64,000 nt of DNA. Origin: Sphingorhabdus lacus (lineage in GTDB: Bacteria; Pseudomonadota; Alphaproteobacteria; Sphingomonadales; Sphingomonadaceae). The translations under genes were made by a program, and so were the position numbers. The notes under the pieces were generated by a model that made no database searches, was not told the origin of the DNA, and saw only the letters and a program-made list of their open reading frames with translations. Location of the stretch: positions 3,082,001 to 3,146,000 of the forward strand of contig NZ_CP035733.1 in the NCBI RefSeq assembly GCF_009768975.1. The letters are read 5' to 3'. This document shows, in pieces, positions 1 through 64,000 of the stretch (positions within the stretch are counted from its first letter, which is position 1; every line of letters starts with the position of its first letter).

Positions 1-111
1 ATGCTCGCCACCAAGGCGGCGCAGCGGGGCATGGCCGTGGAATGGCATCCGCTTTATGGCGGGCATTGCGCCATCGACACGTCGTCACTGGCGCGCTTTC
101 TGGCGTCCTGA
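1..111 (+). CDS. C-terminal end of an unidentified protein (partial)
   Basis: The frame is open from base 1 and ends at TGA 109-111, giving the last 36 residues of a protein that begins outside the window. Codon use is GC-rich and matches the neighbouring genes. The tail contains WHPLYGGHCAID, where the histidine could be the late catalytic histidine of an alpha/beta hydrolase, but 36 residues are too few to assign a family. The next gene is on the opposite strand and converges on it. Confidence 0.55.
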   Translation: MLATKAAQRGMAVEWHPLYGGHCAIDTSSLARFLAS

Positions 112-162
112 ACGGGAAGGCCGGATGCAGCCTCCCGCCATCGTCGCAACGGCGTGCGTTTT

Positions 163-687
163 TTAGAAACGATTGGCGCGTTTGCCCCAATTGCCCTGAT
201 CGCATTCGCCGCGGAATTTTGTCTGGCCGTCAATCTTCATGCGGCCGGTCCGGCGGTTGATTTCCAACCTTGGTTTGTTAAGCCCGTTCAACCGGTAGCG
301 TGCGGTGATCGTGTCTGGGCCGACATGGACATTGTCGAGTTCCCACCAGCCGTTGTTGCCGCCGCTGTGGATCGTCGGGATCAGCTTTCCGGTCAGGTGG
401 ATGCGGCCCCAGTCGTCGTGCAGTTCAATCTGCACTTCGGAGTCAAACTCCTTCGTGGTGTTCTGGATATAGGTTTCGGGCACAAACTTGTTGCGGCGGT
501 GGTCCCAGGAATAGCCGGTGGACACCGACGTCCCGGGCTTGCGGCCTTCGCCCCAGCAGATCAACGTCAGGCTGTTTTCGGCATTTTCATATTCATAGTC
601 GTCGTAGCGCTGCGCCGTCGCGCCGCTTGCCGCGAGCGTTGCTATTGCCATACCGGTAACGACGGCTGTGATAATCGGCTTGTTCAT
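163..687 (-). CDS. Secreted protein of unknown function
   Basis: This 174-residue protein begins with a typical signal peptide (MNKPIITAVVTGMAIATLAA, cleavage probably after ATA near residue 25), so it is likely periplasmic or secreted. The mature part is rich in Trp, Tyr, Asn and charged residues, has two cysteines (LICWGEG and RGECDQG) that could pair, and looks beta-rich. I do not recognise the family. A good ribosome binding site (AAAGGAA) precedes the ATG. It is a single-gene unit; its end converges with the partial gene at the left edge. Confidence 0.7.
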   Translation of the reverse strand: MNKPIITAVVTGMAIATLAASGATAQRYDDYEYENAENSLTLICWGEGRKPGTSVSTGYSWDHRRNKFVPETYIQNTTKEFDSEVQIELHDDWGRIHLTGKLIPTIHSGGNNGWWELDNVHVGPDTITARYRLNGLNKPRLEINRRTGRMKIDGQTKFRGECDQGNWGKRANRF

Positions 688-816
688 TCACGGTTCCTTT
701 CAATAGGGAGGACGAGGTGTCGACTCCGGCTCAGGATATGGTGCCTCCAGCGCTGAAATTATCGGGCAGCGGCAATTATGCAATGGGATTTTGTCCCCAT
801 TGCAGCGCTCAGGCCC

Positions 817-1380
817 TTAACCAACAGGTTCCCGATATTTGGCCCCGATGGCGAACAGCAGGCTGGCGATCCACCACAGCGTCGACAGCAAGATCGTCAA
901 CACCCCGCCCCTGAAATCACTGCCCCATATGCCCGCGAGCAGGCCGATGGCGCATTGTGTGGTTCCGGCAGCAAGCATCGCGGCGGGCATGATGTTGCGG
1001 TGCAGACTGGAAAGCCATGCGCCGATAATGGCGATCAACAGGACAAAGCCAAAGAGCAGGTTCACCACATTGCCTTCATGGCCGATCATGCCGACCGCCA
1101 GGTTGGACCAGAACACCAGAAAGCCGGCGAGGACGGCAACAAAACCACCGACGCGGGAAAACCAGTTGTTGGTGAGGAGGACGGTCAGTTCCGTCAACGC
1201 ACCGATAATTCCGAATATGACCGTTGCGAAGATAAAGTCGGCTGCGGTCCAATTGACTTCACGGGTGAATTGCATGGCGACGAGCGGTGTCAGGACCAAC
1301 AGGACCGCGCCGCCCCAACCCAATATCCGCCAGATCGGAATGCGTCGCGGTCCTGGCCCCCCAAACCCAATGTCGTTCAT
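817..1380 (-). CDS. Six-pass membrane protein, unknown function
   Basis: This is a hydrophobic protein of about 187 residues with roughly six predicted membrane helices; the last two lie around IMPAAMLAAGTTQCAIGLLA and VLTILLSTLWWIASLLFAIG. I chose ATG 1380 (MNDIGFGG); an in-frame TTG at 1413 would add 11 residues and cannot be excluded, as neither has a strong ribosome binding site. It is divergent from the OmpR-type regulator at 1471 with about 90 bp between the starts, so that regulator may control it. I do not recognise a named family. A 9-bp inverted repeat (TGCAATGGG/CCCATTGCA, about 780-806) lies just past its stop and may form a hairpin. Confidence 0.65.
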   Translation of the reverse strand: MNDIGFGGPGPRRIPIWRILGWGGAVLLVLTPLVAMQFTREVNWTAADFIFATVIFGIIGALTELTVLLTNNWFSRVGGFVAVLAGFLVFWSNLAVGMIGHEGNVVNLLFGFVLLIAIIGAWLSSLHRNIMPAAMLAAGTTQCAIGLLAGIWGSDFRGGVLTILLSTLWWIASLLFAIGAKYREPVG

Positions 1381-1470
1381 CAAATTTTTGCCCCATTTGG
1401 TGATTGTCCGCAAAGCATTGGCAGACTAGGTGATGAGCGGCATGATGGGGCCGTGAGCAATTGGTGAATA

Positions 1471-2571
1471 ATGGACGGGGCAAGCTTATATTTCGATGAT
1501 TTCCGGCTTGATCCGGAAAATCGGCTGCTAATGCGTGACGGAGCGCAGGTGGAGCTGAGCGGTCGCTATTTCGACGCCTTGGCCCTGCTGGTCGGCGCGC
1601 CGGGCAAGCTTGTGTCCAAGGAACGGTTTCTGGAAGACGTCTGGCACGGGGTGCCGGTGACCGATGAAGCCCTCACCCAATGTATCCGGACGCTGCGGCG
1701 CGTGCTGGGCGATAATGCAGCGCGACCACGCTTCATCGAGACTGTGCCCAAATATGGCTATCGCTTCATTGCCGATGTGTCGGTGGGCGCGCCAGAGGTT
1801 GCCGCGCCCATGGTTGCACCCTTGCCCCTTGTCGGGGCGACACTTCTGGAAGCGCCGCCTTTGCACGCCTTTGACTGGGCGCGCTATTGGTTGTTGGCGG
1901 GGGCAGGCGTCCTCGGCGGTGCTCTGGCCGGGGTCGTTGGCGGGTTGTTCTACGGATTTATCGCGGCGGGGCAAAGCACGCAGGCCGGCAGTTCGGTGGT
2001 GATGGTGATGACAGCGCTGACCGTTCTATTCTCCATATTGGGTGCGGCGGGGATATGTCTCGGCCTTGCCGCGGTCGCGCAGCGCCGCGCCGGTTGGGCC
2101 GGCCATATGGCGGGCGGCTCCATCGGCGGGATGATCATCGGCGGATCGGTCAAGCTGCTCGGGCTGGATGCGTTCGGCCTGTTGTACGGAAGTGCGCCTG
2201 CAACCATGACCGGCGGAATGGAAGGTGTCGTCATCGGCGCCGGGGTCGGCCTTGGCCTGTGGTTCGCGCGCGAATCGGGGCCGGTGCGGCTGTGGCCCGC
2301 CCTGCTGATCGGCCTGGTTATCGGTGCAGCAATCCCGGCGCTTGGCGGCAGGTTGCTGGGCGGCAGTCTTTTTGCGGTGGCGCAGATGTTCCCGCAATCG
2401 CAATTTCGTCCAGACGAAATAGGCGGGCTGGTGGGCGAAAATGGTTTCGGCCCGGTCAGCGCCATGGTTTCGGGCGCGCTTGAAAGCCTGCTGTTTGTCG
2501 GCGGGGTGGTCTGGGCCATGTCTCTTGCGCGACGGCAGATGGACAAAAGAAGTAATAACCGTATAGGTTAA
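1471..2571 (+). CDS. Membrane-tethered OmpR/CadC-type winged-helix regulator
   Basis: The 366-residue protein has an N-terminal OmpR/PhoB-type winged-helix DNA-binding domain (about residues 5-105). Its features are the DDFRLDPENRLL wing strand, the recognition region DEALTQCIRTLRRVLGD and the closing motif FIETVPKYGYRF. In place of a receiver domain there is a C-terminal half of about six hydrophobic segments rich in Gly and Ala (residues 135-355). This is the CadC/ToxR plan of a membrane-anchored one-component regulator, but with a multi-pass rather than single-pass anchor. It probably senses a membrane or periplasmic signal and controls the divergent membrane gene ending at 817. Domain architecture is read directly; the target is inferred. 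Confidence 0.8.
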   Translation: MDGASLYFDDFRLDPENRLLMRDGAQVELSGRYFDALALLVGAPGKLVSKERFLEDVWHGVPVTDEALTQCIRTLRRVLGDNAARPRFIETVPKYGYRFIADVSVGAPEVAAPMVAPLPLVGATLLEAPPLHAFDWARYWLLAGAGVLGGALAGVVGGLFYGFIAAGQSTQAGSSVVMVMTALTVLFSILGAAGICLGLAAVAQRRAGWAGHMAGGSIGGMIIGGSVKLLGLDAFGLLYGSAPATMTGGMEGVVIGAGVGLGLWFARESGPVRLWPALLIGLVIGAAIPALGGRLLGGSLFAVAQMFPQSQFRPDEIGGLVGENGFGPVSAMVSGALESLLFVGGVVWAMSLARRQMDKRSNNRIG

Positions 2572-2666
2572 TTTTATTGGCATAGTGACGCTGAAAAGGT
2601 AAAGACGTCAAAGCTGGACCCACCGCGTCCACATTCTACCTTTTACCCAAAAGCAAAGGATATCCC

Positions 2667-3377
2667 ATGCCTTCCAAAACCACGCCACCTGAGTGGCGGC
2701 GGGCGTTTTTGCGTGCGCTTGGCCGCTGTGCCAATGTCCGCGAGGCCGCGCGTGCCGCCGGTATCGACCATGCCACCGCCTATCAGTACCGCAAAAGCAA
2801 TCCCCATTTCGCCCGATTGTGGGAGGACGCGCTTGCATCGGGTCGGGCAGCGCTGGCGGCAGGGCGCGTGCCGGAAGATGTCGCGCTGGAAGATGCCAGG
2901 CCGCGCACCATCCGGTCATCGCGCAGCGGGAAAACCTGCGTCATGGCAACCGGCGCAGGGCGCTGGAACGAGACGGTGGAGGAGGCATTCTTCACCCGGC
3001 TCGCCGAAACAGGCAATGTGCGGGAGGCTGCGCGGGCTATCGGCATGTCGACCACGGCGCTCTACAACCGCCGCAAGATCTGGCCCGCCTTCGACAAGTG
3101 CTGGGATGAGGTGGTGACCCTCGCGACCGAGCGGCTGGCGCTATCGCTGCTGACCTCGGCCAATAATCTGCTGGAACAACAGGAACCACCGCTGCCCGAA
3201 TTTGCGGACATGTCGGTCGATCAGGCGATCCGTGTGGCGCAACTCTACGAAGCACGTCTGCGTCAGAATGGCCGCCTGCGCCGCTACGACCGGAAACGCC
3301 CGCCGGTCGATGTCGAGAAGGTGAAGGAAGAAATCATCGAGAAGTGCGAACGCATGGCGCAGGCTGCGCAGAAATGA
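2667..3377 (+). CDS. TerS-like protein with duplicated HTH domain
   Basis: This 236-residue protein lies immediately upstream of a large terminase gene and overlaps it by ATGA, so the two are translationally coupled. It contains an internal duplication. Residues about 10-52 (LRALGRCANVREAARAAGID, with HATAYQYRKSNPHFA) and about 108-150 (FFTRLAETGNVREAARAIGM, with STTALYNRRKIWPAFD) align as two copies of the same helix-turn-helix, the type seen in small terminase subunits. A good site (AAAGGA) precedes ATG 2667. Position and domain type suggest a TerS or gene-transfer-agent gp1 role in recognising DNA for packaging; that is inference. The tandem HTH is unusual. Confidence 0.65.
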   Translation: MPSKTTPPEWRRAFLRALGRCANVREAARAAGIDHATAYQYRKSNPHFARLWEDALASGRAALAAGRVPEDVALEDARPRTIRSSRSGKTCVMATGAGRWNETVEEAFFTRLAETGNVREAARAIGMSTTALYNRRKIWPAFDKCWDEVVTLATERLALSLLTSANNLLEQQEPPLPEFADMSVDQAIRVAQLYEARLRQNGRLRRYDRKRPPVDVEKVKEEIIEKCERMAQAAQK

Positions 3378-4666
3378 ACAAACGCTTTTTCGACGCTGTC
3401 CAAAGCCCCTTTGGCGCGACCGCGATCCAGCAGCTCGACGAGCGCAAGGCGTTGGCGCTCACTCGTGATTTTCCCACTTTCCACCATGAAGGGCAATTGC
3501 CGCCCGACAGCGACTGGCGCACCTGGCTGATCATGGCGGGGCGGGGCTTTGGCAAGACGCGCGCCGGGGCCGAATGGGTGCTGGCGCAGATGCGCGCCCA
3601 TCCCGGCTGCCGCATCGCGCTCATCGCCGCTACGCTGGACGAGGCGCGCCGGGTAATGGTCGAAGGGCCGTCGGGCCTGCTGCGGCTGGCATCCGAAGGC
3701 GAGATCGTCCAATGGTCGGCGACGCAGCGCACGCTCTGGTTCGAAAATGGCGCAGAGGCGACCCTCTATTCCGGAGCCAACCCCGAAGGTCTGCGCGGGC
3801 CGGAGCATCATTTTGCCTGGGCGGACGAGCTGGCCAAATGGAAGCATCCGGTCGATAGCTGGAACAATATGCAGATGGGCCTGCGCATGGGGGCATTCCC
3901 CCGCGCGGCGGTTACGACCACACCCCGCGCGCTGCCCTTGTTGCGCCGGATATTGGAAGCGGCGGACAGCGTGCGCACCGGTGGGGCGACGTCGGAAAAT
4001 CCGCATCTGCCCGAGCGCTTCATCGCGTCCATGAAGGACCATTATGGCGGCACACGGCTCGCCCTGCAGGAGCTGGAGGGGCGTTTGTTCGACGATGTCG
4101 AGGGCAGCCTCTGGCCGCTCGACCTGATCGCGCGATGTCGGGTGGACGCCCTGTCCGGAGAGATTGTGCGCACTGTCATCGGCGTCGATCCACCCACATC
4201 GGCCAATGGCACTTGCGGCATAATCGTGTGCACACTAGCGGCCGATGGCATCGCCTATGTGCGCGCCGACTGTTCGGTCTCCGGCGCCTCGCCCGAGGGA
4301 TGGGCACGGGCAGTGGCCGAGGCGGCGCATCACTATGACGCCGACCGCGTGGTAGCCGAACGGAACCAGGGCGGCGCCATGGTCCGCTCCGTCCTGCTCG
4401 CCGCATCGGCGACCTTGCCGGTGGACTTGGTCCATGCGGCGGTGGGCAAGGCGGCACGCGCAGAACCCGTCGCCGCCCTGTTCGAAAACGGCCGCGCCTG
4501 TTTTGCCGGCGAATTTCCCGAGCTGGAGACCGAACTGAGCGGCCTCGTCCCCGGCGGCTATGAAGGCGAAAGCAAAAGCCCCGACCGCGCCGACGCAATG
4601 GTCTGGGCAATCTGGGCGCTCCTGCTCCGCGGCAAAAAGCGCACACCGCGGATCAGGGTGCTTTAG
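3374..4666 (+). CDS. Large terminase / DNA-packaging ATPase-nuclease (GTA type)
   Basis: This 430-residue protein is the DNA-packaging motor of tailed phages and gene transfer agents. It has a Walker A loop (AGRGFGKTRAGAEW, about residues 54-67), an ATPase core with ALIAATLDEARRVMVEG and FAWADELAKWKHP (Walker B-like), and a C-terminal RNase H-type nuclease. The nuclease has acidic residues in VIGVDPPTS, VVAERNQGG and SPDRADAMVWA. The length and the phrase PPDSDWRTWLIM match the terminase of alphaproteobacterial GTA clusters. The start is ATG 3374, overlapping the stop of the upstream gene. Normally portal, protease and capsid genes follow; here only repeats follow, so the gene is an orphan or a relic. 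No frameshift is seen. Confidence 0.88.
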   Translation: MNKRFFDAVQSPFGATAIQQLDERKALALTRDFPTFHHEGQLPPDSDWRTWLIMAGRGFGKTRAGAEWVLAQMRAHPGCRIALIAATLDEARRVMVEGPSGLLRLASEGEIVQWSATQRTLWFENGAEATLYSGANPEGLRGPEHHFAWADELAKWKHPVDSWNNMQMGLRMGAFPRAAVTTTPRALPLLRRILEAADSVRTGGATSENPHLPERFIASMKDHYGGTRLALQELEGRLFDDVEGSLWPLDLIARCRVDALSGEIVRTVIGVDPPTSANGTCGIIVCTLAADGIAYVRADCSVSGASPEGWARAVAEAAHHYDADRVVAERNQGGAMVRSVLLAASATLPVDLVHAAVGKAARAEPVAALFENGRACFAGEFPELETELSGLVPGGYEGESKSPDRADAMVWAIWALLLRGKKRTPRIRVL

Positions 4667-4697
4667 AACGCGGGGGCAAGGGGACAATCGGCAATTT

Positions 4698-4862
4698 CCC
4701 CTCTCCCCTTTAGGGGAGAGGATACGAAGCCTTGGCCGACAGGCCTAGGCGCAGTTGGAGAGGGGCTCCAACCGTGAGGGCAATGCGCGACCTCCCCCTC
4801 TCCACTTCGTCTAACGGCTAAAGCCGTAAGACTACGTACCCCTCCCCTAAAGGAGAGAGGGG
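4698..4862. repeat. ~165-bp palindrome-ended repeat, copy 1
   Basis: The element begins with CCCCTCTCCCCTTTAGGGG and ends with a near inverted copy (CCCTCCCCTAAAGG). It contains smaller palindromes such as GGCTAAAGCC-like GGCTAAAGCCG near 4818. A closely similar copy lies at 19159-19322, and shorter fragments lie near 6305, 51288 and 54566. It fills most of the gap after the terminase gene and has no coding capacity. Confidence 0.75.
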
Positions 4863-4976
4863 GACTTAACAGGATATCCAAATCGAAAGCGGACCGTCAG
4901 GAAACGACAACTTATCGGACAGTCGCCAAAGCGCCGTTCATTCTTGAAACCCAGCATCCTATGTTCGAGGAAGTAT

Positions 4977-5018
4977 TTTATCCGGATATTATTGACATTA
5001 GATTTATCCGGATATAAT
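4977..5018 (+). promoter_or_regulatory. Promoter with duplicated TTTATCCGGATAT operator
   Basis: Two identical 13-bp sequences, TTTATCCGGATAT, lie at 4977-4989 and 5003-5015, 26 bp apart. Each is centred on the palindrome ATCCGGAT. They bracket a near-perfect promoter: TTGACA at 4992-4997 and TATAAT at 5013-5018 with a short 15-bp spacer. The second copy overlaps the -10 box, so a bound dimer would block RNA polymerase. The region is far more A/T-rich than its surroundings. It drives the DUF2239-GFA operon; the regulator is not in view. Confidence 0.6.
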
Positions 5019-5047
5019 TGCGGCGCTTCTAAATTAGGAGCAACAAT

Positions 5048-5575
5048 ATGGCGTCCAGTTTTACGGCATTCCTCGCAGGAAAGCAGATTGCGTCTGGTGA
5101 GCGGGACGAGGTAGCGCGAAGCATCAACGAACAACTTCTTGCGCAAGATGGCGCAGTGCTCGTATTTGAGGATGGATCTGGCCGGATCACCGACCTCGAC
5201 TATCGGGACACCGCACCGCGCAGTGCGGGCCGTCCGAAGCTGGGGGTGCAGGCTCGCGAAGTAACTCTTCTTCCCCGGCATTGGGAGTGGCTTTCCGAAC
5301 AGCCGGGCGGTGCATCTGCTGCCTTGAGACGGCTGGTTGAGGATGCACGCCGCGAAGGTCGGACAGAGCGCGAGTGCCGGGACTCCGTTTACCGCTTTAT
5401 GCAGGCCGCTTGTGGCGACATGCCAGGCTATGAAGAGGCGCTTCGTGCGCTTTACTCTGCGCGTGACGACGATTTTCTTGCAACGGTTGATCAATGGCCA
5501 CAAGATCTGGGGCGTTATATTCGCAAACTGCTGTCATCTGTGGAGGACACAAAAGGTGCTGCATTATGCGCGTAG
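5048..5575 (+). CDS. DUF2239 family protein
   Basis: The 175-residue protein matches the DUF2239 family as I know it. It has an N-terminal FTAFLAGKQIASGERDEVAR strand-helix unit, the stretch VLVFEDGSGRITDLDYR, and the hallmark block GRPKLGVQAREVTLLPRHWE followed by WLSEQPGGASAALRRLVEDA. The molecular function is unknown. ATG 5048 follows a good ribosome binding site (TAGGAG). It is the first gene of a two-gene operon under the repeated operator at 4977-5018. Its end overlaps the GFA gene by 10 bp. Confidence 0.85.
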   Translation: MASSFTAFLAGKQIASGERDEVARSINEQLLAQDGAVLVFEDGSGRITDLDYRDTAPRSAGRPKLGVQAREVTLLPRHWEWLSEQPGGASAALRRLVEDARREGRTERECRDSVYRFMQAACGDMPGYEEALRALYSARDDDFLATVDQWPQDLGRYIRKLLSSVEDTKGAALCA

Positions 5576-5958
5576 CGACCTGCCGCTGCGGGAGCCTAAA
5601 GGCCGAATGCACGGGCGAGCCAGTACTTATGTCGGTTTGCCATTGTCTCGAATGCAAACGCCGGACGGGAAGCGCATTTTCTGCGCAGGCACGATTTTTG
5701 GCAGAGAATGTCATGGTCACAGGCGAGTTTAGTACATTCGCACGTACGGCCGACAGTGAACGCAGCCTCACCTATCGATTCTGCCCAAGCTGCGGCTCAA
5801 CGGTCGCTTACCAGATCGACATATTGCCCGATTTCGTGGCCATCCCGTTCGGCGCTTTTGGAGATGATCAACTCCCGGCCCCATCTTACTCAAATTACGA
5901 ACGCCGGAAGCATCCTTGGGTAAGCATCAGCGGCGACGGAGTGGAGCATCTCGACTAA
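5566..5958 (+). CDS. GFA/CENP-V family zinc-binding protein
   Basis: This is a protein of 130 residues of the GFA (glutathione-dependent formaldehyde-activating, CENP-V) fold. Zinc-ligand cysteines are visible in TCRCGSL, VCHCLECKRRTGSAF and FCPSCGSTV. The family binds two zinc ions; most members have no proven substrate, and formaldehyde-glutathione activity should not be assumed. I chose ATG 5566, which overlaps the 3' end of the DUF2239 gene by 10 bp and starts directly with the first zinc motif, rather than the ORF's first ATG 72 bp upstream. It is probably translated by coupling from the DUF2239 gene. Confidence 0.85.
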   Translation: MRVATCRCGSLKAECTGEPVLMSVCHCLECKRRTGSAFSAQARFLAENVMVTGEFSTFARTADSERSLTYRFCPSCGSTVAYQIDILPDFVAIPFGAFGDDQLPAPSYSNYERRKHPWVSISGDGVEHLD

Positions 5959-6171
5959 GCCGGCGGGCGCTTATTCCTCAGGATTTCGGAAGGGTTTGGA
6001 AATCCAACGGTATTGGCTACCGCTAACGGCAGCTTTCAACCGCGTTTGTCCAGATACCCGACAGTCCGCTATCCAGAACATTCTAGTCATTCCCGCTGGC
6101 CGCCCGGCACCCTAAAAGCGACCATTCATCCAGTTCGGGCATAACTATAGGTTAGTGCCAGAGGATTATGT

Positions 6172-6272
6172 GGAAGAAAGAAGAGGAAGAAGAAAGAAGG
6201 GCGGGATGCGTTTCGACCTGTCTTCTTTCCTTCTTTCTCTTTTTTCTTCTGACGAAAAAATCGGCACGACCT
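6172..6272. repeat. Composite repeat ends (purine-rich arm and its inverse)
   Basis: A purine-rich arm (GGAAGAAAGAAGAGGAAGAA, 6172 onward) faces a pyrimidine-rich arm ending in TTCTTCTGACGAAAAAATCG (6243-6263 region). The arms match the ends of the composite repeats at 21429, 34173, 38755 and 63783. The CTGACGAAAAAA edge is shared. No gene is seen between 5959 and 6509; the rest of that gap holds these repeats, a CTCTCTCCTTCAGGGG fragment near 6305 and the REP below. Confidence 0.6.
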
Positions 6273-6366
6273 ATCCGCCAGCGCAGGGCAGCGATTGTCG
6301 AACATCCCTCTCTCCTTCAGGGGAAAGGGGGTTGTTCACCAGCCCGTCACCTTGAAGCCTACCGCT

Positions 6367-6397
6367 CCGTCACCCTGAACTTGTTTCAGGGTGACGG
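6367..6397. repeat. REP palindrome (CACCCTGAA/TTCAGGGTG)
   Basis: This is a palindromic REP unit with arms CCGTCACCCTGAA and TTCAGGGTGACGG around a short CTTGT-like centre. Seven other copies occur in this window (13105, 21515, 21626, 34256, 34305, 59794, 63836), all between genes. Confidence 0.8.
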
Positions 6398-6509
6398 TAC
6401 GTGGTGTGATGGTCCTTGGGGCTTCGAAAGCCAAAGGAAACTATTGGCCTTCGCCGTGCAACGCACTAGGCGTAGGGCGACAGATTCTTGCGAGTTAGGG
6501 AATGAAAAA

Positions 6510-8735
6510 ATGCGTAAAGCACTTTGGTTGGGGGTTGCGTTGATGGTGATGACAGGGCCGCAGGGCGCGTGGGCGGATGATGCTGCGACAGCGGAAATGG
6601 GGGCGGATGTTGCCGATGGCCTCACCTATCCGCAGACGAAGACCGTCGATGTTGTCGACACCGCCTTTGGTATCAAAATCCCCGATCCCTATCGCTGGCT
6701 GGAGGATGATGTCCGCGTCAATCCCGCCGTCGCCGATTGGGTCAAGGCGCAGAACAAGGTGACCGACGCCTATCTCGACACGCTGCCCGGAAAGGATGTG
6801 CTCGCCGCGCGGATGAAGAAGCTGTTCGACTATGAACGTTTCGGACTGCCTGAAAAAGCGGGCGGGCATTATTTCTTCACGAAGAATGACGGGCTGCAGA
6901 ACCAGTCGGTGCTGTATGTGCGCAAGGGGCTGACCGGCAAGGACCGTATCCTGATCGATCCCAACACATGGGCAAAGGACGGCGCGACCGCGCTCGATAG
7001 CTGGGTGCCGTCGAAAAATGGCAAGCTGCTCGCCTATTCGATCCAGGATGGCGGTTCGGACTGGCGGACGATCAAGGTGCTCGACACCGCGACGGGCACG
7101 ATCCTGACCGACGAGATCAAATGGGCGAAGTTCACCAACATCAGTTGGGTCGGCAATGACGGCTTCCTCTATTCGCGCTTTGCCGAGCCGAAAGAAGGCG
7201 CCGCGTTCCAGCAGCTGAATTACAACCAGACCATTTATTACCACAAGATCGGCACCCCGCAGTCGGAGGACAAGGCGATCTATGCGACCCCCGACAAGCC
7301 CGAATATGGCCACAGCGCGCAGGTCACGCATGACGGTAAATGGGCGCTGATCACCACGTCGCAGGGGACGGACGAGAAATATGAGCTCCACATCATGCCG
7401 CTCGGCAAGAAACCGTCGTGGAAGGCGCAGCCGCTGGTCAAGGGGCTGGAGCATGAATGGCAATTGGTCGAGGGCGTGGGCAACAAGCTCTGGTTCATCA
7501 CCAACAAGGACGCACCGCGGCTGAAACTGGTCTCGGTCGACCTCAAGGCAAAGGTTCTGAACCGGGCTCCGTGCGAAGGCAGCTCGGACGCGGGAGACGT
7601 CTGCATGGCTGAAGGATTTGCCTTCACCGACATCGTCCCCGAACGCGCCGAAACGCTGACCCGTGCGCAGATTGTGGGCGAGCGGTTGATCATGTCCTAT
7701 ATCAAGGACGCGAAATCGATGGCGATGATGACCAATTTGGCAGGGGGTCCGGCCAAGGAAATCTCGCTGAACGCCATCGGCACCGCGAGTGGTTTTTCCG
7801 GCACGCCGGGTGACCCTGAAACCTTCTACGGCTTTTCAAGCTTCAACCAGCCGGGCGCGGTGTACCGTTTTGACAGCCGCACGGGCCAGTCGACGTCCTT
7901 CGCCGAGCCGAAGCTGAGCTTCAATCCGGCGGACTTTGCAATCGAGCAGGTCTTCTACCCGTCAAAGGACGGCACGAAGATCCCGATGTTCATCGTCCAC
8001 AAAAAGGGCCTCGACCTCAGCAAGGGCGCGCCAACATTGCTCTATGGCTATGGCGGGTTCAACATTTCGCAGACACCGACCTATTCGGCGACGCGCATGG
8101 CGTGGATCCAGTCGGGCGGCGTCTTCGCGCTCGCCAATCTGCGCGGGGGCGGCGAATATGGAAAGCCCTGGCATGATGCGGGCCGCCTGATGAACAAGCA
8201 GAATGTGTTCGACGATTTTGCCGCGGCGGGCGAATATCTGGTGGCCAAGGGATACACCGCCAAGGGTAAGCTTGCCATTGAGGGCCGCTCCAACGGCGGT
8301 CTGCTGGTCGGCGCGTCGCTGAACCAGCGGCCGGACCTGTTCGCGGCGGGCCATGCCGCCGTCGGCGTTATGGACATGACCCGTTTCGACCGCTTCACCG
8401 CAGGCCGTTATTGGGTCGACGATTATGGCAGTCCTGCGAAAGAGGCCGATCTAAAGATGCAGCTGACCTATTCGCCCTATCACAACATCACATCGGGCGT
8501 CGATTATCCGGCGGTGATTGTCTCCACCGCGGACACCGACGACCGCGTGGTGCCGGGGCACAGCTTCAAATATACCGCGGCGCTGCAGGCGGCGAAGACC
8601 GGATCGCGGCCCAAGATCATCCGCATCGAAAGCCGCGCGGGCCATGGATCGGGCAAGCCGACGGACAAGCTGATCGAGGAATATTCCGACATCTACGCCT
8701 TCCTCGCCAAATGGACGGGGCTGGAGCTGAAATAG
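6510..8735 (+). CDS. Prolyl oligopeptidase family serine peptidase (S9A)
   Basis: The protein is 741 residues with an N-terminal signal peptide (MRKALWLGVALMVMTG, cleavage near AWA-DD), so it is probably periplasmic. The N-terminal seven-bladed propeller begins at TKTVDVVDTAFGIKIPDPYR with the family motif DPYRWLEDD. The C-terminal alpha/beta-hydrolase domain carries the nucleophile in GRSNGGLLVG (GxSxGG). The catalytic aspartate is in STADTDDRVVPGH and the histidine in RAGHGSGKP. It should cleave proline-containing peptides. The longer open frame from 6168 is repeat DNA; I chose ATG 6510 because it starts the signal peptide. It converges with the GST gene. Confidence 0.92.
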   Translation: MRKALWLGVALMVMTGPQGAWADDAATAEMGADVADGLTYPQTKTVDVVDTAFGIKIPDPYRWLEDDVRVNPAVADWVKAQNKVTDAYLDTLPGKDVLAARMKKLFDYERFGLPEKAGGHYFFTKNDGLQNQSVLYVRKGLTGKDRILIDPNTWAKDGATALDSWVPSKNGKLLAYSIQDGGSDWRTIKVLDTATGTILTDEIKWAKFTNISWVGNDGFLYSRFAEPKEGAAFQQLNYNQTIYYHKIGTPQSEDKAIYATPDKPEYGHSAQVTHDGKWALITTSQGTDEKYELHIMPLGKKPSWKAQPLVKGLEHEWQLVEGVGNKLWFITNKDAPRLKLVSVDLKAKVLNRAPCEGSSDAGDVCMAEGFAFTDIVPERAETLTRAQIVGERLIMSYIKDAKSMAMMTNLAGGPAKEISLNAIGTASGFSGTPGDPETFYGFSSFNQPGAVYRFDSRTGQSTSFAEPKLSFNPADFAIEQVFYPSKDGTKIPMFIVHKKGLDLSKGAPTLLYGYGGFNISQTPTYSATRMAWIQSGGVFALANLRGGGEYGKPWHDAGRLMNKQNVFDDFAAAGEYLVAKGYTAKGKLAIEGRSNGGLLVGASLNQRPDLFAAGHAAVGVMDMTRFDRFTAGRYWVDDYGSPAKEADLKMQLTYSPYHNITSGVDYPAVIVSTADTDDRVVPGHSFKYTAALQAAKTGSRPKIIRIESRAGHGSGKPTDKLIEEYSDIYAFLAKWTGLELK

Positions 8736-8742
8736 GCGGGGC

Positions 8743-9363
8743 TTAGCCCGTCGCCATCAAAGCAACCTCATCCGCAAAGGCGCGTCCCACGGCGGGGCGC
8801 GCCATGATGCGGTCGCGATAGGCGGTCAGCACCGGCCAGGGGGAAAGATCGACCCCCGCCGGTTGCGCCCAGCCGAGCGTCACCACCAGATAGCCATCGG
8901 CCACGGTAAAGCTGTCCCCGACCAGATAGGCGCGGTCGGCCAGATGTGCCGACAGCAAGTCATATTTCGCGCCCACCGACCCGCGCGCATAATCCTTCAT
9001 CGCCACCGGAATGGCGGGGTTGAACAGCATGAAATAGACCGCCTTGTGCAATTCGGACGAGATATAGTTGAGCCACTGGTGCAACCGCGTCCGCTCCAGC
9101 GTGCCGGCAGGGGGCGCCAGTCCGCTTTCGGGCGCGAGGTCCGCCACATATTGCAACACCGCCGGCCCCTCGGTCAGCACCTCGCCCGCATCGGTGACCA
9201 GCGCAGGCACCTGCCCCTTGGGATTGATCGCCAGATAATCCCGGCCGTCCTCGGTCTGCTTGGTCGCCATAACCACCCGATAAAAGCCCGCCTCTTGCCC
9301 CGTTTCATACAAGGCAATGCGGGTGGCCAGCGAACAGGATAGGGGGGCGAAATACAGGTCCAT
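8743..9363 (-). CDS. Glutathione S-transferase (beta-class-like)
   Basis: This 206-residue cytosolic protein has the thioredoxin-like GST N-domain starting MDLYFAPLSCSLATRIALYE. The cysteine at about residue 10 is in the place of the catalytic cysteine of beta-class bacterial enzymes. INPKGQVPALV supplies the cis-proline loop and LTEGPAVLQYVA the glutathione-binding Glu/Ser-like turn. The all-helical C-domain contains FTVADGYLVV, the conserved N-capping box. I chose ATG 9363 over longer in-frame starts because the domain begins there. The substrate is unknown. It converges with the oligopeptidase (7 bp apart). Confidence 0.9.
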   Translation of the reverse strand: MDLYFAPLSCSLATRIALYETGQEAGFYRVVMATKQTEDGRDYLAINPKGQVPALVTDAGEVLTEGPAVLQYVADLAPESGLAPPAGTLERTRLHQWLNYISSELHKAVYFMLFNPAIPVAMKDYARGSVGAKYDLLSAHLADRAYLVGDSFTVADGYLVVTLGWAQPAGVDLSPWPVLTAYRDRIMARPAVGRAFADEVALMATG

Positions 9364-9389
9364 CGGTTCTCTCCAATACAGCGTGGTGG

Positions 9390-10160
9390 TCAATCGGGGT
9401 TGGGGACAGTCTGCAAAGGGGCGGCAGTCCCGGCTGGCTCGGCCGCGAGTTTGGTGGCAGCGTCGGCCAGACGATAATAGGCCACTGCAACCGAACCGCG
9501 CAGCATTTCTTTGCCAAAGCGGATGGTGCGGCCTTCGGGCATACATTTCGATAATGCATCAGCCATCACGCCAAAATTATCCTTTTCCTGAACGCTGGCC
9601 ACTTCGCTAGCCAAAAGATCACGACTTTCCTGCGGAATCCGGCGCACCACGCATTCGGCATATCGGGCCATAAAACCATCGAGCCATGCAAGCCGATATT
9701 CTTCACGAAATTCATCAGCTTTCTTTTTCTTCTTAGGCACGGCGGTCTCATCCAGGATCGGGAATGGCCGATGCTGCAGAGGGGGGACCTTGGAGAAATC
9801 GGCAAATGAAGTCTGGCCGAAGTCTTTGCGCATAAGCGCCCCCGCCAAAGCGTAGCGGTAGAGTTCGCCCGGAAAGGTCATTTGGATCCCGTTTTCCGGC
9901 TTTGCGACTTTCACGAGACACTCACCGTTTATCAGCCTGCTAAATTTCCCCTTGGGCAACGATTCCGATGGTAAATCTTTGACCAGAAACTCGCGCGCCA
10001 AAGCAACGCGGTTTTGATACCCAAGAACACATTCCGCATAGTCGGCGGACAATGCCCTCACCGCCGTTTCATTCTTTTTATCCGCAGCACTGGCAGGAGA
10101 ACTGCCTATCGCTATTAATAGACCCAGCACTGATTGTATCGAAATTCGCAAAAAATTCAT
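9390..10160 (-). CDS. Secreted protein of unknown function
   Basis: This 256-residue protein starts with a signal peptide (MNFLRISIQSVLGLLIAIGS, cleavage likely after ASA near residue 26) and is otherwise soluble. It has five cysteines, including the repeated pattern YAECVLGYQNR and YAECVVRRIPQ. This hints at two related halves in which helices begin with a tyrosine-alanine-glutamate-cysteine turn. I know similar uncharacterised secreted proteins in sphingomonads but no function. A Lys-rich stretch (PKKKKKADEF, about residue 142) is notable. The 3' end overlaps a GGGGACAGT palindrome relic. Confidence 0.75.
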   Translation of the reverse strand: MNFLRISIQSVLGLLIAIGSSPASAADKKNETAVRALSADYAECVLGYQNRVALAREFLVKDLPSESLPKGKFSRLINGECLVKVAKPENGIQMTFPGELYRYALAGALMRKDFGQTSFADFSKVPPLQHRPFPILDETAVPKKKKKADEFREEYRLAWLDGFMARYAECVVRRIPQESRDLLASEVASVQEKDNFGVMADALSKCMPEGRTIRFGKEMLRGSVAVAYYRLADAATKLAAEPAGTAAPLQTVPNPD

Positions 10161-10368
10161 TCTGACATATCCCGCTTATTATGTGCGTCGCATATGCTTT
10201 CCTCATTTTTGCCACAGGTCGAACAGGCATAGGGTCGAAAAGATGAAGCAGCCGGATATGTGTTCGGTGCGGATTGCTTTGGCAATATACAAAAGACGAT
10301 CGGACCCTCATTCTTCTCTCGCATTCCCCGTCCGCCTCCGCGTAAACGGATGCGTGGAAGGAGTCGGT

Positions 10369-10749
10369 ATGAGCGCGTGGAAACCTGAGGGCTATTCTTC
10401 GGTCAGCCCCTATCTGATGTGCGCCGATCCCGAAGGGCTGATCGCCTTTCTGGTGGCGGTGTTTGGCGCGGGGCAGGTGCGGCGGTTTGACCGGCCGGAC
10501 GGATCGCTGATGCATGCGGAGATGCGGATTGATGACAGCATCGTCATGGTCGGCGGCGGCGCGACGCAGCATCTTTCGTCGGAAGTGCACATCCACCTTT
10601 ATGTGCCCGATGCCGCAGCGGTCTATGATCGCGCGCTGGCGCAGGGTGCGGAGGCTGTCCAGCCGCCCATTCGAAAATCAGCCGACGATGATCTGCGCGG
10701 CGGGTTCAAGGATCCTGCCGGGAATATATGGTGGGTGGCGACGCAGTAA
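10369..10749 (+). CDS. VOC (glyoxalase/PhnB-like) family protein
   Basis: This 126-residue single-domain protein of the vicinal oxygen chelate superfamily starts MSAWKPEGYSSVSPYLMCAD and contains the PhnB-like block FLVAVFGAGQVRRFDRPDGS. It has MHAEMRIDDSIVMVGGG and the closing DPAGNIWWVAT. VOC proteins bind metals or act as resistance or isomerase enzymes; no specific reaction can be read here. ATG 10369 follows a strong AAGGAG and is preferred to the first ATG of the open frame (10183), whose upstream stretch lacks homology. Confidence 0.85.
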   Translation: MSAWKPEGYSSVSPYLMCADPEGLIAFLVAVFGAGQVRRFDRPDGSLMHAEMRIDDSIVMVGGGATQHLSSEVHIHLYVPDAAAVYDRALAQGAEAVQPPIRKSADDDLRGGFKDPAGNIWWVATQ

Positions 10750-10755
10750 CGCCCC

Positions 10756-11091
10756 CTAATCCCCCGCATTATCCATCTTGCGCACCTCGACAGCGCCCTC
10801 GTCGAAATCGTCGAGCAGGCGCGCGTTGATGCCCATTTTGCCGAAGTCTTCGCCCAGCGTCGCCCAGTGCGTGCCGCAGCCGCAGGTCGGGCAATGGTGG
10901 ATGCCGATCATCCGGTCGCCCCAGATATAGGCCTTGGTGTCGCCCGAAATGCTTACCTGTTCCGGCGGGTAATAGGCGGTGCGCCAGGCGGTGCGGCGAC
11001 AGAGCGAGCAGTTACAATCCGCCACCCATGCCGGCGCGTGCGGCACCTTGATCTGTATGTTGCCGCAATGGCAGCTTCCCTGAACACTCAT
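10756..11091 (-). CDS. GFA/CENP-V family zinc-binding protein
   Basis: This 111-residue protein has the GFA fold. Metal cysteines are seen in GSCHCGNI, ADCNCSLCRR and HHCPTCGCGTHW. It is a second, divergent member of the family also represented at 5566-5958. Its start, MSVQGSCHCGN, places the first zinc motif at residue 7 as usual. Substrate and role are unknown. It converges with the VOC gene 6 bp away. Confidence 0.87.
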   Translation of the reverse strand: MSVQGSCHCGNIQIKVPHAPAWVADCNCSLCRRTAWRTAYYPPEQVSISGDTKAYIWGDRMIGIHHCPTCGCGTHWATLGEDFGKMGINARLLDDFDEGAVEVRKMDNAGD

Positions 11092-11281
11092 AGGGATATG
11101 CTATCGGCATATGGCCGGGTCCGCAAGAACGACAGAGGGCAGGCCCGCACAGACTGTTCATAAAACACCTCACTTTCCTGAACAAAAGCTGACAAGTCAA
11201 TTCAGGAAACCGTCAAGACGAATCACTTATTCAGTAACTGTCAGCACGGGAAACAGCCCGTCGAGACACAGGAGAATGACG

Positions 11282-11851
11282 ATGAATTTTGTAACCAAAA
11301 GCTTGCTAGGCGCCGGGGCTGCTGCTGCAGCTTTGGTGAGTGTATCCGCCCCCGCACAGGCCCGCGACCGTTATGACCGCGATGGCATCAGCGCAGGCGA
11401 AGTCATTGCCGGAGCCGTTGTGCTCGGCGGACTTGCCGCAGTGATTGCAGCGTCGGATAATGACCGCGACCGCTACGGCTATGACCGGGGCGACCGGTAT
11501 GACTATAACCGCGCGGGCTATAATTATGGCAACCGCCATGGCGGCGGACGTGCAGCGGTGAACCAGTGCGTCAACGGTGTCGAGCGTTGGGCCAGCCGCT
11601 ACAGCCGGTCGGACGTGACGCAAATCCGCGACATTGAACGCACCCGCTATGGCTACCGCGTCAAGGGCAACCTTGTCGTCCAGGACGGCTGGCGCGGCAA
11701 CAACCGGGGCTATGACCGGTACGACCGTGATGGCCGCAACGGCTATGGCGACGGCTATGGCCGGGGTTACGACAAGGGCCGGTTCACCTGCTATGTCGAA
11801 CGCGGACGGGTGGTCGATATCGACTATAGCGGTCTCGACCGCTGGCGGTAA
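11282..11851 (+). CDS. Secreted Tyr/Arg/Gly-rich protein (paralogue A)
   Basis: The protein is 189 residues. It has a signal peptide (to APAQA, about residue 27), a hydrophobic glycine/alanine segment (GEVIAGAVVLGGLAAVIAAS, about 38-57), a low-complexity DR/DY/GY-rich region, then a folded part. The folded part runs INQC-like VNQCVNGVERWASRYSRSD, IERTRYGYRVKGNLVVQDGW and GRFTCYVERGRVVDIDY. The same plan with two cysteines occurs in the next gene, so the two are paralogues. ATG 11282 has better spacing from AGGAG than ATG 11276. A 9-bp inverted repeat TTTCCTGAA/TTCAGGAAA lies about 70-100 bp upstream. Function unknown. Confidence 0.8.
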   Translation: MNFVTKSLLGAGAAAAALVSVSAPAQARDRYDRDGISAGEVIAGAVVLGGLAAVIAASDNDRDRYGYDRGDRYDYNRAGYNYGNRHGGGRAAVNQCVNGVERWASRYSRSDVTQIRDIERTRYGYRVKGNLVVQDGWRGNNRGYDRYDRDGRNGYGDGYGRGYDKGRFTCYVERGRVVDIDYSGLDRWR

Positions 11852-11863
11852 TTGAAGCTTAAA

Positions 11864-11893
11864 AGGGTTCAGCCTGGCGACAGGCTGGACCCT
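11864..11893. terminator. 13-bp stem hairpin between the two secreted paralogues
   Basis: The arms AGGGTTCAGCCTG and CAGGCTGGACCCT surround a GCGA loop, with one G-T wobble. No T-run follows, so this may be a weak terminator, an attenuator or a transcript-stabilising hairpin rather than a classical intrinsic terminator. Confidence 0.45.
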
Positions 11894-11944
11894 ATAATCG
11901 CGGATGACAGGGGGGAGTTTCGCACCCCCGAACAGGAGGCATTC

Positions 11945-12496
11945 ATGGGGTATTTTCGGAAATCAGCGCTGGCCTTGGGCACAGCGGCAGTCGTCGCCAC
12001 TTCGGCGGCACCAGCCTTTGCGGCGGTGTCGCTCGATCGCGGGCATTCTGTATTGAAATCGGCCGGCGAATATAATGGCTGGGGCCGACGTCACCGCTAT
12101 CGGCACCGCGACCGTGTCGATGGCGGTGACATTCTGGCCGGAATAGCAATCCTCGCCGGGATCGCCATCGTCGCCGACGCGGCGAGCAAGAACAGCAAGA
12201 ACAAGCGCGACAGCGAAAGCTATCCCGACCAGCGGCCTTATGATGAAGAGCCAAGCAGCACCCGCGACAGCATACCCGACAGCACCGGCCGCAACGATGT
12301 GGCAAGCGCGGTCGAGGCCTGCTCCAACGCGGCGCAGCAGGATGGCGCACGCGTCGACGAAATCCGCAACGTCACCCGCGACGGCGAAGGCTGGCGGGTC
12401 GAAGGCCGGATGTCGGGCGGCAAGGATGACAACTTCACCTGCGGCGCGACCAATGGCGAAGTCGACTTCGTCCAGTTCGGCGACCGCGAGATTTGA
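11945..12496 (+). CDS. Secreted protein (paralogue B)
   Basis: This 183-residue protein has a signal peptide ending near PAFA-AVS and a hydrophobic segment GGDILAGIAILAGIAIVADA. It then has a charged linker and a C-terminal part VEACSNAAQQDGARVDEIRN, TRDGEGWRVEGRMSGG and NFTCGATNGEVDFVQF. The order and the paired cysteines match the preceding gene, so the two probably arose by tandem duplication. ATG 11945 follows CAGGAGG; the upstream in-frame stretch is the hairpin region and not coding. Function unknown; a cell-envelope role is likely. Confidence 0.8.
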   Translation: MGYFRKSALALGTAAVVATSAAPAFAAVSLDRGHSVLKSAGEYNGWGRRHRYRHRDRVDGGDILAGIAILAGIAIVADAASKNSKNKRDSESYPDQRPYDEEPSSTRDSIPDSTGRNDVASAVEACSNAAQQDGARVDEIRNVTRDGEGWRVEGRMSGGKDDNFTCGATNGEVDFVQFGDREI

Positions 12497-12505
12497 AGTT
12501 CGGAT

Positions 12506-12534
12506 GGGGGCGGTTCCTTTAAGGGACTGCCCCC
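12506..12534. terminator. GC-rich hairpin after paralogue B
   Basis: GGGGGCGGTTCC, a TTTA loop and AGGGACTGCCCCC form a stem with wobble pairs between two convergent genes. No T-run follows on either strand. It resembles the GGGGACAGTCCC palindrome family scattered through the window (9402, 13071, 19336, 38041, 59771). Confidence 0.45.
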
Positions 12535-12542
12535 TACCCCGT

Positions 12543-13010
12543 TCAAGCAATCCGCTTGGACATATGGTAATTGTGGATCGCGACGCCATTGATCGTGAAA
12601 TCATTGCGCGCATCAATGCTGAAGCCGCGACGTTCGAATAAGCGGCGCGCGCTCTCGCTGGCCTCTACAAAGACCATCGCGATCCCTGCATCTCGCGCGG
12701 CCGCCTCCAACGCGGCATAAATTGCCGAACCCGCGCCCATCCCAATCCTGTCGGGGCGGCAGTAAAGGTGGTCGATATGGCCGTCCGGCTCCAGATCGCC
12801 ATAACCGATCACCTCTCCATCTTCGTCAATTGCCACCAGAACCGTCCGGTCCCCGGCGCGCGTGATATAATCCTGCGGATCCGGCGAAGATGGACTCCAC
12901 GCCGCCACCTGCTGCGCCGAATAGTCGCGCGCGCCCGCTTCCCGGACCGATGCGTGAAACAGCGCCGCAAGCGCTTCGGCATCTGAGGGCATGAAGGGGC
13001 GGACAAGCAT
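12543..13010 (-). CDS. GNAT family N-acetyltransferase
   Basis: This protein of 155 residues has the GNAT fold. It starts MLVRPFMPSDAEALAALFHA (beta1-alpha1), continues AIDEDGEVIGYGDLEPDGHI, and has the acetyl-CoA pyrophosphate-binding turn in RPDRIGMGAGSAIYAALEAA (the R-x-x-G-x-G/A position). The end FERRGFSIDARNDFTING is the typical beta6-7 element. It resembles YafP-type enzymes, but the substrate is not known. I chose ATG 13010, where the domain begins; the upstream in-frame extension to 13109 runs through a repeat palindrome. Confidence 0.87.
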   Translation of the reverse strand: MLVRPFMPSDAEALAALFHASVREAGARDYSAQQVAAWSPSSPDPQDYITRAGDRTVLVAIDEDGEVIGYGDLEPDGHIDHLYCRPDRIGMGAGSAIYAALEAAARDAGIAMVFVEASESARRLFERRGFSIDARNDFTINGVAIHNYHMSKRIA

Positions 13011-13070
13011 CGCGTGATGATAGACCAGTGTCCAGCAGGGCGAAAGGGGCTCGCCCTTGCCTGTGGGGTT

Positions 13071-13131
13071 GGGGACAGTCCCTGTGTAACTTCGACTATG
13101 CCCCGTCACCCTGAAACAACTTCAGGATGAC
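13071..13131. repeat. GGGGACAGTCCC palindrome next to a REP unit
   Basis: GGGGACAGTCCC is at 13071-13082, and a degenerate REP (GTCACCCTGAA...TTCAGGATGAC) is at 13105-13131. Both are members of families repeated elsewhere in intergenic DNA of this window. Confidence 0.65.
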
Positions 13132-13145
13132 TAAGGTCGGCAGGG

Positions 13146-13280
13146 CTACCAAGTCATAAAGACATATAGCAACCCGATGATCAGCGAGATCATTGTTGCC
13201 GCGCAAATCCACGCTGCGGCCAGTCCGTATTTGTTGTTGATATAGGCAACTGGCAGTTCAAAAATTCCGCGAACCACATC
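13146..13280 (-). CDS. Small single-pass membrane protein (44 aa)
   Basis: This short frame, too small for many gene finders, reads MWFAEFFELPVAYINNKYGL, then about 20 hydrophobic residues (AAAWICAATMISLIIGLLYV) and FMTW. The hydrophobic stretch is of membrane-span length and the frame is free of rare codon runs. It lies alone between a REP and the PmtA-like gene, on the same strand as the latter and downstream of it. The ribosome binding site is weak (GGTGG). It is likely real but unproven. Confidence 0.45.
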   Translation of the reverse strand, partial: DVVRGIFELPVAYINNKYGLAAAWICAATMISLIIGLLYVFMTW

Positions 13281-13348
13281 CACCAAAACTTCCACGGATT
13301 ACCTACCTTCCGCAATTTCCTTGCACCGGCAAAATCAAGTTCCGGCTT

Positions 13349-13975
13349 TTATTCCTTCCAGCCCCAGAACAGGTGGCAAGGCAGGATATTCCACGGTTCG
13401 AACCCGTTGTCGATCTTGCGGAAATAGGGTTCCATGAAGTCGCGGGCGCGGGCGCGGAATTGGTAGACGAGGAAGGCGCCGCCGGGGCGGAGCGCTTTGG
13501 CGGTGTTTTCCGCAATCACCGGGCCGAGGTCATTCGGCAAGGTCGAAAAGGGCAGGCCGGACAGGATATAGTCCGCATTTTTGAAACCGAACTGCGCGAT
13601 AATCTCGTTCACATCGGCGGCCGAGCCGTGCACCGCGATGAAGCGGCTGTCGCGGATGGTTTTGCGCAGATAGACGATGAAATCCTCATTCAGATCAATG
13701 ACCAGCAAGGTCGCATCGGGGCGCAGGCGGTTCAGCACCGGCTGGCAGAATGTTCCAATTCCCGGACCATATTCGACAAACAGCTTTGTATTGTCCCAAT
13801 CAACCGGCGCGAGCATCTTGGCGACGGTGCGGTCGGAGGATGGAATGATCGATCCGACCATGACCGGATGCTTGATAAAACCTTTGAAAAACACACCCCA
13901 AGGGCCAAAAAAACGGCTCACACGGGTCTTTACGCGCGTCAGCAGCGGTACTTTGGCCAAGGTGGATGAAGGCAT
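13349..13975 (-). CDS. PmtA-like phospholipid N-methyltransferase (SAM-dependent)
   Basis: The 208-residue protein is a class I SAM-dependent methyltransferase. Motif I is FVEYGPGIGTFCQPVL (about residue 68), followed by LLVIDLNEDFIVYLR (motif II acidic residue) and YILSGLPFSTLP (motif IV). The N-terminal FFKGFIKHPVMVGSIIPSSD stretch is typical of the Rhodobacter-type PmtA / rRNA dimethylase-like group, which methylates phosphatidylethanolamine toward phosphatidylcholine. Related proteins of unknown substrate exist, so the substrate is inferred. It stands alone, divergent from the ABM-MFS pair. Confidence 0.78.
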   Translation of the reverse strand: MPSSTLAKVPLLTRVKTRVSRFFGPWGVFFKGFIKHPVMVGSIIPSSDRTVAKMLAPVDWDNTKLFVEYGPGIGTFCQPVLNRLRPDATLLVIDLNEDFIVYLRKTIRDSRFIAVHGSAADVNEIIAQFGFKNADYILSGLPFSTLPNDLGPVIAENTAKALRPGGAFLVYQFRARARDFMEPYFRKIDNGFEPWNILPCHLFWGWKE

Positions 13976-14108
13976 AAAGGGGGTTCCGCGACGCTATTGT
14001 GACAGTTGCATTGCACTCGCAAATCAGGCTGGCTTATGCAACAGCATTAAGCAAGATTATGTTCCGTGCGGGTTGCACCGTTCCGCAAATAGGTTCTATG
14101 CACTTGTT

Positions 14109-14432
14109 ATGGCACGGCTTCCCATCGGCTCCACTTCTGTCATTTTTATCGCGCAACGCAGCGACGCGGATGCCGATGGATATGCGCAGGCCGCACATGC
14201 AATGGATGCGCTGGCGCAACAACAACCCGGCTATCTTGGCATGGAATCGGTGCGCGGGGCCGATGGCCTTGGCATTACGGTCAGTTACTGGGCCAGCGAC
14301 ACCGACGCAAAGGCATGGCGCGACCATCCGGATCATGCCGCGATCCGCGATGCCGGACGTGACCGCTGGTACATGCATTACAGCCTGCACGTCGCCGAAG
14401 TCGTGCGCAGCTATGACTGGGTAAAGCCATGA
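14109..14432 (+). CDS. Antibiotic biosynthesis monooxygenase (ABM) domain protein
   Basis: This protein of 107 residues has a single ABM dimeric alpha-beta barrel domain. VIFIAQRSDADADGYAQAAH forms strand 1 and helix 1, QQPGYLGMESVRGADGLGIT contains the family's characteristic GYLG(M/F)ES block, and YWASDTDAKAWRDHPDHAAI precedes the closing RWYMHYSLHVAEVVRSYDW. Such proteins are cofactor-free oxygenases or haem-handling relatives. It overlaps the MFS transporter start by ATGA, so the two are co-translated. The start is at MARLPIG; the longer frame upstream lacks homology. Confidence 0.83.
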   Translation: MARLPIGSTSVIFIAQRSDADADGYAQAAHAMDALAQQQPGYLGMESVRGADGLGITVSYWASDTDAKAWRDHPDHAAIRDAGRDRWYMHYSLHVAEVVRSYDWVKP

Positions 14433-15730
14433 GCGCGGCCCCCGCCATCCCCAACAACCGGGTGGTCGTGCTGTTTCTGGTGATGCTGGTCGCCGCCGCC
14501 GGAAACACCGCGATGCAATCGGCGCTGCCCGCCATCGCCAGCGAGCTCGACATGCCCGATGTGTGGGTCAGCCTTGCCTTTAGCTGGTCGGCGCTGCTCT
14601 GGGTGATTACCGCACCCAAATGGGCGCGCCTGTCCGACCGGCGGGGCCGGAAACAGTTGATGAGTGTCGGCATCATCGGCTTTGTCGCCTCCATGGGATT
14701 GTGCGGACTGGTGCTGTGGCTGGGGCTGGAAGGCTGGATCGGCCCGGTTGCAACCTTCGTCCTCTTCGCCCTGTTCCGCAGCCTTTATGGCGGATTCGGA
14801 TCCGCCGCGCCGCCCGCGGTGCAGGCCTATGTCGCCGCCCGGACCGAGCGGGAGGAGCGGACCAAGGCGTTGTCCATGCTCGCCTCCTCCTTTGGCGTCG
14901 GCACGGTGATCGGCCCGGCTGTGGCGCATTATCTGCTGTTCCCGCCCTTTGGCCTCGCCGGACCGTTGATCATGTTCGCGGCCTTTGGTGTGGCCGTGCT
15001 GATCGCGCTGCACTGGCAATTGCCCAATGATACGCCGAAATTTGCCGCACGCGGCTCGGTCGCGGCCTATCCCAATGCCGGGTCAATGAATTCGCCCGAT
15101 GCGGAGCAGGAGGACGGGCAAGCGCTCGATTCCACCCTGCCCGATACCGAAGTCCGTTTGCCCTGGCGGGACGAACGCATGTTGTCCTGGCTGCTGGCCG
15201 GCCTGATCGGCGGCCATGCGCAGGCGATATTGCTGGGCGTGGTGGGCTTTCTGGTGCGCGACCGGCTCGGGTTGCACGATAAACCGTGGGAAGCGGTGCA
15301 GGCCAGCGGATCGGTGATGCTGATCGGTGCGATGGCGACGCTGCTGGCGCAATGGGGACTGATCCCGATGCTCTCGCTCGCCGCGCGCAGTTCGGTGCTG
15401 CTGGGCTCCGTCCTTGCGCTGATTGGTGTCGTCCTGACCGGTGTCAGCCATGATTTTTACGGGATCAGCACGGGCTTTGCCATTGCCTCGCTCGGCTTTG
15501 GCCTGTTCCGCCCCGGCTTTACCGCAGGGGCCTCGCTTGCCGTGCGGCGGCATGAACAGGGCGACGTCGCGGGCAAAATCGCCTCGATCAACGGCGCGGC
15601 CTATATTTTCGCCCCCGCGATCGGTGTTGCTCTGTTCAGTGTGTGGGAACCTGCGACCTTCCTGATCATCGGTGCGGCCTTGCTGTTCCTGATCCTCTGG
15701 GGTCGCCGCGCACTTATCGTCCCGGCCTGA
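14429..15730 (+). CDS. MFS transporter
   Basis: This 433-residue inner-membrane protein has about 12 hydrophobic helices and the major facilitator signature between helices 2 and 3 ([17 protein letters not shown], the G/A-x-x-x-D-R-x-G-R-R/K motif). A hydrophilic central loop (about residues 205-245, GSMNSPDAEQEDGQALDSTL) separates the two six-helix halves. It is probably a drug or metabolite efflux carrier, in line with its overlap with an ABM monooxygenase gene; the substrate cannot be read. It is the last gene of the pair. Confidence 0.88.
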   Translation: MSAAPAIPNNRVVVLFLVMLVAAAGNTAMQSALPAIASELDMPDVWVSLAFSWSALLWVITAPKWARLSDRRGRKQLMSVGIIGFVASMGLCGLVLWLGLEGWIGPVATFVLFALFRSLYGGFGSAAPPAVQAYVAARTEREERTKALSMLASSFGVGTVIGPAVAHYLLFPPFGLAGPLIMFAAFGVAVLIALHWQLPNDTPKFAARGSVAAYPNAGSMNSPDAEQEDGQALDSTLPDTEVRLPWRDERMLSWLLAGLIGGHAQAILLGVVGFLVRDRLGLHDKPWEAVQASGSVMLIGAMATLLAQWGLIPMLSLAARSSVLLGSVLALIGVVLTGVSHDFYGISTGFAIASLGFGLFRPGFTAGASLAVRRHEQGDVAGKIASINGAAYIFAPAIGVALFSVWEPATFLIIGAALLFLILWGRRALIVPA

Positions 15731-15750
15731 CCCGACTTTCGCTGCAGCGC

Positions 15751-15778
15751 AAAAAAAAGGGCCGACCGAAGTCGACCC
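15751..15778 (-). terminator. UUCG-loop intrinsic terminator (minus strand)
   Basis: On the minus strand this is an 8-bp stem with one G-U pair, a TTCG tetraloop and eight consecutive Ts. It ends a minus-strand transcript that must start between about 15790 and 15975. Confidence 0.7.
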
Positions 15779-15855
15779 TGAAAAAGTCTTTAGGAGAGGA
15801 TGCCTATAAGGCACTTTCGATATGAGCCGACTCCATTTTTTGTGCAAGTGCGAAC
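15751..15855 (-). ncRNA. Candidate small RNA divergent from a LysR gene
   Basis: On the minus strand the sequence ends in a textbook intrinsic terminator: GGGTCGAC, a TTCG loop, GTCGGCCC, then eight Ts (15778 to 15751). No + strand gene can use it, because there the hairpin lacks a T-run. No convincing minus-strand protein gene leads into it. About 105 nt upstream is a possible promoter (TTGATA, 17 bp, AGTAAT) overlapping palindromic LysR-type boxes. The predicted transcript has an inner hairpin (TGCC/GGCA, 15801-15813) and a single-stranded UCCUCUCCUA, complementary to Shine-Dalgarno sequences. The layout resembles oxyR/oxyS. All of this is prediction from sequence. Confidence 0.4.
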
Positions 15856-15856
15856 A

Positions 15857-15884
15857 ATGCAATTACTGTTGCATATTCTGCAAC
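15857..15884. promoter_or_regulatory. Overlapping LysR-type binding boxes
   Basis: GTTGCATATTCTGCAAC (15868-15884) is a perfect 6-5-6 inverted repeat containing the LysR T-N11-A core TGCATATTCTGCA. It overlaps a second perfect repeat, ATGCAA-6-TTGCAT (15857-15874). They lie about 100 bp upstream of the LysR gene and at the predicted promoter of the divergent small RNA, so they are probably bound by that LysR protein. Confidence 0.55.
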
Positions 15885-15982
15885 TATCAAATAGTCGTTT
15901 CGCAATGAAAAGCGCGCCGTTGCGGCGGATGCGATGAAAGACCCGTATTTGTTGCACCGCGACAAATCCCTAGGAGTATGTG

Positions 15983-16858
15983 ATGCGTCGTTTACCTCCC
16001 TTGCGCTCACTCGAAGCTTTTTTGCGCGTAGCCAAGCTTGGCTCGGCCAAAGCGGCGGCGAGTGAACTTGCCCTGTCCCCCCCTGCGCTCAGCCGCCGGA
16101 TCAAGGGGCTGGAGGATTTTATCGGCAAACCGCTGTTCGACCGGCGCGCACAGGCGATGGTCATCAACGCCGATGGCGAGGCTTTGCTCGCCGCAGTCGA
16201 ACCCGCGATGGACGCGATGGCAGAAGCCGTCGAGGAACTGGCCGGTCGCGGCGGTGAATATCGCTTGCGGCTGGGCGTGCTGCCGCTGTTCGGAACGCAG
16301 CGCCTGATCCCGAAGCTGCCCGCGCTGCGCAAGGCGTTTCCGAAGCTGCACATCGATGTCGACACGTCGGGCCATGCCGAAAATCTGCTGGGTGATGTGG
16401 TGGATGCCGCGATTATCATCGCGGCCGAGGTGGACCCCAAACTCTACAGCGTCCGGCTCGACAGCAATGTCGTCTACGCCATCGCGTCGGAAGAATGGGC
16501 GAAAGAGCAGGATATCAAGACGCCGTCCGACCTCACCAAGCATACGGTCATGGTGCACAGCGACATGCCGATGATCTTCGACGCCTGGCGCGAGGCAATG
16601 GGCGAACCGCGCCTGAAACCGCTGGCCATCGACCATATCGACAGCGGCCCTCTGATGCTGGAGGCGGCGGCCAACGGCCTTGGCGTTGCCATCATGCACG
16701 GCAGCCACTTCTCCGACGCCCGCGACCCCCGCCTGACCCGGTTGTTCGATAAAGAGGTCGAAAGCCCCTACAGCTACTGGTTCGTCTGCCGCCCCCGCGC
16801 CCTGCGCCAGCGGGCGGTGAAGATTTTCCACGACTGGTTGTTGAAAAGCGGGGTGTGA
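15983..16858 (+). CDS. LysR family transcriptional regulator
   Basis: The 291-residue protein begins MRRLPPLRSLEAFLRVAKLG with the winged helix-turn-helix of LysR regulators (residues 3-62, including SKAAASELALSPPALSRRIKGLED-type recognition region). The effector-binding domain follows (residues about 90-290; RLRLGVLPLFGTQRLIPKLP, HIDVDTSGHAENLLGDVVDA). It resembles the GcvA/AmpR-like subgroup. I prefer ATG 15983 to the adjacent GTG 15980 for spacing from TAGGAG. Palindromic boxes upstream suggest autoregulation and control of the divergent transcript. The effector is unknown. Confidence 0.9.
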   Translation: MRRLPPLRSLEAFLRVAKLGSAKAAASELALSPPALSRRIKGLEDFIGKPLFDRRAQAMVINADGEALLAAVEPAMDAMAEAVEELAGRGGEYRLRLGVLPLFGTQRLIPKLPALRKAFPKLHIDVDTSGHAENLLGDVVDAAIIIAAEVDPKLYSVRLDSNVVYAIASEEWAKEQDIKTPSDLTKHTVMVHSDMPMIFDAWREAMGEPRLKPLAIDHIDSGPLMLEAAANGLGVAIMHGSHFSDARDPRLTRLFDKEVESPYSYWFVCRPRALRQRAVKIFHDWLLKSGV

Positions 16859-16889
16859 GGAACGGGGACACGCACCGCATCTGACCCAT

Positions 16890-16921
16890 AAAAAAGGGGC
16901 CGCTCCGGTTGGAACGACCCC
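16890..16921 (-). terminator. Intrinsic terminator of the lipoprotein gene
   Basis: Read on the minus strand, GGGGTCGTTCC, an AACC loop and GGAGCGGCCCC form an 11-bp stem with wobble pairs, followed by six Ts. It lies just beyond the stop of the lipoprotein gene at 16951. Confidence 0.75.
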
Positions 16922-16950
16922 GTGGTTGCGTGGATTTTTGCTAGAAGCGA

Positions 16951-17397
16951 TTAGCTGCCTTTGCAGGTCTGTTCGCCCTTGCCGGCGAGCTTGACCTTGA
17001 TTTCCTTGCCAGCGCCCGCGAGCGTGCTTTCGCCGTCTGCGGATGTCAGCGGGCCGGCGGGGGCTGCTTCGGCGGCGGGCTTGGCGGCGTCGGTTGCGGC
17101 GGCGTCAGCGGCGGGCGCTTCGGGAGCAGGTGCGGTGACGCGGACGGCGGTGGCGGCCTTGTCGCCTACGCGGATGTCGGCGGCTTCATTCGCGCCGAGG
17201 AAATCGACATAGAGGATCGTGTTGTCGGCGCAGCGATAGGTGCCAGAGGCAGTGATCGCGGGCGGCATTTCGATTTCTTCGACGGCCGCGGTGGCCTTGG
17301 TCGCGTCGGCTTCACCGGCGGCAGGGGTTTCGGTTTGGTTGCATGCCGCTAACGCCAGCATGAACAACGGGGCGAGGATCAGGAGAGGTGTTTTCAT
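16951..17397 (-). CDS. Lipoprotein, possibly MliC-like lysozyme inhibitor
   Basis: This protein of 148 residues starts MKTPLLILAPLFMLALAACN, a lipoprotein signal with lipobox LAAC (cysteine at residue 19), so it is membrane-anchored in the periplasm. After an Ala/Glu-rich linker comes SGTYRCADNTILYVDFLG, and the end reads LAGAGKEIKVKLAGKGEQTC. The Y-R-C start and the late cysteine in a K-G-E-x-T context resemble MliC-type inhibitors of C-type lysozyme, interrupted by an Ala/Pro/Asp-rich insert. That match is suggestive only. The long upstream in-frame extension is rejected in favour of the lipoprotein signal at ATG 17397. Confidence 0.72.
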   Translation of the reverse strand: MKTPLLILAPLFMLALAACNQTETPAAGEADATKATAAVEEIEMPPAITASGTYRCADNTILYVDFLGANEAADIRVGDKAATAVRVTAPAPEAPAADAAATDAAKPAAEAAPAGPLTSADGESTLAGAGKEIKVKLAGKGEQTCKGS

Positions 17398-17516
17398 AAG
17401 GCGGCCCGTTTGCCGCAGCCTTTCGCCATTGGAAAGCAAAAATGCGCGTCCGCCAAAGAATTTTGCGATTGCCCGAAAGGCTTGACCCGAACAGCCGCTA
17501 GCGCCATTGCAGGGGG

Positions 17517-17756
17517 ATGTCTTCCGAAGCACCCGAACTGAATTTCGAACAGGCGCTGCGCGCGCTTGAGGATATCGTCCACAAGCTGGAAAGCGGGGAA
17601 GCGCCGCTCGACGAATCGATTGCGCTCTATGAAAAGGGCAACCAGTTGCGCGCGCTGTGCCAGCAACGGCTGGATGCGGCAAAGGCGCGGATCGAGGCGA
17701 TCACGCTGGGACCCGACGGCACGCCCGCTGGCACCACGCCCTTCGACGCCGGCTGA
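17517..17756 (+). CDS. xseB: Exodeoxyribonuclease VII small subunit
   Basis: This 79-residue protein matches XseB in length and sequence: LNFEQALRALEDIVHKLESG, APLDESIALYEKGNQLRALC and LDAAKARIEAITL form the two-helix subunit that binds XseA. Together they degrade single-stranded DNA to oligonucleotides, acting in repair. ATG 17517 follows AGGGGG. The gene sits 6 bp upstream of ispA, an arrangement common in bacteria. xseA is not in the window. Confidence 0.94.
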   Translation: MSSEAPELNFEQALRALEDIVHKLESGEAPLDESIALYEKGNQLRALCQQRLDAAKARIEAITLGPDGTPAGTTPFDAG

Positions 17757-17762
17757 CCGGAT

Positions 17763-18644
17763 ATGTTGCACGACGCGCTGAACCAGATAGCTGCGGATGT
17801 AGACGCCGAATTTGACCGGCTGCTCGCGCTGCCCGGCGATGCGCGCGACCCGCTCTATGCCGCGATGCGCCATGCCGCGATTGGCGGGGGCAAAAGATTG
17901 CGGCCCTTGCTGGTCACCGCGACCGCTGCCCTGTTCCATGTCGACCGCGATGTCGCGCTGCGCGTTGGCACGGCGGTGGAGGCGATCCATGTCTATTCGC
18001 TGATCCATGACGACCTGCCATGCATGGACGATGACGATATGCGCCGGGGCAAGCCCACCGTGCACCGCGCTTTTGGGGAGGCGACCGCCGTGCTCGCGGG
18101 CGACTCGCTGCATGCGCTGGCCTTTGAAATACTGGCAAGCTCGCGCACCCATACCGACCCCTTCATCCGCAGCGAGCTGATCGCCACCCTCGCGCTGGCG
18201 AGCGGCCCGGATGGCATGGCGGGCGGGCAGATGATGGATCTGGAGGCGGAAAAGACGACCTTTGACCTGCCTACGGTGACACGTCTGCAGGCCCTGAAGA
18301 CCGGCGCGCTTATTGCTGCCAGCGTCGAAATGGGCGCGATCCTCGGCCATATTCCGCCCGAAGGCCGCGCGCATCTGAAAGGCTATGCCCGCGATATCGG
18401 CCTCGCTTTCCAGATTGCCGACGACATATTGGATGTAGAGGGCGATCCCGAACTCGCCGGCAAGGCGCTGCAAAAGGATGCCGAGGCGGGCAAGGGGACC
18501 TTTGTCTCGCTGATGGGCCTCGACCGCGCCAAGCAACAGGCGGGCATGCTGGTCGCGCAGGCGAACGAGCATCTGGCAAGCTATGGCAGCGAAGCCGACC
18601 TGCTGCGCGCCATTGCCAATTATATTACGGAGAGGGACCGTTAA
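17763..18644 (+). CDS. ispA: Farnesyl diphosphate synthase (polyprenyl synthetase)
   Basis: This 293-residue cytosolic enzyme condenses isopentenyl diphosphate with dimethylallyl/geranyl diphosphate to farnesyl diphosphate, for quinones, undecaprenol and carotenoids. The first aspartate-rich motif is LIHDDLPCMDDDDMRRGKPT (DDx4D form typical of bacterial FPP synthases) and the second is FQIADDILDVEGD. GGKRLRPLL binds the diphosphate. The position after xseB and before coaD, with the coaD start overlapping its stop, indicates one operon. Chain length is inferred from the motif and size. Confidence 0.93.
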   Translation: MLHDALNQIAADVDAEFDRLLALPGDARDPLYAAMRHAAIGGGKRLRPLLVTATAALFHVDRDVALRVGTAVEAIHVYSLIHDDLPCMDDDDMRRGKPTVHRAFGEATAVLAGDSLHALAFEILASSRTHTDPFIRSELIATLALASGPDGMAGGQMMDLEAEKTTFDLPTVTRLQALKTGALIAASVEMGAILGHIPPEGRAHLKGYARDIGLAFQIADDILDVEGDPELAGKALQKDAEAGKGTFVSLMGLDRAKQQAGMLVAQANEHLASYGSEADLLRAIANYITERDR

Positions 18645-19144
18645 TGACACATCGCATCGGCGTATATCCCGGCACCTTTGACCCCATCACCTTGGGGCAT
18701 ATGGACATCATCCGGCGCGGCGCGAAGCTGGTGGATGAGCTGGTCATCGGCGTCACCACCAACGCCGCCAAATCGCCGATGTTTTCCGACGACGAACGCA
18801 TCGCGATGGTCGAACGCGAAGTGGCGAGCATCGGCGATGCGACCATCCGCGTTGTGGGATTCAATTCGCTGCTGATGGATTTTGCGGAATCGGTTGGCGC
18901 ATCGACCGTCATCCGCGGCATTCGCGGCGTGACCGACTTCGAATATGAATATCAGCTCACCGGCATGAACCGGCAGCTCAACAACCGCGTCGACACCGTG
19001 TTCCTGATGGCCGACGTCGCCCTGCAACCCATCGCCTCGCGCCTCGTCAAGGAAATCGCGCTATATGGCGGCGAGATCGGCAAGTTCGTGACCCCCACCA
19101 TCCGCGACGAAGTGGTCGCGCGGGTGGCGAAGATGAAGGGGTAG
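18644..19144 (+). CDS. coaD: Phosphopantetheine adenylyltransferase
   Basis: This 166-residue enzyme catalyses the fourth step of coenzyme A synthesis, transferring AMP to 4'-phosphopantetheine. It has the nucleotidyltransferase motif GVYPGTFDPITLGHMDIIRR (T/HxGH), the loop VIRGIRGVTDFEYEYQ and the family region MNRQLNNRVDTVFLMADV. Its length is normal. The ATG shares a base with the stop of ispA (TAATG), showing coupling. The ~165-bp repeat starts 15 bp after its stop. Confidence 0.96.
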   Translation: MTHRIGVYPGTFDPITLGHMDIIRRGAKLVDELVIGVTTNAAKSPMFSDDERIAMVEREVASIGDATIRVVGFNSLLMDFAESVGASTVIRGIRGVTDFEYEYQLTGMNRQLNNRVDTVFLMADVALQPIASRLVKEIALYGGEIGKFVTPTIRDEVVARVAKMKG

Positions 19145-19158
19145 GTTAGGGGTTGGAC

Positions 19159-19322
19159 CCCCTCTCCCCTTTAGGGGAGAGGATACGAAGCCTTGGCCGA
19201 TAGGCCTAGGCGCAGTTGGTGAGGGGCTTCGACGGTGAGGTCAGTGCACCAACGCCCCCTCTCCACTTCGTCTAATGGCTAAAGCCATAAGACTACGTAC
19301 CTCTCCCCTAAAGGGGAGAGGG
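19159..19322. repeat. ~165-bp palindrome-ended repeat, copy 2
   Basis: Nearly the same sequence as 4698-4862. It starts CCCCTCTCCCCTTTAGGGG and contains GATACGAAGCCTTGGCCGAT, GGCGCAGTTGGTGAGGGGCT and GGCTAAAGCC. It ends with CTCTCCCCTAAAGGGGAGAG, which is itself palindromic. A GGGGACTGTCCC palindrome (19336-19347) follows directly. Confidence 0.8.
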
Positions 19323-19360
19323 AAAGCACAGTTTTGGGGACTGTCCCAACGCCCCCGCCC

Positions 19361-19831
19361 TCACCCCTTTTCCGGCAGTTCCAGATATTCCTCCGGCACA
19401 TGGATCGCATGCGTCGCCAGCCGGATTTCATGCACAAATTGCAGCAGGCAGGTCGCGAGCAGCGCCAGCGACAGCATGAACACGGACACCGCGATCCAGG
19501 GTGCCGAAAATTTCGTCAGGCCCATCAGGAACAGCAGCGCGATCATGATGCACACGGTGATGGCCGACAGCACGGCGAAGAGGATCGATGATCCGACAAC
19601 CTGCATCCGCCGTTCGATGATGCGCAGCTCGCTCACCACCCGCTGATGCGCCGCGCCTTCGGTGACGCCGTGCAGTTGCTGCAAATCGCGGGAGCGGTCG
19701 ACAATGCGGGACAGGCGGCCGGTCAGGACATTGAGCAGGCTGCCTACCGCGACCAGCAGGAATGCGGGCGTCAGGGCGGTTTGCAACACCGAGATGACGA
19801 CCGTCAGATTGGGCCCGAATTCAGGATGCAT
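19361..19831 (-). CDS. DUF2721 family membrane protein
   Basis: This 156-residue protein matches DUF2721. It has an N-terminal membrane helix (LQTALTPAFLLVAVGSLLNV) followed by the conserved segment LTGRLSRIVDRSRDLQQL, and a charged helix (HQRVVSELRIIERRMQVV). Two closely spaced hydrophobic helices (ILFAVLSAITVCIMIALLFL and VSVFMLSLALLATCLLQFV) complete it. Function is unknown. Its start overlaps the stop of the acyl-CoA synthetase gene by 11 bp on the same strand, so the two are probably one operon. Confidence 0.85.
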   Translation of the reverse strand: MHPEFGPNLTVVISVLQTALTPAFLLVAVGSLLNVLTGRLSRIVDRSRDLQQLHGVTEGAAHQRVVSELRIIERRMQVVGSSILFAVLSAITVCIMIALLFLMGLTKFSAPWIAVSVFMLSLALLATCLLQFVHEIRLATHAIHVPEEYLELPEKG

Positions 19832-21389
19832 GCTGCTTCTCCGCCGCGAGATCGCGCAGGTCGGTTTTCAGCAGCTTGCCGATATGGCTGCGCGGCATTT
19901 CGGCAATTTCGTAAAGCGCGGACAGGCGCTGCGTCTTGCCAAGCTGCGCATTGGTCGCGGCCAGCACGGCGGCGCTGTCGAGCGTGGCACCCTTGGCGGG
20001 CGTGACAAAGCCGACGGGCGTTTCGCCCCATTGTTCGCTCGGCATGCCGATCACGGCGGCTTCCTCGACATCCGGATGTTGCAGCAACACGGCCTCCAGA
20101 TCGACGGGGTAGATGTTGAACCCGCCCGAAATGATCATATCCTTGGCGCGGCCGACCAGTTCGACAAAGCCGTCTTCATCGACCCGGCCGATATCGCCCA
20201 TCCGCTGCCACCGGCCGCCGTCTTCATCGTACCAGCTTGCTTCCTGCGTTTTTTCCGGCTGGTTCTGATATCCGGACATCATCGTCGGCGACCGCCCGAC
20301 AAGTTCGCCAATGCTGCCCGGCGGCAGGCGGTTGCCTTCCTCGTCGATGGTGAACACCTCGCTGCCTGGTGCGGGTTGGCCGACGGTGTGCAGCTTGTCC
20401 GGATATTTATGCGCGTGCAAAAGGCAGACAACGCCGCCTTCGGTCATCGAATAAATCTCGATCAGCGCCCCCGGCCAGCGGCGGACCACCTCGGCCTTTA
20501 ATGCGGCGGAAAAAGGCGCGCTGGTGCAATATTTGATCTGGAAGGACGACAGGTCGAAACTGTCGAACGCGTCAAATTCCATCAGGCGTTTATACTGCAC
20601 CGGCACCAGCATGGTGTGCGTAATCCGTTCCCCCGCCGCGATGTCGAGATAACGGGCGGCGTCGAATTTGGGCATCATGTACAGGCTGCCGCCATAAGCG
20701 AGCGTCGGCATCACCAGCGCGAGCGTCGTGTTCGAATAAAGCGGGGTGGAGATGAGCGATTTCTGCTCCGGCTCGCCATAGCCTGCATTGGGGCCGACGG
20801 CGGCATGTTTCCAGCGCATCCCGCGCGAATGGACAATGCCCTTGGGCGTGCCGGTCGTGCCGCTGGAATAGATGATGTTGAACGGGTCGCTGGCGGTGCA
20901 GCCCAAATCTGCGGGCGTCGCGCCCTCCTCCGCCATCCAGCCATATATGTCCGGTGCATCGGGCAGGGGGGCGTCCAGCATGATGGTTTTGAGCGGCGGC
21001 AGATCTTCCCCCGCCAGATCGGCGCGCTTCGGGGCATCGATGAACAGATGCATCGCCCCGCTGTCGCGCAGCATCGCTTCAAGCTGCCCGGGCGCGGCCG
21101 AGGTCGTAAGCGGCGCCGCACAGCCACCCGCCCGCACGGCGGCCAGATAGGCGAGGGCATAGCGGACCGAGGTCGTGCCGAGGATCGCAACCGCCTGCCC
21201 CTTGCGCAATCCATCGCGCTGCATCTGCGCGGCCATCCGGTCGACCAGCGCCGACACCTCCCCCCAGGTCAATCTCTCCCGCCCATCATCAAGCGCAACC
21301 CGCCCCGGCCGGTCCTGCCCCCAATGCGCAATCAGATCGGGGTAGGAGCCAAAGGGTTTTTCAAGTTCGGCCTGCGGATCAAAGGTCAT
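19821..21389 (-). CDS. AMP-binding acyl-CoA synthetase/ligase
   Basis: The 522-residue enzyme belongs to the ANL adenylating superfamily. It has the P-loop IIYSSGTTGTPKGIVHS, the acyl-pocket region YSMTEGGVVCLLHAHKYPD, and GDIGRVDEDGFVELVGRAKD leading into the hinge and the C-terminal MIISGGFNIYPVDLEAVLLQ. The final catalytic lysine region is HIGKLLKTDLRD. It activates a carboxylic acid to its CoA ester; the substrate (fatty or aromatic acid) is not clear. I start at ATG 21389 (MTFDPQAELEKPFG) because further upstream is repeat DNA. Confidence 0.9.
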   Translation of the reverse strand: MTFDPQAELEKPFGSYPDLIAHWGQDRPGRVALDDGRERLTWGEVSALVDRMAAQMQRDGLRKGQAVAILGTTSVRYALAYLAAVRAGGCAAPLTTSAAPGQLEAMLRDSGAMHLFIDAPKRADLAGEDLPPLKTIMLDAPLPDAPDIYGWMAEEGATPADLGCTASDPFNIIYSSGTTGTPKGIVHSRGMRWKHAAVGPNAGYGEPEQKSLISTPLYSNTTLALVMPTLAYGGSLYMMPKFDAARYLDIAAGERITHTMLVPVQYKRLMEFDAFDSFDLSSFQIKYCTSAPFSAALKAEVVRRWPGALIEIYSMTEGGVVCLLHAHKYPDKLHTVGQPAPGSEVFTIDEEGNRLPPGSIGELVGRSPTMMSGYQNQPEKTQEASWYDEDGGRWQRMGDIGRVDEDGFVELVGRAKDMIISGGFNIYPVDLEAVLLQHPDVEEAAVIGMPSEQWGETPVGFVTPAKGATLDSAAVLAATNAQLGKTQRLSALYEIAEMPRSHIGKLLKTDLRDLAAEKQHAS

Positions 21390-21428
21390 TGGGTGCCTTG
21401 GGTTGGATTTCGGAAATTTGGTTGTGCC

Positions 21429-21723
21429 AGTTTTTTCGTCAGAAGGAAGAAGGAAAAGAAGGAAAAAGGGGTGGAATTGGAGACATTCCCGAATTCGCGT
21501 CTTCCTTAGACTTCCCGTCACCCTGAACTTGTTTCAGGGTCTATCGCGCCGCGAAACTCCGCCGTGGAATGCTTAAAAGTTATGACAGGCTTCATAACTC
21601 TACCCACGGGGGTGCCCTCTGGATGGACCCTGAAACAAGTCCAGGGTGACGTAGCGCGAGGCAAAGAATGGCGCGAACCCACTTCCTTTTTCCTTCTTTT
21701 CCTTCTTCCTTTTGACGAAATAA
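21429..21723. repeat. Composite repeat: purine-rich inverted ends enclosing two REPs
   Basis: The left end TTTTTTCGTCAGAAGGAAGA (21431 onward) is inverted at the right end (CCTTCTTCCTTTTGACGAAA, near 21702-21721). Between them are REP units at 21515-21541 and 21626-21650 in opposite orientation. The same layout is seen at 34173-34428 and 63783-63932. The element lies between the acyl-CoA synthetase and gyrB starts and therefore in the gyrB upstream region. Confidence 0.7.
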
Positions 21724-21796
21724 TCCGCGCAACATCGAAAAACCGCCAACCACCTGATTTTACACGTCAAATAGATGTGGAAAACGGTCGCATTAG

Positions 21797-24391
<2,595 letters not shown>

Positions 24392-24429
24392 GTTCGGTTT
24401 TCGTGCGGAGACCGTAAAGGCAAAGGGCA

Positions 24430-24466
24430 CAATTTCTCACTGCGCGCGTACCGTGGTGAGAAATTG
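24430..24466. other. 11-bp inverted repeat beside attL
   Basis: CAATTTCTCAC (24430-24440) and GTGAGAAATTG (24456-24466) form a perfect inverted repeat just after gyrB and 8 bp outside attL. It could be a gyrB transcript-end hairpin without a T-run, or an accessory site beside the attachment core. Confidence 0.5.
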
Positions 24467-24474
24467 GGGAAGAA

Positions 24475-24490
24475 ATGGTGGACAGGGCTG
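24475..24490 (+). other. attL (16-bp core)
   Basis: ATGGTGGACAGGGCTG is an exact copy of 33435-33450. It is the displaced 3' fragment of tRNA-Tyr (CCA end, acceptor strand and part of the T arm), as expected after integration into the tRNA 3' end. Confidence 0.85.
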
Positions 24491-24708
24491 CTCTCCCTTA
24501 AAATCAGTTTTTCAGATGCTTACAATGGCGAACCCTACAAAAACCCTTCACGGTTAACTGCGCCGATCAAAAGCAAAAGGCTAACCGCAATTGCCGAAGT
24601 TTTGGCAGATGATGCGGTGCGAAAGGCGCACCAAAACAGGGCAGTTGCCACAGAATTTCCGTTAATCGAACCAGAGTTCGAAAATTGTGTTCGATTGCGA
24701 GCGCACCG

Positions 24709-27243
24709 ATGACGGATATTGTCGCTGCAGCTCTTGTATACGCTCGATCGGGCAAAACGGTTTTTCCGTGCCATCGGGAAACAAAACGCCCGCTGATTAA
24801 GGGATGGCGGGAAAATGCCACTGCAGATCCAGCATCGATCGAGCAGCAATGGAAATCTTTCCCAGGTGCGATGATTGGCATTCCTACCGGAGTTCCCGCC
24901 GGCGCATTTGTTGTCGATATCGATGCCGGCATCGACAAAGATACCGGTGAAATTTTCGAAGCGGCTGAATTGGTCGCGCAGCTGGAATCAAAAATTGGGT
25001 GTCAGCTTCCCACTACCCTCACTACCGAAACGCCCCGCGGTGGGCTTCACATTTGGTTTTTGCTCCCACCAGGTGAAAAGATTGGCAATCGAGCTGGAAT
25101 TATCCCGCGCATCGATGTGAGAGGGACTGGTGGCTATGTGATTGCGCCGCCATCCGTCCGGAACGATGGCAAAAGCTACATATGCAAAAATCCAGATGCG
25201 GACATTGCGAGTGCACCTAAGGCGCTTATCGACCTGATTTTAAGAAGGGGAGCCTTTGGGAGCAAATCCTCTGGTTCGCCCTCTCAGGGCAGTGCGCGCA
25301 ACGATGCAAGCGATGCGCACCGGAAATATGCTTTATCGGCTCTGGATCGAGAGTGCGCAGCAATCAAAAATGCTGCCAGTGGCCAGCGAAATACAGCTTT
25401 GCACAATGCTGCAGCTAACATTGCTGAATTTGTTGCAGCTGGGGTTCTTGATGAGCATGCCGCCCTGGCCGCGATCCGAGGATCTGCAGCTGCTAATCCT
25501 GGGGGAGATACCTCCAACCAGATTGAAGCGACTATTCAATCCGGATGGGGAAAGGGGATAACGAACCCTCGCGATCTTTCGAGCGTAGCGCTCGATGCGC
25601 GCCCTCGTGGGCAGAATAGCCGGTCCTCTTCCCAACCATATCGTAAGCACCCAATGCAGGCCGCTCCCGAGGACATCGAGGCGCTCCATTTGCTATGCTG
25701 CCGCTTTCCCATGACTGATATGGGCAATGCAGAGCGGTTTGCGGCGCGTAACCGTCACAGGGTGCGCTGGGTCGATAAGAGCGAGCTTTGGTCGATATAT
25801 GACGGTCGGAGATGGACGATCGAGGGTGCCGAAGCTGTTGTTGAGCAGTGGGTTTACGAAACGGTTAGAGCGATCGCTGAGGAAGCCCGAGCAATGCGCG
25901 ATTCCGGTAGACGGGATCTTGGCGAACCAGGCGCGCTCGATGATCTGGTTGAAGAAAAGGACGATGAGGAGGTTTTGGTTTCCGATCTGCTCGCAAAATG
26001 GGCGGTTAAGTCCGAAGCGCACGGAAAATTCAGCCGGATAAAGGCATCGGCAAGGCCGCTGGGTCTCACAATTCAGCCCGAGGACTTCGACCGCGATCCA
26101 TTCCTAATCAATTGCGAAAATGGAACGCTGCAGCTGCTCGATGCGGCCGATGAAAATTCGCCTCGGGCAAGAGTTCATATGCGGCCGCATGACCCGAGCG
26201 ATCTGATTACCAGGCTAATGCCGGTCAAGTATGATCCGAAGGCGAAAGCGCCGATCTACGATGGCTTTCTGGACAAGGTGCAGCCGGATGAAACAATGCG
26301 CCGCTTTTTGCATCAGTGGGCCGGATACTGCCTCACAGGCGATGTCAGCGAGCAAAAGCTCTGCTTTTGGCATGGACGTGGCGCTAACGGTAAATCGACG
26401 CTGATAGATACCTGGAGCGTAATTCTCGGGGACTATGCGACGTCGCTGGGGATAGAGTCATTTCTTGACCAGGGCCGGAAAAAATCGGGGTCCGATCATA
26501 GCGCCGATCTGGCCAAGCTGGTCGGTGTAAGGCTGGTGAGAACGTCCGAACCTGAAAAGGGCGCTAAGCTCGCTGAGGCTCTGATTAAGCTGGTCACTGG
26601 CAATGAGCCGGTTGCAGTGCGTGAGCCATACGCACGGCGAGGCTTCGATCTAAATCCCGCATTCAAGCTTACAGTCGGGGGAAATCACAGGCCGAAAATC
26701 ACCGGTACGGATGATGGGATCTGGCGCCGCGTACTTCTCGTGCCCTGGACTGTTCAGATTGCAGATGCCGACAAAGATCGAAAGCTGCTCGGCAAGCTAC
26801 GAAACGAGGCATCGGGCATACTGAACCGGATGATCGAGGGCATGCTCGATTGGCGGCAATGTGGATTGATAGAACCAGAGTCGGTTATCGCAGCGACTGC
26901 GCAGTATCGTGACGATAGCGATCCTTTAGGGCGCTTCATAACGCTCTGCTTGAGAAAGGAGGCTGGATCCCGCGTTCAGTCATCTCACCTCTACAAACTG
27001 TATAAGGCGTGGGCCGAGGCTGCAGGTGAGACCGCTTGGTCTCAGATGGGTTTCTCTGCCGCTATGGCCGATCGCGGCTATCGCAAGAAGCAATCGAACA
27101 CCATTCACTGGCTCGATGTAGCGACGCTCAAAGACGTCCACGACTTCATCGACCAGGATGGCAACGTGCTCGACTTCCCCGATGGTTCGCCCTCCTCGCC
27201 CTCTTCCCCTCCCGTCTATCAGGAGGATGATTGGCCGTTATGA
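24709..27243 (+). CDS. Primase-polymerase / SF3 helicase (P4 alpha/D5 type)
   Basis: This protein of 844 residues replicates the element. The N-terminal 180 residues form a bifunctional primase-polymerase domain (VYARSGKTVFPCHRETKRPL, GIPTGVPAGAFVVDIDAG and TPRGGLHIWFLLPPGEK). The middle region carries the D5_N-like part (RDPFLINCEN-type phrase DRDPFLINCENGTLQLLD and MRRFLHQWAGYCLTGD). The C-terminal superfamily 3 helicase has Walker A GRGANGKST (about residue 555-563) and then VRTSEPEKGAKLAEALIKLV and FKLTVGGNHRPKI. This layout matches phage P4 alpha and other satellite replication proteins. I start at ATG 24709. Iteron-like repeats directly follow. Confidence 0.9.
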   Translation: MTDIVAAALVYARSGKTVFPCHRETKRPLIKGWRENATADPASIEQQWKSFPGAMIGIPTGVPAGAFVVDIDAGIDKDTGEIFEAAELVAQLESKIGCQLPTTLTTETPRGGLHIWFLLPPGEKIGNRAGIIPRIDVRGTGGYVIAPPSVRNDGKSYICKNPDADIASAPKALIDLILRRGAFGSKSSGSPSQGSARNDASDAHRKYALSALDRECAAIKNAASGQRNTALHNAAANIAEFVAAGVLDEHAALAAIRGSAAANPGGDTSNQIEATIQSGWGKGITNPRDLSSVALDARPRGQNSRSSSQPYRKHPMQAAPEDIEALHLLCCRFPMTDMGNAERFAARNRHRVRWVDKSELWSIYDGRRWTIEGAEAVVEQWVYETVRAIAEEARAMRDSGRRDLGEPGALDDLVEEKDDEEVLVSDLLAKWAVKSEAHGKFSRIKASARPLGLTIQPEDFDRDPFLINCENGTLQLLDAADENSPRARVHMRPHDPSDLITRLMPVKYDPKAKAPIYDGFLDKVQPDETMRRFLHQWAGYCLTGDVSEQKLCFWHGRGANGKSTLIDTWSVILGDYATSLGIESFLDQGRKKSGSDHSADLAKLVGVRLVRTSEPEKGAKLAEALIKLVTGNEPVAVREPYARRGFDLNPAFKLTVGGNHRPKITGTDDGIWRRVLLVPWTVQIADADKDRKLLGKLRNEASGILNRMIEGMLDWRQCGLIEPESVIAATAQYRDDSDPLGRFITLCLRKEAGSRVQSSHLYKLYKAWAEAAGETAWSQMGFSAAMADRGYRKKQSNTIHWLDVATLKDVHDFIDQDGNVLDFPDGSPSSPSSPPVYQEDDWPL

Positions 27244-27283
27244 CCTGGGATTGCTGGCCATATGGGAGGCCTGAATGGGAGGC

Positions 27284-27437
27284 TTTGGGACACCGAAATA
27301 TATTTATTCGGTCAGCTTTTCTGCGCCTTTGGGACACTTGGGATACTTCGCCGGTGTTCTTTACATCATGTGTGTGCGCGTGTGTGCGCGCACACATAAG
27401 AGATAAACTCACATATAAGTGTCCCAAGTGTCCCAAA
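27284..27437. other. Candidate replication origin: inverted iterons around a Z-DNA-prone tract
   Basis: TTTGGGACAC occurs at 27284-27293 and 27328-27337, with a related CTTGGGATAC at 27337-27346. The reverse form GTGTCCCAA occurs at 27419-27427 and 27428-27437. Between the two groups is a 32-bp alternating pyrimidine-purine tract (27367-27398) containing the palindrome TGTGTGCGCGCACACA. No gene is credible in 27244-27523. Iterons next to a primase-helicase gene are how phage P4 marks its origin, so this is a likely origin. Confidence 0.55.
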
Positions 27438-27523
27438 CCCTATCAAATCCTTGGGTTTAGTATCCCTTCAACCCTCCCAATAGTCTCCCAACAACCCTCC
27501 CATGTCGGAAAGGACGTAAAATT

Positions 27524-27772
27524 ATGCCGATATCCTCAATTTGCAGCCCTATTGAAGCTCAAGACTCGGCTGAGCTGGTCGCTTCGATCCTTGAAGATGC
27601 TGCAGTCCGCCTCCGCATGCTGCTCACTCCCGAGCAGGCTGCCAGTGCGTTTCTTGAAGCTGGGGTATTCGGTATGCTGTCAACTGCAGGGTATGACGCG
27701 CTGCTCTCCACTGTCGCGCAATCAACGAAATCGTATGTCGATTGCAGGCATCGAGCCAAAGCAGCAAACTAA
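27524..27772 (+). CDS. Hypothetical small protein of the element
   Basis: This 82-residue acidic, mostly helical protein (SAELVASILEDAAVRLRMLL, TPEQAASAFLEAGVFGMLST) has no recognised domain. AAGGACG precedes the ATG at good distance. It lies between the candidate origin and the Nu1-like gene, in the same direction as both, so it belongs to the replication/packaging side of the element. Its function cannot be read. Confidence 0.55.
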   Translation: MPISSICSPIEAQDSAELVASILEDAAVRLRMLLTPEQAASAFLEAGVFGMLSTAGYDALLSTVAQSTKSYVDCRHRAKAAN

Positions 27773-27901
27773 CCAGCCTTTCCGAGGGCCTTTGGGTCCT
27801 CCTGGGGCACAAAGTGTATACGGGAGCCGAAGGCGCTCGTCGTGCGGGTTCCCGATACTTTTCAAACACTTCTTGTTTTTGTTTCGTTTCTGGTGGTTGC
27901 C

Positions 27902-28192
27902 ATGATCGGCGGGCTGCAGCAGCTATCGCGACGCCCTGGCATGCCATGCCCGAAGGTAATTCGCCGGTTAATCAATCAAAACCCTGACTTCCCCGTGATC
28001 GAAACCGGAAAGCGGGGACGCGCATATCAGTTCGATCTGGATGAGTCGGTTGCATTCATCGAACGATTGCAAGCCCGAGGCGGAATGAGTGCAGCTCGAT
28101 GGGATGCTGCGATGTCTTCCCTGGGATTGGATATCGATCCCACCGCGCCACAGATCGACCAGCGCCATCCCGTGACCAGGGAACCTCCCTAG
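27902..28192 (+). CDS. Nu1/AlpA-like DNA-binding protein (possible small terminase)
   Basis: This protein of 96 residues begins MIGGLQQLSRRPGMPCPKVI and continues RRLINQNPDFPVIETGKRGR, AYQFDLDESVAFIERLQARG. The pattern helix-turn-helix, then E-x-G-K-x-G-R-A-Y/W-x-F-D leading into a helix, is that of winged-helix small terminases of the Nu1 type and related excisionase folds. It lies 81 bp before the capsid gene, where a packaging-specificity protein is expected. No large terminase follows. I prefer ATG 27902 to the frame's first codon at 27842, as the extra part is hydrophobic and unlike the family. A regulatory role is possible. Confidence 0.55.
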   Translation: MIGGLQQLSRRPGMPCPKVIRRLINQNPDFPVIETGKRGRAYQFDLDESVAFIERLQARGGMSAARWDAAMSSLGLDIDPTAPQIDQRHPVTREPP

Positions 28193-28273
28193 CCATACCT
28201 AGCGCCCTGGGGGGTGATAATCGGTTCGCAGAAAAGCGCGCCTATCGTTTTGCAAGAATGAAAGATTAGAACA

Positions 28274-30097
28274 ATGCCAAATTCAAATGAAAATGGGCGT
28301 CCATTGATCGGGGGTTCAGATCTAAACCGAAGATTTGTCGCGGTGGCTGTTGAAGTTGCTGCAGATGGTATGCTACAAGCCACCCTATCGAGTGAGACGC
28401 CGGTGGTGCGTCCATTCGGTAATGAGATATTGGATCACTCGCCGGAAGCGGTGAACCTTGAACGCGCTGCAATGGGATTGCCGCTTCTCATCGATCACGA
28501 TCTAGAGCGTCAGCTCGGGCGGGTCGAAAATATCCGGCTTAAAGGCCGGAAACTTGTCGGAGACATCCGCCTCTCGGAAAGAGCGGATATGGCGGGCATC
28601 GTGGCCGATGTTCGCGAAGGCATCCGGCCTGACATTTCCATAGGATACATAATCGATGAAGCGGTGGAAGTGCCTGGGAGCACTGATTGGCGCATCACGA
28701 AATGGACTCTTTACGAAGTCTCATCAGTTGCGCTGCCTGCAGATCACACGGTCGGCATCGGTCGCAGCTTTTCTCAATCATCAAGAAAGGTTCTCACAAT
28801 GCCACAGAGCAATCAACAAAATCAAAACTCTGATGCAGTAGCGTCTGAACGTCAGCGCATCAGCAACATCACTTCGATGGCTTCCCGCCTCAACATCCCA
28901 CAGGATCTAGCCACCCGCGCAATCGACGGCGGTTGGCCGGTCGAAAGGTTCATCAACGAATTTCAGAACAACGCGCCCGGGTCGCAAGCTTTCCGGACTG
29001 CGGAAAGTGCGCCGAATGATAACCAGTTCGATCGATTGCGCTCTGGCTTCATGCTTACCAGGGCAATTGCAGATACCATCGAGCACGGTAGACTCTCCGG
29101 ACTTGAAGCCGAAGTTAGTCAAGAATTGATCCGCCGCAACGGTGGGGTAGCGCCAAAAGGTTTTATGGTTCCCACCAGCGCCTTGATGACCCGTGTGCAG
29201 CTGGTCGGCACTCCAACCAGCGCGGGCAATCTGGTCGGCACCGACTATCTTGCAGATCAGTTCATCGCGCCACTGCGGAGAAAAACTGCAGTGATGATGG
29301 CAGGCGCTACCGTCCTAACCGATCTGGTCGGCAATGCAGTGCTTCCCAGGCAAGATAATGCGACGGCGGGCCAGTGGATCGCGGAAGACGGCGAAGCGAC
29401 TGAAACCAACCTAACCACCAGTCAGGTTAGCCTCTCGCCCAAAACTGTGACCGGCAATATTTCATGGTCGCGGCAAGCTGCCCTGCAGGCCCTGCCCGCC
29501 ATGGAGGAAATTGTCCGAAATGACCTTTCGGCACAGCTGGGGATTGCTCTCGATCGAGGCGCTCTGCATGGCCTTGGGGCATCGAACGAGCCTCGGGGTG
29601 TATTCAACACTTCGGGCATCGGTTCAGTTGCCCTGGGTGCCAACGGTGCGGCTCCTACCTACGGCTCGATTTTGGATTTGGAATCGGCGATCGCTGCCTC
29701 TGATGCGGACAGTGGCAACATGTCTTACATCACCAATACCAAAGTTCGACGGGCCCTTAAATCGACGCAACGGTTCTCCGGAACGGACACGCCGGTATGG
29801 ATGCCAGGACTTGCTGGCAGTGATCCAGGCTCAGGTGTGATGAACGGGTATCCGGCATATGCTACCAACAATGTCCGATCGGATTTTACCAAAGGATCCG
29901 GCACTGCCTTGTCAGGTATCGTGTTCGGGAATTGGTCGGAATTGGTAATCGGACTTTGGGGCGGGCTTGACCTGGTGGTTGATCCTTACACCAACTCGCA
30001 AAAGGGCCGTGTCCGGATTAGCGCATTCCTATCCGCCGACATTAGCGTCAAACATGCGGCGAGCTTCGCGGCAATCGTCGACGCAATAGCGCCGTAA
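28274..30097 (+). CDS. HK97-type prohead protease fused to major capsid protein
   Basis: This 607-residue protein joins two phage head proteins. Residues about 20-165 are a prohead maturation protease (S78/HK97 type): histidine 75 in LPLLIDHDLERQLGRVE and the nucleophile serine in WTLYEVSSVALPADH (150 or 151). Residues about 176-607 are the HK97-fold major capsid protein: an N-terminal delta/scaffold region rich in Gln/Asn, then FMVPTSALMT, GTDYLADQFIAPLRRKTAVM, SPKTVTGNISWSRQAALQA and GLDLVVDPYTNSQKGRVRIS. Fusion of the two is known in some phages and elements. An internal ATG at 28799 with its own ribosome binding site could supply free capsid protein. A strong terminator follows. Confidence 0.9.
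   Translation: MPNSNENGRPLIGGSDLNRRFVAVAVEVAADGMLQATLSSETPVVRPFGNEILDHSPEAVNLERAAMGLPLLIDHDLERQLGRVENIRLKGRKLVGDIRLSERADMAGIVADVREGIRPDISIGYIIDEAVEVPGSTDWRITKWTLYEVSSVALPADHTVGIGRSFSQSSRKVLTMPQSNQQNQNSDAVASERQRISNITSMASRLNIPQDLATRAIDGGWPVERFINEFQNNAPGSQAFRTAESAPNDNQFDRLRSGFMLTRAIADTIEHGRLSGLEAEVSQELIRRNGGVAPKGFMVPTSALMTRVQLVGTPTSAGNLVGTDYLADQFIAPLRRKTAVMMAGATVLTDLVGNAVLPRQDNATAGQWIAEDGEATETNLTTSQVSLSPKTVTGNISWSRQAALQALPAMEEIVRNDLSAQLGIALDRGALHGLGASNEPRGVFNTSGIGSVALGANGAAPTYGSILDLESAIAASDADSGNMSYITNTKVRRALKSTQRFSGTDTPVWMPGLAGSDPGSGVMNGYPAYATNNVRSDFTKGSGTALSGIVFGNWSELVIGLWGGLDLVVDPYTNSQKGRVRISAFLSADISVKHAASFAAIVDAIAP
28799..30097 (+). other. Probable internal translation start for capsid alone
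   Basis: Within the fusion gene, GAAAGG lies 8 bp before an in-frame ATG at 28799 (MPQSNQQNQNSD), exactly at the boundary between the protease and capsid parts. Starting here gives a 432-residue product, the usual length of an HK97-type capsid protein with its delta domain. This resembles the nested gene arrangement of lambda C/Nu3. It is a prediction. Confidence 0.45.
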
Positions 30098-30177
30098 TTG
30101 AGATTCGGCGGCGGTTCGTCCCCTTCAGCCGCCGATGAGATCGAGCAAGCCCTGATCAGCTTGGCTCGATCATTTCG

Positions 30178-30214
30178 AACCCGTCCGCGCCTAGCCATCG
30201 CGGGCGGGTTTTTT
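30178..30214 (+). terminator. Strong intrinsic terminator after the capsid gene
   Basis: AACCCGTCCGCG (30178-30189) pairs with CGCGGGCGGGTT (30199-30210) as a 12-bp stem with one wobble, followed by Ts. It closes the + strand transcript of the primase-to-capsid half of the element and faces the minus-strand repressor gene. Confidence 0.85.
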
Positions 30215-30234
30215 AGACCAATATTTGGAGAATT

Positions 30235-30423
30235 TCAGCGGTCAGCCAGAAAGGTCCGAATTATAGAACGGATGACTGCAGGCCGCGTAACTTCGCCCTC
30301 TTGCTGGGTCGCAATGTACGCATCGAGCGCTTCAAGCTCAGCAGGCGGAAAGCGGACATTGATAGGCGTCGCTCCAACTGGCGGGCGACCTCTTCCTTTT
30401 TTGTTAGCGCTAGATATTGACAT
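30235..30423 (-). CDS. Ribbon-helix-helix (CopG/Arc-type) repressor
   Basis: This 62-residue protein begins MSISSANKKGRGRPPVGATP and continues INVRFPPAELEALDAYIATQ, then EVTRPAVIRSIIRTFLADR. A short basic tail followed by a beta strand (INVRF) and two helices is the ribbon-helix-helix DNA-binding fold. It is the only minus-strand gene of the element and is divergent from the small-gene operon at 30508. The 84-bp gap holds two inverted repeats, probably its operators. It likely represses the element's early genes and itself. ATG 30423 is preferred to the longer frame from 30477. Confidence 0.72.
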   Translation of the reverse strand: MSISSANKKGRGRPPVGATPINVRFPPAELEALDAYIATQQEGEVTRPAVIRSIIRTFLADR

Positions 30424-30430
30424 AACGTTT

Positions 30431-30482
30431 TTCTGATGCCAGAAAATGCAAGCCGATGCAAGGCTGCAACCCTGCATCGGCT
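30431..30482. promoter_or_regulatory. Inverted repeats between divergent repressor and small-gene operon
   Basis: TTCTGATGCCAGAA (30431-30444) and AGCCGATGCA-12-TGCATCGGCT (30451-30460, 30473-30482) are perfect inverted repeats in the gap between the ribbon-helix-helix gene and the + strand operon. They are the likely operators of that repressor. Confidence 0.5.
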
Positions 30483-30507
30483 CTAACTTTCAACATGGAG
30501 AAGTGCC

Positions 30508-30804
30508 ATGCCTCAAGCTGAACACACGCATAAACAATCGAGTGCTGAATTTGCACCGACAATTTTGGAAAATCGCCGATCGGGCTCCCCTGAATGGTCC
30601 GCTGCTGAATGGGTATCAGAGTTTGAAAGCCTAGGAGGTTTCATCAATTCGAACGGCCTTGGATGGCTCGCTTCGGAGGGGAACCCCCAAGGGTGGAAGA
30701 CCAGGGCAACTGAAATGATGCGCGAGTTAGACGATGCGCTCCGGTACGCGCAGGTTATGTCGATCTGGCAGAAGCGCAGCGCGCCCTGCACGGGAGGCCA
30801 GTGA
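30508..30804 (+). CDS. Hypothetical protein of the element
   Basis: This 98-residue soluble protein begins MPQAEHTHKQSSAEFAPTIL and contains WSAAEWVSEFESLGGFINSN and RATEMMRELDDALRYAQVMS. It is tryptophan-rich and helical. I recognise no domain. GGAGAAG precedes the ATG. It is the first gene of the + strand operon beyond the repressor, and the next gene starts 2 bp after its stop. Confidence 0.55.
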   Translation: MPQAEHTHKQSSAEFAPTILENRRSGSPEWSAAEWVSEFESLGGFINSNGLGWLASEGNPQGWKTRATEMMRELDDALRYAQVMSIWQKRSAPCTGGQ

Positions 30805-30805
30805 T

Positions 30806-31087
30806 ATGACTAGCGTCTCAATAAAGATTGTCAGTCTCGATGCCCAGCGCCGCGCAAAGCGCCGCGAGAGGATCCGCGCCCCATTTAAAAACAACGGGTC
30901 CGCGAAAACCCTTCATGAAGCTCGGCAGATGCTCATTGGCAGTGTTGAACCAAAGCCCCGCATGGCAGATTTTGCTAATCCTCTGGCCTTTGGTTTGGCC
31001 CGCGAAATCTGGTTCGAGCGGCGATTAGCGAGATATCACCAGGTGATTTTTGGTGACAATTTAGTTGAAAGGTCCGGCGATGATTGA
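30806..31087 (+). CDS. Hypothetical protein (small-gene paralogue 1)
   Basis: This protein of 93 residues has a basic N-terminal helix (DAQRRAKRRERIRAPF) followed by KTLHEARQMLIGSVEPKPRM. That latter block recurs in the next gene as KTLQEARERILSELPPKPIF, so the two adjacent genes are paralogues. GGGAGG precedes ATG 30806, which follows the upstream stop by 1 bp. Its end overlaps the next gene by 8 bp. Function unknown; the basic N-terminus suggests nucleic-acid contact. Confidence 0.55.
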   Translation: MTSVSIKIVSLDAQRRAKRRERIRAPFKNNGSAKTLHEARQMLIGSVEPKPRMADFANPLAFGLAREIWFERRLARYHQVIFGDNLVERSGDD

Positions 31088-31337
31088 ACGTTCCGATAAT
31101 GTTTTGAGGTTCGAGCCGGTTCGCAAATCAAGCGCATCCGAGGGCGAAGCAAAATCGACATGTAAGACTTTGCAGGAAGCTCGGGAGCGGATCCTATCGG
31201 AATTGCCACCGAAGCCCATATTCACAGGAATGAGCGAATTTCAGGCTGCAGAAGTAGCGATGAATTGGCTGCTCGATGCTAACTTCATTTATAAATCTGC
31301 GGTGTTCGGACTGCCTCCCGAAGTCTCCGAAATTTGA
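31080..31337 (+). CDS. Hypothetical protein (small-gene paralogue 2)
   Basis: This protein of 85 residues contains KTLQEARERILSELPPKPIF, matching the preceding gene, and ends with a helix (EFQAAEVAMNWLLDANFIYK). Its ATG (31080) overlaps the end of the preceding gene by 8 bp, after AAAGG, indicating coupled translation. No known domain is seen. It is the last gene before the operator-bearing promoter at 31364-31409. Confidence 0.55.
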   Translation: MIERSDNVLRFEPVRKSSASEGEAKSTCKTLQEARERILSELPPKPIFTGMSEFQAAEVAMNWLLDANFIYKSAVFGLPPEVSEI

Positions 31338-31363
31338 ACCGTAATCGACAGATAATATTTCCA

Positions 31364-31409
31364 TTGACATAATGTGTTCGCATGAGGCATTAGCTTGTGC
31401 GAACACATT
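31364..31409 (+). promoter_or_regulatory. Promoter with perfect 12-bp inverted-repeat operator
   Basis: TTGACA (31364-31369) is a consensus -35 box. Downstream, AATGTGTTCGCA (31371-31382) and TGCGAACACATT (31398-31409) are perfect inverted repeats with a 15-bp spacer covering the expected -10 region. The GTG start of the HTH regulator follows 15 bp later, so this is probably an autoregulated promoter for regulator and integrase genes. Confidence 0.65.
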
Positions 31410-31423
31410 AGGAGCCTCAGAAC

Positions 31424-31939
31424 GTGAGCAGCTTGAATTTCGATGAACCCCGCTTTCCGTTAAGTGCGACTGCACGAGCAACGGGATGGAACCTGCTCAC
31501 TCTTCGCGACTACATGGCTCGCGGGAAATTTGAATGGCACGAAACAGATTCGCAGGCTGCTGCACCTGGTGGACGAAGCCTTTTATCGTTGCGAAGCGTA
31601 GTTCGTCTGGGCATCACTTTTGAGCTGTGGTCGATCGGTGTGTCTCCAAAAGATGCCTATTGGGCTGCTCTCAATTTTGGCGATGTTGGTCACTCCAAAA
31701 ATCGCATTGGCGCCCTTCCCGATCGGGTTCCTGGTCATTTGTTTCCAGATCCGTACATCACATACCTGGTGTTCAAACGGGCATTTCTAGCGGACGTTAT
31801 CGCAGTGAAAAGCGGCGAGCAGATCGATCTGGAATCGGTCATGTACGACCTGTTCAATGATGCTCCTGGGGCCGTCGCTATCGTCAACGTGAACAGGGTC
31901 TGGCACCGGATTATGACTGCCTTGGACGTAGAGGCATAG
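31424..31939 (+). CDS. HTH regulator of the element (MerR/excisionase-like fold)
   Basis: This 171-residue protein starts at GTG 31424 after AGGAG. Its N-terminal part, FPLSATARATGWNLLTLRDY then MARGKFEWHETD and GGRSLLSLRSVVRLGITFEL, has the order helix-turn-helix, wing, and following helix of MerR-like or AlpA-like DNA-binding domains. The C-terminal half has no known match. It lies directly behind the inverted-repeat promoter at 31364-31409 and leads an operon of small genes and the integrase. It may act as repressor/antirepressor or excision factor. Confidence 0.55.
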   Translation: MSSLNFDEPRFPLSATARATGWNLLTLRDYMARGKFEWHETDSQAAAPGGRSLLSLRSVVRLGITFELWSIGVSPKDAYWAALNFGDVGHSKNRIGALPDRVPGHLFPDPYITYLVFKRAFLADVIAVKSGEQIDLESVMYDLFNDAPGAVAIVNVNRVWHRIMTALDVEA

Positions 31940-31942
31940 GCC

Positions 31943-32182
31943 ATGCAGATGCAGGCGCTCACATCTATGTCGAACGGTTCGCGGCTCATCCGTCGTGAAA
32001 CACTGTTAGAGACGCTTGCCGCGATAAAATCGACAGGATCCTCGGTAGACCAGATCACGCTGCTGCCTGGAGGGTCTGTGCAAATTTCGATCGTGAAACC
32101 CGATCACAAGATTGTCGTTCCCTCGCCAGCTACCCAACTGGCTTGGCGGGACGTCCAAGTGTTGGAGAAGCGCAATGCCTAG
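31943..32182 (+). CDS. Small protein upstream of integrase (paralogue a)
   Basis: This 79-residue protein has the core RLIRRETLLETLAAIKSTGS, VDQITLLPGGSVQISIV. The next gene shows the same order (R-x-x-x-x-L-x-x-x-L-x-A-x-K-x-x-G, then I-x-x-x-P-G-G-x-I-x-I/V), so they are related. Proteins of this kind are common directly upstream of tyrosine integrases in sphingomonads, but I know no function for them. It follows the regulator by 3 bp and overlaps the next gene by 8 bp. Confidence 0.55.
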   Translation: MQMQALTSMSNGSRLIRRETLLETLAAIKSTGSSVDQITLLPGGSVQISIVKPDHKIVVPSPATQLAWRDVQVLEKRNA

Positions 32183-32357
32183 ACCAGCCAGATTTAAGCA
32201 GAACGATTTGGTGCGGGCATTGAAGGCCGTCAAAGCCGCCGGTGAAAATCCGAAACGAATCGACGTGGATCCAGCGGGAAACATTCGAGTGTTTTTGGGT
32301 GCGTCTCAGCAAAATGAAACGACATTTGATAACCCTTGGGATGAGGTTCTCACATAA
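32175..32357 (+). CDS. Small protein upstream of integrase (paralogue b)
   Basis: This protein of 60 residues reads MPRPARFKQNDLVRALKAVK, AAGENPKRIDVDPAGNIRVF and ends with an acidic tail. A helix followed by a beta hairpin is expected. It overlaps the gene before it by 8 bp and shares a base with the integrase start (TAATG), so it is translated together with the integrase and may assist it. This frame is short and easily missed. Confidence 0.58.
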   Translation: MPRPARFKQNDLVRALKAVKAAGENPKRIDVDPAGNIRVFLGASQQNETTFDNPWDEVLT

Positions 32358-33412
32358 TGGGAAAGCGTCGTTACCTTCCAAAATATGTATCTTCCTATCT
32401 GGATCGCCATGGGAAGCAGCGCTTCCGTTATCGCCGTAAAGGCCAGTCAACCTATAGCTTCCAAAACGTTCCAGGCACTGAGCAATTCCTAGCTGAATAT
32501 CGCGCATGCCTTGATTCGGTCGCGCCCGTGATTGGTGCGAACCGGTTTAAGCCTGGCAGCATCGATGACCTGGTTTCTCGTTTCTATTGCTCCCCAGCTT
32601 GGCAGGGCAATATGCGCCCATCATCGCAAGCAACCTATCGGGGTATAATCGAAAGGTTCCGGAAAGCTCATGGCGATAAGCCGGTCAGCCAAATTAAGAC
32701 CCATCATCTCGATGCAATCCTCGGTAAAATGGCCGATCGACCAGCTGCTGCGAACAATCTCCGCAAAGTCCTGAAACGCTTATTCCGGTATGCTGTGAAG
32801 ATCGGGATGCGGGACGATAATCCTGCCGAATTGACCGATGGCTTCAAGTCCGATGGGGAAGGTTTCCACACTTGGACGGAAGACGAAATCACTGCATTTG
32901 AGGCCCGCCATCCGATCGGCACAAAGGCGCGCCTCGCATTTGCTCTTTTGCTCCACACTGGCCAGCGCCGGTCCGATGTTGTCAAAATGGGCCGTCAGCA
33001 CATCAAATCAGGCCGCATAATGGTGCGCCAAACGAAAACCGGAGCTGCCGTATCGATCCCGATCAACATGGAGCTTCAAGCTGCTCTAAACGCGATGCCA
33101 GGTGACAATCTGACACTGCTTTTGACGGAATTTGGAAAGCCTTTCACCTCCAACGGTTTTGGCAATTGGTTCCGCGATCGATGCGACGAAGCTGGGTTGC
33201 CGCAATGCAGCGCCCATGGCCTCCGAAAAGCAATGTCGCGTCGATTGGCAGAAAGTGGCGCAACAAATCAGCAGGGTCGCGCCATCACCGGCCACAAGAC
33301 CGATCGGGAGTTCAATCGATACGCTGCGATGGCAGATCAAGAGCGACTTTCGAACGATGCAATGGCTAACCTTAATAAAGCGGTTAGCCAAAAGCCGGAG
33401 AAATCGCAATGA
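32357..33412 (+). CDS. Tyrosine recombinase (integrase) of the element
   Basis: This 351-residue site-specific recombinase has an N-terminal arm-binding part (MGKRRYLPKYVSSYLDRHGK, a short Arg-rich beta domain) and a core-binding domain (SSQATYRGIIERFRKAHGDK, VLKRLFRYAVKIGMRDDNPA). The catalytic domain has arginine about 204 in LLHTGQRRSDVVKMG, HGLRK (about 287-291), ITGHKTD (histidine about 312) and the nucleophile tyrosine about 321 in EFNRYAAM. It lies 22 bp from attR, as usual for integrases using tRNA genes. It is predicted to integrate and excise the element at tRNA-Tyr. Confidence 0.93.
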   Translation: MGKRRYLPKYVSSYLDRHGKQRFRYRRKGQSTYSFQNVPGTEQFLAEYRACLDSVAPVIGANRFKPGSIDDLVSRFYCSPAWQGNMRPSSQATYRGIIERFRKAHGDKPVSQIKTHHLDAILGKMADRPAAANNLRKVLKRLFRYAVKIGMRDDNPAELTDGFKSDGEGFHTWTEDEITAFEARHPIGTKARLAFALLLHTGQRRSDVVKMGRQHIKSGRIMVRQTKTGAAVSIPINMELQAALNAMPGDNLTLLLTEFGKPFTSNGFGNWFRDRCDEAGLPQCSAHGLRKAMSRRLAESGATNQQGRAITGHKTDREFNRYAAMADQERLSNDAMANLNKAVSQKPEKSQ

Positions 33413-33434
33413 AACCAGACACTTGCAAAGGGAG

Positions 33435-33450
33435 ATGGTGGACAGGGCTG
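33435..33450 (+). other. attR (16-bp core in the tRNA-Tyr 3' end)
   Basis: ATGGTGGACAGGGCTG is identical to attL. Fifteen of its bases are the 3' end of the tRNA gene (CCA, acceptor strand and the start of the T arm), so the tRNA stays complete after integration. Confidence 0.85.
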
Positions 33451-33521
33451 GATTCGAACCAGCGTACGGAAAACCGGGCAGATTTACAGTCTGCTGCCTT
33501 TAACCACTCGGCCACCTGTCC
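33436..33521 (-). tRNA. tRNA-Tyr (GTA)
   Basis: On the minus strand the 86-nt sequence starts GGACAGGTGGCCGAGTGG and pairs its GGACAGG acceptor arm with CCTGTCC followed by A and an encoded CCA. The anticodon loop CTGTAAA gives anticodon GTA (tyrosine). A long variable arm follows, as in bacterial tRNA-Tyr, and the T arm reads GCTGGTTCGAATCCAGC. Its 3' end is the attachment site of the integrated element. Confidence 0.96.
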
Positions 33522-33782
33522 ACGTCTTTTGCGGGTAATGCGCTTACGCACATAGGCCGGTCCCACAAAGGAAGCAGCGCAATGGCGAAACGGCCCTTGT
33601 CTGTCAATGCTTCAAATGGGAAAGCGCAGCCAATTGCGGAACTTTTATCGATCGAAGCGCAAAAACGCGCGCACGGCTTAGCGGAAGCTATCACCTCGGC
33701 CCAATAATGGCGCGCCGTATCGACAGGCGGATTGGCGGGTTTTGGACTCGGGCGTAAGCTTGGCGAATCGATGGAGGGGTCC

Positions 33783-34151
33783 ATGAAAACACGATTTCGC
33801 ACGCCGTTGCTGGCGCTCGCCCTGCTGCCTGTTCTGGCGCAGGCGGGGGACATAAGGCGCCATGTCGGCGATGGCATGGCCAGCTATTACAGCAATGAAT
33901 TCGCAGGCAGCCGCACGGCGAACGGCGAACGTTTCGACCCCGCCGCCTTCACCGCCGCACACCGCTCACTCGCCTTTCACAGCCGGGTTGCGGTCACCAA
34001 TCTGGCCAATGGCAAGGAAGTCATCGTCCGCATCAACGACCGCGGGCCATGGGGCAAGGGGCGGATCATCGACATCAGCTACGCCGCAGCGCGCGAGATC
34101 GGGATGCACCGGAGCGGGACGGCCCGGGTGAAGTTGGAGTTGCTGGATTAA
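33783..34151 (+). CDS. RlpA-like double-psi beta-barrel protein
   Basis: This 122-residue protein begins with a signal peptide ([20 protein letters not shown], cleavage near AQA-GD). The double-psi beta barrel follows: [40 protein letters not shown] and [20 protein letters not shown]. The conserved Asp in NDRGPW is the catalytic acid of RlpA lytic transglycosylases, which cut naked glycan strands. It lacks a SPOR domain and a lipobox, so it is a short periplasmic form. ATG 33783 is chosen for the signal peptide. The 33522-33782 gap behind the tRNA shows no convincing gene. Confidence 0.88.
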
Positions 34152-34172
34152 GGGGTGGCTTTGGGGGCTGCG

Positions 34173-34428
34173 GTTTTTTCGCTAGAAGGAAGAAGGCCAA
34201 AAGGAAGAAGGCGTTTGCGTAGCCCTTGCGGCGGTGCGCTTCAATCGAAAGCATCGTCACCCTGAACTCGTTTCAGGGTCTTATTCCTCAGACGTCGAAA
34301 CTAAGACCCTGAAACGAGTTCAGGGTGACGGATTTTATGGTTCAACATGCGTTTGAGTAAAAGCGCCAAGCTATAATTAGAGCCCCCACGCCTTCTTCCT
34401 TATTGCCTTCTTCCTTCTAGCGAAAAAA
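34173..34428. repeat. Composite repeat: purine-rich inverted ends enclosing two REPs
   Basis: The left end is GTTTTTTCGCTAGAAGGAAG (34173 onward) and the right end is its inverse, CTTCCTTCTAGCGAAAAAAC (ending near 34430). Inside, two REP units (34256-34280 and 34305-34329) are exact inverted copies of each other over 25 bp, able to form a long hairpin. This is the best-preserved copy of the composite family. Confidence 0.75.
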
Positions 34429-34462
34429 ACTTTTAGCGAAAAACCCCACACCCGGAAGTCAT

Positions 34463-35206
34463 TCACTCCCCATCCCCCAAAGCACCCCGCTGCCACTCCG
34501 GCAAATCCAGCCCCGCCATATCCTCCACCCGCCGCAACTCGACCGATAGCCCCAGCTCGGGATAGGCCACGCGCTGCCTTTTGGGGTCGGCGTCCGCCAG
34601 CGGGACGACCACCAGGCGGCGGTTGACCTTTTGCCGCCAGTTCATCCGCGCCGTATTTTCCTGCCCCACATAACAGCCCTTGGAAAAGGACACGCCGCCC
34701 AGTTCCGCTGCGTTGGTTTCGAGCCAGAGTGTCTGGTCGCTGCCGAGTTCGGTCACGCCTTCTGCAATGCCCCGCGCCAGCCGGTGGCGGCGGAAGGCTT
34801 CGCTTGCGTCCACATCGTCGGCCCCGACCGGCCCGATCCAGCGCTGCCCAAGCGCGGGGTGGCGCGGGTCGCCTTCGCCCTGGCTTTCATTTTCTCGCGA
34901 CCAAAAGACGCCGAGTGCATCATCCACGCCAATCGCGATCTTGCGGCGCAGGCGATAGATGGACAGCCGCCGTGCCAGTGCCTCGGCCTGTGCGGCTTCG
35001 CAATCGATCAGGATATCCGCGCCGCCGTCCCACAGGATGAAATCGAACAGGGCCTTGCCCTGCGGCGTCAGCAGGCCCGACCATGCGGGCAGGGCGCCTT
35101 TGCTGTCCTGCGTCACCAGGCCTTGCAGAAATCCGCGCACATCTTCGCCCTCCTCGGTGGGGGAGAGGCGGAGGACGGCGCGATCGAACAGGCGGGGGTT
35201 GGACAT
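34463..35206 (-). CDS. ygfZ: YgfZ/IbaG57-type folate-binding Fe-S maturation protein
   Basis: This 247-residue protein of the YgfZ/GcvT family uses tetrahydrofolate to help assemble or repair certain [4Fe-4S] enzymes. The diagnostic motif K-G-C-Y-x-G-Q-E is present as FSKGCYVGQENTARM (about residue 175-190). The N-terminal part FLQGLVTQDSKGALPAWSGL, LTPQGKALFDFILW also fits. It is cytosolic. It is divergent from pyrC with 38 bp between the starts, so the two share a promoter region. Confidence 0.9.
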   Translation of the reverse strand: MSNPRLFDRAVLRLSPTEEGEDVRGFLQGLVTQDSKGALPAWSGLLTPQGKALFDFILWDGGADILIDCEAAQAEALARRLSIYRLRRKIAIGVDDALGVFWSRENESQGEGDPRHPALGQRWIGPVGADDVDASEAFRRHRLARGIAEGVTELGSDQTLWLETNAAELGGVSFSKGCYVGQENTARMNWRQKVNRRLVVVPLADADPKRQRVAYPELGLSVELRRVEDMAGLDLPEWQRGALGDGE

Positions 35207-35244
35207 GGGTGACAGATAGGGTCCGCTTCGCCTAAAGGGAAGAG

Positions 35245-36282
35245 ATGACTGACAGCTTGACGATCCGCCGCCCCGATGACTGGCACCTCCATTTCCGCGA
35301 TGACGCCGTGATGAAAGGGGTCGTCCCCTTCACCGCCCGCCAATTTGCCCGCGCCATTGTGATGCCCAACCTGTCGCCGCCGGTGACCAGCGTCGAAGGC
35401 TGCGTCGCCTATCGCGACCGGATACAGGCGGCGGTGCCGGCGGGTGTGGATTTCACGCCGTTGATGACCGCCTATCTGACCGACGGGGTCGATGGCGACG
35501 AACTAGCGCGGGGTTTTGCCGAGGGCGTGTTTACCGCGGCCAAGCTTTACCCGGCCCATGCCACCACGGGCAGTGCGCATGGCGTGACCGACATCGCGCA
35601 GATCATGCCCGCGCTCGAGAAAATGGCGTCGGTGGGGATGCCCTTGCTGATCCATGGCGAGGTGACCGACAGCCATGTTGATATTTTCGACCGCGAGGCC
35701 GTGTTTATCGAACGCACATTATCGGGTCTGGTCCGGAACCTGCCCGAACTGAAGATCGTCTTCGAACATATCACCACCGCCGATGCGGCCGCCTTTGTCG
35801 ATGCCAGCGGACCCAATGTCGCGGCGACGATCACGCCGCAGCATCTGCACATCAACCGCAATGCGATGTTCGCAGGCGGGATGCGCCCGCACGCCTATTG
35901 CCTGCCCGTTGCCAAGCGTGAGGTGCACCGGCTTGCGCTGCGCAAGGCGGCGACGTCGGGCAGCACTAAATATTTCCTCGGCACCGACAGCGCGCCGCAC
36001 GCCCAATCGGCAAAGGAAAGTGCTTGTGGTTGTGCGGGTATATTCAACGCACCCTATGCGCTGGAAAGCTATGTCACGGTGTTTGACGAAGAAGGCGCGC
36101 TTGACCGGTTCGAGGCCTTTGCCAGCGAAAATGGCCCACGCTTTTACGGCCTGCCGCTGAATGAGGGCACGATCACGCTGGAACGCGGGGAGACCCGTGT
36201 GCCCGATACGGTCGATGCCAATGGCACCACAATCGTTCCCTTTCACGCAGGGGAAACGCTGGGCTGGGTCTATCGCGGCTGA
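35245..36282 (+). CDS. pyrC: Dihydroorotase (class II)
   Basis: This 345-residue zinc enzyme closes carbamoyl-aspartate to dihydroorotate, the third step of pyrimidine synthesis. Metal ligands are the HxH of DDWHLHFRD (His 14 and 16), the carboxylated lysine region [14 protein letters not shown] (about residue 98), LIHGEVTD and EHITTADAA, and the aspartate in FLGTDSAPH. Length and motifs match the PyrC type II family of proteobacteria, which acts without an ATCase partner. No operon partner on its strand; rarD converges 9 bp beyond its end. Confidence 0.96.
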
Positions 36283-36291
36283 CGCTGCGGC

Positions 36292-37188
36292 TTAGGCCTT
36301 GCCCGCGCGGTAAGTGCGAAAGGCGTCGACGCAGAAGATGGCGATGCTGATCCAGATCAGGATGAAGCAGGCCAGCTTCGTCAGGCTGAGTGGTTCATTA
36401 TACACGAACACTCCGAGCAGGAAGGCAATGGATGGCGCGAGATATTGCACGAAGCCGAGGCTCGCATAGCTCATCCGCCGGGCCGCCGTTGCGAACAGCA
36501 GCAGGGGGATGGCGGTGATTGCGCCAGCCAATATGAGCAGGCCCGACGTCTGCCAATCGTCCCCGAAACCGCCGGTTCCCTGCGAAGCAAACCAGAGCGC
36601 CGCCGCAAGTGATACGGGTGCGAGCAGGGTGGTTTCGACGGCCAGTCCGGGCACCGAACCAACCGGCGTAATCTTGCGGATCAGGCCATAGACGCCGAAG
36701 CTAAACGCCAGTGACACCGACACCCACAGCGTATCCAGCGCATCGCCGATCAGGATCGCGACGCCCAACGCCGCAACAGCCACCGCGACCAGCTGCATCG
36801 GGCGCAATCGCTCGCCCAGAAACATCCGGCCCAAAAGCACGTTGACTAGCGGGTTCAGATAATAGCCGAGGCTTGCTGCCAATATATGGTCGGTCGATAC
36901 GGCCCAGATATAGATCACCCAGTTCACCGCAATCAGCACCGCCGAGGCGATCAGGTTGCGCAGCAATGCGCGGTCGCGGAAGATGGCGGCATAATCGGCG
37001 AGCTGGCTGCGGAAGGCCATGATGACCAACAGCAGGGGGATCGACCACAAGATCCGCTGCGCCACGATCTCGACCGGCGGGACATGGCTGAGCAATTTGA
37101 AATAAACAGGGACAAAGCCCCATGTCAGATAGGCGCCCAAGGCATAGGGCAGGCCATTGGGCGGCGGGGTTTCGGACTTTTCGGTCAT
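36292..37188 (-). CDS. rarD: EamA family transporter RarD
   Basis: This 298-residue inner-membrane protein has about ten helices. Two EamA/DMT repeats are visible: PYALGAYLTWGFVPVYFKLL with LSHVPPVEIVAQRILWSIPL, and later the second repeat ending LAPSIAFLLGVFVYNEPLSL. These sequences match RarD of the drug/metabolite transporter superfamily. RarD proteins are assigned to drug sensitivity or metabolite export without a firm substrate. It converges with pyrC, and a small membrane protein gene lies 28 bp upstream on the same strand. Confidence 0.9.
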   Translation of the reverse strand: MTEKSETPPPNGLPYALGAYLTWGFVPVYFKLLSHVPPVEIVAQRILWSIPLLLVIMAFRSQLADYAAIFRDRALLRNLIASAVLIAVNWVIYIWAVSTDHILAASLGYYLNPLVNVLLGRMFLGERLRPMQLVAVAVAALGVAILIGDALDTLWVSVSLAFSFGVYGLIRKITPVGSVPGLAVETTLLAPVSLAAALWFASQGTGGFGDDWQTSGLLILAGAITAIPLLLFATAARRMSYASLGFVQYLAPSIAFLLGVFVYNEPLSLTKLACFILIWISIAIFCVDAFRTYRAGKA

Positions 37189-37216
37189 GCTGTCCCCGCC
37201 TTAGCGGGCACGCGGC

Positions 37217-37438
37217 TTAAATGATGCCGCCGCCGATCCACAGGCGAAGTGCGCAAATGCCCATCACCACGAAGCAGAAATTGCGCCCCGAATTCTTGTC
37301 CGACGCCGCGCCGAAGGCGGCACCGACACCTGCGATCAGGATGATCAGCCAGTTGAGCCAGCCCAACAGGGGGATGAAGCCGATAATGGCGAGAACAAGG
37401 GCGATGGTTCCGAACAGGAAAGAGATAACATTAGCCAT
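37217..37438 (-). CDS. Small two-pass membrane protein
   Basis: This 73-residue protein begins MANVISFLFGTIALVLAIIG and continues FIPLLGWLNWLIILIAGVGA; the end CFVVMGICALRLWIGGGII is a third hydrophobic stretch. It is almost entirely hydrophobic with a short polar loop SDKNSGRNF. Similar short proteins are frequent in alphaproteobacteria, with no known function. I chose ATG 37438 over the longer frame (37543). It is probably co-transcribed with rarD. Confidence 0.7.
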   Translation of the reverse strand: MANVISFLFGTIALVLAIIGFIPLLGWLNWLIILIAGVGAAFGAASDKNSGRNFCFVVMGICALRLWIGGGII

Positions 37439-37594
37439 AGCGCATCTTAGGGACAGCAGGTCCGCCGGTGCAAGCGCGAAAAAATCTCCTCTGGCCGCTT
37501 CGTGGCCACGTCTCGTCTCTTCGTCGAAAAGCCGTGCAACCAATGTTCAGGTTGGCAGGTTTAGGCCCGAGAAGGTTCATGAAGGAGAATGAAT

Positions 37595-37993
37595 GTGAAA
37601 AAAACAATCATCGCACTGGTCGCCGCAACGCTTGCGATCCCGACCGTCGGATACGCGGCCCCGCAATTCCAGGTGCAGTCGGCGCATGCCACAGTCACCG
37701 ACAGCAGCGCCTTTGATGGCCGCCGCGAGCGTGCCTATGAACGTGGCTATCGTGAAGGCCGCCGCGACGAACGCGTCAGCCGCAACACGCGCGTATGGCG
37801 CGGAGACGATGGCCGGGCCTATTGCCGCCGTAAAGACGGCACGACCGGTTTATTGATCGGTGGCGCCGTTGGCGGCCTTGCCGGTAACGAAATTGCCGGA
37901 CGTGGCGACAAGACGCTGGGCACCATCTTGGGTGCCGCCGGTGGCGCATTGCTGGGTCGTGAAATCGACCGTGGCGGTTCGCGCTGCCGCTAA
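37595..37993 (+). CDS. Glycine-zipper 2TM-domain outer-envelope protein
   Basis: This protein of 132 residues has a signal peptide (KKTIIALVAATLAIPTVGYA), an Arg/Glu-rich linker (RRERAYERGYREGRRDERVS) and the conserved block RGDDGRAYCRRKDGTTGLLI. A glycine zipper follows (GGAVGGLAGNEIAGRGDKTL, GTILGAAGGALLGREID). Such proteins (Rick_17kDa/glycine-zipper 2TM) sit in the cell envelope. GTG 37595 is spaced 7 bp from GGAG, whereas the in-frame ATG 37589 is 1 bp from it, so I take the GTG; the difference is two residues. Confidence 0.82.
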   Translation: MKKTIIALVAATLAIPTVGYAAPQFQVQSAHATVTDSSAFDGRRERAYERGYREGRRDERVSRNTRVWRGDDGRAYCRRKDGTTGLLIGGAVGGLAGNEIAGRGDKTLGTILGAAGGALLGREIDRGGSRCR

Positions 37994-38040
37994 AGTTTAG
38001 AGAAGAGTCCTACGGGTCGCACTAGCGGGACGCTTCACAT

Positions 38041-38154
38041 GGGGACTGTTTCATAAGGAACAGTCCCCGCACAGATTGCACCGGGATTCCCCCTCCCCAT
38101 CTGCCCGGTGCAGAACATTGCGGCATCGCCCCTCAAAAGGCGGTGCCGCTTTTG
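38041..38154 (+). terminator. Hairpin array after the glycine-zipper gene
   Basis: Three hairpins follow in series. GGGGACTGTT/AACAGTCCCC (38041-38068) is perfect and belongs to the dispersed GGGGACAGTCCC family. TGCACCGGG/CCCGGTGCA pairs 38077-38085 with 38104-38112. GGCATCGCC/GGCGGTGCC (38122-38147) is followed by GCTTTT and is the most terminator-like for the + strand. Confidence 0.55.
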
Positions 38155-38211
38155 CTTGTGCGCGGCCGATGCGCGCTGCATAGAACCCGCCTGTTGAGCG
38201 GGAGAGATATG

Positions 38212-38751
38212 ATGAGCGGCGGACCCTTTCTGATTACCGAACGGATGATCCTGCGCCCGCCCTCGGCGGAAGATTTCGAAGGCTGGGCAGCCTTCTGCGC
38301 CGACCCTGTCACCATGACCCATCTGGGCGGAGCAAAAGGCCGCGGCGAAAGCTGGCGGATGCTGTGCACCATGGTCGGCGCATGGCAGGTGCGTGGCTAT
38401 GCCATGTTCTCGATGATCCTGCGCGACACCGGCCAATGGATCGGCCGCACCGGTCCGTGGATGCCCGAAGGCTGGCCCGGGACCGAGGTTGGCTGGGGCG
38501 TGGCACAGGAATTTGCCGGACAAGGCTATGCCCATGAAGCGGCGGTCGCGAGCATCGATTATGCGTTCGACGTGCTGGGATGGGACAATGTCATCCACAC
38601 CATCGACCCTGCAAACACCGCATCGGTGGCGCTCGCCGAACGGCTGGGATCGTACGACCAGGGCGAAACGCGCCTGCCCGATCCGTTTCAGGATATCCCG
38701 GTCCGGGCGTGGGGGCAGAGCAAGGTGGAGTGGAAGGCGCGTGCGGGGTGA
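38212..38751 (+). CDS. GNAT family N-acetyltransferase (RimJ/RimL type)
   Basis: This protein of 179 residues has the RimJ/RimL-type acetyltransferase domain. LITERMILRPPSAEDFEGWA is the opening strand, and MFSMILRDTGQWIGRTGPWM and EVGWGVAQEFAGQGYAHEAA (beta4 and the acetyl-CoA loop, GQGYA) follow. The closing element is VIHTIDPANTASVALAERLG with S/N-x-A-S. Members acetylate ribosomal protein termini or small molecules; the target is not known. Of the two adjacent ATGs (38209 and 38212) the second is better spaced from GGAGAG. Confidence 0.88.
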   Translation: MSGGPFLITERMILRPPSAEDFEGWAAFCADPVTMTHLGGAKGRGESWRMLCTMVGAWQVRGYAMFSMILRDTGQWIGRTGPWMPEGWPGTEVGWGVAQEFAGQGYAHEAAVASIDYAFDVLGWDNVIHTIDPANTASVALAERLGSYDQGETRLPDPFQDIPVRAWGQSKVEWKARAG

Positions 38752-38754
38752 TAA

Positions 38755-39021
38755 AGTAAGCCTAAAAGATAAAAGGCGATAAGATAGAAGGCGGCGGTGC
38801 TGTTCTTTGGGGGCAGCGCTTTTCTATCGTCCTGATCATTGCCTTAGCGCGCAGATAGTATTTCCTGTTGGCGGTACGTGTTTTTCAGACCCGTTTTTAA
38901 TAGCCTTCGGCTATCCTTTTTATTGTCTTCATTCGGCACCTTGACGTGCAAAATGACTTCAAGGTGCGGGCAATGACCAAGATTACGCCCTCCAACGCCT
39001 TCTTCCTTCTAGCGAAAAAAA
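38755..39021. repeat. Degenerate composite repeat with hairpins
   Basis: The right end CGCCTTCTTCCTTCTAGCGA (38996 onward) matches the composite family; the left end (AAAAGATAAAAGGCGATAAG, 38764 onward) is degraded. Inside are a small hairpin with T-run (ATAGCC TTC GGCTAT CCTTTTT, about 38899-38920) and an inverted repeat GCACCTTGA/TCAAGGTGC. No gene is seen in this gap. Confidence 0.5.
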
Positions 39022-39051
39022 GGTCACAGCCAAGAACCCCACGCCTGAAAG

Positions 39052-40233
39052 CTACCGGCTCCGCAACAGCCCGAATTTGATCCGCCGACCCACCGTATAA
39101 TCCACCGAGTTCACAAGGAAATAGGCAAGCCCGCCCTTGAAGCGGCTCCACCAGCCGTCGCGGCGGGATAGAAGTGCGGTGGTCTGTTCCTCCGACTGTG
39201 CGACCAGCGTGTCGATTAGCCCTCGCATATGGGTGGCAAGCGCGTGGTCCTTCACGCGCAGCATGATCTCCAGATTGATGAACAGGCTGCGGACATCGAG
39301 ATTTGCCGAACCGATATAGACCGCATCGTCAATGACCATCAGCTTCATGTGCAGCGGACGGGCCTGATATTCAAAGATGCGCGTCCGGCGTTTGAGGAGG
39401 TAGCGGTAGAGCACCCGCGCCGCCGCGATGGTCGCGCCATTGTCGGTCTTTCCGGCCATGATCAGGCGCGAGCCCTTGTTGCGTTTGCCGACCCGCGCAA
39501 TCCGGCGCAATATGGTCTGCGAGGGCGAGAAATAGGCCGAGACAATGTCGAGCCTTTTGCCCACCTGCAGCGAGCGTTTGAGCGTCAGCGCCCAAGGCGA
39601 AATGCGGTTTGTCGGCCCGCCCAGCAACCACTGCACCTCGCCAATGCCGGGACGCCAGCCCTTGATGATCGTGCGCAGGCCCAGATAGCGGACCTTTCCG
39701 CCTTGCGACAATGTGTCGAGCGCATCGAAATAGCCGGCGAGATGCGCCACCTCCGGCCCCGACATGATCATCCCGATATCTTCCCAACTGTCGTCACCCT
39801 TGCGTCCGAAATATTGGTCGGTGATGTTGAACCCGCCGATCAGCGCATGGGCATCGTCGGCGATCAGCATTTTCTGATGGTTGCGGATGAAATAACCGAG
39901 GCCCTTGCGGGTGCTGAAACAATGATAATGGCCGCCTGCCTGCACCAGAGGATCGAAAAAGGCATCGCTGATATTGCTCGAACCGAAACTGTCGATGATC
40001 AGATGGACGGCAACGCCCCGCTCCGCCGCGGTAACCAGTGCATCCAGAATCTCCCGTCCGGTTTCATCATCGGCAAACATATAGAAAAAGATACGCAGCC
40101 GCGCCCGCGCCGCCGAAATCAGGGCATGCATCGCGGCCAGCCGTTCATCGGGGGCGTGGACGACGTGAAGGTCGTGGTCACTCACGTGAAACAGCTTTCC
40201 CGGAAATGCTGGCGTGGGGGTAGGGGCCTCCAT
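39052..40233 (-). CDS. Phospholipase D / cardiolipin synthase-like protein
   Basis: The 393-residue protein has two HKD phosphodiesterase motifs: RNHQKMLIADDAHALIGGFN (about residue 137) and PLHMKLMVIDDAVYIGSANL (about residue 306). It belongs to the phospholipase D superfamily, in the group of cardiolipin synthases that join two phosphatidyl groups, but it lacks the N-terminal membrane helices of ClsA. A ClsB/C-like or nuclease role is possible. ATG 40233 (MEAPTPTPAF) is preferred; the longer frame to 40362 reaches the rpoZ start. It is divergent from rpoZ. Confidence 0.87.
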   Translation of the reverse strand: MEAPTPTPAFPGKLFHVSDHDLHVVHAPDERLAAMHALISAARARLRIFFYMFADDETGREILDALVTAAERGVAVHLIIDSFGSSNISDAFFDPLVQAGGHYHCFSTRKGLGYFIRNHQKMLIADDAHALIGGFNITDQYFGRKGDDSWEDIGMIMSGPEVAHLAGYFDALDTLSQGGKVRYLGLRTIIKGWRPGIGEVQWLLGGPTNRISPWALTLKRSLQVGKRLDIVSAYFSPSQTILRRIARVGKRNKGSRLIMAGKTDNGATIAAARVLYRYLLKRRTRIFEYQARPLHMKLMVIDDAVYIGSANLDVRSLFINLEIMLRVKDHALATHMRGLIDTLVAQSEEQTTALLSRRDGWWSRFKGGLAYFLVNSVDYTVGRRIKFGLLRSR

Positions 40234-40355
40234 TCGACCGAGGTAGTGCGTCGGCCACGCCACGGCAAGGGACGTGCCGTTTTCATTGACATTTTGGCGG
40301 GCAAACCCTAGGTGCGCTCTACTTTTCCGAAATTTGTGAAGAATCAGGAGCCAGC

Positions 40356-40700
40356 ATGGCACGCGTTACCGTTGAAGATTGTATTGATAAGGTCACCAAC
40401 CGTTTTGACCTCGTATTGCTGGCGGCCGAGCGCGCACGCGAAATTTCCGGCGGTGCAGAACTGACCGTTGACCGCGACCGCGATAAAAATCCGGTCGTTG
40501 CGCTGCGCGAAATCGCCGAAGAAACCGTTCGTCCCGAACATCTGCAGGAAGGACTGGTCCAGTCGCTGCAGAAGGTCCAGGTGGACGAAGATGAAGAAGC
40601 CGATGAAATCGGTTCGATCAGCCTGTCGGCAGAGGCACTTCGCCTGACCGCCGCGGCGCCTGCACGTGGTGCCGGCATGCAGCGTGATTACGACCGGTAA
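40356..40700 (+). CDS. rpoZ: DNA-directed RNA polymerase omega subunit
   Basis: This 114-residue protein starts [20 protein letters not shown] and continues [40 protein letters not shown], the standard omega sequence that binds the beta' C-terminus and aids polymerase assembly. The acidic C-terminal tail ([20 protein letters not shown]) is a typical variable extension. AGGAG precedes the ATG. It is followed by a strong terminator and is monocistronic. Confidence 0.96.
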
Positions 40701-40724
40701 TAGGGTCCATCCCACATAAAGTTC

Positions 40725-40757
40725 AAAAGGCCCGGCATCGACCGGGCCTTTTCTTTT
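40725..40757 (+). terminator. rpoZ intrinsic terminator
   Basis: AAAAGGCCCGG (40725-40735) and CCGGGCCTTTT (40742-40752) form a perfect 11-bp stem with a 6-nt loop, followed by CTTTTT, 24 bp after the rpoZ stop. Confidence 0.93.
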
Positions 40758-40791
40758 TGGCATTCCGGATTCGCGCTGATAGACAGACGGC

Positions 40792-42051
40792 ATGAGTGGG
40801 GACCTAGCCGGAGCAGCAGATATTATCGCAGGTGCGGCGCTTGCGCGCGCCGTCGAACCCGAAGCCGGGGAAGGCCGGGGCGTGGCGGAAAGAACCTGCC
40901 TGAATTGTGGCGCGACCCTGATGGGGGCGCATTGCCATATGTGCGGGCAAAAGGCGCATGTGCACCGCACCCTGCATGAATTCGGCCATGATATCCTGCA
41001 CAGCGTGCTGCATTTCGATGGCAAGATCTGGCGCACTTTGCCGATGCTGTTCTGGAAACCGGGGGATTTGACCCGCCGCTATGTCCATGGCGAGCGCGCG
41101 AAATTTGTCTCGCCGCTGGCGCTGTTCCTGTTCTCGGTCTTTCTGACCTTTGCCACGTTCAACTGGCTGGTGCCCGATGGCGGATCGTCGGTCACCGCGC
41201 CGCAGTCTATCGAATCGGTTCGCAAGGAATATCAGACGGACCGCAAGGAACTTGAGGATGCCATTGCCGTCTTAGAGGCGGAGAAAAAGGCAGACCCTGC
41301 GGATGCCGAGCGCCTCGATGCCAAGATCGCCGCCACTCGGGAACGCCTGCAAAGGCTTGAAGACCGCCAGGGCAGCCAGTTACGGCAAATGGAAGCGGCC
41401 AATGAGAAATTCCAGTCGGAACGCCGCAAGATCGATGCGGACATTGCGGGTCTGGAAGACGATCTGGAAAAGGCCCGCAAGGCCGGGCAGCCGACCAAGA
41501 CGCTGGAAGACGAACTGAACGGCGCAAAAATGGCGGCGCGGGTGATCAATACGGCCGCGGGCGGACTGGAAAACGGCTTTGACGAAGACGGTGAATGGAA
41601 TTTCACCGACCTCAATTTTCCCGGGTCAGGCGCGCTGAACAAAGCCGTCAAGACGGCGCAGAAGAACCCGCAACTGCTGCTCTACAAGATCCAGTCCAAC
41701 GCCTATAAATATAGCTGGTCGCTGATCCCGATTTCGGTGCCCTTTGTCTGGCTGCTCTTTTTCTGGCGGCGGCGGTTCAAGATGTTCGACCATGCGGTCT
41801 TCGTGACCTATTCGATTACCTTCATGATGCTGCTCGGTATCATCTGCGCGGTGCTCATCAGCAACGGGTTTGCGCCCTTAGGCGGCATGCTGCTCGCCTT
41901 CTATCCGCCGATCCATATGTACCGGCAGATCCACCATGCCTATGAAACGTCGCGCTTCGGGGCGTTCTGGCGGATGTGCTTTTTAAGCTTCTTCGCGATG
42001 ACCGCACTGACGCTGTTCACGATGCTAATCGTCGGTCTGGGTGCCACCTGA
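40792..42051 (+). CDS. DUF3667 membrane protein with zinc ribbon and coiled coil
   Basis: This 419-residue protein carries an N-terminal zinc ribbon (RTCLNCGATLMGAHCHMCGQ) followed by the DUF3667 signature HRTLHEFGHDILHSVLHFDG, KIWRTLPMLFWKPGDLTRRY. A first membrane helix (SPLALFLFSVFLTFATFNWL) comes next. A long charged coiled coil occupies about residues 140-245 (KELEDAIAVLEAEKKADPAD and repeats), then three more helices (VPFVWLLFFWRRR, ITFMMLLGIICAVLISNGFA, FFAMTALTLFTMLIVGLGAT). Function is unknown. Its 3' end overlaps the convergent DUF3800 gene by 27 bp. Confidence 0.85.
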   Translation: MSGDLAGAADIIAGAALARAVEPEAGEGRGVAERTCLNCGATLMGAHCHMCGQKAHVHRTLHEFGHDILHSVLHFDGKIWRTLPMLFWKPGDLTRRYVHGERAKFVSPLALFLFSVFLTFATFNWLVPDGGSSVTAPQSIESVRKEYQTDRKELEDAIAVLEAEKKADPADAERLDAKIAATRERLQRLEDRQGSQLRQMEAANEKFQSERRKIDADIAGLEDDLEKARKAGQPTKTLEDELNGAKMAARVINTAAGGLENGFDEDGEWNFTDLNFPGSGALNKAVKTAQKNPQLLLYKIQSNAYKYSWSLIPISVPFVWLLFFWRRRFKMFDHAVFVTYSITFMMLLGIICAVLISNGFAPLGGMLLAFYPPIHMYRQIHHAYETSRFGAFWRMCFLSFFAMTALTLFTMLIVGLGAT

Positions 42052-42639
42052 CAACAGGCGAAGGCGGACTTGACCGCTTTCCAGATAGGGCGCGACGATG
42101 GCCGCCATACGCGCCTGCCGTTCGGTGACCATGGCGCGGTTGAAGAAGGTGTTGGCGATGACATCGGCAATTTGCAGGCCGGGCAGGCGGTGGCTCAGTT
42201 CCAGTTGCGCCTGACCGCAGGGGCCGATGATCGCGGCGATATCCTTGCGGACCAGCGCCAGTGTTTCGGGGCCATAGCGGCCATCGTCCATGAAGACGCT
42301 GACGCAGCCGTCGGTGGCGGGCACCATCGCGCTGATGACATCTTCGAGCAAGTGCACATAAATGGCGACATCATGGTCGCCCCGGTCGCTGCCCTGTTCG
42401 GGGACGAGCGCAGAGATAGCGATGCCGACGGTGGCAGACCATTTGGCGTCGTCAAGGATTTCGAAGAGCAAGGCCCGTTCCGCAAGATCGATGCGGCTGC
42501 CCTTCAGCTCGCCGGTCAGGCCGGTGACTTCGCGAAAACGGGCGAGTGTCTTTTCGGCGTCCGCCGCTTCGATGGACAGCCCGGCCAGGGTCATGACACC
42601 CCGGCCGACGCCGCCTGATTCATCGCAATAGATCGGCAT
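42025..42639 (-). CDS. DUF3800 domain protein (RNase H-like fold, predicted)
   Basis: This 204-residue protein begins MPIYCDESGGVGRGVMTLAG, where the D-E-S-G motif is the start of DUF3800. It continues VSVFMDDGRYGPE and HRLPGLQIADVIANTFFNRA, the typical second acidic and Q-x-A-D motifs of the family. DUF3800 is thought to have an RNase H/transposase-like core with these acids as metal ligands, but its biological role is unsettled. It overlaps the convergent DUF3667 gene and lies 21 bp downstream of the ftsH stop on the same strand. Confidence 0.8.
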   Translation of the reverse strand: MPIYCDESGGVGRGVMTLAGLSIEAADAEKTLARFREVTGLTGELKGSRIDLAERALLFEILDDAKWSATVGIAISALVPEQGSDRGDHDVAIYVHLLEDVISAMVPATDGCVSVFMDDGRYGPETLALVRKDIAAIIGPCGQAQLELSHRLPGLQIADVIANTFFNRAMVTERQARMAAIVAPYLESGQVRLRLLSGGTQTDD

Positions 42640-42660
42640 GGCGCCGGACCCGGTCGGTGC

Positions 42661-44613
42661 TTACGCGCCTTGCGGGTTGGGTTCGCCCGATACATCGCCT
42701 GCCTTGCGGCGGCCGGCCTTGGGAATGGCGGTGCCGATTTGCGGGATGCTCGACGGCTTGGCAATCGCGCCATCGTCCCGCTCGAACTTGCCGGTGGCCA
42801 GCAGCGACTTGATCTCTTCGCCCGACAGGGTTTCGAATTCGAGCAGCGCATTGGCCAGCAGATGCAATTGCTTGCTGTGCTTTTTCAGCAGGTCGGTTGC
42901 CCGCTTGTGGCCGCCTTCGACCAGCTTGCGGATTTCGGCGTCGATCTTCTTCGCGGTTTCGTCCGACATGGCCGAACGTTGCGACATGCCATAGCCGAGA
43001 TAGCCGTCCTGCCGCTCTTCATATTGCAGCGGGCCCATCTCGTCGGACATGCCCCATTGGGTGACCATGTCGCGGGCGAGGCTGGTGGCGTACTGGATAT
43101 CGCTCGACGCGCCCGACGACACCTTGTCATAACCGAAGATCAGCTCTTCGGCGACACGCCCGCCCATCGACACCGACAGGTTGGCGTGCATCTTGTCACG
43201 GTGATAGCTGTAGCTGTCACGTTCCGGCAGGCGCATGACCATACCCAGCGCACGGCCGCGCGGAATGATCGTTGCCTTGTGGATCGGGTCGGACGCCGGT
43301 TCATGGATGGACACAATCGCGTGGCCAGCCTCATGATAGGCGGTCATCTTCTTTTCGTCCTCGGTCATGACCATCGACTTGCGCTCGGTGCCCATCATGA
43401 CCTTGTCTTTGGCGTCTTCAAATTCCTGCATCGCGACAAGGCGCTTGCCACGGCGCGCGGCGAGAAGGGCGGCTTCGTTCACCAGATTGGCAAGGTCCGC
43501 ACCGGAGAAGCCGGGGGTGCCACGGGCAATGACGCGGCCGTCCACATCGGGGGCGAGCGGCACTTTCTTCATGTGCACTTCGAGGATCTTTACGCGGCCA
43601 TCAATGTCGGGACGCGGCACGACGACCTGACGGTCGAAACGGCCGGGACGCAGCAAGGCGGGGTCGAGCACGTCGGGACGGTTGGTGGCGGCGACGATGA
43701 TGATGCCTTCATTGGCTTCAAAGCCGTCCATTTCGACGAGCAGCTGGTTCAATGTCTGCTCACGCTCGTCATTCTGATTGCCAAGGCCTGCGCCACGGCT
43801 ACGGCCCACGGCGTCGATTTCGTCGATGAAGACGATGCACGGCGCGTTCTTCTTGGCCTGTTCAAACATGTCGCGCACGCGGCTTGCGCCGACGCCGACG
43901 AACATTTCGACAAAGTCCGAACCGGAGATGGAGAAGAAGGGCACGCCTGCCTCACCGGCAATCGCGCGGGCGAGCAGGGTCTTACCGGTGCCGGGCGAAC
44001 CGACGAGCAACGCACCCTTGGGAATCTTGCCACCCAGGCGCGAGAATTTGTGCGGGTCCTTGAGGAATTCGACGATTTCCTGCAGCTCTTCGCGTGCTTC
44101 ATCGATACCGGCGACATCTTCAAAGGTGACGCGGCCATGCTTTTCGGTGAGCAATTTTGCCTTGGACTTGCCAAAGCCCATCGCCCCACCGGCGCCGCCG
44201 CCCTTCTGCATCTGGCGCAGAACGAAGAAAGCGATGCCGAGGATCAGCAGGAAGGGTAGCGCCTGATAGAGCAGGATCAGCAACAGGCTGGGCTGTTCTT
44301 CGGCCTTGCCCTGCACATCGACGCCCTTTTCATCGAGCAGAGGATAGAGGCCGCTGTCGGCGGGAATGGGAACGGTGACGAAGGTTTCGTCATTCTGGAA
44401 CTTGCCGGTGATCCGTTCGGGCGCAATCGCGACCGACTTGACCTCGCCAGCTTCGACCTTTTCGCGGAAGGACGAATAGCTGATGCCTTTTGCGGGATCC
44501 GAAGTGCCGCCAAAAATGGACGCAACCAGCAAAATGGCGACAATGATTGCCGACCAAATGGCCATATTGCGCAACAGCGGATTACCTTTGGACTCCGGTT
44601 CGTCGTTCATCAT
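42661..44613 (-). CDS. ftsH: ATP-dependent zinc metalloprotease FtsH
   Basis: This protein of 650 residues is the membrane-bound AAA+ protease that degrades misfolded membrane proteins and regulators. It has an N-terminal membrane helix ([20 protein letters not shown]), a periplasmic domain and a second helix ([20 protein letters not shown]). The AAA module has Walker [19 protein letters not shown], Walker [17 protein letters not shown] and second region of homology [19 protein letters not shown]. The zinc site is [15 protein letters not shown] 44613 and 44610 are both possible starts. It lies downstream of tilS, the classic tilS-ftsH order. Confidence 0.97.
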
Positions 44614-44753
44614 CTACGCCTTGATTGTCTTCACCCGTGCGAAGTGCGTCGGGACATGGAGGCAATGTAAGCGCGAATGCGTGAATGACAATATAATGAA
44701 GCGCAATTTTTGCACGGAGAAGCGGAGTTTCCTTTGCTGTGCTGCGGGAGAGG

Positions 44754-45701
44754 CTATGCCGACCGTGGCGGGGCGGGCGCGACTGTCCAAAGCGACCCTC
44801 CGCTGCACAGCAAATTTCCGATCATCGCGGTCCGGCCCGCGTCCAGTTCGGCGAGCAGATGGTCGACGGCCTCGCCCCGGGGCTGCAGCGCGGGATCGAG
44901 GCGGGTGATGCAGGCGAGCAGCAGGCGGCGCTTGAGTTCGCGGGGCAGGCCGCTGGCGTCGCACCGCAGCGTACCTGCGTCCTCCACGATCCGCTCTTCG
45001 GCCAAAGTCTGCACCATCCAGACCAGTGCGTCGGAGGCATCGTGCAAGGCGCGCGCGGTGCGGTTGGTGCGTGCGATGGCGAAGGGATGCGGTGCCTGGG
45101 CGAGCCATTGGCGGATGGCGACGCGGTCATATTCGGCATTGCTGTTGCTGGGGTCGCGCACAGGATCGATCCCTGCGCGCGCGCAGATATCCTCGCACTC
45201 AGCCTTGGAAAAGGCGAGCATGGGCCGGATGATGCGGCCATTACGGCTGCGGATTGCCGCCATACCGTCAATCCCGCTGCCCCGTGCCAGCCGCATCAGC
45301 ACGGTTTCCAACTGGTCATCGCCATGATGCGCGGTCGCGATCAGGGTGCAATGCTGGCCATCGGCGGCCTGTTCCAGCAGACGGTAGCGCGCCGCGCGGG
45401 CCTGCGACTGGAGATTGCCGGTAATCGCTGCTTCGGGACGCAAGGTCAGGTGCGGGACTCCGATACCGGCGCAGATGTGCGCGACAAAGTCGGCCTCCTG
45501 CGCGGCTTCGGGGCGTAAGCCATGGTCGACGGTGGCGGCAAAAACTGCCCCCGGCCGCGCCTCTGCCGCAAGCAGCAGGAGCGCCAGACTGTCGGGGCCG
45601 CCGGACACGGCCAGAAGGATCGGGTCGCTCGTATCCGGCGCAAAGCTGTCAAGCGCCCGCCGGAAACGGTCGAGATATTCGGGCGGCTGGCTTATTTGCA
45701 C
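44754..45701 (-). CDS. tilS: tRNA(Ile)-lysidine synthase
   Basis: This 315-residue enzyme modifies C34 of tRNA-Ile(CAU) to lysidine, changing its decoding from AUG to AUA. The PP-loop is LLAVSGGPDSLALLLLAAEA (SGGxDS, about residues 32-37), followed by FAATVDHGLRPEAAQEADFV and TAHHGDDQLETVLMRLARGS, which are the conserved catalytic region. It lacks the long C-terminal domains of E. coli TilS, as is usual in alphaproteobacteria. It overlaps the end of cpoB by 10 bp and precedes ftsH, forming an operon. Confidence 0.94.
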   Translation of the reverse strand: MQISQPPEYLDRFRRALDSFAPDTSDPILLAVSGGPDSLALLLLAAEARPGAVFAATVDHGLRPEAAQEADFVAHICAGIGVPHLTLRPEAAITGNLQSQARAARYRLLEQAADGQHCTLIATAHHGDDQLETVLMRLARGSGIDGMAAIRSRNGRIIRPMLAFSKAECEDICARAGIDPVRDPSNSNAEYDRVAIRQWLAQAPHPFAIARTNRTARALHDASDALVWMVQTLAEERIVEDAGTLRCDASGLPRELKRRLLLACITRLDPALQPRGEAVDHLLAELDAGRTAMIGNLLCSGGSLWTVAPAPPRSA

Positions 45702-46618
45702 TTGGCCCGTGTTTTGCCGCCCGCAATCCGGTCGGCGAGACGCCCCGTGGCGACATCGGGATAGGATTTCGCCAACTCGTTAAACGCCTCGCACGCTTCG
45801 GCGGTCTTGCCGAGGTCGGTCAATGCCGAGCCCAGGAAGAAAAGGCTTTCAGGGGCACGGTCGCCGCGCGGGTCGGTCTTGTAATTGTCGTAGAACACCT
45901 TGACCGCCGTCGCCGGTTTCTTGTCGTCGAGCCATGTGCGGCCCAGCAGATTGCGGGCATAGCTCAGGCGCTTGTGCTTGGGGTTTTTCTTGATGGTTTC
46001 TTCAAGCGTAACCTGCGCCTCGGGGTAGAATTTTGCTTCCCACAAACGGAAACCATAGGTGTAGCCATCTTCGAACGCATCGCCGGTCGCGGGCTTTTCG
46101 ATTGCGGCGACAGCGGCTGTCCGCGCAGCGGTGGGCTTGGCCGCAACCGCCGGAGTGGTCGTTGCCGGCTTGGGCTTGGCTGCGGCGGGTGTGGCAACAG
46201 GAGTTGCCGCAGGCGTGGTGACGACGGGCGCGACCGAGGCGGTGCCCGCGGCGGCTTGATCGGCCTGCGCCTTCAACTGGGCTTCAATCGCCTTCAACCG
46301 GGTTTCCATCTGCCGCATGGCATTGTCATGCTGCTCGAACTGGCCGGTGAGCGTTGCCAATTGGGTTTCAAGCGCATCGACGCGGACGAGCAGGTCGGCG
46401 GTTGCGGTCGACGAGGATGTGGTCGGCTTTTGCGCGGTCGGGGATTGAATTTCCGGTTCCAGAAACTTGCCCGCGCCATTGGGGAAGACCTGCCGCTGGA
46501 CCGCGCGCATTTCCTTTTCCAGCTTGCCGACGCGGCCGTCCAGATTGGCATCTTGCGCCAATGCGGAAACGCTCATCATGCAGGCGGCACTGCCTAACAG
46601 CAGGATTCTTAGTGTCAT
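45692..46618 (-). CDS. cpoB: Tol-Pal system coordinator CpoB (YbgF)
   Basis: This protein of 308 residues has a signal peptide (MTLRILLLGSAACMMSVSAL, cleavage ALA-QD). A coiled-coil region follows (about residues 28-145, LLVRVDALETQLATLTGQFE, MRQMETRLKAIEAQLKAQAD), then an Ala/Pro/Thr-rich linker. The C-terminal TPR domain reads DAFEDGYTYGFRLWEAKFYP, LSYARNLLGRTWLDDKKPAT and FLGSALTDLGKTAEACEAFN. CpoB links Tol-Pal constriction with peptidoglycan synthesis. The tol and pal genes themselves are not in the window. It lies upstream of tilS. Confidence 0.9.
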   Translation of the reverse strand: MTLRILLLGSAACMMSVSALAQDANLDGRVGKLEKEMRAVQRQVFPNGAGKFLEPEIQSPTAQKPTTSSSTATADLLVRVDALETQLATLTGQFEQHDNAMRQMETRLKAIEAQLKAQADQAAAGTASVAPVVTTPAATPVATPAAAKPKPATTTPAVAAKPTAARTAAVAAIEKPATGDAFEDGYTYGFRLWEAKFYPEAQVTLEETIKKNPKHKRLSYARNLLGRTWLDDKKPATAVKVFYDNYKTDPRGDRAPESLFFLGSALTDLGKTAEACEAFNELAKSYPDVATGRLADRIAGGKTRAKCK

Positions 46619-46737
46619 TGGGCTACCCTCCAGAATGTCGACCAAAGCAGGTTTCTATAGCTTGCCCGATTCACGCAATAAAGGCCGAACGCAACAGGGA
46701 ATGTAAAGTTTGGAATCCGAAAGATACGGGATCGGCC

Positions 46738-47730
46738 TTAATTCCCGCTATTTTCCGTCGCGGGCGCTGCGGGAGCAGGGGCTTCAGCGGCTTTTTCCAC
46801 CGTTTTTTCGGTAACCCGGGGCGCAGACGGATTGGCGGCCGGAGTGCGGCGTTCCACGGTCCGTTCGCGCGGGGTGCTGTTGCTTGCGCTGCTGTTGCTA
46901 TTGCTGCTGCTCGTGGTGCTTGCCGCGGGCGTGCTCGCCGTGCTTTCGGCAGGGGCGGGGGCAGGAACGCGGGCCAGCAGGGCTTTCGCACTAATTTCAA
47001 GATCGGCGACGGTCTTGTCCGCCGGACCAAGGGCGGGAACTTCCTTGCCACCCACGGTTACGGTCAGCACTTGCGGCCGTCCGGTCACGATCATCGGCTT
47101 GTTCGCATCCTGCGGCACTGTGAAGCTGTCGCCTTTCACCATTTCCTTCTCGTAGAGACGCTTGTTGTCGGCGTCATAGACCTTCACCCAGACATTGTCG
47201 GTGGCGGTCAGAACAACAGCGCCGTCGGGATTGGGCGTTTCGGCAGGCGCGGTGGCCGCAGATGCCGCCTTTTCCGCAGCCGGTGCGGGCATGGAAATGT
47301 CGCCACCGCCGCCAAGCGTCATGCTGCGCCAGACAAAATAGGCGGCAACGAGCAGGACGCCGATGCCAGCCGCTGTCCATGCAAGCGCACGCGACGGTAC
47401 GCGGGCGGGGTCGGCGGGTTCGTAATTTTGCAGCGGTGCCTGATAACCTTCATGCCCACCCTGGGCGAGTTCGGCGCGCAAGTCGGTGCTGACCTTGGCG
47501 GAGTCCATGTCCACCGCGCGGGCATAAGAGCGCGCAAAACCAAGCGTATAGGTGGAGCCGGGGAGCGCGCCAAAGTCGGATTTTTCAATGGATTCCAGAT
47601 GCCGCATCGGCACCCGTGTCTTCGCAGCGAGGTCGGATAGGCTGAGGCCCAAGCGCTCACGCTCCGCCTTCAGCTGTTCGCCGACGGTTTGAAAACGAAA
47701 TTCTTCCTCGCTCGGTGAATCGTCACCCAA
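46738..47730 (-). CDS. RodZ-like protein (HTH, one TM helix, DUF4115)
   Basis: This 330-residue protein has an N-terminal HTH of the RodZ type (TVGEQLKAERERLGLSLSDL, AAKTRVPMRHLESIEKSDFG). The phrase ALPGSTYTLGFARSYARAVD follows, then one membrane helix (ALAWTAAGIGVLLVAAYFVW, about residues 117-136) and a periplasmic DUF4115 domain (VVLTATDNVWVKVYDADNKR). A Ser/Ala/Pro-rich tail closes it. RodZ anchors MreB to the membrane for cell shape. I favour a TTG start at 47730, which has GGAG 8 bp upstream; the in-frame ATG at 47808 would add 26 unlikely residues. Confidence 0.85.
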   Translation of the reverse strand: MGDDSPSEEEFRFQTVGEQLKAERERLGLSLSDLAAKTRVPMRHLESIEKSDFGALPGSTYTLGFARSYARAVDMDSAKVSTDLRAELAQGGHEGYQAPLQNYEPADPARVPSRALAWTAAGIGVLLVAAYFVWRSMTLGGGGDISMPAPAAEKAASAATAPAETPNPDGAVVLTATDNVWVKVYDADNKRLYEKEMVKGDSFTVPQDANKPMIVTGRPQVLTVTVGGKEVPALGPADKTVADLEISAKALLARVPAPAPAESTASTPAASTTSSSNSNSSASNSTPRERTVERRTPAANPSAPRVTEKTVEKAAEAPAPAAPATENSGN

Positions 47731-47826
47731 TGCAAATCTCCACGGCCCGTTCTCCCTCCACCTCTCCGGGCAGATGCCGGACAATGGCATCGTGCCGATG
47801 AAAGTCAATCGATAAAGGGTGTAAAT

Positions 47827-50091
47827 TCAGCTGGTTTCGATACCCTGAGCCGTGGCCCAGACGGATAAGGCAGAGCGCAGATTCTGCGTCGGTGACGTGA
47901 GCAATTCCGTCATCTTTGCCTTGATTGCGGCTTGGTCGGTGGAACGGATCATCGCCTTTACAGGACCGACGGCGGCGGGTGTGATCGAAAGACGACGGAT
48001 GCCAAGTCCGATCAGCGCCAATGCCTCCAGACTGCGTCCGCCCATTTCGCCGCACACGGCCACATCCACGTCATGCCCGTCGGTGGCGTCGACCACCCGC
48101 TTGATGAAGCGCAGGATCGCCGGGCTCAGCCAGTCATAGCGTTCGGCCAGACGCGGGTCGGCGCGGTCGGCGGCGAACAGGAATTGCGTCAGATCGTTGG
48201 TGCCGATGGACAGGAACTGGATTTTGGGCAGCAGGATATCAAGCGTTTCGGCCAGCGCCGGAACCTCCAGCATCGCGCCATAGCGCACCTTGCTCGGCAA
48301 CTGCTTTTTCAGCTTGCCCAGAAATTCCATCTGCCCTTCGAAGATCGCCTTCGCCGCATCAAACTCCCACGGTTCGGACACCATAGGGAACATGACGTTC
48401 AGCGTGCGTCCGGCGGACGCCTCGATCAGCGCGCGGGCCTGCGTCTTCATCAACCCGGCATGGTCAAGCGACAGGCGCAATGCGCGCCAGCCGAGCGCGG
48501 GATTTTCTTCCTCGCTGGTTTCGTCCTTCAAATAAGGCAGCGCCTTGTCTCCGCCGATGTCGAGCGTGCGGAAAATGACAGGCTTGTCGCCTGCGGCATC
48601 GAGCACGTCGCGGTAGAAACGCTGTTGCCGTTCGCGCTGGGGCAGGGTGGCGGAAATCAGGAACTGGAATTCGGTGCGGAACAGGCCGACGCCTTCGGCC
48701 CCGGTGGTCGCCAGCGCCGACATATCGTCGCGCAGCCCTGCGTTGATCATCAGGGTGATCGGAAGCCCGTCTTTCGTCACCGCCGGCTCGTCGCGCATCG
48801 CGGCGTAGCGGGCCTTTTTCTTTTGCCGGTCGACAAGCTGGTGCTGGAAACTTTCCTCGGCGCTCGCGGACGGCCGGACGATGACGCTCTTCTCGTCGGC
48901 GTTGAGAAGGATCATCTCCCCATCGCGCACCTTGTGGCGGATCCCGCGCACCCGGCCGAGCACTGGAATGCCCATCGCACGCGCAACGATGACGACATGG
49001 GCGGTCAGCGAGCCTTCTTCCAAAATCACGCCGCGCAACCGGCGCTTGTCATATTCGAGCAGTTCGGCAGGGCCGAGGTTGCGCGCAATCAGGATGGTGT
49101 CTTTTTTGAGGCCCAGTTGCGCCGCCGTGCTCATCTGCCCCGACACGATGCGCAGCAGGCGGTTCGACAGATCCTCCAGATCGTGCATCCGGTCGGCGAG
49201 CAGCGGATCGTCAATCTGCCGCATCCGCATCCGCGTGCGCTGCTGCACCCGCTCGATCGCGGCTTCGGCGGTCAGGCCGCTGTCGATGGCCTCGTTGATG
49301 CGGCGGCTCCAGCCTTCGTCATAGGCGAACATCTTGTAGGTCGCGATGACCTCCTCATGTTCGCCGCCGGTGCCGAAATCGATCTGGCTCGCCATGCGGT
49401 CGATCTGTTCGCGCATCTTGTCGAAGGCGGAATAGACGCGCTGGCGTTCGGCTTCGGTATCCTCGGCCACGGTATGTTCGATGCGGACATTGGGCTGGTG
49501 GAAAATGGCGACGCCTGCGGCAGCACCCTTGACCAGCGGCAGGCCGGTCAGGCTGACCGTACCGGTTTCGATGCCCGAACCGATTTCGGGGTCGTCGATC
49601 AGGTCGGCATTGGCGATCAGTTCGGACAAGACCATCGCCACGGTCTGCAGCGCCTCGATCTCGACCTCTTCATATTTGCGCGGTTCGACATGCTGCACGG
49701 CGAGCACGCCGACGGCGCGTTCGGACCGGACGATGGGGACACCGGCAAAGCTGTGGAACCGTTCTTCGCCCGTTTCGGGGACATAGCGGAAATTGGGATG
49801 CCCCGATGCCTCGTCGAGGTTCAGCGTCTCGACATTTTCGGCAATCGTCCCGACCAGACCTTCGCCCAGGCCCAGACGGGTGACATGGACCGCCGCCTCG
49901 TTCAGTCCGCGGGTCGCGAACAGTTCCAGCGCACCGTCGCGCAGCAGATAGATCGAGCATACCTCGCTCGACAGCGCCTCGCCGATAATATTGACGACAT
50001 GGTTCAACTTGGCCTGCGCATGGTTTTTGGATGCCATGACTTCGTGCAGGCCGGTCAATATGTTACGGGCGGAACGGGTAGCGCTTTCCAT
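47827..50091 (-). CDS. ptsP: Phosphoenolpyruvate-protein phosphotransferase PtsP (EI-Ntr)
   Basis: This 754-residue protein is the first enzyme of the nitrogen-type PTS. It has an N-terminal GAF domain (about residues 15-155, ILTGLHEVMASKNHAQAKLN to LSELIANADLID). The Enzyme I parts follow: the N-terminal HPr-binding helices (AFDKMREQIDRMASQIDFGT) and the phosphohistidine loop EEGSLTAHVVIVARAMGIPV (catalytic histidine in TAH). The C-terminal PEP-binding barrel has GVGLFRTEFQFLIS, IFRTLDIGGDKALPYL and FLSIGTNDLTQFLFAADRAD. It phosphorylates the NPr protein in response to nitrogen and redox state. ATG 50091 is preferred to GTG 50100. Confidence 0.93.
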   Translation of the reverse strand: MESATRSARNILTGLHEVMASKNHAQAKLNHVVNIIGEALSSEVCSIYLLRDGALELFATRGLNEAAVHVTRLGLGEGLVGTIAENVETLNLDEASGHPNFRYVPETGEERFHSFAGVPIVRSERAVGVLAVQHVEPRKYEEVEIEALQTVAMVLSELIANADLIDDPEIGSGIETGTVSLTGLPLVKGAAAGVAIFHQPNVRIEHTVAEDTEAERQRVYSAFDKMREQIDRMASQIDFGTGGEHEEVIATYKMFAYDEGWSRRINEAIDSGLTAEAAIERVQQRTRMRMRQIDDPLLADRMHDLEDLSNRLLRIVSGQMSTAAQLGLKKDTILIARNLGPAELLEYDKRRLRGVILEEGSLTAHVVIVARAMGIPVLGRVRGIRHKVRDGEMILLNADEKSVIVRPSASAEESFQHQLVDRQKKKARYAAMRDEPAVTKDGLPITLMINAGLRDDMSALATTGAEGVGLFRTEFQFLISATLPQRERQQRFYRDVLDAAGDKPVIFRTLDIGGDKALPYLKDETSEEENPALGWRALRLSLDHAGLMKTQARALIEASAGRTLNVMFPMVSEPWEFDAAKAIFEGQMEFLGKLKKQLPSKVRYGAMLEVPALAETLDILLPKIQFLSIGTNDLTQFLFAADRADPRLAERYDWLSPAILRFIKRVVDATDGHDVDVAVCGEMGGRSLEALALIGLGIRRLSITPAAVGPVKAMIRSTDQAAIKAKMTELLTSPTQNLRSALSVWATAQGIETS

Positions 50092-50166
50092 ATTCCGCAC
50101 CTAGCAGATGCGCCGTGCGCAAGCGATACCCTCGCTCAAATTTTATTCCGGGAAAAAGCCCGAGGG

Positions 50167-50334
50167 TCAGGCAGGAAGCGATTCCTGCGTGAGCATATCC
50201 TTCAGATGGAGTTTCTGTTTTTTGAGCGCGTGGATCAGCCCGGTATCGGGCAGCGGGCGGTTCTCTTCACGCTCCAGCTTTGCTTCCAGTTCGGCATGTT
50301 TCAAACGCAATGCGGACATGTGACTGTTGTTCAC
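50167..50334 (-). CDS. DUF465/YdcH family small protein 1
   Basis: This protein of 55 residues has the core MSALRLKHAELEAKLEREEN, then RPLPDTGLIHALKKQKLHLK and DMLTQE. The helical H-x-x-L-E and the late K-K-x-K-L-x-L-K-D block are those of DUF465 (YdcH-like), short coiled-coil proteins of unknown role. The GTG start at 50334 lies 6 bp after GGAG; an internal ATG (50319) would also give a complete domain. It is divergent from a second DUF465 gene at 50490. Confidence 0.8.
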   Translation of the reverse strand: MNNSHMSALRLKHAELEAKLEREENRPLPDTGLIHALKKQKLHLKDMLTQESLPA

Positions 50335-50489
50335 CTCATTCTCCTTTCACGAGACTCGACGACATGGAACGAGAGTAAATCATGAAAGCTTAACGATGTC
50401 TTCCCTCAATTCGATCCAATTTCTAGCTTTGGGATAGTGGGTCCCATTTTGACGATGACTTGTTAACCCCAATAAGGTTAGAGGGGATT

Positions 50490-50687
50490 ATGAACGACGA
50501 AGGTTACCAGCAGCAGCTCGAACAGTTAAAGGTTGAGCATCGCGACCTTGACGATGCGATCCGCGCACTTTCCTCGCAGACGATCGTCGACCAGTTGCAG
50601 ATTGCCCGGCTGAAGAAAAAGAAACTGATCCTGAAGGACCGCATCATGCGGCTGGAAGACCAGCTTGTGCCGGATATCATTGCCTGA
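50490..50687 (+). CDS. DUF465/YdcH family small protein 2
   Basis: This 65-residue protein reads MNDEGYQQQLEQLKVEHRDL, DDAIRALSSQTIVDQLQIAR and LKKKKLILKDRIMRLEDQL. The last block is the DUF465 signature. It is a short helical hairpin or coiled coil. ATG 50490 follows GAGGGG. It is divergent from the first DUF465 gene (155 bp between starts) and precedes the RcdA-like gene. The pairing of two members around a shared promoter region is notable. Confidence 0.85.
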   Translation: MNDEGYQQQLEQLKVEHRDLDDAIRALSSQTIVDQLQIARLKKKKLILKDRIMRLEDQLVPDIIA

Positions 50688-50704
50688 TTGGCCTTTTCGC
50701 CATC

Positions 50705-50712
50705 TTAACCAT
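50705..50712 (+). promoter_or_regulatory. Possible CtrA half-site
   Basis: TTAACCAT lies about 110 bp upstream of the RcdA-like gene and matches the half-site reported for CtrA in alphaproteobacteria. A second half-site at the proper 7-bp spacing is not intact, so this is weak evidence. Confidence 0.25.
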
Positions 50713-50820
50713 TTTACATTTATCTATCAGGCGTTTCATCCCGGTACAGTCGCGCCACTGACCCGGTTTTGCGCCGATTTGCCCTAACATTTTTACAGCA
50801 CCGGTGGCATAAGGTTGCAG

Positions 50821-51270
50821 ATGGAAAGTCTGCATCACGAACTCACCCCGAAACTGCTGGAATCGCTCTATATCGAAGCGATGATTCTGGCGGATGAGGC
50901 GCGTTCCTATTTTGACCGTGACCAGATGACCGTCAATCTTTCGCCTGAAATATCCGTCGCCTTTTCATGCGAATCGTTAAAGGTGACGACCCGCCTGATG
51001 CACAGCATTGCATGGCTGCTTAACCAGAAAGCTTTGCTCGCGGGCGAAATTTCGCACTATGACAGCCTGACCGACGCACGCGATCTGGGCTACTCCCCCG
51101 CCAGCGACTCGTTCCAGGTTGACCGCTTCCCCGAAGAAGCCCGCGCCCTGATCGCCGCAAGCGAAGACCTTTATTTCCGCCTGCAGCGGATGAGCCAGAA
51201 AATGCGCAGCGCCGATATGCCGGTCCCCGAACCGCTGGCGATGATAGAAAGGCTGCGCGCTTCTTTTTGA
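50821..51270 (+). CDS. rcdA: RcdA-like protein (DUF1465)
   Basis: This 149-residue helical protein matches DUF1465, the family of Caulobacter RcdA, an adaptor that helps ClpXP degrade the cell-cycle regulator CtrA. Conserved parts are LLESLYIEAMILADEARSYF, RLMHSIAWLLNQKALLAGEI and FPEEARALIAASEDLYFRLQ with RMSQKMRS. ATG 50821 follows AAGG by 6 bp and is preferred to TTG 50815. Family assignment is from remembered sequence features; the role in this organism is inferred. Confidence 0.82.
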   Translation: MESLHHELTPKLLESLYIEAMILADEARSYFDRDQMTVNLSPEISVAFSCESLKVTTRLMHSIAWLLNQKALLAGEISHYDSLTDARDLGYSPASDSFQVDRFPEEARALIAASEDLYFRLQRMSQKMRSADMPVPEPLAMIERLRASF

Positions 51271-51287
51271 GGTCTTGTTAGGTTCGA

Positions 51288-51313
51288 CCCCCCTCTCCCC
51301 TGAAGGGGAGAGG
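51288..51313. terminator. Bidirectional hairpin (short form of the 165-bp repeat end)
   Basis: CCTCTCCCCTGAAGGGGAGAGG is cut down here to CTCTCCCC TGAA GGGGAGAG, an 8-bp or longer stem between the convergent rcdA-like and ABC exporter genes. It is a solitary copy of the palindrome that ends the ~165-bp repeats and could terminate both transcripts. Confidence 0.5.
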
Positions 51314-51332
51314 CGACAATTGATGGTTTAAT

Positions 51333-53144
51333 TCAAGCGTCGAACTGCAAACTCGCCAGCCGTGCGTAGAGACCACCAGCGGCGCTTAGCTTCGCATGAT
51401 CGCCTTCTTCGACGATGCGGCCCTGGTCCATCACGATGATCCGGTCAGCCGAACGGACGGTGGCCAGACGGTGCGCGATGACGATGGTCGTGCGGTCCTT
51501 CATCAGATGGTCGAGCGCATCCTGCACCAGACGTTCGCTTTCGGCGTCGAGTGCGCTGGTCGCTTCGTCGAGCAGCAGGATCGGGGCCTGCCGCAGGACG
51601 GCGCGGGCGATGGCGATGCGTTGGCGTTGCCCGCCCGACAACCGCGCGCCGCCTTCGCCCAGATAGGTGTCGAGCCCCTGCGGCAATTCGCGCAGGAAGT
51701 TCGCGGCATTGGCCTGTTCGGCGGCGTGCCAGATGGCGTCGTCGTCGGCGAGCCAGTTGCCATAGCGCAGATTGTCGCGCGCGGAGGAGGCGAACAGCAC
51801 GGTGTCCTGAGGCACATAGGCCATGCGCAGGCGGATTTCGGCAGGGTCGGCGCTGGTCAGCGCGACGCCGTCGATGCGGATTGCGCCGCTTTCGGGATCG
51901 TAGAAACGCTGCGCCAATTGGAACAAAGTCGACTTGCCTGCGCCCGACGGGCCGACGACGGCGACGGTTTCGCCGGGGCTGACCTTCAGGCTGAAATTAT
52001 CGAGCGCCGATACTTCGGGCCGGGTGGGATAGCGGAAGTTCACATTCTGGAACTCAAGTTGCCCGCGCGGGGGGACCGGCAGGGCGACAGGTTTGGCAGG
52101 CGGGGCGATATCGGGCTGTGCCGCCAGCAATTCCGCAAGACGGCCCGAGGCGCCTGCACCGCGCACCAGATCGCCATAGACTTCGGTCAATGCCCCGAAC
52201 GCACCGGCAACGAGACCGCCGGTCAGGACGAAGGCCGCGATGGTGCCGCCTGAAATAGTGCCCTCGGCCACGCCCTGTGCACCCTCCCACATCAGCAGGG
52301 TGATCGCGCTGAATATCAGGGCGATGACAATGGCGGTCAGCATGGCGCGCAGGCCGATGCGGCGCTTGGCCGCGGCAAAGGTGCTTTCGACAGCGTCGGA
52401 AAAGCGGATATGCTCGCGCCCTTCCTGCCCGAAAGCCTGCACGATTTTCAGCGCACCCAGGCTTTCCGAGGTGATGGTGCCGATATCCGCGACGCGGTCC
52501 TGCGAGGAACGCGACGCCTTTTCCAGCCGACGCCCGATGAACACGATGGGCAGGATGACGATCGGGATGCCGATAAGCAGGGCCGCCGTCAATTTGGGGG
52601 CGAGGGTGAAAAGATAGATGATGCCGCCGACGCCAATCACCAGATTGCGCGCGGCAACCGAAACGGTGGTGCCGACAATCTGTTCGATAACGGCGGTATC
52701 GGCGGTCATGCGGCTGGCGATTTCGGCGGGGCGGTTTTCTTCAAAAAAGCGCGGCGCGAGACCGAGCAGGTTTTTCTGCACCGCGACGCGGATGTCGGCC
52801 ACCACGCGCTCACCCAGCCAGCTCACAAAATAGAAGCGCAGCGCCGTCGCCACGGCGAGCACCGCGACGATCATCAGCAGATAGCGGAAATAGGGGTCGA
52901 TGTCGCCGCCATTGGCGATGAAGCCCTTGTCGATGATCCGCTGGAAACCCGCAGGGATCGCCAGCGTCGCGCTGGCCGCGACAGCAAGCGCGATACCGGC
53001 ATAGAGTATCTGGCGCGGATAATGGCTGGCGAAATGGGCAACCATCCGGAGCTGCGCCAGTTTGCGGGTGGGCTGCGGCGTTTCCGCGGCTGTATTTTCG
53101 ACAGGTTCGGCGGGTGTCGCCGCCGCGAGGGTCTGTTCAGTCAT
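51333..53144 (-). CDS. ABC exporter, fused permease and ATPase
   Basis: This 603-residue half-transporter has an N-terminal membrane domain of six helices (about residues 45-330, starting FASHYPRQILYAGIALAVAA) and a C-terminal ATPase. The ATPase has Walker A VVGPSGAGKSTLFQLAQRFY, signature GGARLSGGQRQRIAIARAVL and Walker B PILLLDEATSALDAESE. The sequence resembles MsbA/lipid- or drug-type exporters; many sphingomonads have this gene with no assigned substrate. It works as a homodimer. It is single on its strand and divergent from the PHB depolymerase gene. Confidence 0.92.
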   Translation of the reverse strand: MTEQTLAAATPAEPVENTAAETPQPTRKLAQLRMVAHFASHYPRQILYAGIALAVAASATLAIPAGFQRIIDKGFIANGGDIDPYFRYLLMIVAVLAVATALRFYFVSWLGERVVADIRVAVQKNLLGLAPRFFEENRPAEIASRMTADTAVIEQIVGTTVSVAARNLVIGVGGIIYLFTLAPKLTAALLIGIPIVILPIVFIGRRLEKASRSSQDRVADIGTITSESLGALKIVQAFGQEGREHIRFSDAVESTFAAAKRRIGLRAMLTAIVIALIFSAITLLMWEGAQGVAEGTISGGTIAAFVLTGGLVAGAFGALTEVYGDLVRGAGASGRLAELLAAQPDIAPPAKPVALPVPPRGQLEFQNVNFRYPTRPEVSALDNFSLKVSPGETVAVVGPSGAGKSTLFQLAQRFYDPESGAIRIDGVALTSADPAEIRLRMAYVPQDTVLFASSARDNLRYGNWLADDDAIWHAAEQANAANFLRELPQGLDTYLGEGGARLSGGQRQRIAIARAVLRQAPILLLDEATSALDAESERLVQDALDHLMKDRTTIVIAHRLATVRSADRIIVMDQGRIVEEGDHAKLSAAGGLYARLASLQFDA

Positions 53145-53213
53145 GCGTAGCGCCTAGCAGTGCGCAGACACGCAAACAATTGCGCAGAGGGACGAAGTGT
53201 TAAGTTTTTTATG

Positions 53214-53224
53214 GTGCAATGCAC
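53214..53224. promoter_or_regulatory. GTGCAATGCAC palindrome upstream of phaZ
   Basis: This perfect 11-bp inverted repeat lies about 75 bp before the depolymerase start. PHA-responsive PhaR repressors of alphaproteobacteria bind TGCA-containing palindromes, so this is a candidate PhaR site; the match is loose. Confidence 0.35.
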
Positions 53225-53296
53225 AATAAAGGCTTATGTCGGGCCCGATGAGCGGGTGCCGGCAACGGCCCGGCGGATATTTTTAAGGACGTACCC

Positions 53297-54535
53297 ATGC
53301 TTTACACCGGTTATGATATTCAGCGCGGATGGCTTGCTGGCGCAGGTTGGATTGCCCAGAAACAAGCTGATTTCCTGAACAATTTTGCTTCCGGTCCGTT
53401 CAGCTATGGCGGCATGGCCCCGATTGCGGCCTCCGCGCTTGACGTTTTTGCCCATTCGGTAATGCCGCGCGGCAAACCCGCCTTCGGACTCGATTTTGTC
53501 GACATTGGCGGAAAGCATCTGCCGGTCACCGAAGTCAACGAAGCGCGCAAGCCCTTCGGTCAGCTCAAGCATTTTACCTATGAAGGCAGCAGCGAAAAGC
53601 CAAGGCTTCTGATCTGTGCGCCCATGTCGGGGCATTTCGCCACGCTGCTGCGCGGCACAGTGGAGCGGATGCTGCCTGTTTATGACGTTTATATCACCGA
53701 CTGGAAAGATGCGCGCGATGTGCCGTTGACCGGCGGCGGTTTCGATCTGGAAAGCTATATCGACTATCTGATCGAGTGGCTCGAATTCATCGGTCCCGAT
53801 GCAGGGGGTCGCGGCGCGCATATGCTGGCCGTGTGCCAGCCGTCGGTTCCGGCCTATGCCGCAGCCGCGATCATGAGCGCAAATGAACACCCCTTGCGTC
53901 CGCGCACGCTGACCATGATGGGCGGCCCGATCGACACCCGCGAGGCCCCCACCGCCGTCAACGACCATGCGACCCGCCGTCCGCACGACTGGTTCGTGCA
54001 AAATGTCATCGCGACCGTGCCGCCCTATTATAAAGGCTCGGGCCGCCGCGTGTATCCCGGGTTCCTGCAGCTTTCCGGCTTCATGTCGATGAACCTTGGC
54101 AACCATATGATCAGCCACTGGTCCATGTTCTCCGACCTCGTCAAAGGGGATGGGGAAAGCGCAGACCGGCACAAGGAATTTTACGACGAATATCGCGCGG
54201 TGTGCGACATGACCGCCGAATTCTACCTGCAGACGGTCGACACCGTGTTCCAGCGCCACCTGCTGCCCAAGGGCGAGTTCAACTATCGCGGCAAGCTGGT
54301 CGACCCCGGCGCGATTAAGGACATTGCGATCCTAGCGATTGAAGGCGAGCGGGACGATATCAGCGGCCTTGGCCAGACCAAAGCCGCGCTGACCATCGCA
54401 ACCGGCCTGCCCGACAGCCACAAGAAATACCATATGGCGCCCGAAGTCGGCCATTATGGCATTTTCAACGGCAGCAAATGGCGCGAACGCATTGCGCCGG
54501 TGCTCGAAGAATGGATCGCCGCGCATAATGGTTGA
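53297..54535 (+). CDS. phaZ: Intracellular polyhydroxyalkanoate depolymerase
   Basis: This 412-residue cytoplasmic enzyme degrades stored poly(3-hydroxybutyrate). It begins MLYTGYDIQRGWLAGAGWIA, a family-typical start. It has the nucleophile motif MLAVCQPSVPAYAAAA, where cysteine replaces the usual serine, as in PhaZ1-type depolymerases. PMMGG-like LTMMGGPIDTRE follows; the late acid and histidine are in AIEGERDDISG and APEVGHYGIFNG. The strong AAGGACG site before ATG 53297 decides the start. It stands alone with a candidate PhaR box upstream. Confidence 0.93.
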   Translation: MLYTGYDIQRGWLAGAGWIAQKQADFLNNFASGPFSYGGMAPIAASALDVFAHSVMPRGKPAFGLDFVDIGGKHLPVTEVNEARKPFGQLKHFTYEGSSEKPRLLICAPMSGHFATLLRGTVERMLPVYDVYITDWKDARDVPLTGGGFDLESYIDYLIEWLEFIGPDAGGRGAHMLAVCQPSVPAYAAAAIMSANEHPLRPRTLTMMGGPIDTREAPTAVNDHATRRPHDWFVQNVIATVPPYYKGSGRRVYPGFLQLSGFMSMNLGNHMISHWSMFSDLVKGDGESADRHKEFYDEYRAVCDMTAEFYLQTVDTVFQRHLLPKGEFNYRGKLVDPGAIKDIAILAIEGERDDISGLGQTKAALTIATGLPDSHKKYHMAPEVGHYGIFNGSKWRERIAPVLEEWIAAHNG

Positions 54536-54565
54536 GGGTTTTGTGGGGGCAATCCCCGCACATCA

Positions 54566-54620
54566 CAAAGCCTTATGAGCGCAGCGAATTAAGCGGAGTT
54601 GGTGAGGGGCTGTACCCTCT
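54566..54620. repeat. Fragment of the ~165-bp repeat
   Basis: AAGCCTTATGAGCGCAGCGA and GGAGTTGGTGAGGGGCTGTA align with the middle of the 165-bp repeat (AAGCCTTGGCCGATAGGCCT, GCAGTTGGTGAGGGGCTTCG). Both palindromic ends are missing. Confidence 0.45.
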
Positions 54621-54636
54621 CGATCGGGACGAATCC

Positions 54637-55623
54637 TTAACCCGCCGCCCCGTTCATCCGCTTCAGCGTCGCAAGCGCGGCGGCCAGTGCGGAATCCATA
54701 TTGTCATCCTGAACCGCCGCCACATCATGCACGACCTCGAGGGTCGGGCGGCCATCGCGGGTGGGTTCGATGCTGACATCGGCGTCGGCGACGACTTCGA
54801 TATGGGCGTCTTCGTCAACGACAGGAGCAGGCTGCCGCACGGCGAGGACGGCGGCGACGCTTTCCAGTTCGGCGAGCTGTTTCTGGCGTTCGGCAACGGC
54901 GGCTTCCAACTGGGCGACCATTTCGGCGAGCGTCGGCTGCACATCTTCGGCCGCGACGGGTGCCACGACCGGCATTTCTTCGGCCACAGGTGCAACCGGT
55001 TCAGGTGCCATTTCGGCAACAGCCACGTCTGCAACAGGCTCTTGTGCTCCAACATCTTCAACCGCTGGCTCGACGGTCACTTCGGTTGCGACGTCCGCGA
55101 GTTCCAGAACCGGCAAATCCTGCGTTGCCAACAATGGACGGCGTGGCGGTGCGTCGGGATGGGTATCGCCGTTGCGCAGCTTGGGCAAATCGGCAAGCTC
55201 GGTAATGGCGTCTTCGTCATGCTGCCACGGCATTTTCGGCAAGGCCAGCGCGGGCATACGAAGGCGGGCCAAACGGTCGGCAAAGGTCGGCTTTTGGTCT
55301 TCGTCGTCCACCATCCAGTCGGGAACCGAAGGCTCTGCTGCATGAACAGGTGCGGGGCGCTGGGCTGGTGCACCATCAAAGCGGAGCAATAAATAAGTCA
55401 ATGTCGACAGGGTGAATGCCCCTGCGCCAAAGGCGATCAAGGCGCGCGCTGTATCGCCCAAGGGGGCGCGGGCGGCGGGAATGAGTTCGGAAAGTCCGGT
55501 CGCGCCGGTTACCGATTCGAGCATGGCGACCGGGACAAACATCGTTGAAACGGCGGCCAGAGTTGCACCGGCCATGGCCATGGCGACGGCTTTAACTTGG
55601 CTGTTTGGCACGCTTTTCGGCAT
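54637..55623 (-). CDS. Membrane protein with Ala/Val/Pro-rich coiled-coil tail
   Basis: This 328-residue protein has two N-terminal membrane helices (VAMAMAGATLAAVSTMFVPV and TARALIAFGAGAFTLSTLTY). A cytoplasmic tail follows, with a low-complexity acidic Val/Ala/Pro/Glu region (about residues 170-235) and a short coiled coil (LAEMVAQLEAAVAERQKQLA). The C-terminus is a conserved-looking helix (NMDSALAAALATLKRMNG). I recognise no family beyond similar uncharacterised sphingomonad proteins. It lies 30 bp downstream of the glycosyltransferase gene on the same strand and may be co-transcribed with it. Confidence 0.75.
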   Translation of the reverse strand: MPKSVPNSQVKAVAMAMAGATLAAVSTMFVPVAMLESVTGATGLSELIPAARAPLGDTARALIAFGAGAFTLSTLTYLLLRFDGAPAQRPAPVHAAEPSVPDWMVDDEDQKPTFADRLARLRMPALALPKMPWQHDEDAITELADLPKLRNGDTHPDAPPRRPLLATQDLPVLELADVATEVTVEPAVEDVGAQEPVADVAVAEMAPEPVAPVAEEMPVVAPVAAEDVQPTLAEMVAQLEAAVAERQKQLAELESVAAVLAVRQPAPVVDEDAHIEVVADADVSIEPTRDGRPTLEVVHDVAAVQDDNMDSALAAALATLKRMNGAAG

Positions 55624-55653
55624 TATGTACTTCCTGTTGGTCCACCCTTGCGC

Positions 55654-56877
55654 TCACGCCGCTCGGGCAATTGCCTTATCCCCTATCAGCAAATGGTAAA
55701 CAGGATCGTAACGATAAATATTCTTCTGCCAACTGCGTTCATTCTGAACATAATGCCGCGCCCGGTCGCGCATCGCGTCCCAGCCGGTGCGGTTGGCAAA
55801 CAGACGGTCCAGCGCGGCGGCCATGTCGGCGGGATCGTCCGCCGCGAACAAAGTGCCGGTGTCGCCATCGCGGATCAGCTCGCGATGCCCGCCGACGTCC
55901 GACGCCGCAACAAGCCGTCCCTGCGCCATCGCCTCCAGAGGTTTGAGCGGGGTGACCAGATCGGTCAGGCGCATCTTCTTGCGCGGATAGGCCAGCAGGT
56001 CGACAAGGCTGTAATAACGCTCGACCTCTTCATGCGAGACGCGGCCGACAAAATGGATCCGGTCGGCACAGGGCGATGCCAGTGATTGCGCGCGCAATGC
56101 CTGCTCCATCGGTCCGCCGCCCACCATGAGCAGATGCGCGTCATGCGCCATCAACGGCATGGTGGCGATCAGGTCGTCCAGCCCTTCATAATCGTAGAAG
56201 CTGCCAATATAGCCGATCACATCCTTGCCCGTCAGGCCAAGCTGCGCGGCGAGCGCGCTGTCCGCAGGCGGCGGTGATCCGAACAGTTCAAGGTCGACGC
56301 CATTGGGCGAGATGGTGATTTTCGACGGCGGCACACCGCGTCCGACCAGATCGTTCTTCAACCCTTCGCAGATGACCGCGACCGCATCGGCGTGGTTCAC
56401 CACATAATTTTCGAGCGCACGCGTCAGGCGGTATTTGGCCGAACCTTCGCTGCCCGTGCCATTGCCGACCGCCGCATCTTCCCAAAAGGCGCGGATTTCA
56501 TAGACCAGCGGCAAGCCCAACCGCTGCGCCGCGCGAAAGGCGGCCAAGCCGTTCAGGGCAGGCGAATGGGCGTGGAGCAGATCGAACGGCCAGCGCGCGT
56601 GCAGGGCGACGATCGCATCGGCCAAGGCAGCAATCTCACGCCATTCGCGCAACGGCGAAGGCCCGGACACTTCGCCCAGGGTGCGGTGGAAAGTCAGGCC
56701 CTCGACCGTCTCCTGAACGGCATCGGGAACCTGCCCGTGCTGATATTGACGGACACCCGTGATTCCGGCGACTTCCCACCCGGCGGCGGCCTGCGCCTTC
56801 ATGATGGCGCGGGTGCGGAACGTGTACCCGCTGTGCAGCGGCAGGCTGTGATCAAGAATATGAAGTATGCGCGACAT
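55654..56877 (-). CDS. Exosortase-A-associated glycosyltransferase family 4
   Basis: This 407-residue GT-B glycosyltransferase has the N-domain start MSRILHILDHSLPLHSGYTF, the phrase FDLLHAHSPALNGLAAFRAA and the acceptor-side YEIRAFWEDAAVGNGTGSEG. That last phrase is characteristic of the exosortase A (PEP-CTERM/EpsH) system-associated family I know as TIGR04063. The donor-binding C-domain has SPNGVDLELFG, IGYIGSFYDYEGLDDLIATM and PLKPLEAMAQGRLVAASDVGG. It should transfer a sugar in exopolysaccharide synthesis. It is divergent from the exosortase-associated ligase locus. Confidence 0.9.
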   Translation of the reverse strand: MSRILHILDHSLPLHSGYTFRTRAIMKAQAAAGWEVAGITGVRQYQHGQVPDAVQETVEGLTFHRTLGEVSGPSPLREWREIAALADAIVALHARWPFDLLHAHSPALNGLAAFRAAQRLGLPLVYEIRAFWEDAAVGNGTGSEGSAKYRLTRALENYVVNHADAVAVICEGLKNDLVGRGVPPSKITISPNGVDLELFGSPPPADSALAAQLGLTGKDVIGYIGSFYDYEGLDDLIATMPLMAHDAHLLMVGGGPMEQALRAQSLASPCADRIHFVGRVSHEEVERYYSLVDLLAYPRKKMRLTDLVTPLKPLEAMAQGRLVAASDVGGHRELIRDGDTGTLFAADDPADMAAALDRLFANRTGWDAMRDRARHYVQNERSWQKNIYRYDPVYHLLIGDKAIARAA

Positions 56878-56978
56878 GGGCCAAATCCCTGCCAGAAAAG
56901 GATTAACGTCACGTCAACCCGGCGCGGATATAGGCAAGCTATGACAGGCGCATATCGGCCAAAAGGGGCGCATCCCCG

Positions 56979-57149
56979 GTGATCGACAATTTTTCGATAT
57001 TGCTGAGTCACGCCCTGCTCGCTTTTGCGCTGTGGCATCTCATGAACCGGCCCGACCTCGACGTCGAGGACCCGCCGGCACCTGACGAAACGCCAACAGG
57101 ATTTGCAAAGCCCCGGCGCCCCGCGCCCAAGGGAACGCCCGATGCGTGA
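56979..57149 (+). CDS. Small protein between exosortase-associated genes (56 aa)
   Basis: This short frame starts at GTG 56979 and reads MIDNFSILLSHALLAFALWH, LMNRPDLDVEDPPAPDETPT then GFAKPRRPAPKGTPDA. It has one hydrophobic helix and a proline-rich cytoplasmic tail. It overlaps the ligase start by 8 bp (57142), which points to coupled translation and argues that it is real. Function unknown; the context suggests a role with the membrane ligase. Confidence 0.65.
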   Translation: MIDNFSILLSHALLAFALWHLMNRPDLDVEDPPAPDETPTGFAKPRRPAPKGTPDA

Positions 57150-58506
57150 CCTGATCTTCGTCGGCTATATCGCGCTCATCATGTTGATGGCGTTCAAGCG
57201 GCCGTTCCTGTTCACGCTGGTCTACGCCTATGTCGACATCGTGTCGCCGCAACGGCTCAGCTATTTCCTGCTGAACTCGATACCGCTGTCGCTGATCCTC
57301 TTTGCGCTCGCCTTTGCAGGCTTTGCGCTGGGCGATGATAAAAAGGATGTGCGCGTATCTCCGCGCTGGTTCCTGCTGATCCTGCTGCTCGGCTATTGCG
57401 GCTATACAACGTCCGTCGCGGTGGAGCCTGTGGCCGCGCTCGACAAATGGAACTGGGTCTGGAAAGCGCTGGTCTTTGCCGCCTTCCTGCCCCTTACATT
57501 GCGCACAAAGCTGCGGATGGAGGCGACCATATTGACGATGGTGCTCTGCGCCTCCGCCCTCATCGTGACCGGCGGTATCAAGACCGCAGCGGGCGGCGGG
57601 GGCTATGGCTCGCTCGTCATCCTGATCGACGACAATAGCGGCCTGTTCGAAGGCAGCATCGTGTCCTGCGTTGCGATCACCATCATCCCGCTCATCCTCT
57701 GGCTTGCCAAGCACGGGACGATATTCAAACCCGACTGGAAGGTGCGCGCCTATGCCGCTTGTCTGATCTTCGCCTGCCTGCTGATCCCTGTCGGCACGCA
57801 GGCGCGCACCGGCATTGTGTGCATTGCCGTGCTCGGCATTTTGCTGCTGCGCTACGTCCGGCACCGGATGCTGTATCTGGGCGCAGTCGCGCTCGTAGGG
57901 CTGGCGGCGGTGCCGTTCCTGCCGTCGAGTTTCACGACGCGGGCCGACACCATCAAGAATTACAAAGCCGACGAATCCGCCTCGACCCGCCTCGCCGTCT
58001 GGGCGTGGACATGGGAATATGTGAAGGAACACCCGCTGGGCGGTGGCTTTGACGTCTATCGGCAGAACCGCATCCGCTACGATATGGAGCAGAAAAGCAA
58101 CCCTGCCCAACCGGCGGACTATGATGCGCCCGCCGTGCGCGAGATCGTCGACGAAGGCCGCGCCTTCCATTCCAGCTATTTCGAGATGCTGGGCGAGCAG
58201 GGCTTCCCGGGCCTGCTGATGTGGCTCATCATCCACCTTGGCGGCGTCTGGCGGATGGAAGTCATCAGCCGCCTCTACCGCAAACGCAACCGCCCCGACG
58301 AAGCCTGGGTCGCCCCGCTCGCCACCGCCTTGCAGAACAGCCAGATCGTCTATCTGGTCGGCTCGCTCTTTGTGGGGATCGCGTTCCAGACCTTTTTCTA
58401 CATGCTGATCGCGTTGCAGATCAGTTTCGACACCTACCTCGCCCGCCGCCGCAAGGAGGCGGCGTGGAAGCCCATAACCAGCCGGAGGAAACTGGCCGAG
58501 GCCTAA
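57142..58506 (+). CDS. Exosortase-A-associated O-antigen ligase-like protein
   Basis: This protein of 454 residues has about ten membrane helices. It starts MRDLIFVGYIALIMLMAFKR, with PFLFTLVYAYVDIVSPQRLS, as in the family known as TIGR03097 (putative O-glycosylation ligase, exosortase A-associated). The large periplasmic loop typical of Wzy/WaaL folds carries TWEYVKEHPLGGGFDVYRQN and the conserved histidine region GRAFHSSYFEMLGEQGFPGL. It probably links or polymerises sugar units for exopolysaccharide or PEP-CTERM protein glycosylation. The exosortase gene itself is not in the window. Confidence 0.88.
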   Translation: MRDLIFVGYIALIMLMAFKRPFLFTLVYAYVDIVSPQRLSYFLLNSIPLSLILFALAFAGFALGDDKKDVRVSPRWFLLILLLGYCGYTTSVAVEPVAALDKWNWVWKALVFAAFLPLTLRTKLRMEATILTMVLCASALIVTGGIKTAAGGGGYGSLVILIDDNSGLFEGSIVSCVAITIIPLILWLAKHGTIFKPDWKVRAYAACLIFACLLIPVGTQARTGIVCIAVLGILLLRYVRHRMLYLGAVALVGLAAVPFLPSSFTTRADTIKNYKADESASTRLAVWAWTWEYVKEHPLGGGFDVYRQNRIRYDMEQKSNPAQPADYDAPAVREIVDEGRAFHSSYFEMLGEQGFPGLLMWLIIHLGGVWRMEVISRLYRKRNRPDEAWVAPLATALQNSQIVYLVGSLFVGIAFQTFFYMLIALQISFDTYLARRRKEAAWKPITSRRKLAEA

Positions 58507-58583
58507 AGGCGAAGGAAGCGCCACGGGAACAAAGCCCGACGAGGCGCATTGTGTGCGGCGACGAACCACCTTAAAGCCGAAGC

Positions 58584-59759
58584 ATGACCAAACCGACGCC
58601 GACACCTTCCCCCCGCCTCGACACAGAAGCCATCCTCCCCCGCCTCGAATCCTATTGGACCACGCTGGTCACCTGGGTGGAGGGCAATGCCGTTGAGCTG
58701 GGAATTGCGGTCGCCGCTGCGGTGGTCGTGTTCCTGTTGCTGAGCTGGCTCAAACGCATCGCGGCGAAGGTCGCGCGGGAGAGCGAGCAACGTGCGGAGC
58801 TCAAATCCATCATCGCACGCACGCTTGCGCGGACCAGCAAATTCTTCCGCGTGATGGTCGCGGTCGAGGTCGTCAACCGCTACGCCAACGCGCCCGATAT
58901 GCTGACGCGTACCGTGGACGTGCTGTTCACCATCGCGGTCACCATCCAGATCGCGGTGTGGCTGCGCGAGATCATTCTCGGCCTCATCGAACGGCGCGTC
59001 AGCGACGGCCAGCATGAGCGCGATACGCTGGCCAGCGCCATGGTGCTGATCCGCCTGTCGGTCAGCTTCGCGCTGTTTGCCATCGCCGCCATCGTCATCC
59101 TCGACAATCTGGGCGTGAACGTCACGGGCCTGATTGCAGGTCTTGGCGTCGGCGGTATCGCCATCGGCCTTGCCGCACAGGGCATTTTTTCCGACCTGTT
59201 TGCAGCCATCTCGATCATCTTCGACAAGCCTTTCCGCCGGGGCGACACGGTCACCTATGACACGACCACCGCGCGGGTCGAAAAGATCGGCATGAAAAGC
59301 ACCCGCCTGCGCGCGTTGACGGGCGAAGAGAAGATCATTGCCAACAGCAAGCTGCTGGAAAAGGAAATCACCAACAACACGCTGACCGTTTATCGCCGCG
59401 TCGTATTTCCGCTGAGCCTCGTATACCAGACCCCGCCCGCTGTGGCCGCAGGGGTGCCGGATTTGCTCAAGGAAATCGTCGAGGCCCATGGCTCGGAATT
59501 CATCCGCGCAGGCTTTTCGACCTTCGGCCCCAGCTCGCTCGATTTCCAGCTGGTGTTCGATGTGAACAGCGATGATGTCGAGGAAATGTTCAAGGCACGG
59601 CACGCCATCGGCATTGCCATAGTCGAACGCTTCGCGCGCGACGGCATCGAATTTGCCTACCCCACCCAGACGACTTTCACGGCTGCCCCGGACGGCACGC
59701 TGGTTATGCCTTATGCTCCGGCGGCGGCTGCTGCGCCCAAGGCGCGGGCGAAGGGTTGA
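58584..59759 (+). CDS. Mechanosensitive ion channel (MscS family)
   Basis: This 391-residue protein has four or five membrane helices; the pore helix is GVNVTGLIAGLGVGGIAIGL (about residues 170-190), continuing into the MscS core AAQGIFSDLFAAISIIFDKP and FRRGDTVTYDTTTARVEKIG, then LRALTGEEKIIANSKLLEKE (beta domain). An extra N-terminal helix pair makes it longer than E. coli MscS. It opens on membrane tension during osmotic downshock. It follows the ligase gene by 77 bp. Confidence 0.92.
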   Translation: MTKPTPTPSPRLDTEAILPRLESYWTTLVTWVEGNAVELGIAVAAAVVVFLLLSWLKRIAAKVARESEQRAELKSIIARTLARTSKFFRVMVAVEVVNRYANAPDMLTRTVDVLFTIAVTIQIAVWLREIILGLIERRVSDGQHERDTLASAMVLIRLSVSFALFAIAAIVILDNLGVNVTGLIAGLGVGGIAIGLAAQGIFSDLFAAISIIFDKPFRRGDTVTYDTTTARVEKIGMKSTRLRALTGEEKIIANSKLLEKEITNNTLTVYRRVVFPLSLVYQTPPAVAAGVPDLLKEIVEAHGSEFIRAGFSTFGPSSLDFQLVFDVNSDDVEEMFKARHAIGIAIVERFARDGIEFAYPTQTTFTAAPDGTLVMPYAPAAAAAPKARAKG

Positions 59760-59770
59760 CGTCTGGATAA

Positions 59771-59824
59771 GGGGACAGTCCCCATCCACCGCACCGTCAC
59801 CCTGAAACAAGTTCAGGGTGACGG
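59771..59824. repeat. GGGGACAGTCCCC palindrome followed by a REP unit
   Basis: GGGGACAGTCCCC (59771-59783) and a full REP (CCGTCACCCTGAA...TTCAGGGTGACGG, 59794-59824) lie side by side after the MscS gene, with a partial REP tail (CAGGGTGACGGG) near 59833. The remaining gap to 60026 shows no gene. Confidence 0.7.
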
Positions 59825-60026
59825 GGGTAGGCCAGGGTGACGGGTTTGGAGAATCACGGAGATACCGGAAATCCACACGCGATAACCAATCCTGCGCGCG
59901 TTCATATTCACAGGCTTCCCCCTCCGCCGCCACAGCCAAGCATGCCGTAACGGCAAAAGCGCAGGGGTTGTAATACGCCGCCAATCGGGCCACGATAGGG
60001 CAAAATTGACCTTAGGAGGAATGCCC

Positions 60027-60485
60027 ATGACCACCATAACCCCCGCCGAACTCGCCACCAAAGTGGGTGAAAAAATCGGTACATCCGAATGGATCCTGGT
60101 CGATCAGGAAATGATCAACAAATTCGCCGACGCCACCGGCGACCACCAGTTCATTCACGTCAACGAGGAAATGGCCAAGATGACCCCCTTTGGCGGGACC
60201 ATTGCCCATGGCTTTTTGACGCTGTCGCTTTTCCCCGTCATGTCCGCAAAGTCGGACACCCCGCGCGTTGAAGGCGTCAAGATGGGCGTCAACTATGGCG
60301 GCAACAAAACCCGTTTCCTCGCGCCTGTCCGTTCCGGCAAGCGGGTACGCGGCCATTTCAAGCTGCTTGAGCTTGTCGAAAAGCGTCCCGGCCAATGGCA
60401 GCAGACGCTTGAATTCACCGTCGAGATTGAAGGCGAGGACAAGCCCGCCCTTCAAGCCGAATGGATCAGCCAGTTTTTCGTATAA
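60027..60485 (+). CDS. MaoC family dehydratase
   Basis: This 152-residue hot-dog-fold enzyme has the R-hydratase motif: MINKFADATGDHQFIHVNEE holds the catalytic Asp and His (D-x-x-x-x-H), followed by FGGTIAHGFLTLSLFPVM. It adds water to enoyl-CoA, giving (R)-3-hydroxyacyl-CoA, a step in beta-oxidation or a feeder to PHA. ATG 60027 is 7 bp from AGGAGG; the nearer ATG 60021 is too close. It is followed by a thiolase gene 24 bp on, so they form one fatty-acid operon. Confidence 0.9.
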   Translation: MTTITPAELATKVGEKIGTSEWILVDQEMINKFADATGDHQFIHVNEEMAKMTPFGGTIAHGFLTLSLFPVMSAKSDTPRVEGVKMGVNYGGNKTRFLAPVRSGKRVRGHFKLLELVEKRPGQWQQTLEFTVEIEGEDKPALQAEWISQFFV

Positions 60486-60509
60486 TCTTCAATTTAAGGA
60501 ACTACTCCC

Positions 60510-61688
60510 ATGCGTGACGCAGTTATCGTTTCCACCGCCCGTACCGCCATCGGCAAAGCCTATCGCGGCGGCTTCAACGCCACATCCGGCCCGACGCTGG
60601 GCAGCTATTCCCTGAAGGCCGCTGTGGAGCGCGCCGGTATTGAAGGCGGCGAAATCGACGACGTCCTCTGGGGCTCCGCGCTGCAGCAGGGCACACAGGC
60701 GGGCAACCTCGCGCGTCAGGTCGTTCTGCGCGCCGGCCTTCCGATCACGGTATCGGGCATGACCATGGACCGCCAATGCTCGTCGGGCCTGATGTCGATC
60801 GCAACCGCCGCCAAGCAGATCATCGTCGACAATGTCGACATCATGGCCGCCGGTGGCCAGGAATCGATCAGCCTCGTACAGACCAAGGAAATGCGCGTTG
60901 CCCCGGACCGCGAGCTGATCGCGATGCACCAGAATGTCTACATGCCGATGCTGCAAACCGCCGAAGTCGTTGCCAAGCGTTATAATATCAGCCGCGACGC
61001 GATGGACGAATATGCCCTCCAGTCGCAGCAGCGCACCGCCGCTGCGCAGGCTGCCGGTTATTTCGACGCCGAAATCGTGCCCGTCACCACCACCATGAAT
61101 GTGACCAACAAGGAAACCGGCGAAGTCAGCCAGAAGGAAGTCACCATCGCCAAGGATGAAGGCAACCGCGCCGACACCCAGCTGGCCGGTCTTCAGGCGC
61201 TCCAGCCGGTGCTTGGTCCCGACATGACCATCACCGCCGGTAACGCCAGCCAATTGTCCGACGGCTCGTCGGCCAGCGTCCTGATGGAAGCCAAGGTCGC
61301 CGAAAAGAAAGGCCTCAATCCGCTGGGACGCTATGTCGGCATGGCCGTCGCCGGAACCGAGCCCGACGAAATGGGTATCGGTCCTGTCTTCGCCATTCCG
61401 AAATTGCTGCAGCGTTTTGGCCTGAAGATGGACGATATCGGCATCTGGGAACTGAACGAAGCCTTCGCCGTGCAGGTGCTTTATTGCCGCGACAAGCTCG
61501 GCATTCCGAATGAACTGCTGAACGTCAACGGTGGCTCGATCTCGATCGGCCACCCCTATGGCATGACCGGCGCGCGCTGCACCGGCCACGCCCTTATCGA
61601 AGGCAAACGCCGCGGTGCCAAATATGGCGTCGTCACCATGTGCGTCGGCGGCGGCATGGGCGCAGCTGGGCTGTTCGAGATATTCTAA
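60510..61688 (+). CDS. Thiolase (acetyl-CoA C-acyltransferase)
   Basis: This 392-residue enzyme cleaves 3-ketoacyl-CoA or condenses two acyl-CoAs. The acylated cysteine is in [20 protein letters not shown] (about residue 90). [20 protein letters not shown] is the conserved NEAF block, and the general-base histidine lies in [20 protein letters not shown]. The second cysteine is in [19 protein letters not shown]. It is of FadA/acyltransferase length. It is downstream of a MaoC hydratase and probably completes beta-oxidation with it. A terminator-like hairpin follows at 61827. Confidence 0.94.
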
Positions 61689-61826
61689 GGAGCAATGGGG
61701 AGACGAACCTGTTTGGATCAGTCTCCTCCTGCGCTTTGGCGATCAATATGGAATAGGGTCTTGATTTATAAGGCAACTTCCTATAATAGCCAAAATGCAG
61801 TTTGGAAGTCATTCCATTTCTTTCTA

Positions 61827-61864
61827 GAACCCGGTCGCTGTAACGGCCGGGTTCAACCTTTTTT
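61827..61864 (+). terminator. Intrinsic terminator after the thiolase gene
   Basis: GAACCCGG (61827-61834) and CCGGGTTC (61847-61854) form a perfect 8-bp stem, followed by AACC and six Ts. The loop contains GCTGTAAC, which recurs in a second hairpin (GGGGCTCGG/CCGAACCCC, about 61878-61905). Confidence 0.75.
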
Positions 61865-61915
61865 GGGACTACCTGTTTGGGGCTCGGCGCTGTAACACCG
61901 AACCCCGCCCAACGG

Positions 61916-62017
61916 TCACTTGGACCGTGCAACCTCAATGATCTTCAACACTAAGGTCGTAAAGGCCTGCATCAGACCAATCAGTCCGATGATGACCAAG
62001 GCAGCCTGAGCTGTCAT
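61916..62017 (-). CDS. 33-aa hydrophobic peptide with two-codon leader
   Basis: The frame reads MTAQAALVIIGLIGLMQAFT then TLVLKIIEVARSK: one membrane helix and a short charged end, the plan of type I toxin peptides such as TisB, Ldr and Fst. Upstream, AAAGGAAAAC lies 6 bp before another ATG whose frame is only Met-Ala-stop; its TGA overlaps the ATG of the peptide (ATGGCATGA), as in translational coupling. Tandem hairpins with a shared GCTGTAAC loop lie just downstream. The gap 61689-62212 has no other gene. Similar coding chance frames exist, so this is tentative. Confidence 0.4.
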   Translation of the reverse strand: MTAQAALVIIGLIGLMQAFTTLVLKIIEVARSK

Positions 62018-62212
62018 GCCATCAGTTTTCCTTTCTTAAAAACGGCAGCAATTTGCTGCCGCCTTTGCGCATAACGGCGACTGGCCCACGAAGTAAATGG
62101 TTATAATAGTACAACTATGTTTAATCGTAAGTGCGCCTCACCTTCACCCACGACGAACCGACGGAACCCAAACGCCCTGAGCAGGTTTTGCTCTTCTGAA
62201 AAGGAGACGAAC

Positions 62213-62713
62213 ATGACGAACCATACCGAAATCAAGGAAAAATTCTGGAAGGCGCTGAAGTCTGACCGGACGATGTTCCTGGGCCTTGCCGAGGGCGAAG
62301 ATGGCCATGCGCGGCCGATGACGGCGCAGCTCGACGATGCCGGGCTGGAAGGTAATCTCTACAGCGGCCCGATCTGGTTTTTCACCTCGACCGAAAACGG
62401 GCTTTACCAAAAGATCAACCAGGACTCACGCGCCATGGCGCATTTCACCTCCAAGGGTCATGATGTCTGGGCGACCGTGCACGGCACGCTGACCACGACG
62501 CGGGACCCTGCCATCATTGACCGGCTGTGGAACCGTTTTGTCGCGGCATGGTATGAAGGCAAGGACGATCCCAAAATCGCACTCATCCGCCTTGAGCCGG
62601 AAAATGCCGAAATCTGGATTGACGCGTCGAGCGTTGTTGCGGGTATCAAGATGCTGCTCGGCATTGATCCCAAGGAAGATTACAAGGACAAGGTTGCTGA
62701 AGTCAGCCTATAA
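62213..62713 (+). CDS. Pyridoxamine 5'-phosphate oxidase-like (general stress protein 26 type)
   Basis: This 166-residue flavin-binding split-barrel protein has EIKEKFWKALKSDRTMFLGL, HARPMTAQLDDAGLEGNLYS and IWFFTSTENGLYQKINQDSR. DPAIIDRLWNRFVAAWYEGK and IALIRLEPENAEIWIDASSV are the general-stress-protein-26 pattern. Members bind FMN, FAD or F420 and often respond to oxidative or salt stress; the reaction is unknown. ATG 62213 follows AAAAGGAGA. Its end overlaps the convergent epimerase gene by 6 bp. Confidence 0.88.
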   Translation: MTNHTEIKEKFWKALKSDRTMFLGLAEGEDGHARPMTAQLDDAGLEGNLYSGPIWFFTSTENGLYQKINQDSRAMAHFTSKGHDVWATVHGTLTTTRDPAIIDRLWNRFVAAWYEGKDDPKIALIRLEPENAEIWIDASSVVAGIKMLLGIDPKEDYKDKVAEVSL

Positions 62714-63703
62714 AAAGCGTGCGGGCGGGGCGATTGTCCCGCCTGTAAAGCCGAAATGGTCGGGCCGGTCTTCGGCAAGAAGCGCCGGTCCATCCAGATC
62801 CACCCAGTCCGCCCGTTGCGCGACCAGAAAGGCCGGGCCAACTGCAAGACTGGTGCACAGCATACAGCCGACCATGACCTTCAGCCCCCGTTCCTGCGCG
62901 GCGTCGGCAATTTTCAACGCCTCGGTCAGGCCCCCTGCCTTGTCGAGCTTGATATTCACCCCGTCATAATAGGGCGCCAGCCGCGCGACATCGGCGGCAC
63001 TGTGGCAGCTTTCGTCCGCCAGCAACGGCAACGGCGCACGCACTTCGGCCAGCAGCGCGTCCTGTCCTGCGGCGACGGGCTGCTCGATCATCTCCACGCC
63101 TAATGCCGCCAGAGCCGCAGCCTCCGCCGCGATATCCAGATCGCCCCAGCTTTCATTGGCATCGACAATCAGGCGCGCATGGGGCGCTCCGGACCGGACG
63201 GCGGCGACGCGGGCAATATCGCCTTCACCCGTCAGTTTCAGTTTCAAAAGGCCAAATCCGCGCGCGGCGGCCCTGGCGGCGTCCGCCTCCATTACCGCCG
63301 GTTCGCCGAGCGAAATGGTAAAGGCCGTCACCAGCGGCACAGGCGCAGCCGACAGACCGGCATAACGCCACAAGGGCACGCCCGCCGCCTTGGCCGCCAG
63401 ATCCCACAGCGCACAATCCAACGCATTGCGCGCCGCGCCGGGAGGGAGCAAAATCTGCACCGCTTCGCGCGCCGCATCCGCGTTCATAGGCTCCAGCTGG
63501 GGCAGCACAGCCTCCACCTCGGCAAGGCAGCTTTCCGCCGTTTCGCCATTATAATAGATCGCCGTGCTCTCCCCGAGCCCGAAATGCGCCCCGTCGCTGA
63601 CCGCGACGACCAGCACATCGACATAAGTCTTGGCGCCACGTGCGATGATGAATTGCCCTGCAACAGGCCAGCGTTCGACAGCTGCACTTATACGTAACGC
63701 CAT
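62708..63703 (-). CDS. Dipeptide epimerase (enolase superfamily)
   Basis: This protein of 331 residues belongs to the muconate-lactonising subgroup of the enolase superfamily, which contains L-Ala-D/L-Glu epimerases and N-acyl amino acid racemases. The general-base lysine pair is FGLLKLKLTG (K-x-K, about residue 155). Metal ligands are ARLIVDANESW, VEMIEQPVAAG and LLADESCHSAADV, and the opposite lysine is DGVNIKLDKAGGL. It may epimerise peptidoglycan-derived dipeptides for recycling. ATG 63703 (MALRISAAVERWP) starts the capping domain and is preferred to the longer frame. Confidence 0.88.
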   Translation of the reverse strand: MALRISAAVERWPVAGQFIIARGAKTYVDVLVVAVSDGAHFGLGESTAIYYNGETAESCLAEVEAVLPQLEPMNADAAREAVQILLPPGAARNALDCALWDLAAKAAGVPLWRYAGLSAAPVPLVTAFTISLGEPAVMEADAARAAARGFGLLKLKLTGEGDIARVAAVRSGAPHARLIVDANESWGDLDIAAEAAALAALGVEMIEQPVAAGQDALLAEVRAPLPLLADESCHSAADVARLAPYYDGVNIKLDKAGGLTEALKIADAAQERGLKVMVGCMLCTSLAVGPAFLVAQRADWVDLDGPALLAEDRPDHFGFTGGTIAPPARFL

Positions 63704-63782
63704 GGCCCCACCCGATTTATCCCGGGGCCAGACTGGCCAACTATGTGCGGCAATGCAAGCCGGGTTTCGGGGGAGGAAGGTT

Positions 63783-63932
63783 TTGATTCTTTCGGCAAAA
63801 GGAAGAAGGGAAGTAGAAACACGACTTGTCACTACCCGTCACCCTGAAACAAGTTCAGGGTGACGGGGGCATCGAAATTCAGGGTGACGGGGCCGGGAAA
63901 AATGCCCCCTTCTTCCTTCTGACGAAAAAATC
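63783..63932. repeat. Composite repeat, short copy
   Basis: The left arm TTTCGGCAAAAGGAAGAAGG (63790 onward) and right arm CCTTCTTCCTTCTGACGAAA (63908 onward) enclose a full REP (63836-63866) and a partial REP (63877-63890). The right edge CTGACGAAAAAATCCCACC resembles that at 6249 and the inverse of that at 21431. Confidence 0.65.
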
Positions 63933-63937
63933 CCACC

Positions 63938-64000
63938 CTATCCTTCCAGCACCAACAGCACGACCACCAATCCCCCGTCAGCCTCTTCGACCGCGATGTC
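63938..64000 (-). CDS. C-terminal end of an unidentified protein (partial)
   Basis: On the minus strand the frame is open from the window edge to TAG at 63940-63938, giving DIAVEEADGGLVVVLLVLEG as the last 20 residues. The acidic-then-hydrophobic end and GC-rich codons look like a real gene end, but no family can be assigned. The composite repeat follows its stop. Confidence 0.45.
   Translation of the reverse strand, partial: DIAVEEADGGLVVVLLVLEG

Follow-up and report, generated by a model that had tools for sequence, protein, structure and literature searches.

Among Gram-negative phage-inducible chromosomal islands (PICIs), 21 of 29 reference elements carry a major capsid protein (MCP) gene (PMC10111431). 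Packaging of EcCICFT073 by its helper is of the cos type, and some PICIs are inserted within late genes of their helper, terL among them (PMC6092414, PMC10111431); in PICIs the replication gene has the origin on its 3′ side (PMC6092414). The gene set of cf-PICIs includes portal, connectors, both terminase subunits and HNH (PMC10690885), SaPIbov5 has its helper's portal in its procapsids (PMC8569155), and the Vibrio PISP (TG93), for which PMC13230959 names a capsid protein, a head protease and a small terminase as head and packaging genes, also has a MerR-like regulator. Here we describe an att-bounded island of 8.98 kb at tRNA-Tyr (24475-33450) in the window, the 64-kb stretch of Sphingorhabdus lacus DNA that was analysed. 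Judged from its sequence, the island is probably (roughly three chances in four) a cos-type, PICI-like, helper-dependent phage satellite with its own shell protein.

Like the Gram-negative PICIs (EcCICFT073, PmCI172 and the HE-PICIs), the island is small, bears an integrase and combines a primase with late genes, most often the MCP in those PICIs, and as in these elements the late genes include an MCP without TerL or portal. The sequence-only reading could name no satellite class that matched exactly; with capsid-bearing Gram-negative PICIs on record, the element is less unplaceable than that. The Gram-negative PICI order of integrase-AlpA, dynamic zone, primase and late zone is, however, not that of the island, in which primase, late genes, a ribbon-helix-helix (RHH) gene and small genes are followed by the integrase at the far end, with att between integrase and primase. 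The island further differs in its Prim-Pol/D5 primase, which belongs to a clade of its own, in its protease-capsid fusion, and in lying outside the Gammaproteobacteria, to which every Gram-negative PICI of a 2018 survey belonged. The cf-PICIs share with the island an MCP and head protease of their own and the lack of a tail, but their portal, TerL, connectors and HNH were not found in it; a cf-PICI-like element (G148) shares with it a related integrase and a gene of the 171-aa type. The Ccm protein of SaPIbov5 is likewise homologous to capsid proteins and encoded by a cos-type satellite (the cos of the island being a candidate), but SaPIbov5 is Gram-positive and had no protease identified on it (PMC8569155), whereas the island has a full fusion protein. 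The Vibrio PISP resembles the island in its named head and packaging genes and differs in being a plasmid with no integrase and a capsid protein of the E type (PMC13230959). VP882-like phages and a full prophage (G017) carry the same protease-capsid fusion family, but they have portal and tail genes, with an annotated TerL in VP882; compared with a complete VP882-like prophage, TerL, portal and tail genes were not found in the island. P4-like elements are defined by the genes Sid, Psu and Delta, none of which had a PHROG or Pfam match among the scanned island proteins. A literature search on sphingomonad satellites and phage-inducible chromosomal islands found no paper, a weak absence with subscription journals mostly outside the search.

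Re-analysis showed the coordinates and gene content proposed by the sequence-only reading to be correct (Table 1). The repeats at the two ends are identical in 16 of 16 positions, and a wider comparison (24472-24490 versus 33432-33450) gave 18 of 19 bases the same. ARAGORN located a single tRNA in the window, tRNA-Tyr (gta), and from its coordinates the right repeat copy spans the tRNA 3′ end; this is the sole intact tRNA-Tyr located in the genome (one 3.46-Mb contig). The G+C content is 0.539 for the island against 0.607 for the remaining window sequence, and no broken frame was seen among the island ORFs. The adjacent integrase matches PF00589 (E 1.5e-19), and the primase-helicase also proved to be as described, with Prim-Pol and D5_N domains and a match to PHROG 1156 (E 2e-152); its start is likely ATG 24709, within an ORF opening at TTG 24685, and the scans used 24706, one codon earlier. 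The non-coding stretch behind it is read as a candidate origin because it lies 3′ of the primase, as PICI origins do; it contains an inverted repeat (27328-27348/27417-27437) flanking an alternating GT/GC stretch, followed by a 22-nt direct repeat within 27458-27502. The RHH protein matches PHROG 4738 (E 3e-4) and has homologues in two related elements, G027 and L086.

Table 1 Features of the island and its tRNA gene, in window coordinates
Feature	Position	Strand	Basis
attL, 16-bp copy of tRNA-Tyr 3′ end	24475..24490	.	direct repeat
Prim-Pol/D5 primase-helicase	24709..27243	+	Pfam, PHROGs; primase tree
candidate replication origin, non-coding, 3′ of primase	27244..27523	.	repeats; function from position
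82-aa protein, no family	27524..27772	+	Pfam scan
candidate cos packaging site and T-rich tract reaching the Nu1-like ATG	27788..27901	+	motif A from 27794
Nu1-like protein (TerS N-terminal winged HTH), 96 aa	27902..28192	+	BLAST, predicted fold
prohead protease (S78)-major capsid protein fusion, 607 aa	28274..30097	+	Pfam, PHROG 617
RHH repressor-like protein	30235..30477	-	PHROG 4738
98-aa ORF, no family	30508..30804	+	ORF list, Pfam
117-aa ORF, no family, overlapping the 98-aa ORF	30734..31087	+	ORF list, Pfam
90-aa ORF, no family	31065..31337	+	ORF list, Pfam
171-aa protein	31424..31939	+	homologues in Leaf10, G148, G139
79-aa ORF, no family	31943..32182	+	ORF list, Pfam
81-aa protein ahead of integrase	32112..32357	+	homologues in G027 and viral-contig loci
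tyrosine integrase	32357..33412	+	PF00589
attR, within tRNA-Tyr	33435..33450	.	direct repeat
tRNA-Tyr (gta)	33436..33521	-	ARAGORN

Among the island proteins (12 scanned with Pfam, 10 of the 12 also with PHROGs), none exceeded the cut-off for a portal, TerL, connector or tail family, and neither HNH endonuclease nor head-tail connectors were matched in these scans; a tailspike domain in the 171-aa protein, at E 0.24, is at chance level. Across the genome, PF05136 (portal) and PF05876 and PF03354 (TerL) were all without a match, and one PF04860 portal was found next to a protease-like fragment with no capsid gene seen there, a locus which we take to be a degraded GTA cluster. A search of the genome with these four families revealed no helper prophage.

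The Nu1-like protein recognised by the sequence-only reading is supported by BLAST matches to TerS proteins from loci that bear TerL (best E 1e-15), with no significant HMM match in Pfam or PHROGs (Sf6 small terminase at E 0.17, chance level). Its predicted fold has a mean pLDDT of 72, and the four best PDB matches of the model were three entries titled viral DNA-packaging motor and the lambda gpNu1 DNA-binding domain, at E 0.04-0.56 and none below 0.001; the family profile gave nothing convincing against PDB sequences (best E 0.025). The protein lacks the central helical region present in phage TerS, and its start is placed at ATG 27902, an alternative GTG at 27842 running into the candidate cos. 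Two motifs were composed after the sequences had been seen, motif A with the window in view. Motif A has one match only in the 64-kb window, 108 bp ahead of the Nu1-like ATG, compared with 0 matches in 400 element shuffles and 2 in 50 whole-window shuffles. In 86 loci with primase and TerL, near copies included, it has 11 matches, every one of them in the primase-TerL gap and on its + strand (187,850 of 3,275,498 strand-bases). The motifs divide by TerL type: motif A was found in 10 of 24 GpA-type loci versus 1 of 62 HK97/Rc-type loci, and motif B in 36 of 62 HK97/Rc-type versus 0 of 24 GpA-type loci, with the own-type motif missing from 14/24 and 26/62 loci of the GpA and HK97/Rc types, respectively. 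Fused capsids of the window type stand with a GpA-type TerL in 12 of 14 loci. The island carries a candidate cos site of a kind that in phages precedes the terminase genes and accompanies a GpA-type terminase, and this candidate, adjoining the Nu1-like gene, is what is new here.

A primase tree of 115 rows, made by a quick method, united the window with G027, L086, L087 and Sphingomonas sp. Leaf10 in one clade (SH-aLRT 100), the sister clade having 30 rows, 28 labelled phage and 2 unlabelled. TerL or portal was detected in 0 of the 5 members, L087 spanning just 6.6 kb and the detection panel being blind to some terminase types (L112 scored 0 of 3 genes, with a terminase-like gene by eye). Given this clade of five elements without detected TerL or portal, the island is no lone deleted prophage. 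Same-site relatives that always carry portal, TerL and tail genes had been named beforehand as the sign of a deleted prophage; no relative was found at the tRNA-Tyr site of the window. The short gene order does recur, at another tRNA and in another genus: G027 (10.8 kb, 16-bp att, tRNA-Glu) and the window have in common att, primase, small gene, HTH, protease-MCP, RHH (minus strand), small genes, integrase and tRNA. The G027 capsid is from a different family (PF25209, PHROG 4523), and only a relaxed motif A is present, a form with 6 matches in 200 shuffles. L086, laid out as the window and bounded by a 63-nt repeat (95%) at tRNA-Cys, has a third type of capsid (an S78 protease separate from a PHROG 10 MCP), a match to motif B (12 matches in 200 shuffles), and ahead of its integrase an HTH_17 gene (weak, E 0.006) with a homologue in Leaf10 and none in the window. 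The partial L087 brings its own protease. Leaf10, at tRNA-Cys, matched neither motif and has S78 and S49 proteases; since no MCP was found in it, a capsid is not universal in the clade, which has three capsid types in all.

Three further loci bear on the comparison. Besides its capsid fusion, G017 has a primase related to that of the island, a TerS of the Nu1-like type and a match to motif A. In the viral contig G1001, an element is embedded in the terL of a phage; its MCP is 58% identical to that of the host phage and 74% to that of L086, and element and phage share an 88-bp cos-like stretch, 87.5% identical (other matches between them, 70-75%), which is non-coding in the element and in the phage lies in the gap ahead of TerS; this counts for the satellite reading. 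The G148 element, at tRNA-Gln in the same bacterial family, has an integrase close to that of the window (309 bits) together with TerL and portal, and no tail gene was seen; its TerL and portal count against that reading.

The gene order of G027, the primase clade free of TerL and portal and the phage-type candidate cos together argue for a compact satellite over a deleted prophage, as the sequence-only reading had preferred. On entry of a helper phage, repression would be lifted and the island would excise and replicate by its own primase from the origin just 3′ of the primase gene. The GpA-type terminase of the helper would cut the island cos and package the island, and the protease-capsid protein would form, or co-assemble into, a (possibly smaller) shell taking the helper portal and tail; the particle would then deliver the island to a new host for integration in tRNA-Tyr. 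The helper is expected to be a tailed, temperate phage resembling the G017 prophage or L120-L122, sharing capsid type and cos type with the island and having a GpA-type terminase. PICI capsid genes are reported as dispensable for transfer (PMC10111431), which counts against this reading.

The HK97 protease-capsid fusion is confirmed by Peptidase_S78 and Phage_capsid domains and by PHROG 617 (E 7e-113), and its profile matches capsid proteins of known structure, best 8gta_A (E 6e-65). Across eight aligned fusions, His-75 in the protease portion, presumably a catalytic residue, is invariant. The AlphaFold model was unusable (pLDDT 33), and a single-protein search with the window capsid over genome contigs and viral contigs returned no relative. 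These data do not establish the earlier claim that the island builds a capsid of its own, perhaps a smaller one, a Ccm-like role in co-assembly fitting equally: in the same satellite, the protein may join the helper's capsid protein (e.g. at pentamers) and shrink or sabotage the head. We consider this a serious, if less than even, prospect. Ccm, which is homologous to capsid proteins and has a shortened delta domain, redirects head size (PMC8569155). The protease-to-core interval is 173 residues in the window protein versus 183, 214, 222, 225 and 227 in five phage proteins of its type, and the MCPs of the G1001 element and L086 (390 and 406 aa, versus 437 aa in the G1001 phage) miss part of the N-terminal region, the element and host-phage proteins being close, as noted above. 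However, the interval in G027 is 243, hence not short, and the window, G027, L086 and L087 carry a protease of their own, whereas none was identified in SaPIbov5 (PMC8569155). At 33-42% identity to the aligned phage relatives, the window fusion is far for co-assembly with those particular phages. The idea that satellite capsids can in general be recognised by a shortened N-terminal region was not upheld, with no separation over 67 HK97-type matches and G027 again going against it.

It is improbable that the island is a reduced remnant, left hitch-hiking after the terL-portal block, with any tail genes, was deleted from a prophage resembling G017 or from a satellite resembling the cf-PICIs, for instance G148. 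The layout of primase, TerS, gap and protease-MCP equals the G017 prophage minus terL and portal, and the Nu1-like protein is without the central part of phage TerS, but the same block is missing from five clade members with three capsid types at three different tRNA genes (the L087 site not among them), and the window element shows no broken frame. Real deletions do occur, with truncated head blocks in L090, L096 and L107, but these retain tail-type genes (by eye). The odds are raised slightly because G148 joins a related integrase with TerL and portal. Relatives of the 81-aa gene also occur in viral-contig loci, some of them TerL-bearing; against this, the integrases detected in TerL-bearing loci (L089, L093, L111, L122, L203) sit upstream of the primase in the opposite orientation, not behind the capsid, and the RHH gene was matched in G027 and L086 only, among the loci compared. 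A domesticated, no longer mobile element with an anti-phage or gene-transfer function, which would suit occupation of the sole intact tRNA-Tyr found and a capsid homologue able to act against phages (PMC8569155), is very unlikely, as integrase, both att copies and candidate cos look intact and relatives occupy other tRNAs.

Returning to the satellite reading, we tentatively propose, at somewhat less than even odds, an old lineage with a constant replication and control backbone and an exchangeable capsid-plus-cos cassette fitting one helper type, in which each capsid-bearing member would make a complete shell of its own (capsid and protease) and borrow portal, motor and tail; this division of labour would stand between those of PICIs and cf-PICIs. 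The island would add a capsid-bearing satellite lineage outside the Gammaproteobacteria, with its own primase clade and Leaf10 as a member, and suggests that capsid and packaging site of a satellite swap jointly, tracking the helper's terminase type; if true, satellite helper range would be readable from sequence. With both kinds present in a single bacterial family, it would also become possible to test how much of the head a satellite has to supply, the capsid alone or portal and motor as well.

PADLOC analysis of ten proteins (four from the window, two each from L086, G027 and Leaf10) gave one match only, a Leaf10 protein assigned to PDC-S32. Common descent of the 82-aa protein and small proteins near the capsid genes of relatives, at 11-19% identity, is not claimed. 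The 171-aa protein shows 34% identity over 109 aa to a 209-aa protein that occupies the corresponding position in the Leaf10 element, with further homologues near TerL/capsid genes in G148 and G139, and the 81-aa protein shows 37% identity over 59 aa to a 73-aa gene preceding the G027 integrase, with homologues also in four viral-contig loci (L089, L093, L105 and L108).

The 8,976 bp island, which is lower in G+C than the remainder of the window, carries its 16-bp exact repeats, tRNA-Tyr, integrase, primase, Nu1-like gene, protease-capsid fusion and repressor-like gene all where the sequence-only reading had placed them. The absence of portal, large terminase and tail genes that it had described was borne out, with no such family over the cut-off in the element proteins (Pfam, n=12; PHROGs, n=10), and no connector family was over the cut-off in the island proteins in the same searches (12 proteins in Pfam, 10 of these in PHROGs). 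With the families searched, the island cannot package itself. Across the window's whole genome there were 0 matches to portal family PF05136 and terminase families PF05876 and PF03354, and the one PF04860 portal lies beside a protease-like fragment, with no capsid gene seen, at a site that we take to be a likely degraded GTA cluster; no resident helper was seen in this genome with these families. The Nu1-like protein has kept its DNA-binding domain and is missing the central region of phage TerS, and may thus be a cos marker or regulator rather than a full small terminase.

Whether the island is a deleted prophage or a satellite was addressed through its primase, which in the fetched loci belongs to a mostly phage family. 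Excluding the window, the survey took in 116 loci that encode a primase of this kind, drawn from 19 of the 45 genomes matching in a family-level search (397 searched, own genome counted in), 20 stretches picked after order- and class-level searches (25/396 and 16/385 genomes matched), five genome_contigs loci and viral_contigs loci. Among the 91 loci with at least 7 kb downstream of the primase, TerL and portal were present in 79, none of TerL, portal and capsid in 10, and capsid without TerL or portal in two, L086 and L090; this last combination was also found in L055, L085 and L087 among the 25 shorter loci. By eye, L090 is a damaged prophage in which connector and tape-measure-like genes remain, and L096 and L107 also look damaged. 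A primase tree of 115 of 117 rows (two below 480 aa dropped; 'phage' label where TerL was seen) united the window, G027 (locus L055), viral contig L086, L087 and Sphingomonas sp. Leaf10 (L335) in one clade (SH-aLRT 100), in which four members have a capsid without TerL or portal and Leaf10 has none of the three. L085 and L090 fall outside this clade, and the L085 contig stops just 3′ of its capsid gene, so that L085 could be either another satellite or a fragment.

Recurrence of the short gene order without tail genes, as expected of a satellite, was seen in the G027 element (integrase 45% and RHH 43-49% identical to the window's). A YfbU-domain gene lies immediately 3′ of the RHH gene in that element. 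L086 is ordered primase, Nu1-like gene, S78 protease, capsid, two reverse genes, RHH, HTH-like genes and integrase. The Leaf10 element has the primase, Nu1-like gene, S78 and S49 proteases and an integrase 59% identical to that of L086; no capsid gene was found in it, and its cargo holds a candidate defence gene (PDC-S32) and, presumably, an acyltransferase-like gene. Three capsid types occur within the clade: PF05065/PHROG 617 fused to the protease in the window, PF25209/PHROG 4523, also fused, in G027, and PF05065/PHROG 10 with a separate protease in L086, to whose capsid that of L087 is 43% identical. One backbone with exchanged capsids is the pattern that a living family would show.

Location, extent and attachment sites of the elements and features described
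Feature	Location	Length	Repeat and site	Genes
G027 element	154,414-165,252 of its contig		16-bp att, tRNA-Glu	order as in window
YfbU-domain gene, G027 element	L055 17898-18401
L086	viral contig	10.5 kb	63-nt repeat, tRNA-Cys
Leaf10 element	L335 reverse complement 545-17795	~17.2 kb	55-bp exact repeat, tRNA-Cys
L087		6.6 kb		primase, Nu1-like, protease, capsid, small ORF, then contig end
G148 element	L343 3820-13962		tRNA-Gln
G1001 embedded element	L219 6605-17486	~10.6 kb	within terL
PF04860 portal, window's genome	L079 8860-10822
Motif A match, window	27794
Loci bearing on the putative tRNA-Tyr move	window 24392-33689; L341 ~6330-6510; L336, L337, L340
Nested inverted repeats	window 34174-34428

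On two viral contigs a phage is accompanied by a second capsid. The 46.5-kb contig G1001 (IMGVR_UViG_3300032374_000113; L219, L304) represents a phage that encodes TerS, TerL, portal, protease, capsid and, at 1,850 aa, a tape-measure-like protein; its terL is split, where it aligns with HK97 TerL residues 17-18, by an element carrying an HTH gene, a capsid related to the phage's own, an integrase and a 1,535-aa homologue of the 1,850-aa protein (55% over 846 aa). This element yielded no primase of the window's family and no protease, TerL or portal. HE-PICIs in late genes, terL among them, are described in Enterobacteriaceae (PMC10111431). Contig G1002 (IMGVR_UViG_2791355254_000002; L220/L305/L306) carries two capsids: the first is close to an integrase and a protease, and the second belongs to an adjoining phage that has TerL and portal.

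When the G1001 element was compared with its host phage, the match of highest identity was one of 88 bp (87.5%), which is non-coding in the element. In the phage it lies between TerS and what we take to be an HNH-type gene, where cos is usually located in phages of this kind. Motif B was written from this self-comparison, and motif A is a different conserved stretch at the same place in phages with a Nu1-like TerS, including the G017 prophage. With both motifs written with these sequences in view and a loci set that includes near copies, 36/40 motif B matches fell on the + strand of the primase-TerL gap (86 loci; gap 5.7% of strand-bases) and 11/11 motif A matches fell inside this gap (86 loci). 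The motif of their own type was missing in 14/24 GpA-type and 26/62 HK97/Rc-type loci. Motif B precedes the Nu1-like gene in L086 and L087 (12 matches per 200 shuffles of L086), G027 has only a relaxed motif A (a form giving 6 matches per 200 shuffles), and no motif match was found in Leaf10. In the window, the single motif A match precedes a T-rich tract and then the start of the Nu1-like gene, an arrangement shared with the phages. Motif A is associated with GpA-type and motif B with HK97/Rc-type TerL, and by this pairing the window's motif and capsid would both point to a helper with a GpA-type terminase.

The gaps 3′ of the primase in the window, L055, L086, L087 and L335 have, by eye, a common layout, in which short repeats, GCAAGGGTT in four of them and GGGACACTT in the window, flank an alternating purine-pyrimidine stretch, making this gap a candidate origin. 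In the best supported mechanism, of which the genes, att, candidate cos and family pattern were observed, a helper phage would induce excision, the island would replicate by its own genes from this putative origin, a GpA-type helper terminase would package it via cos, and its capsid protein would be used in a head completed with the helper's portal and tail. The island would work like a capsid-bearing Gram-negative PICI. It was assigned to neither the PICIs nor the cf-PICIs, since the island was tested for their gene order or gene set and did not show it.

The G148 element, from the same bacterial family as the window, has TerL, a 171-aa-type gene, capsid, protease, portal, a 65-aa gene and an integrase matching the window's at 309 bits; no tail genes were visible in this stretch, and in gene content it resembles a cf-PICI-type satellite. 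G139 also has both TerL and a gene of the 171-aa type, close to the end of a contig, and the window's 81-aa gene has further relatives in L089, L093, L105 and L108. As G148 combines TerL and portal with a window-like integrase, the window-type integration arm serves capsid-bearing elements whether or not they have a motor of their own, and it is not diagnostic alone.

In G1015, of the window's genus, gyrB and rlpA are adjacent without the island, and no tRNA was found in the 15 kb fetched around them; tRNA-Tyr lies at another place in G1015 and G1020, two relatives. The equivalent place in the window's genome holds only a 77% remnant, uncalled by ARAGORN. No second intact tRNA-Tyr came up in a 725-base search of this genome, so the one at the end of the island is apparently the sole intact copy. 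Given the gyrB-rlpA adjacency in G1015, the tRNA-Tyr elsewhere and the remnant here, the island, tRNA-Tyr and upstream stretch seem to occupy a derived position, between gyrB and rlpA, and tRNA-Tyr with this upstream stretch seems to have moved there together with the island. Outside the island, 3′ of rlpA, lies a nested pair of inverted repeats (41 nt, 95%; 29 nt, 100%).
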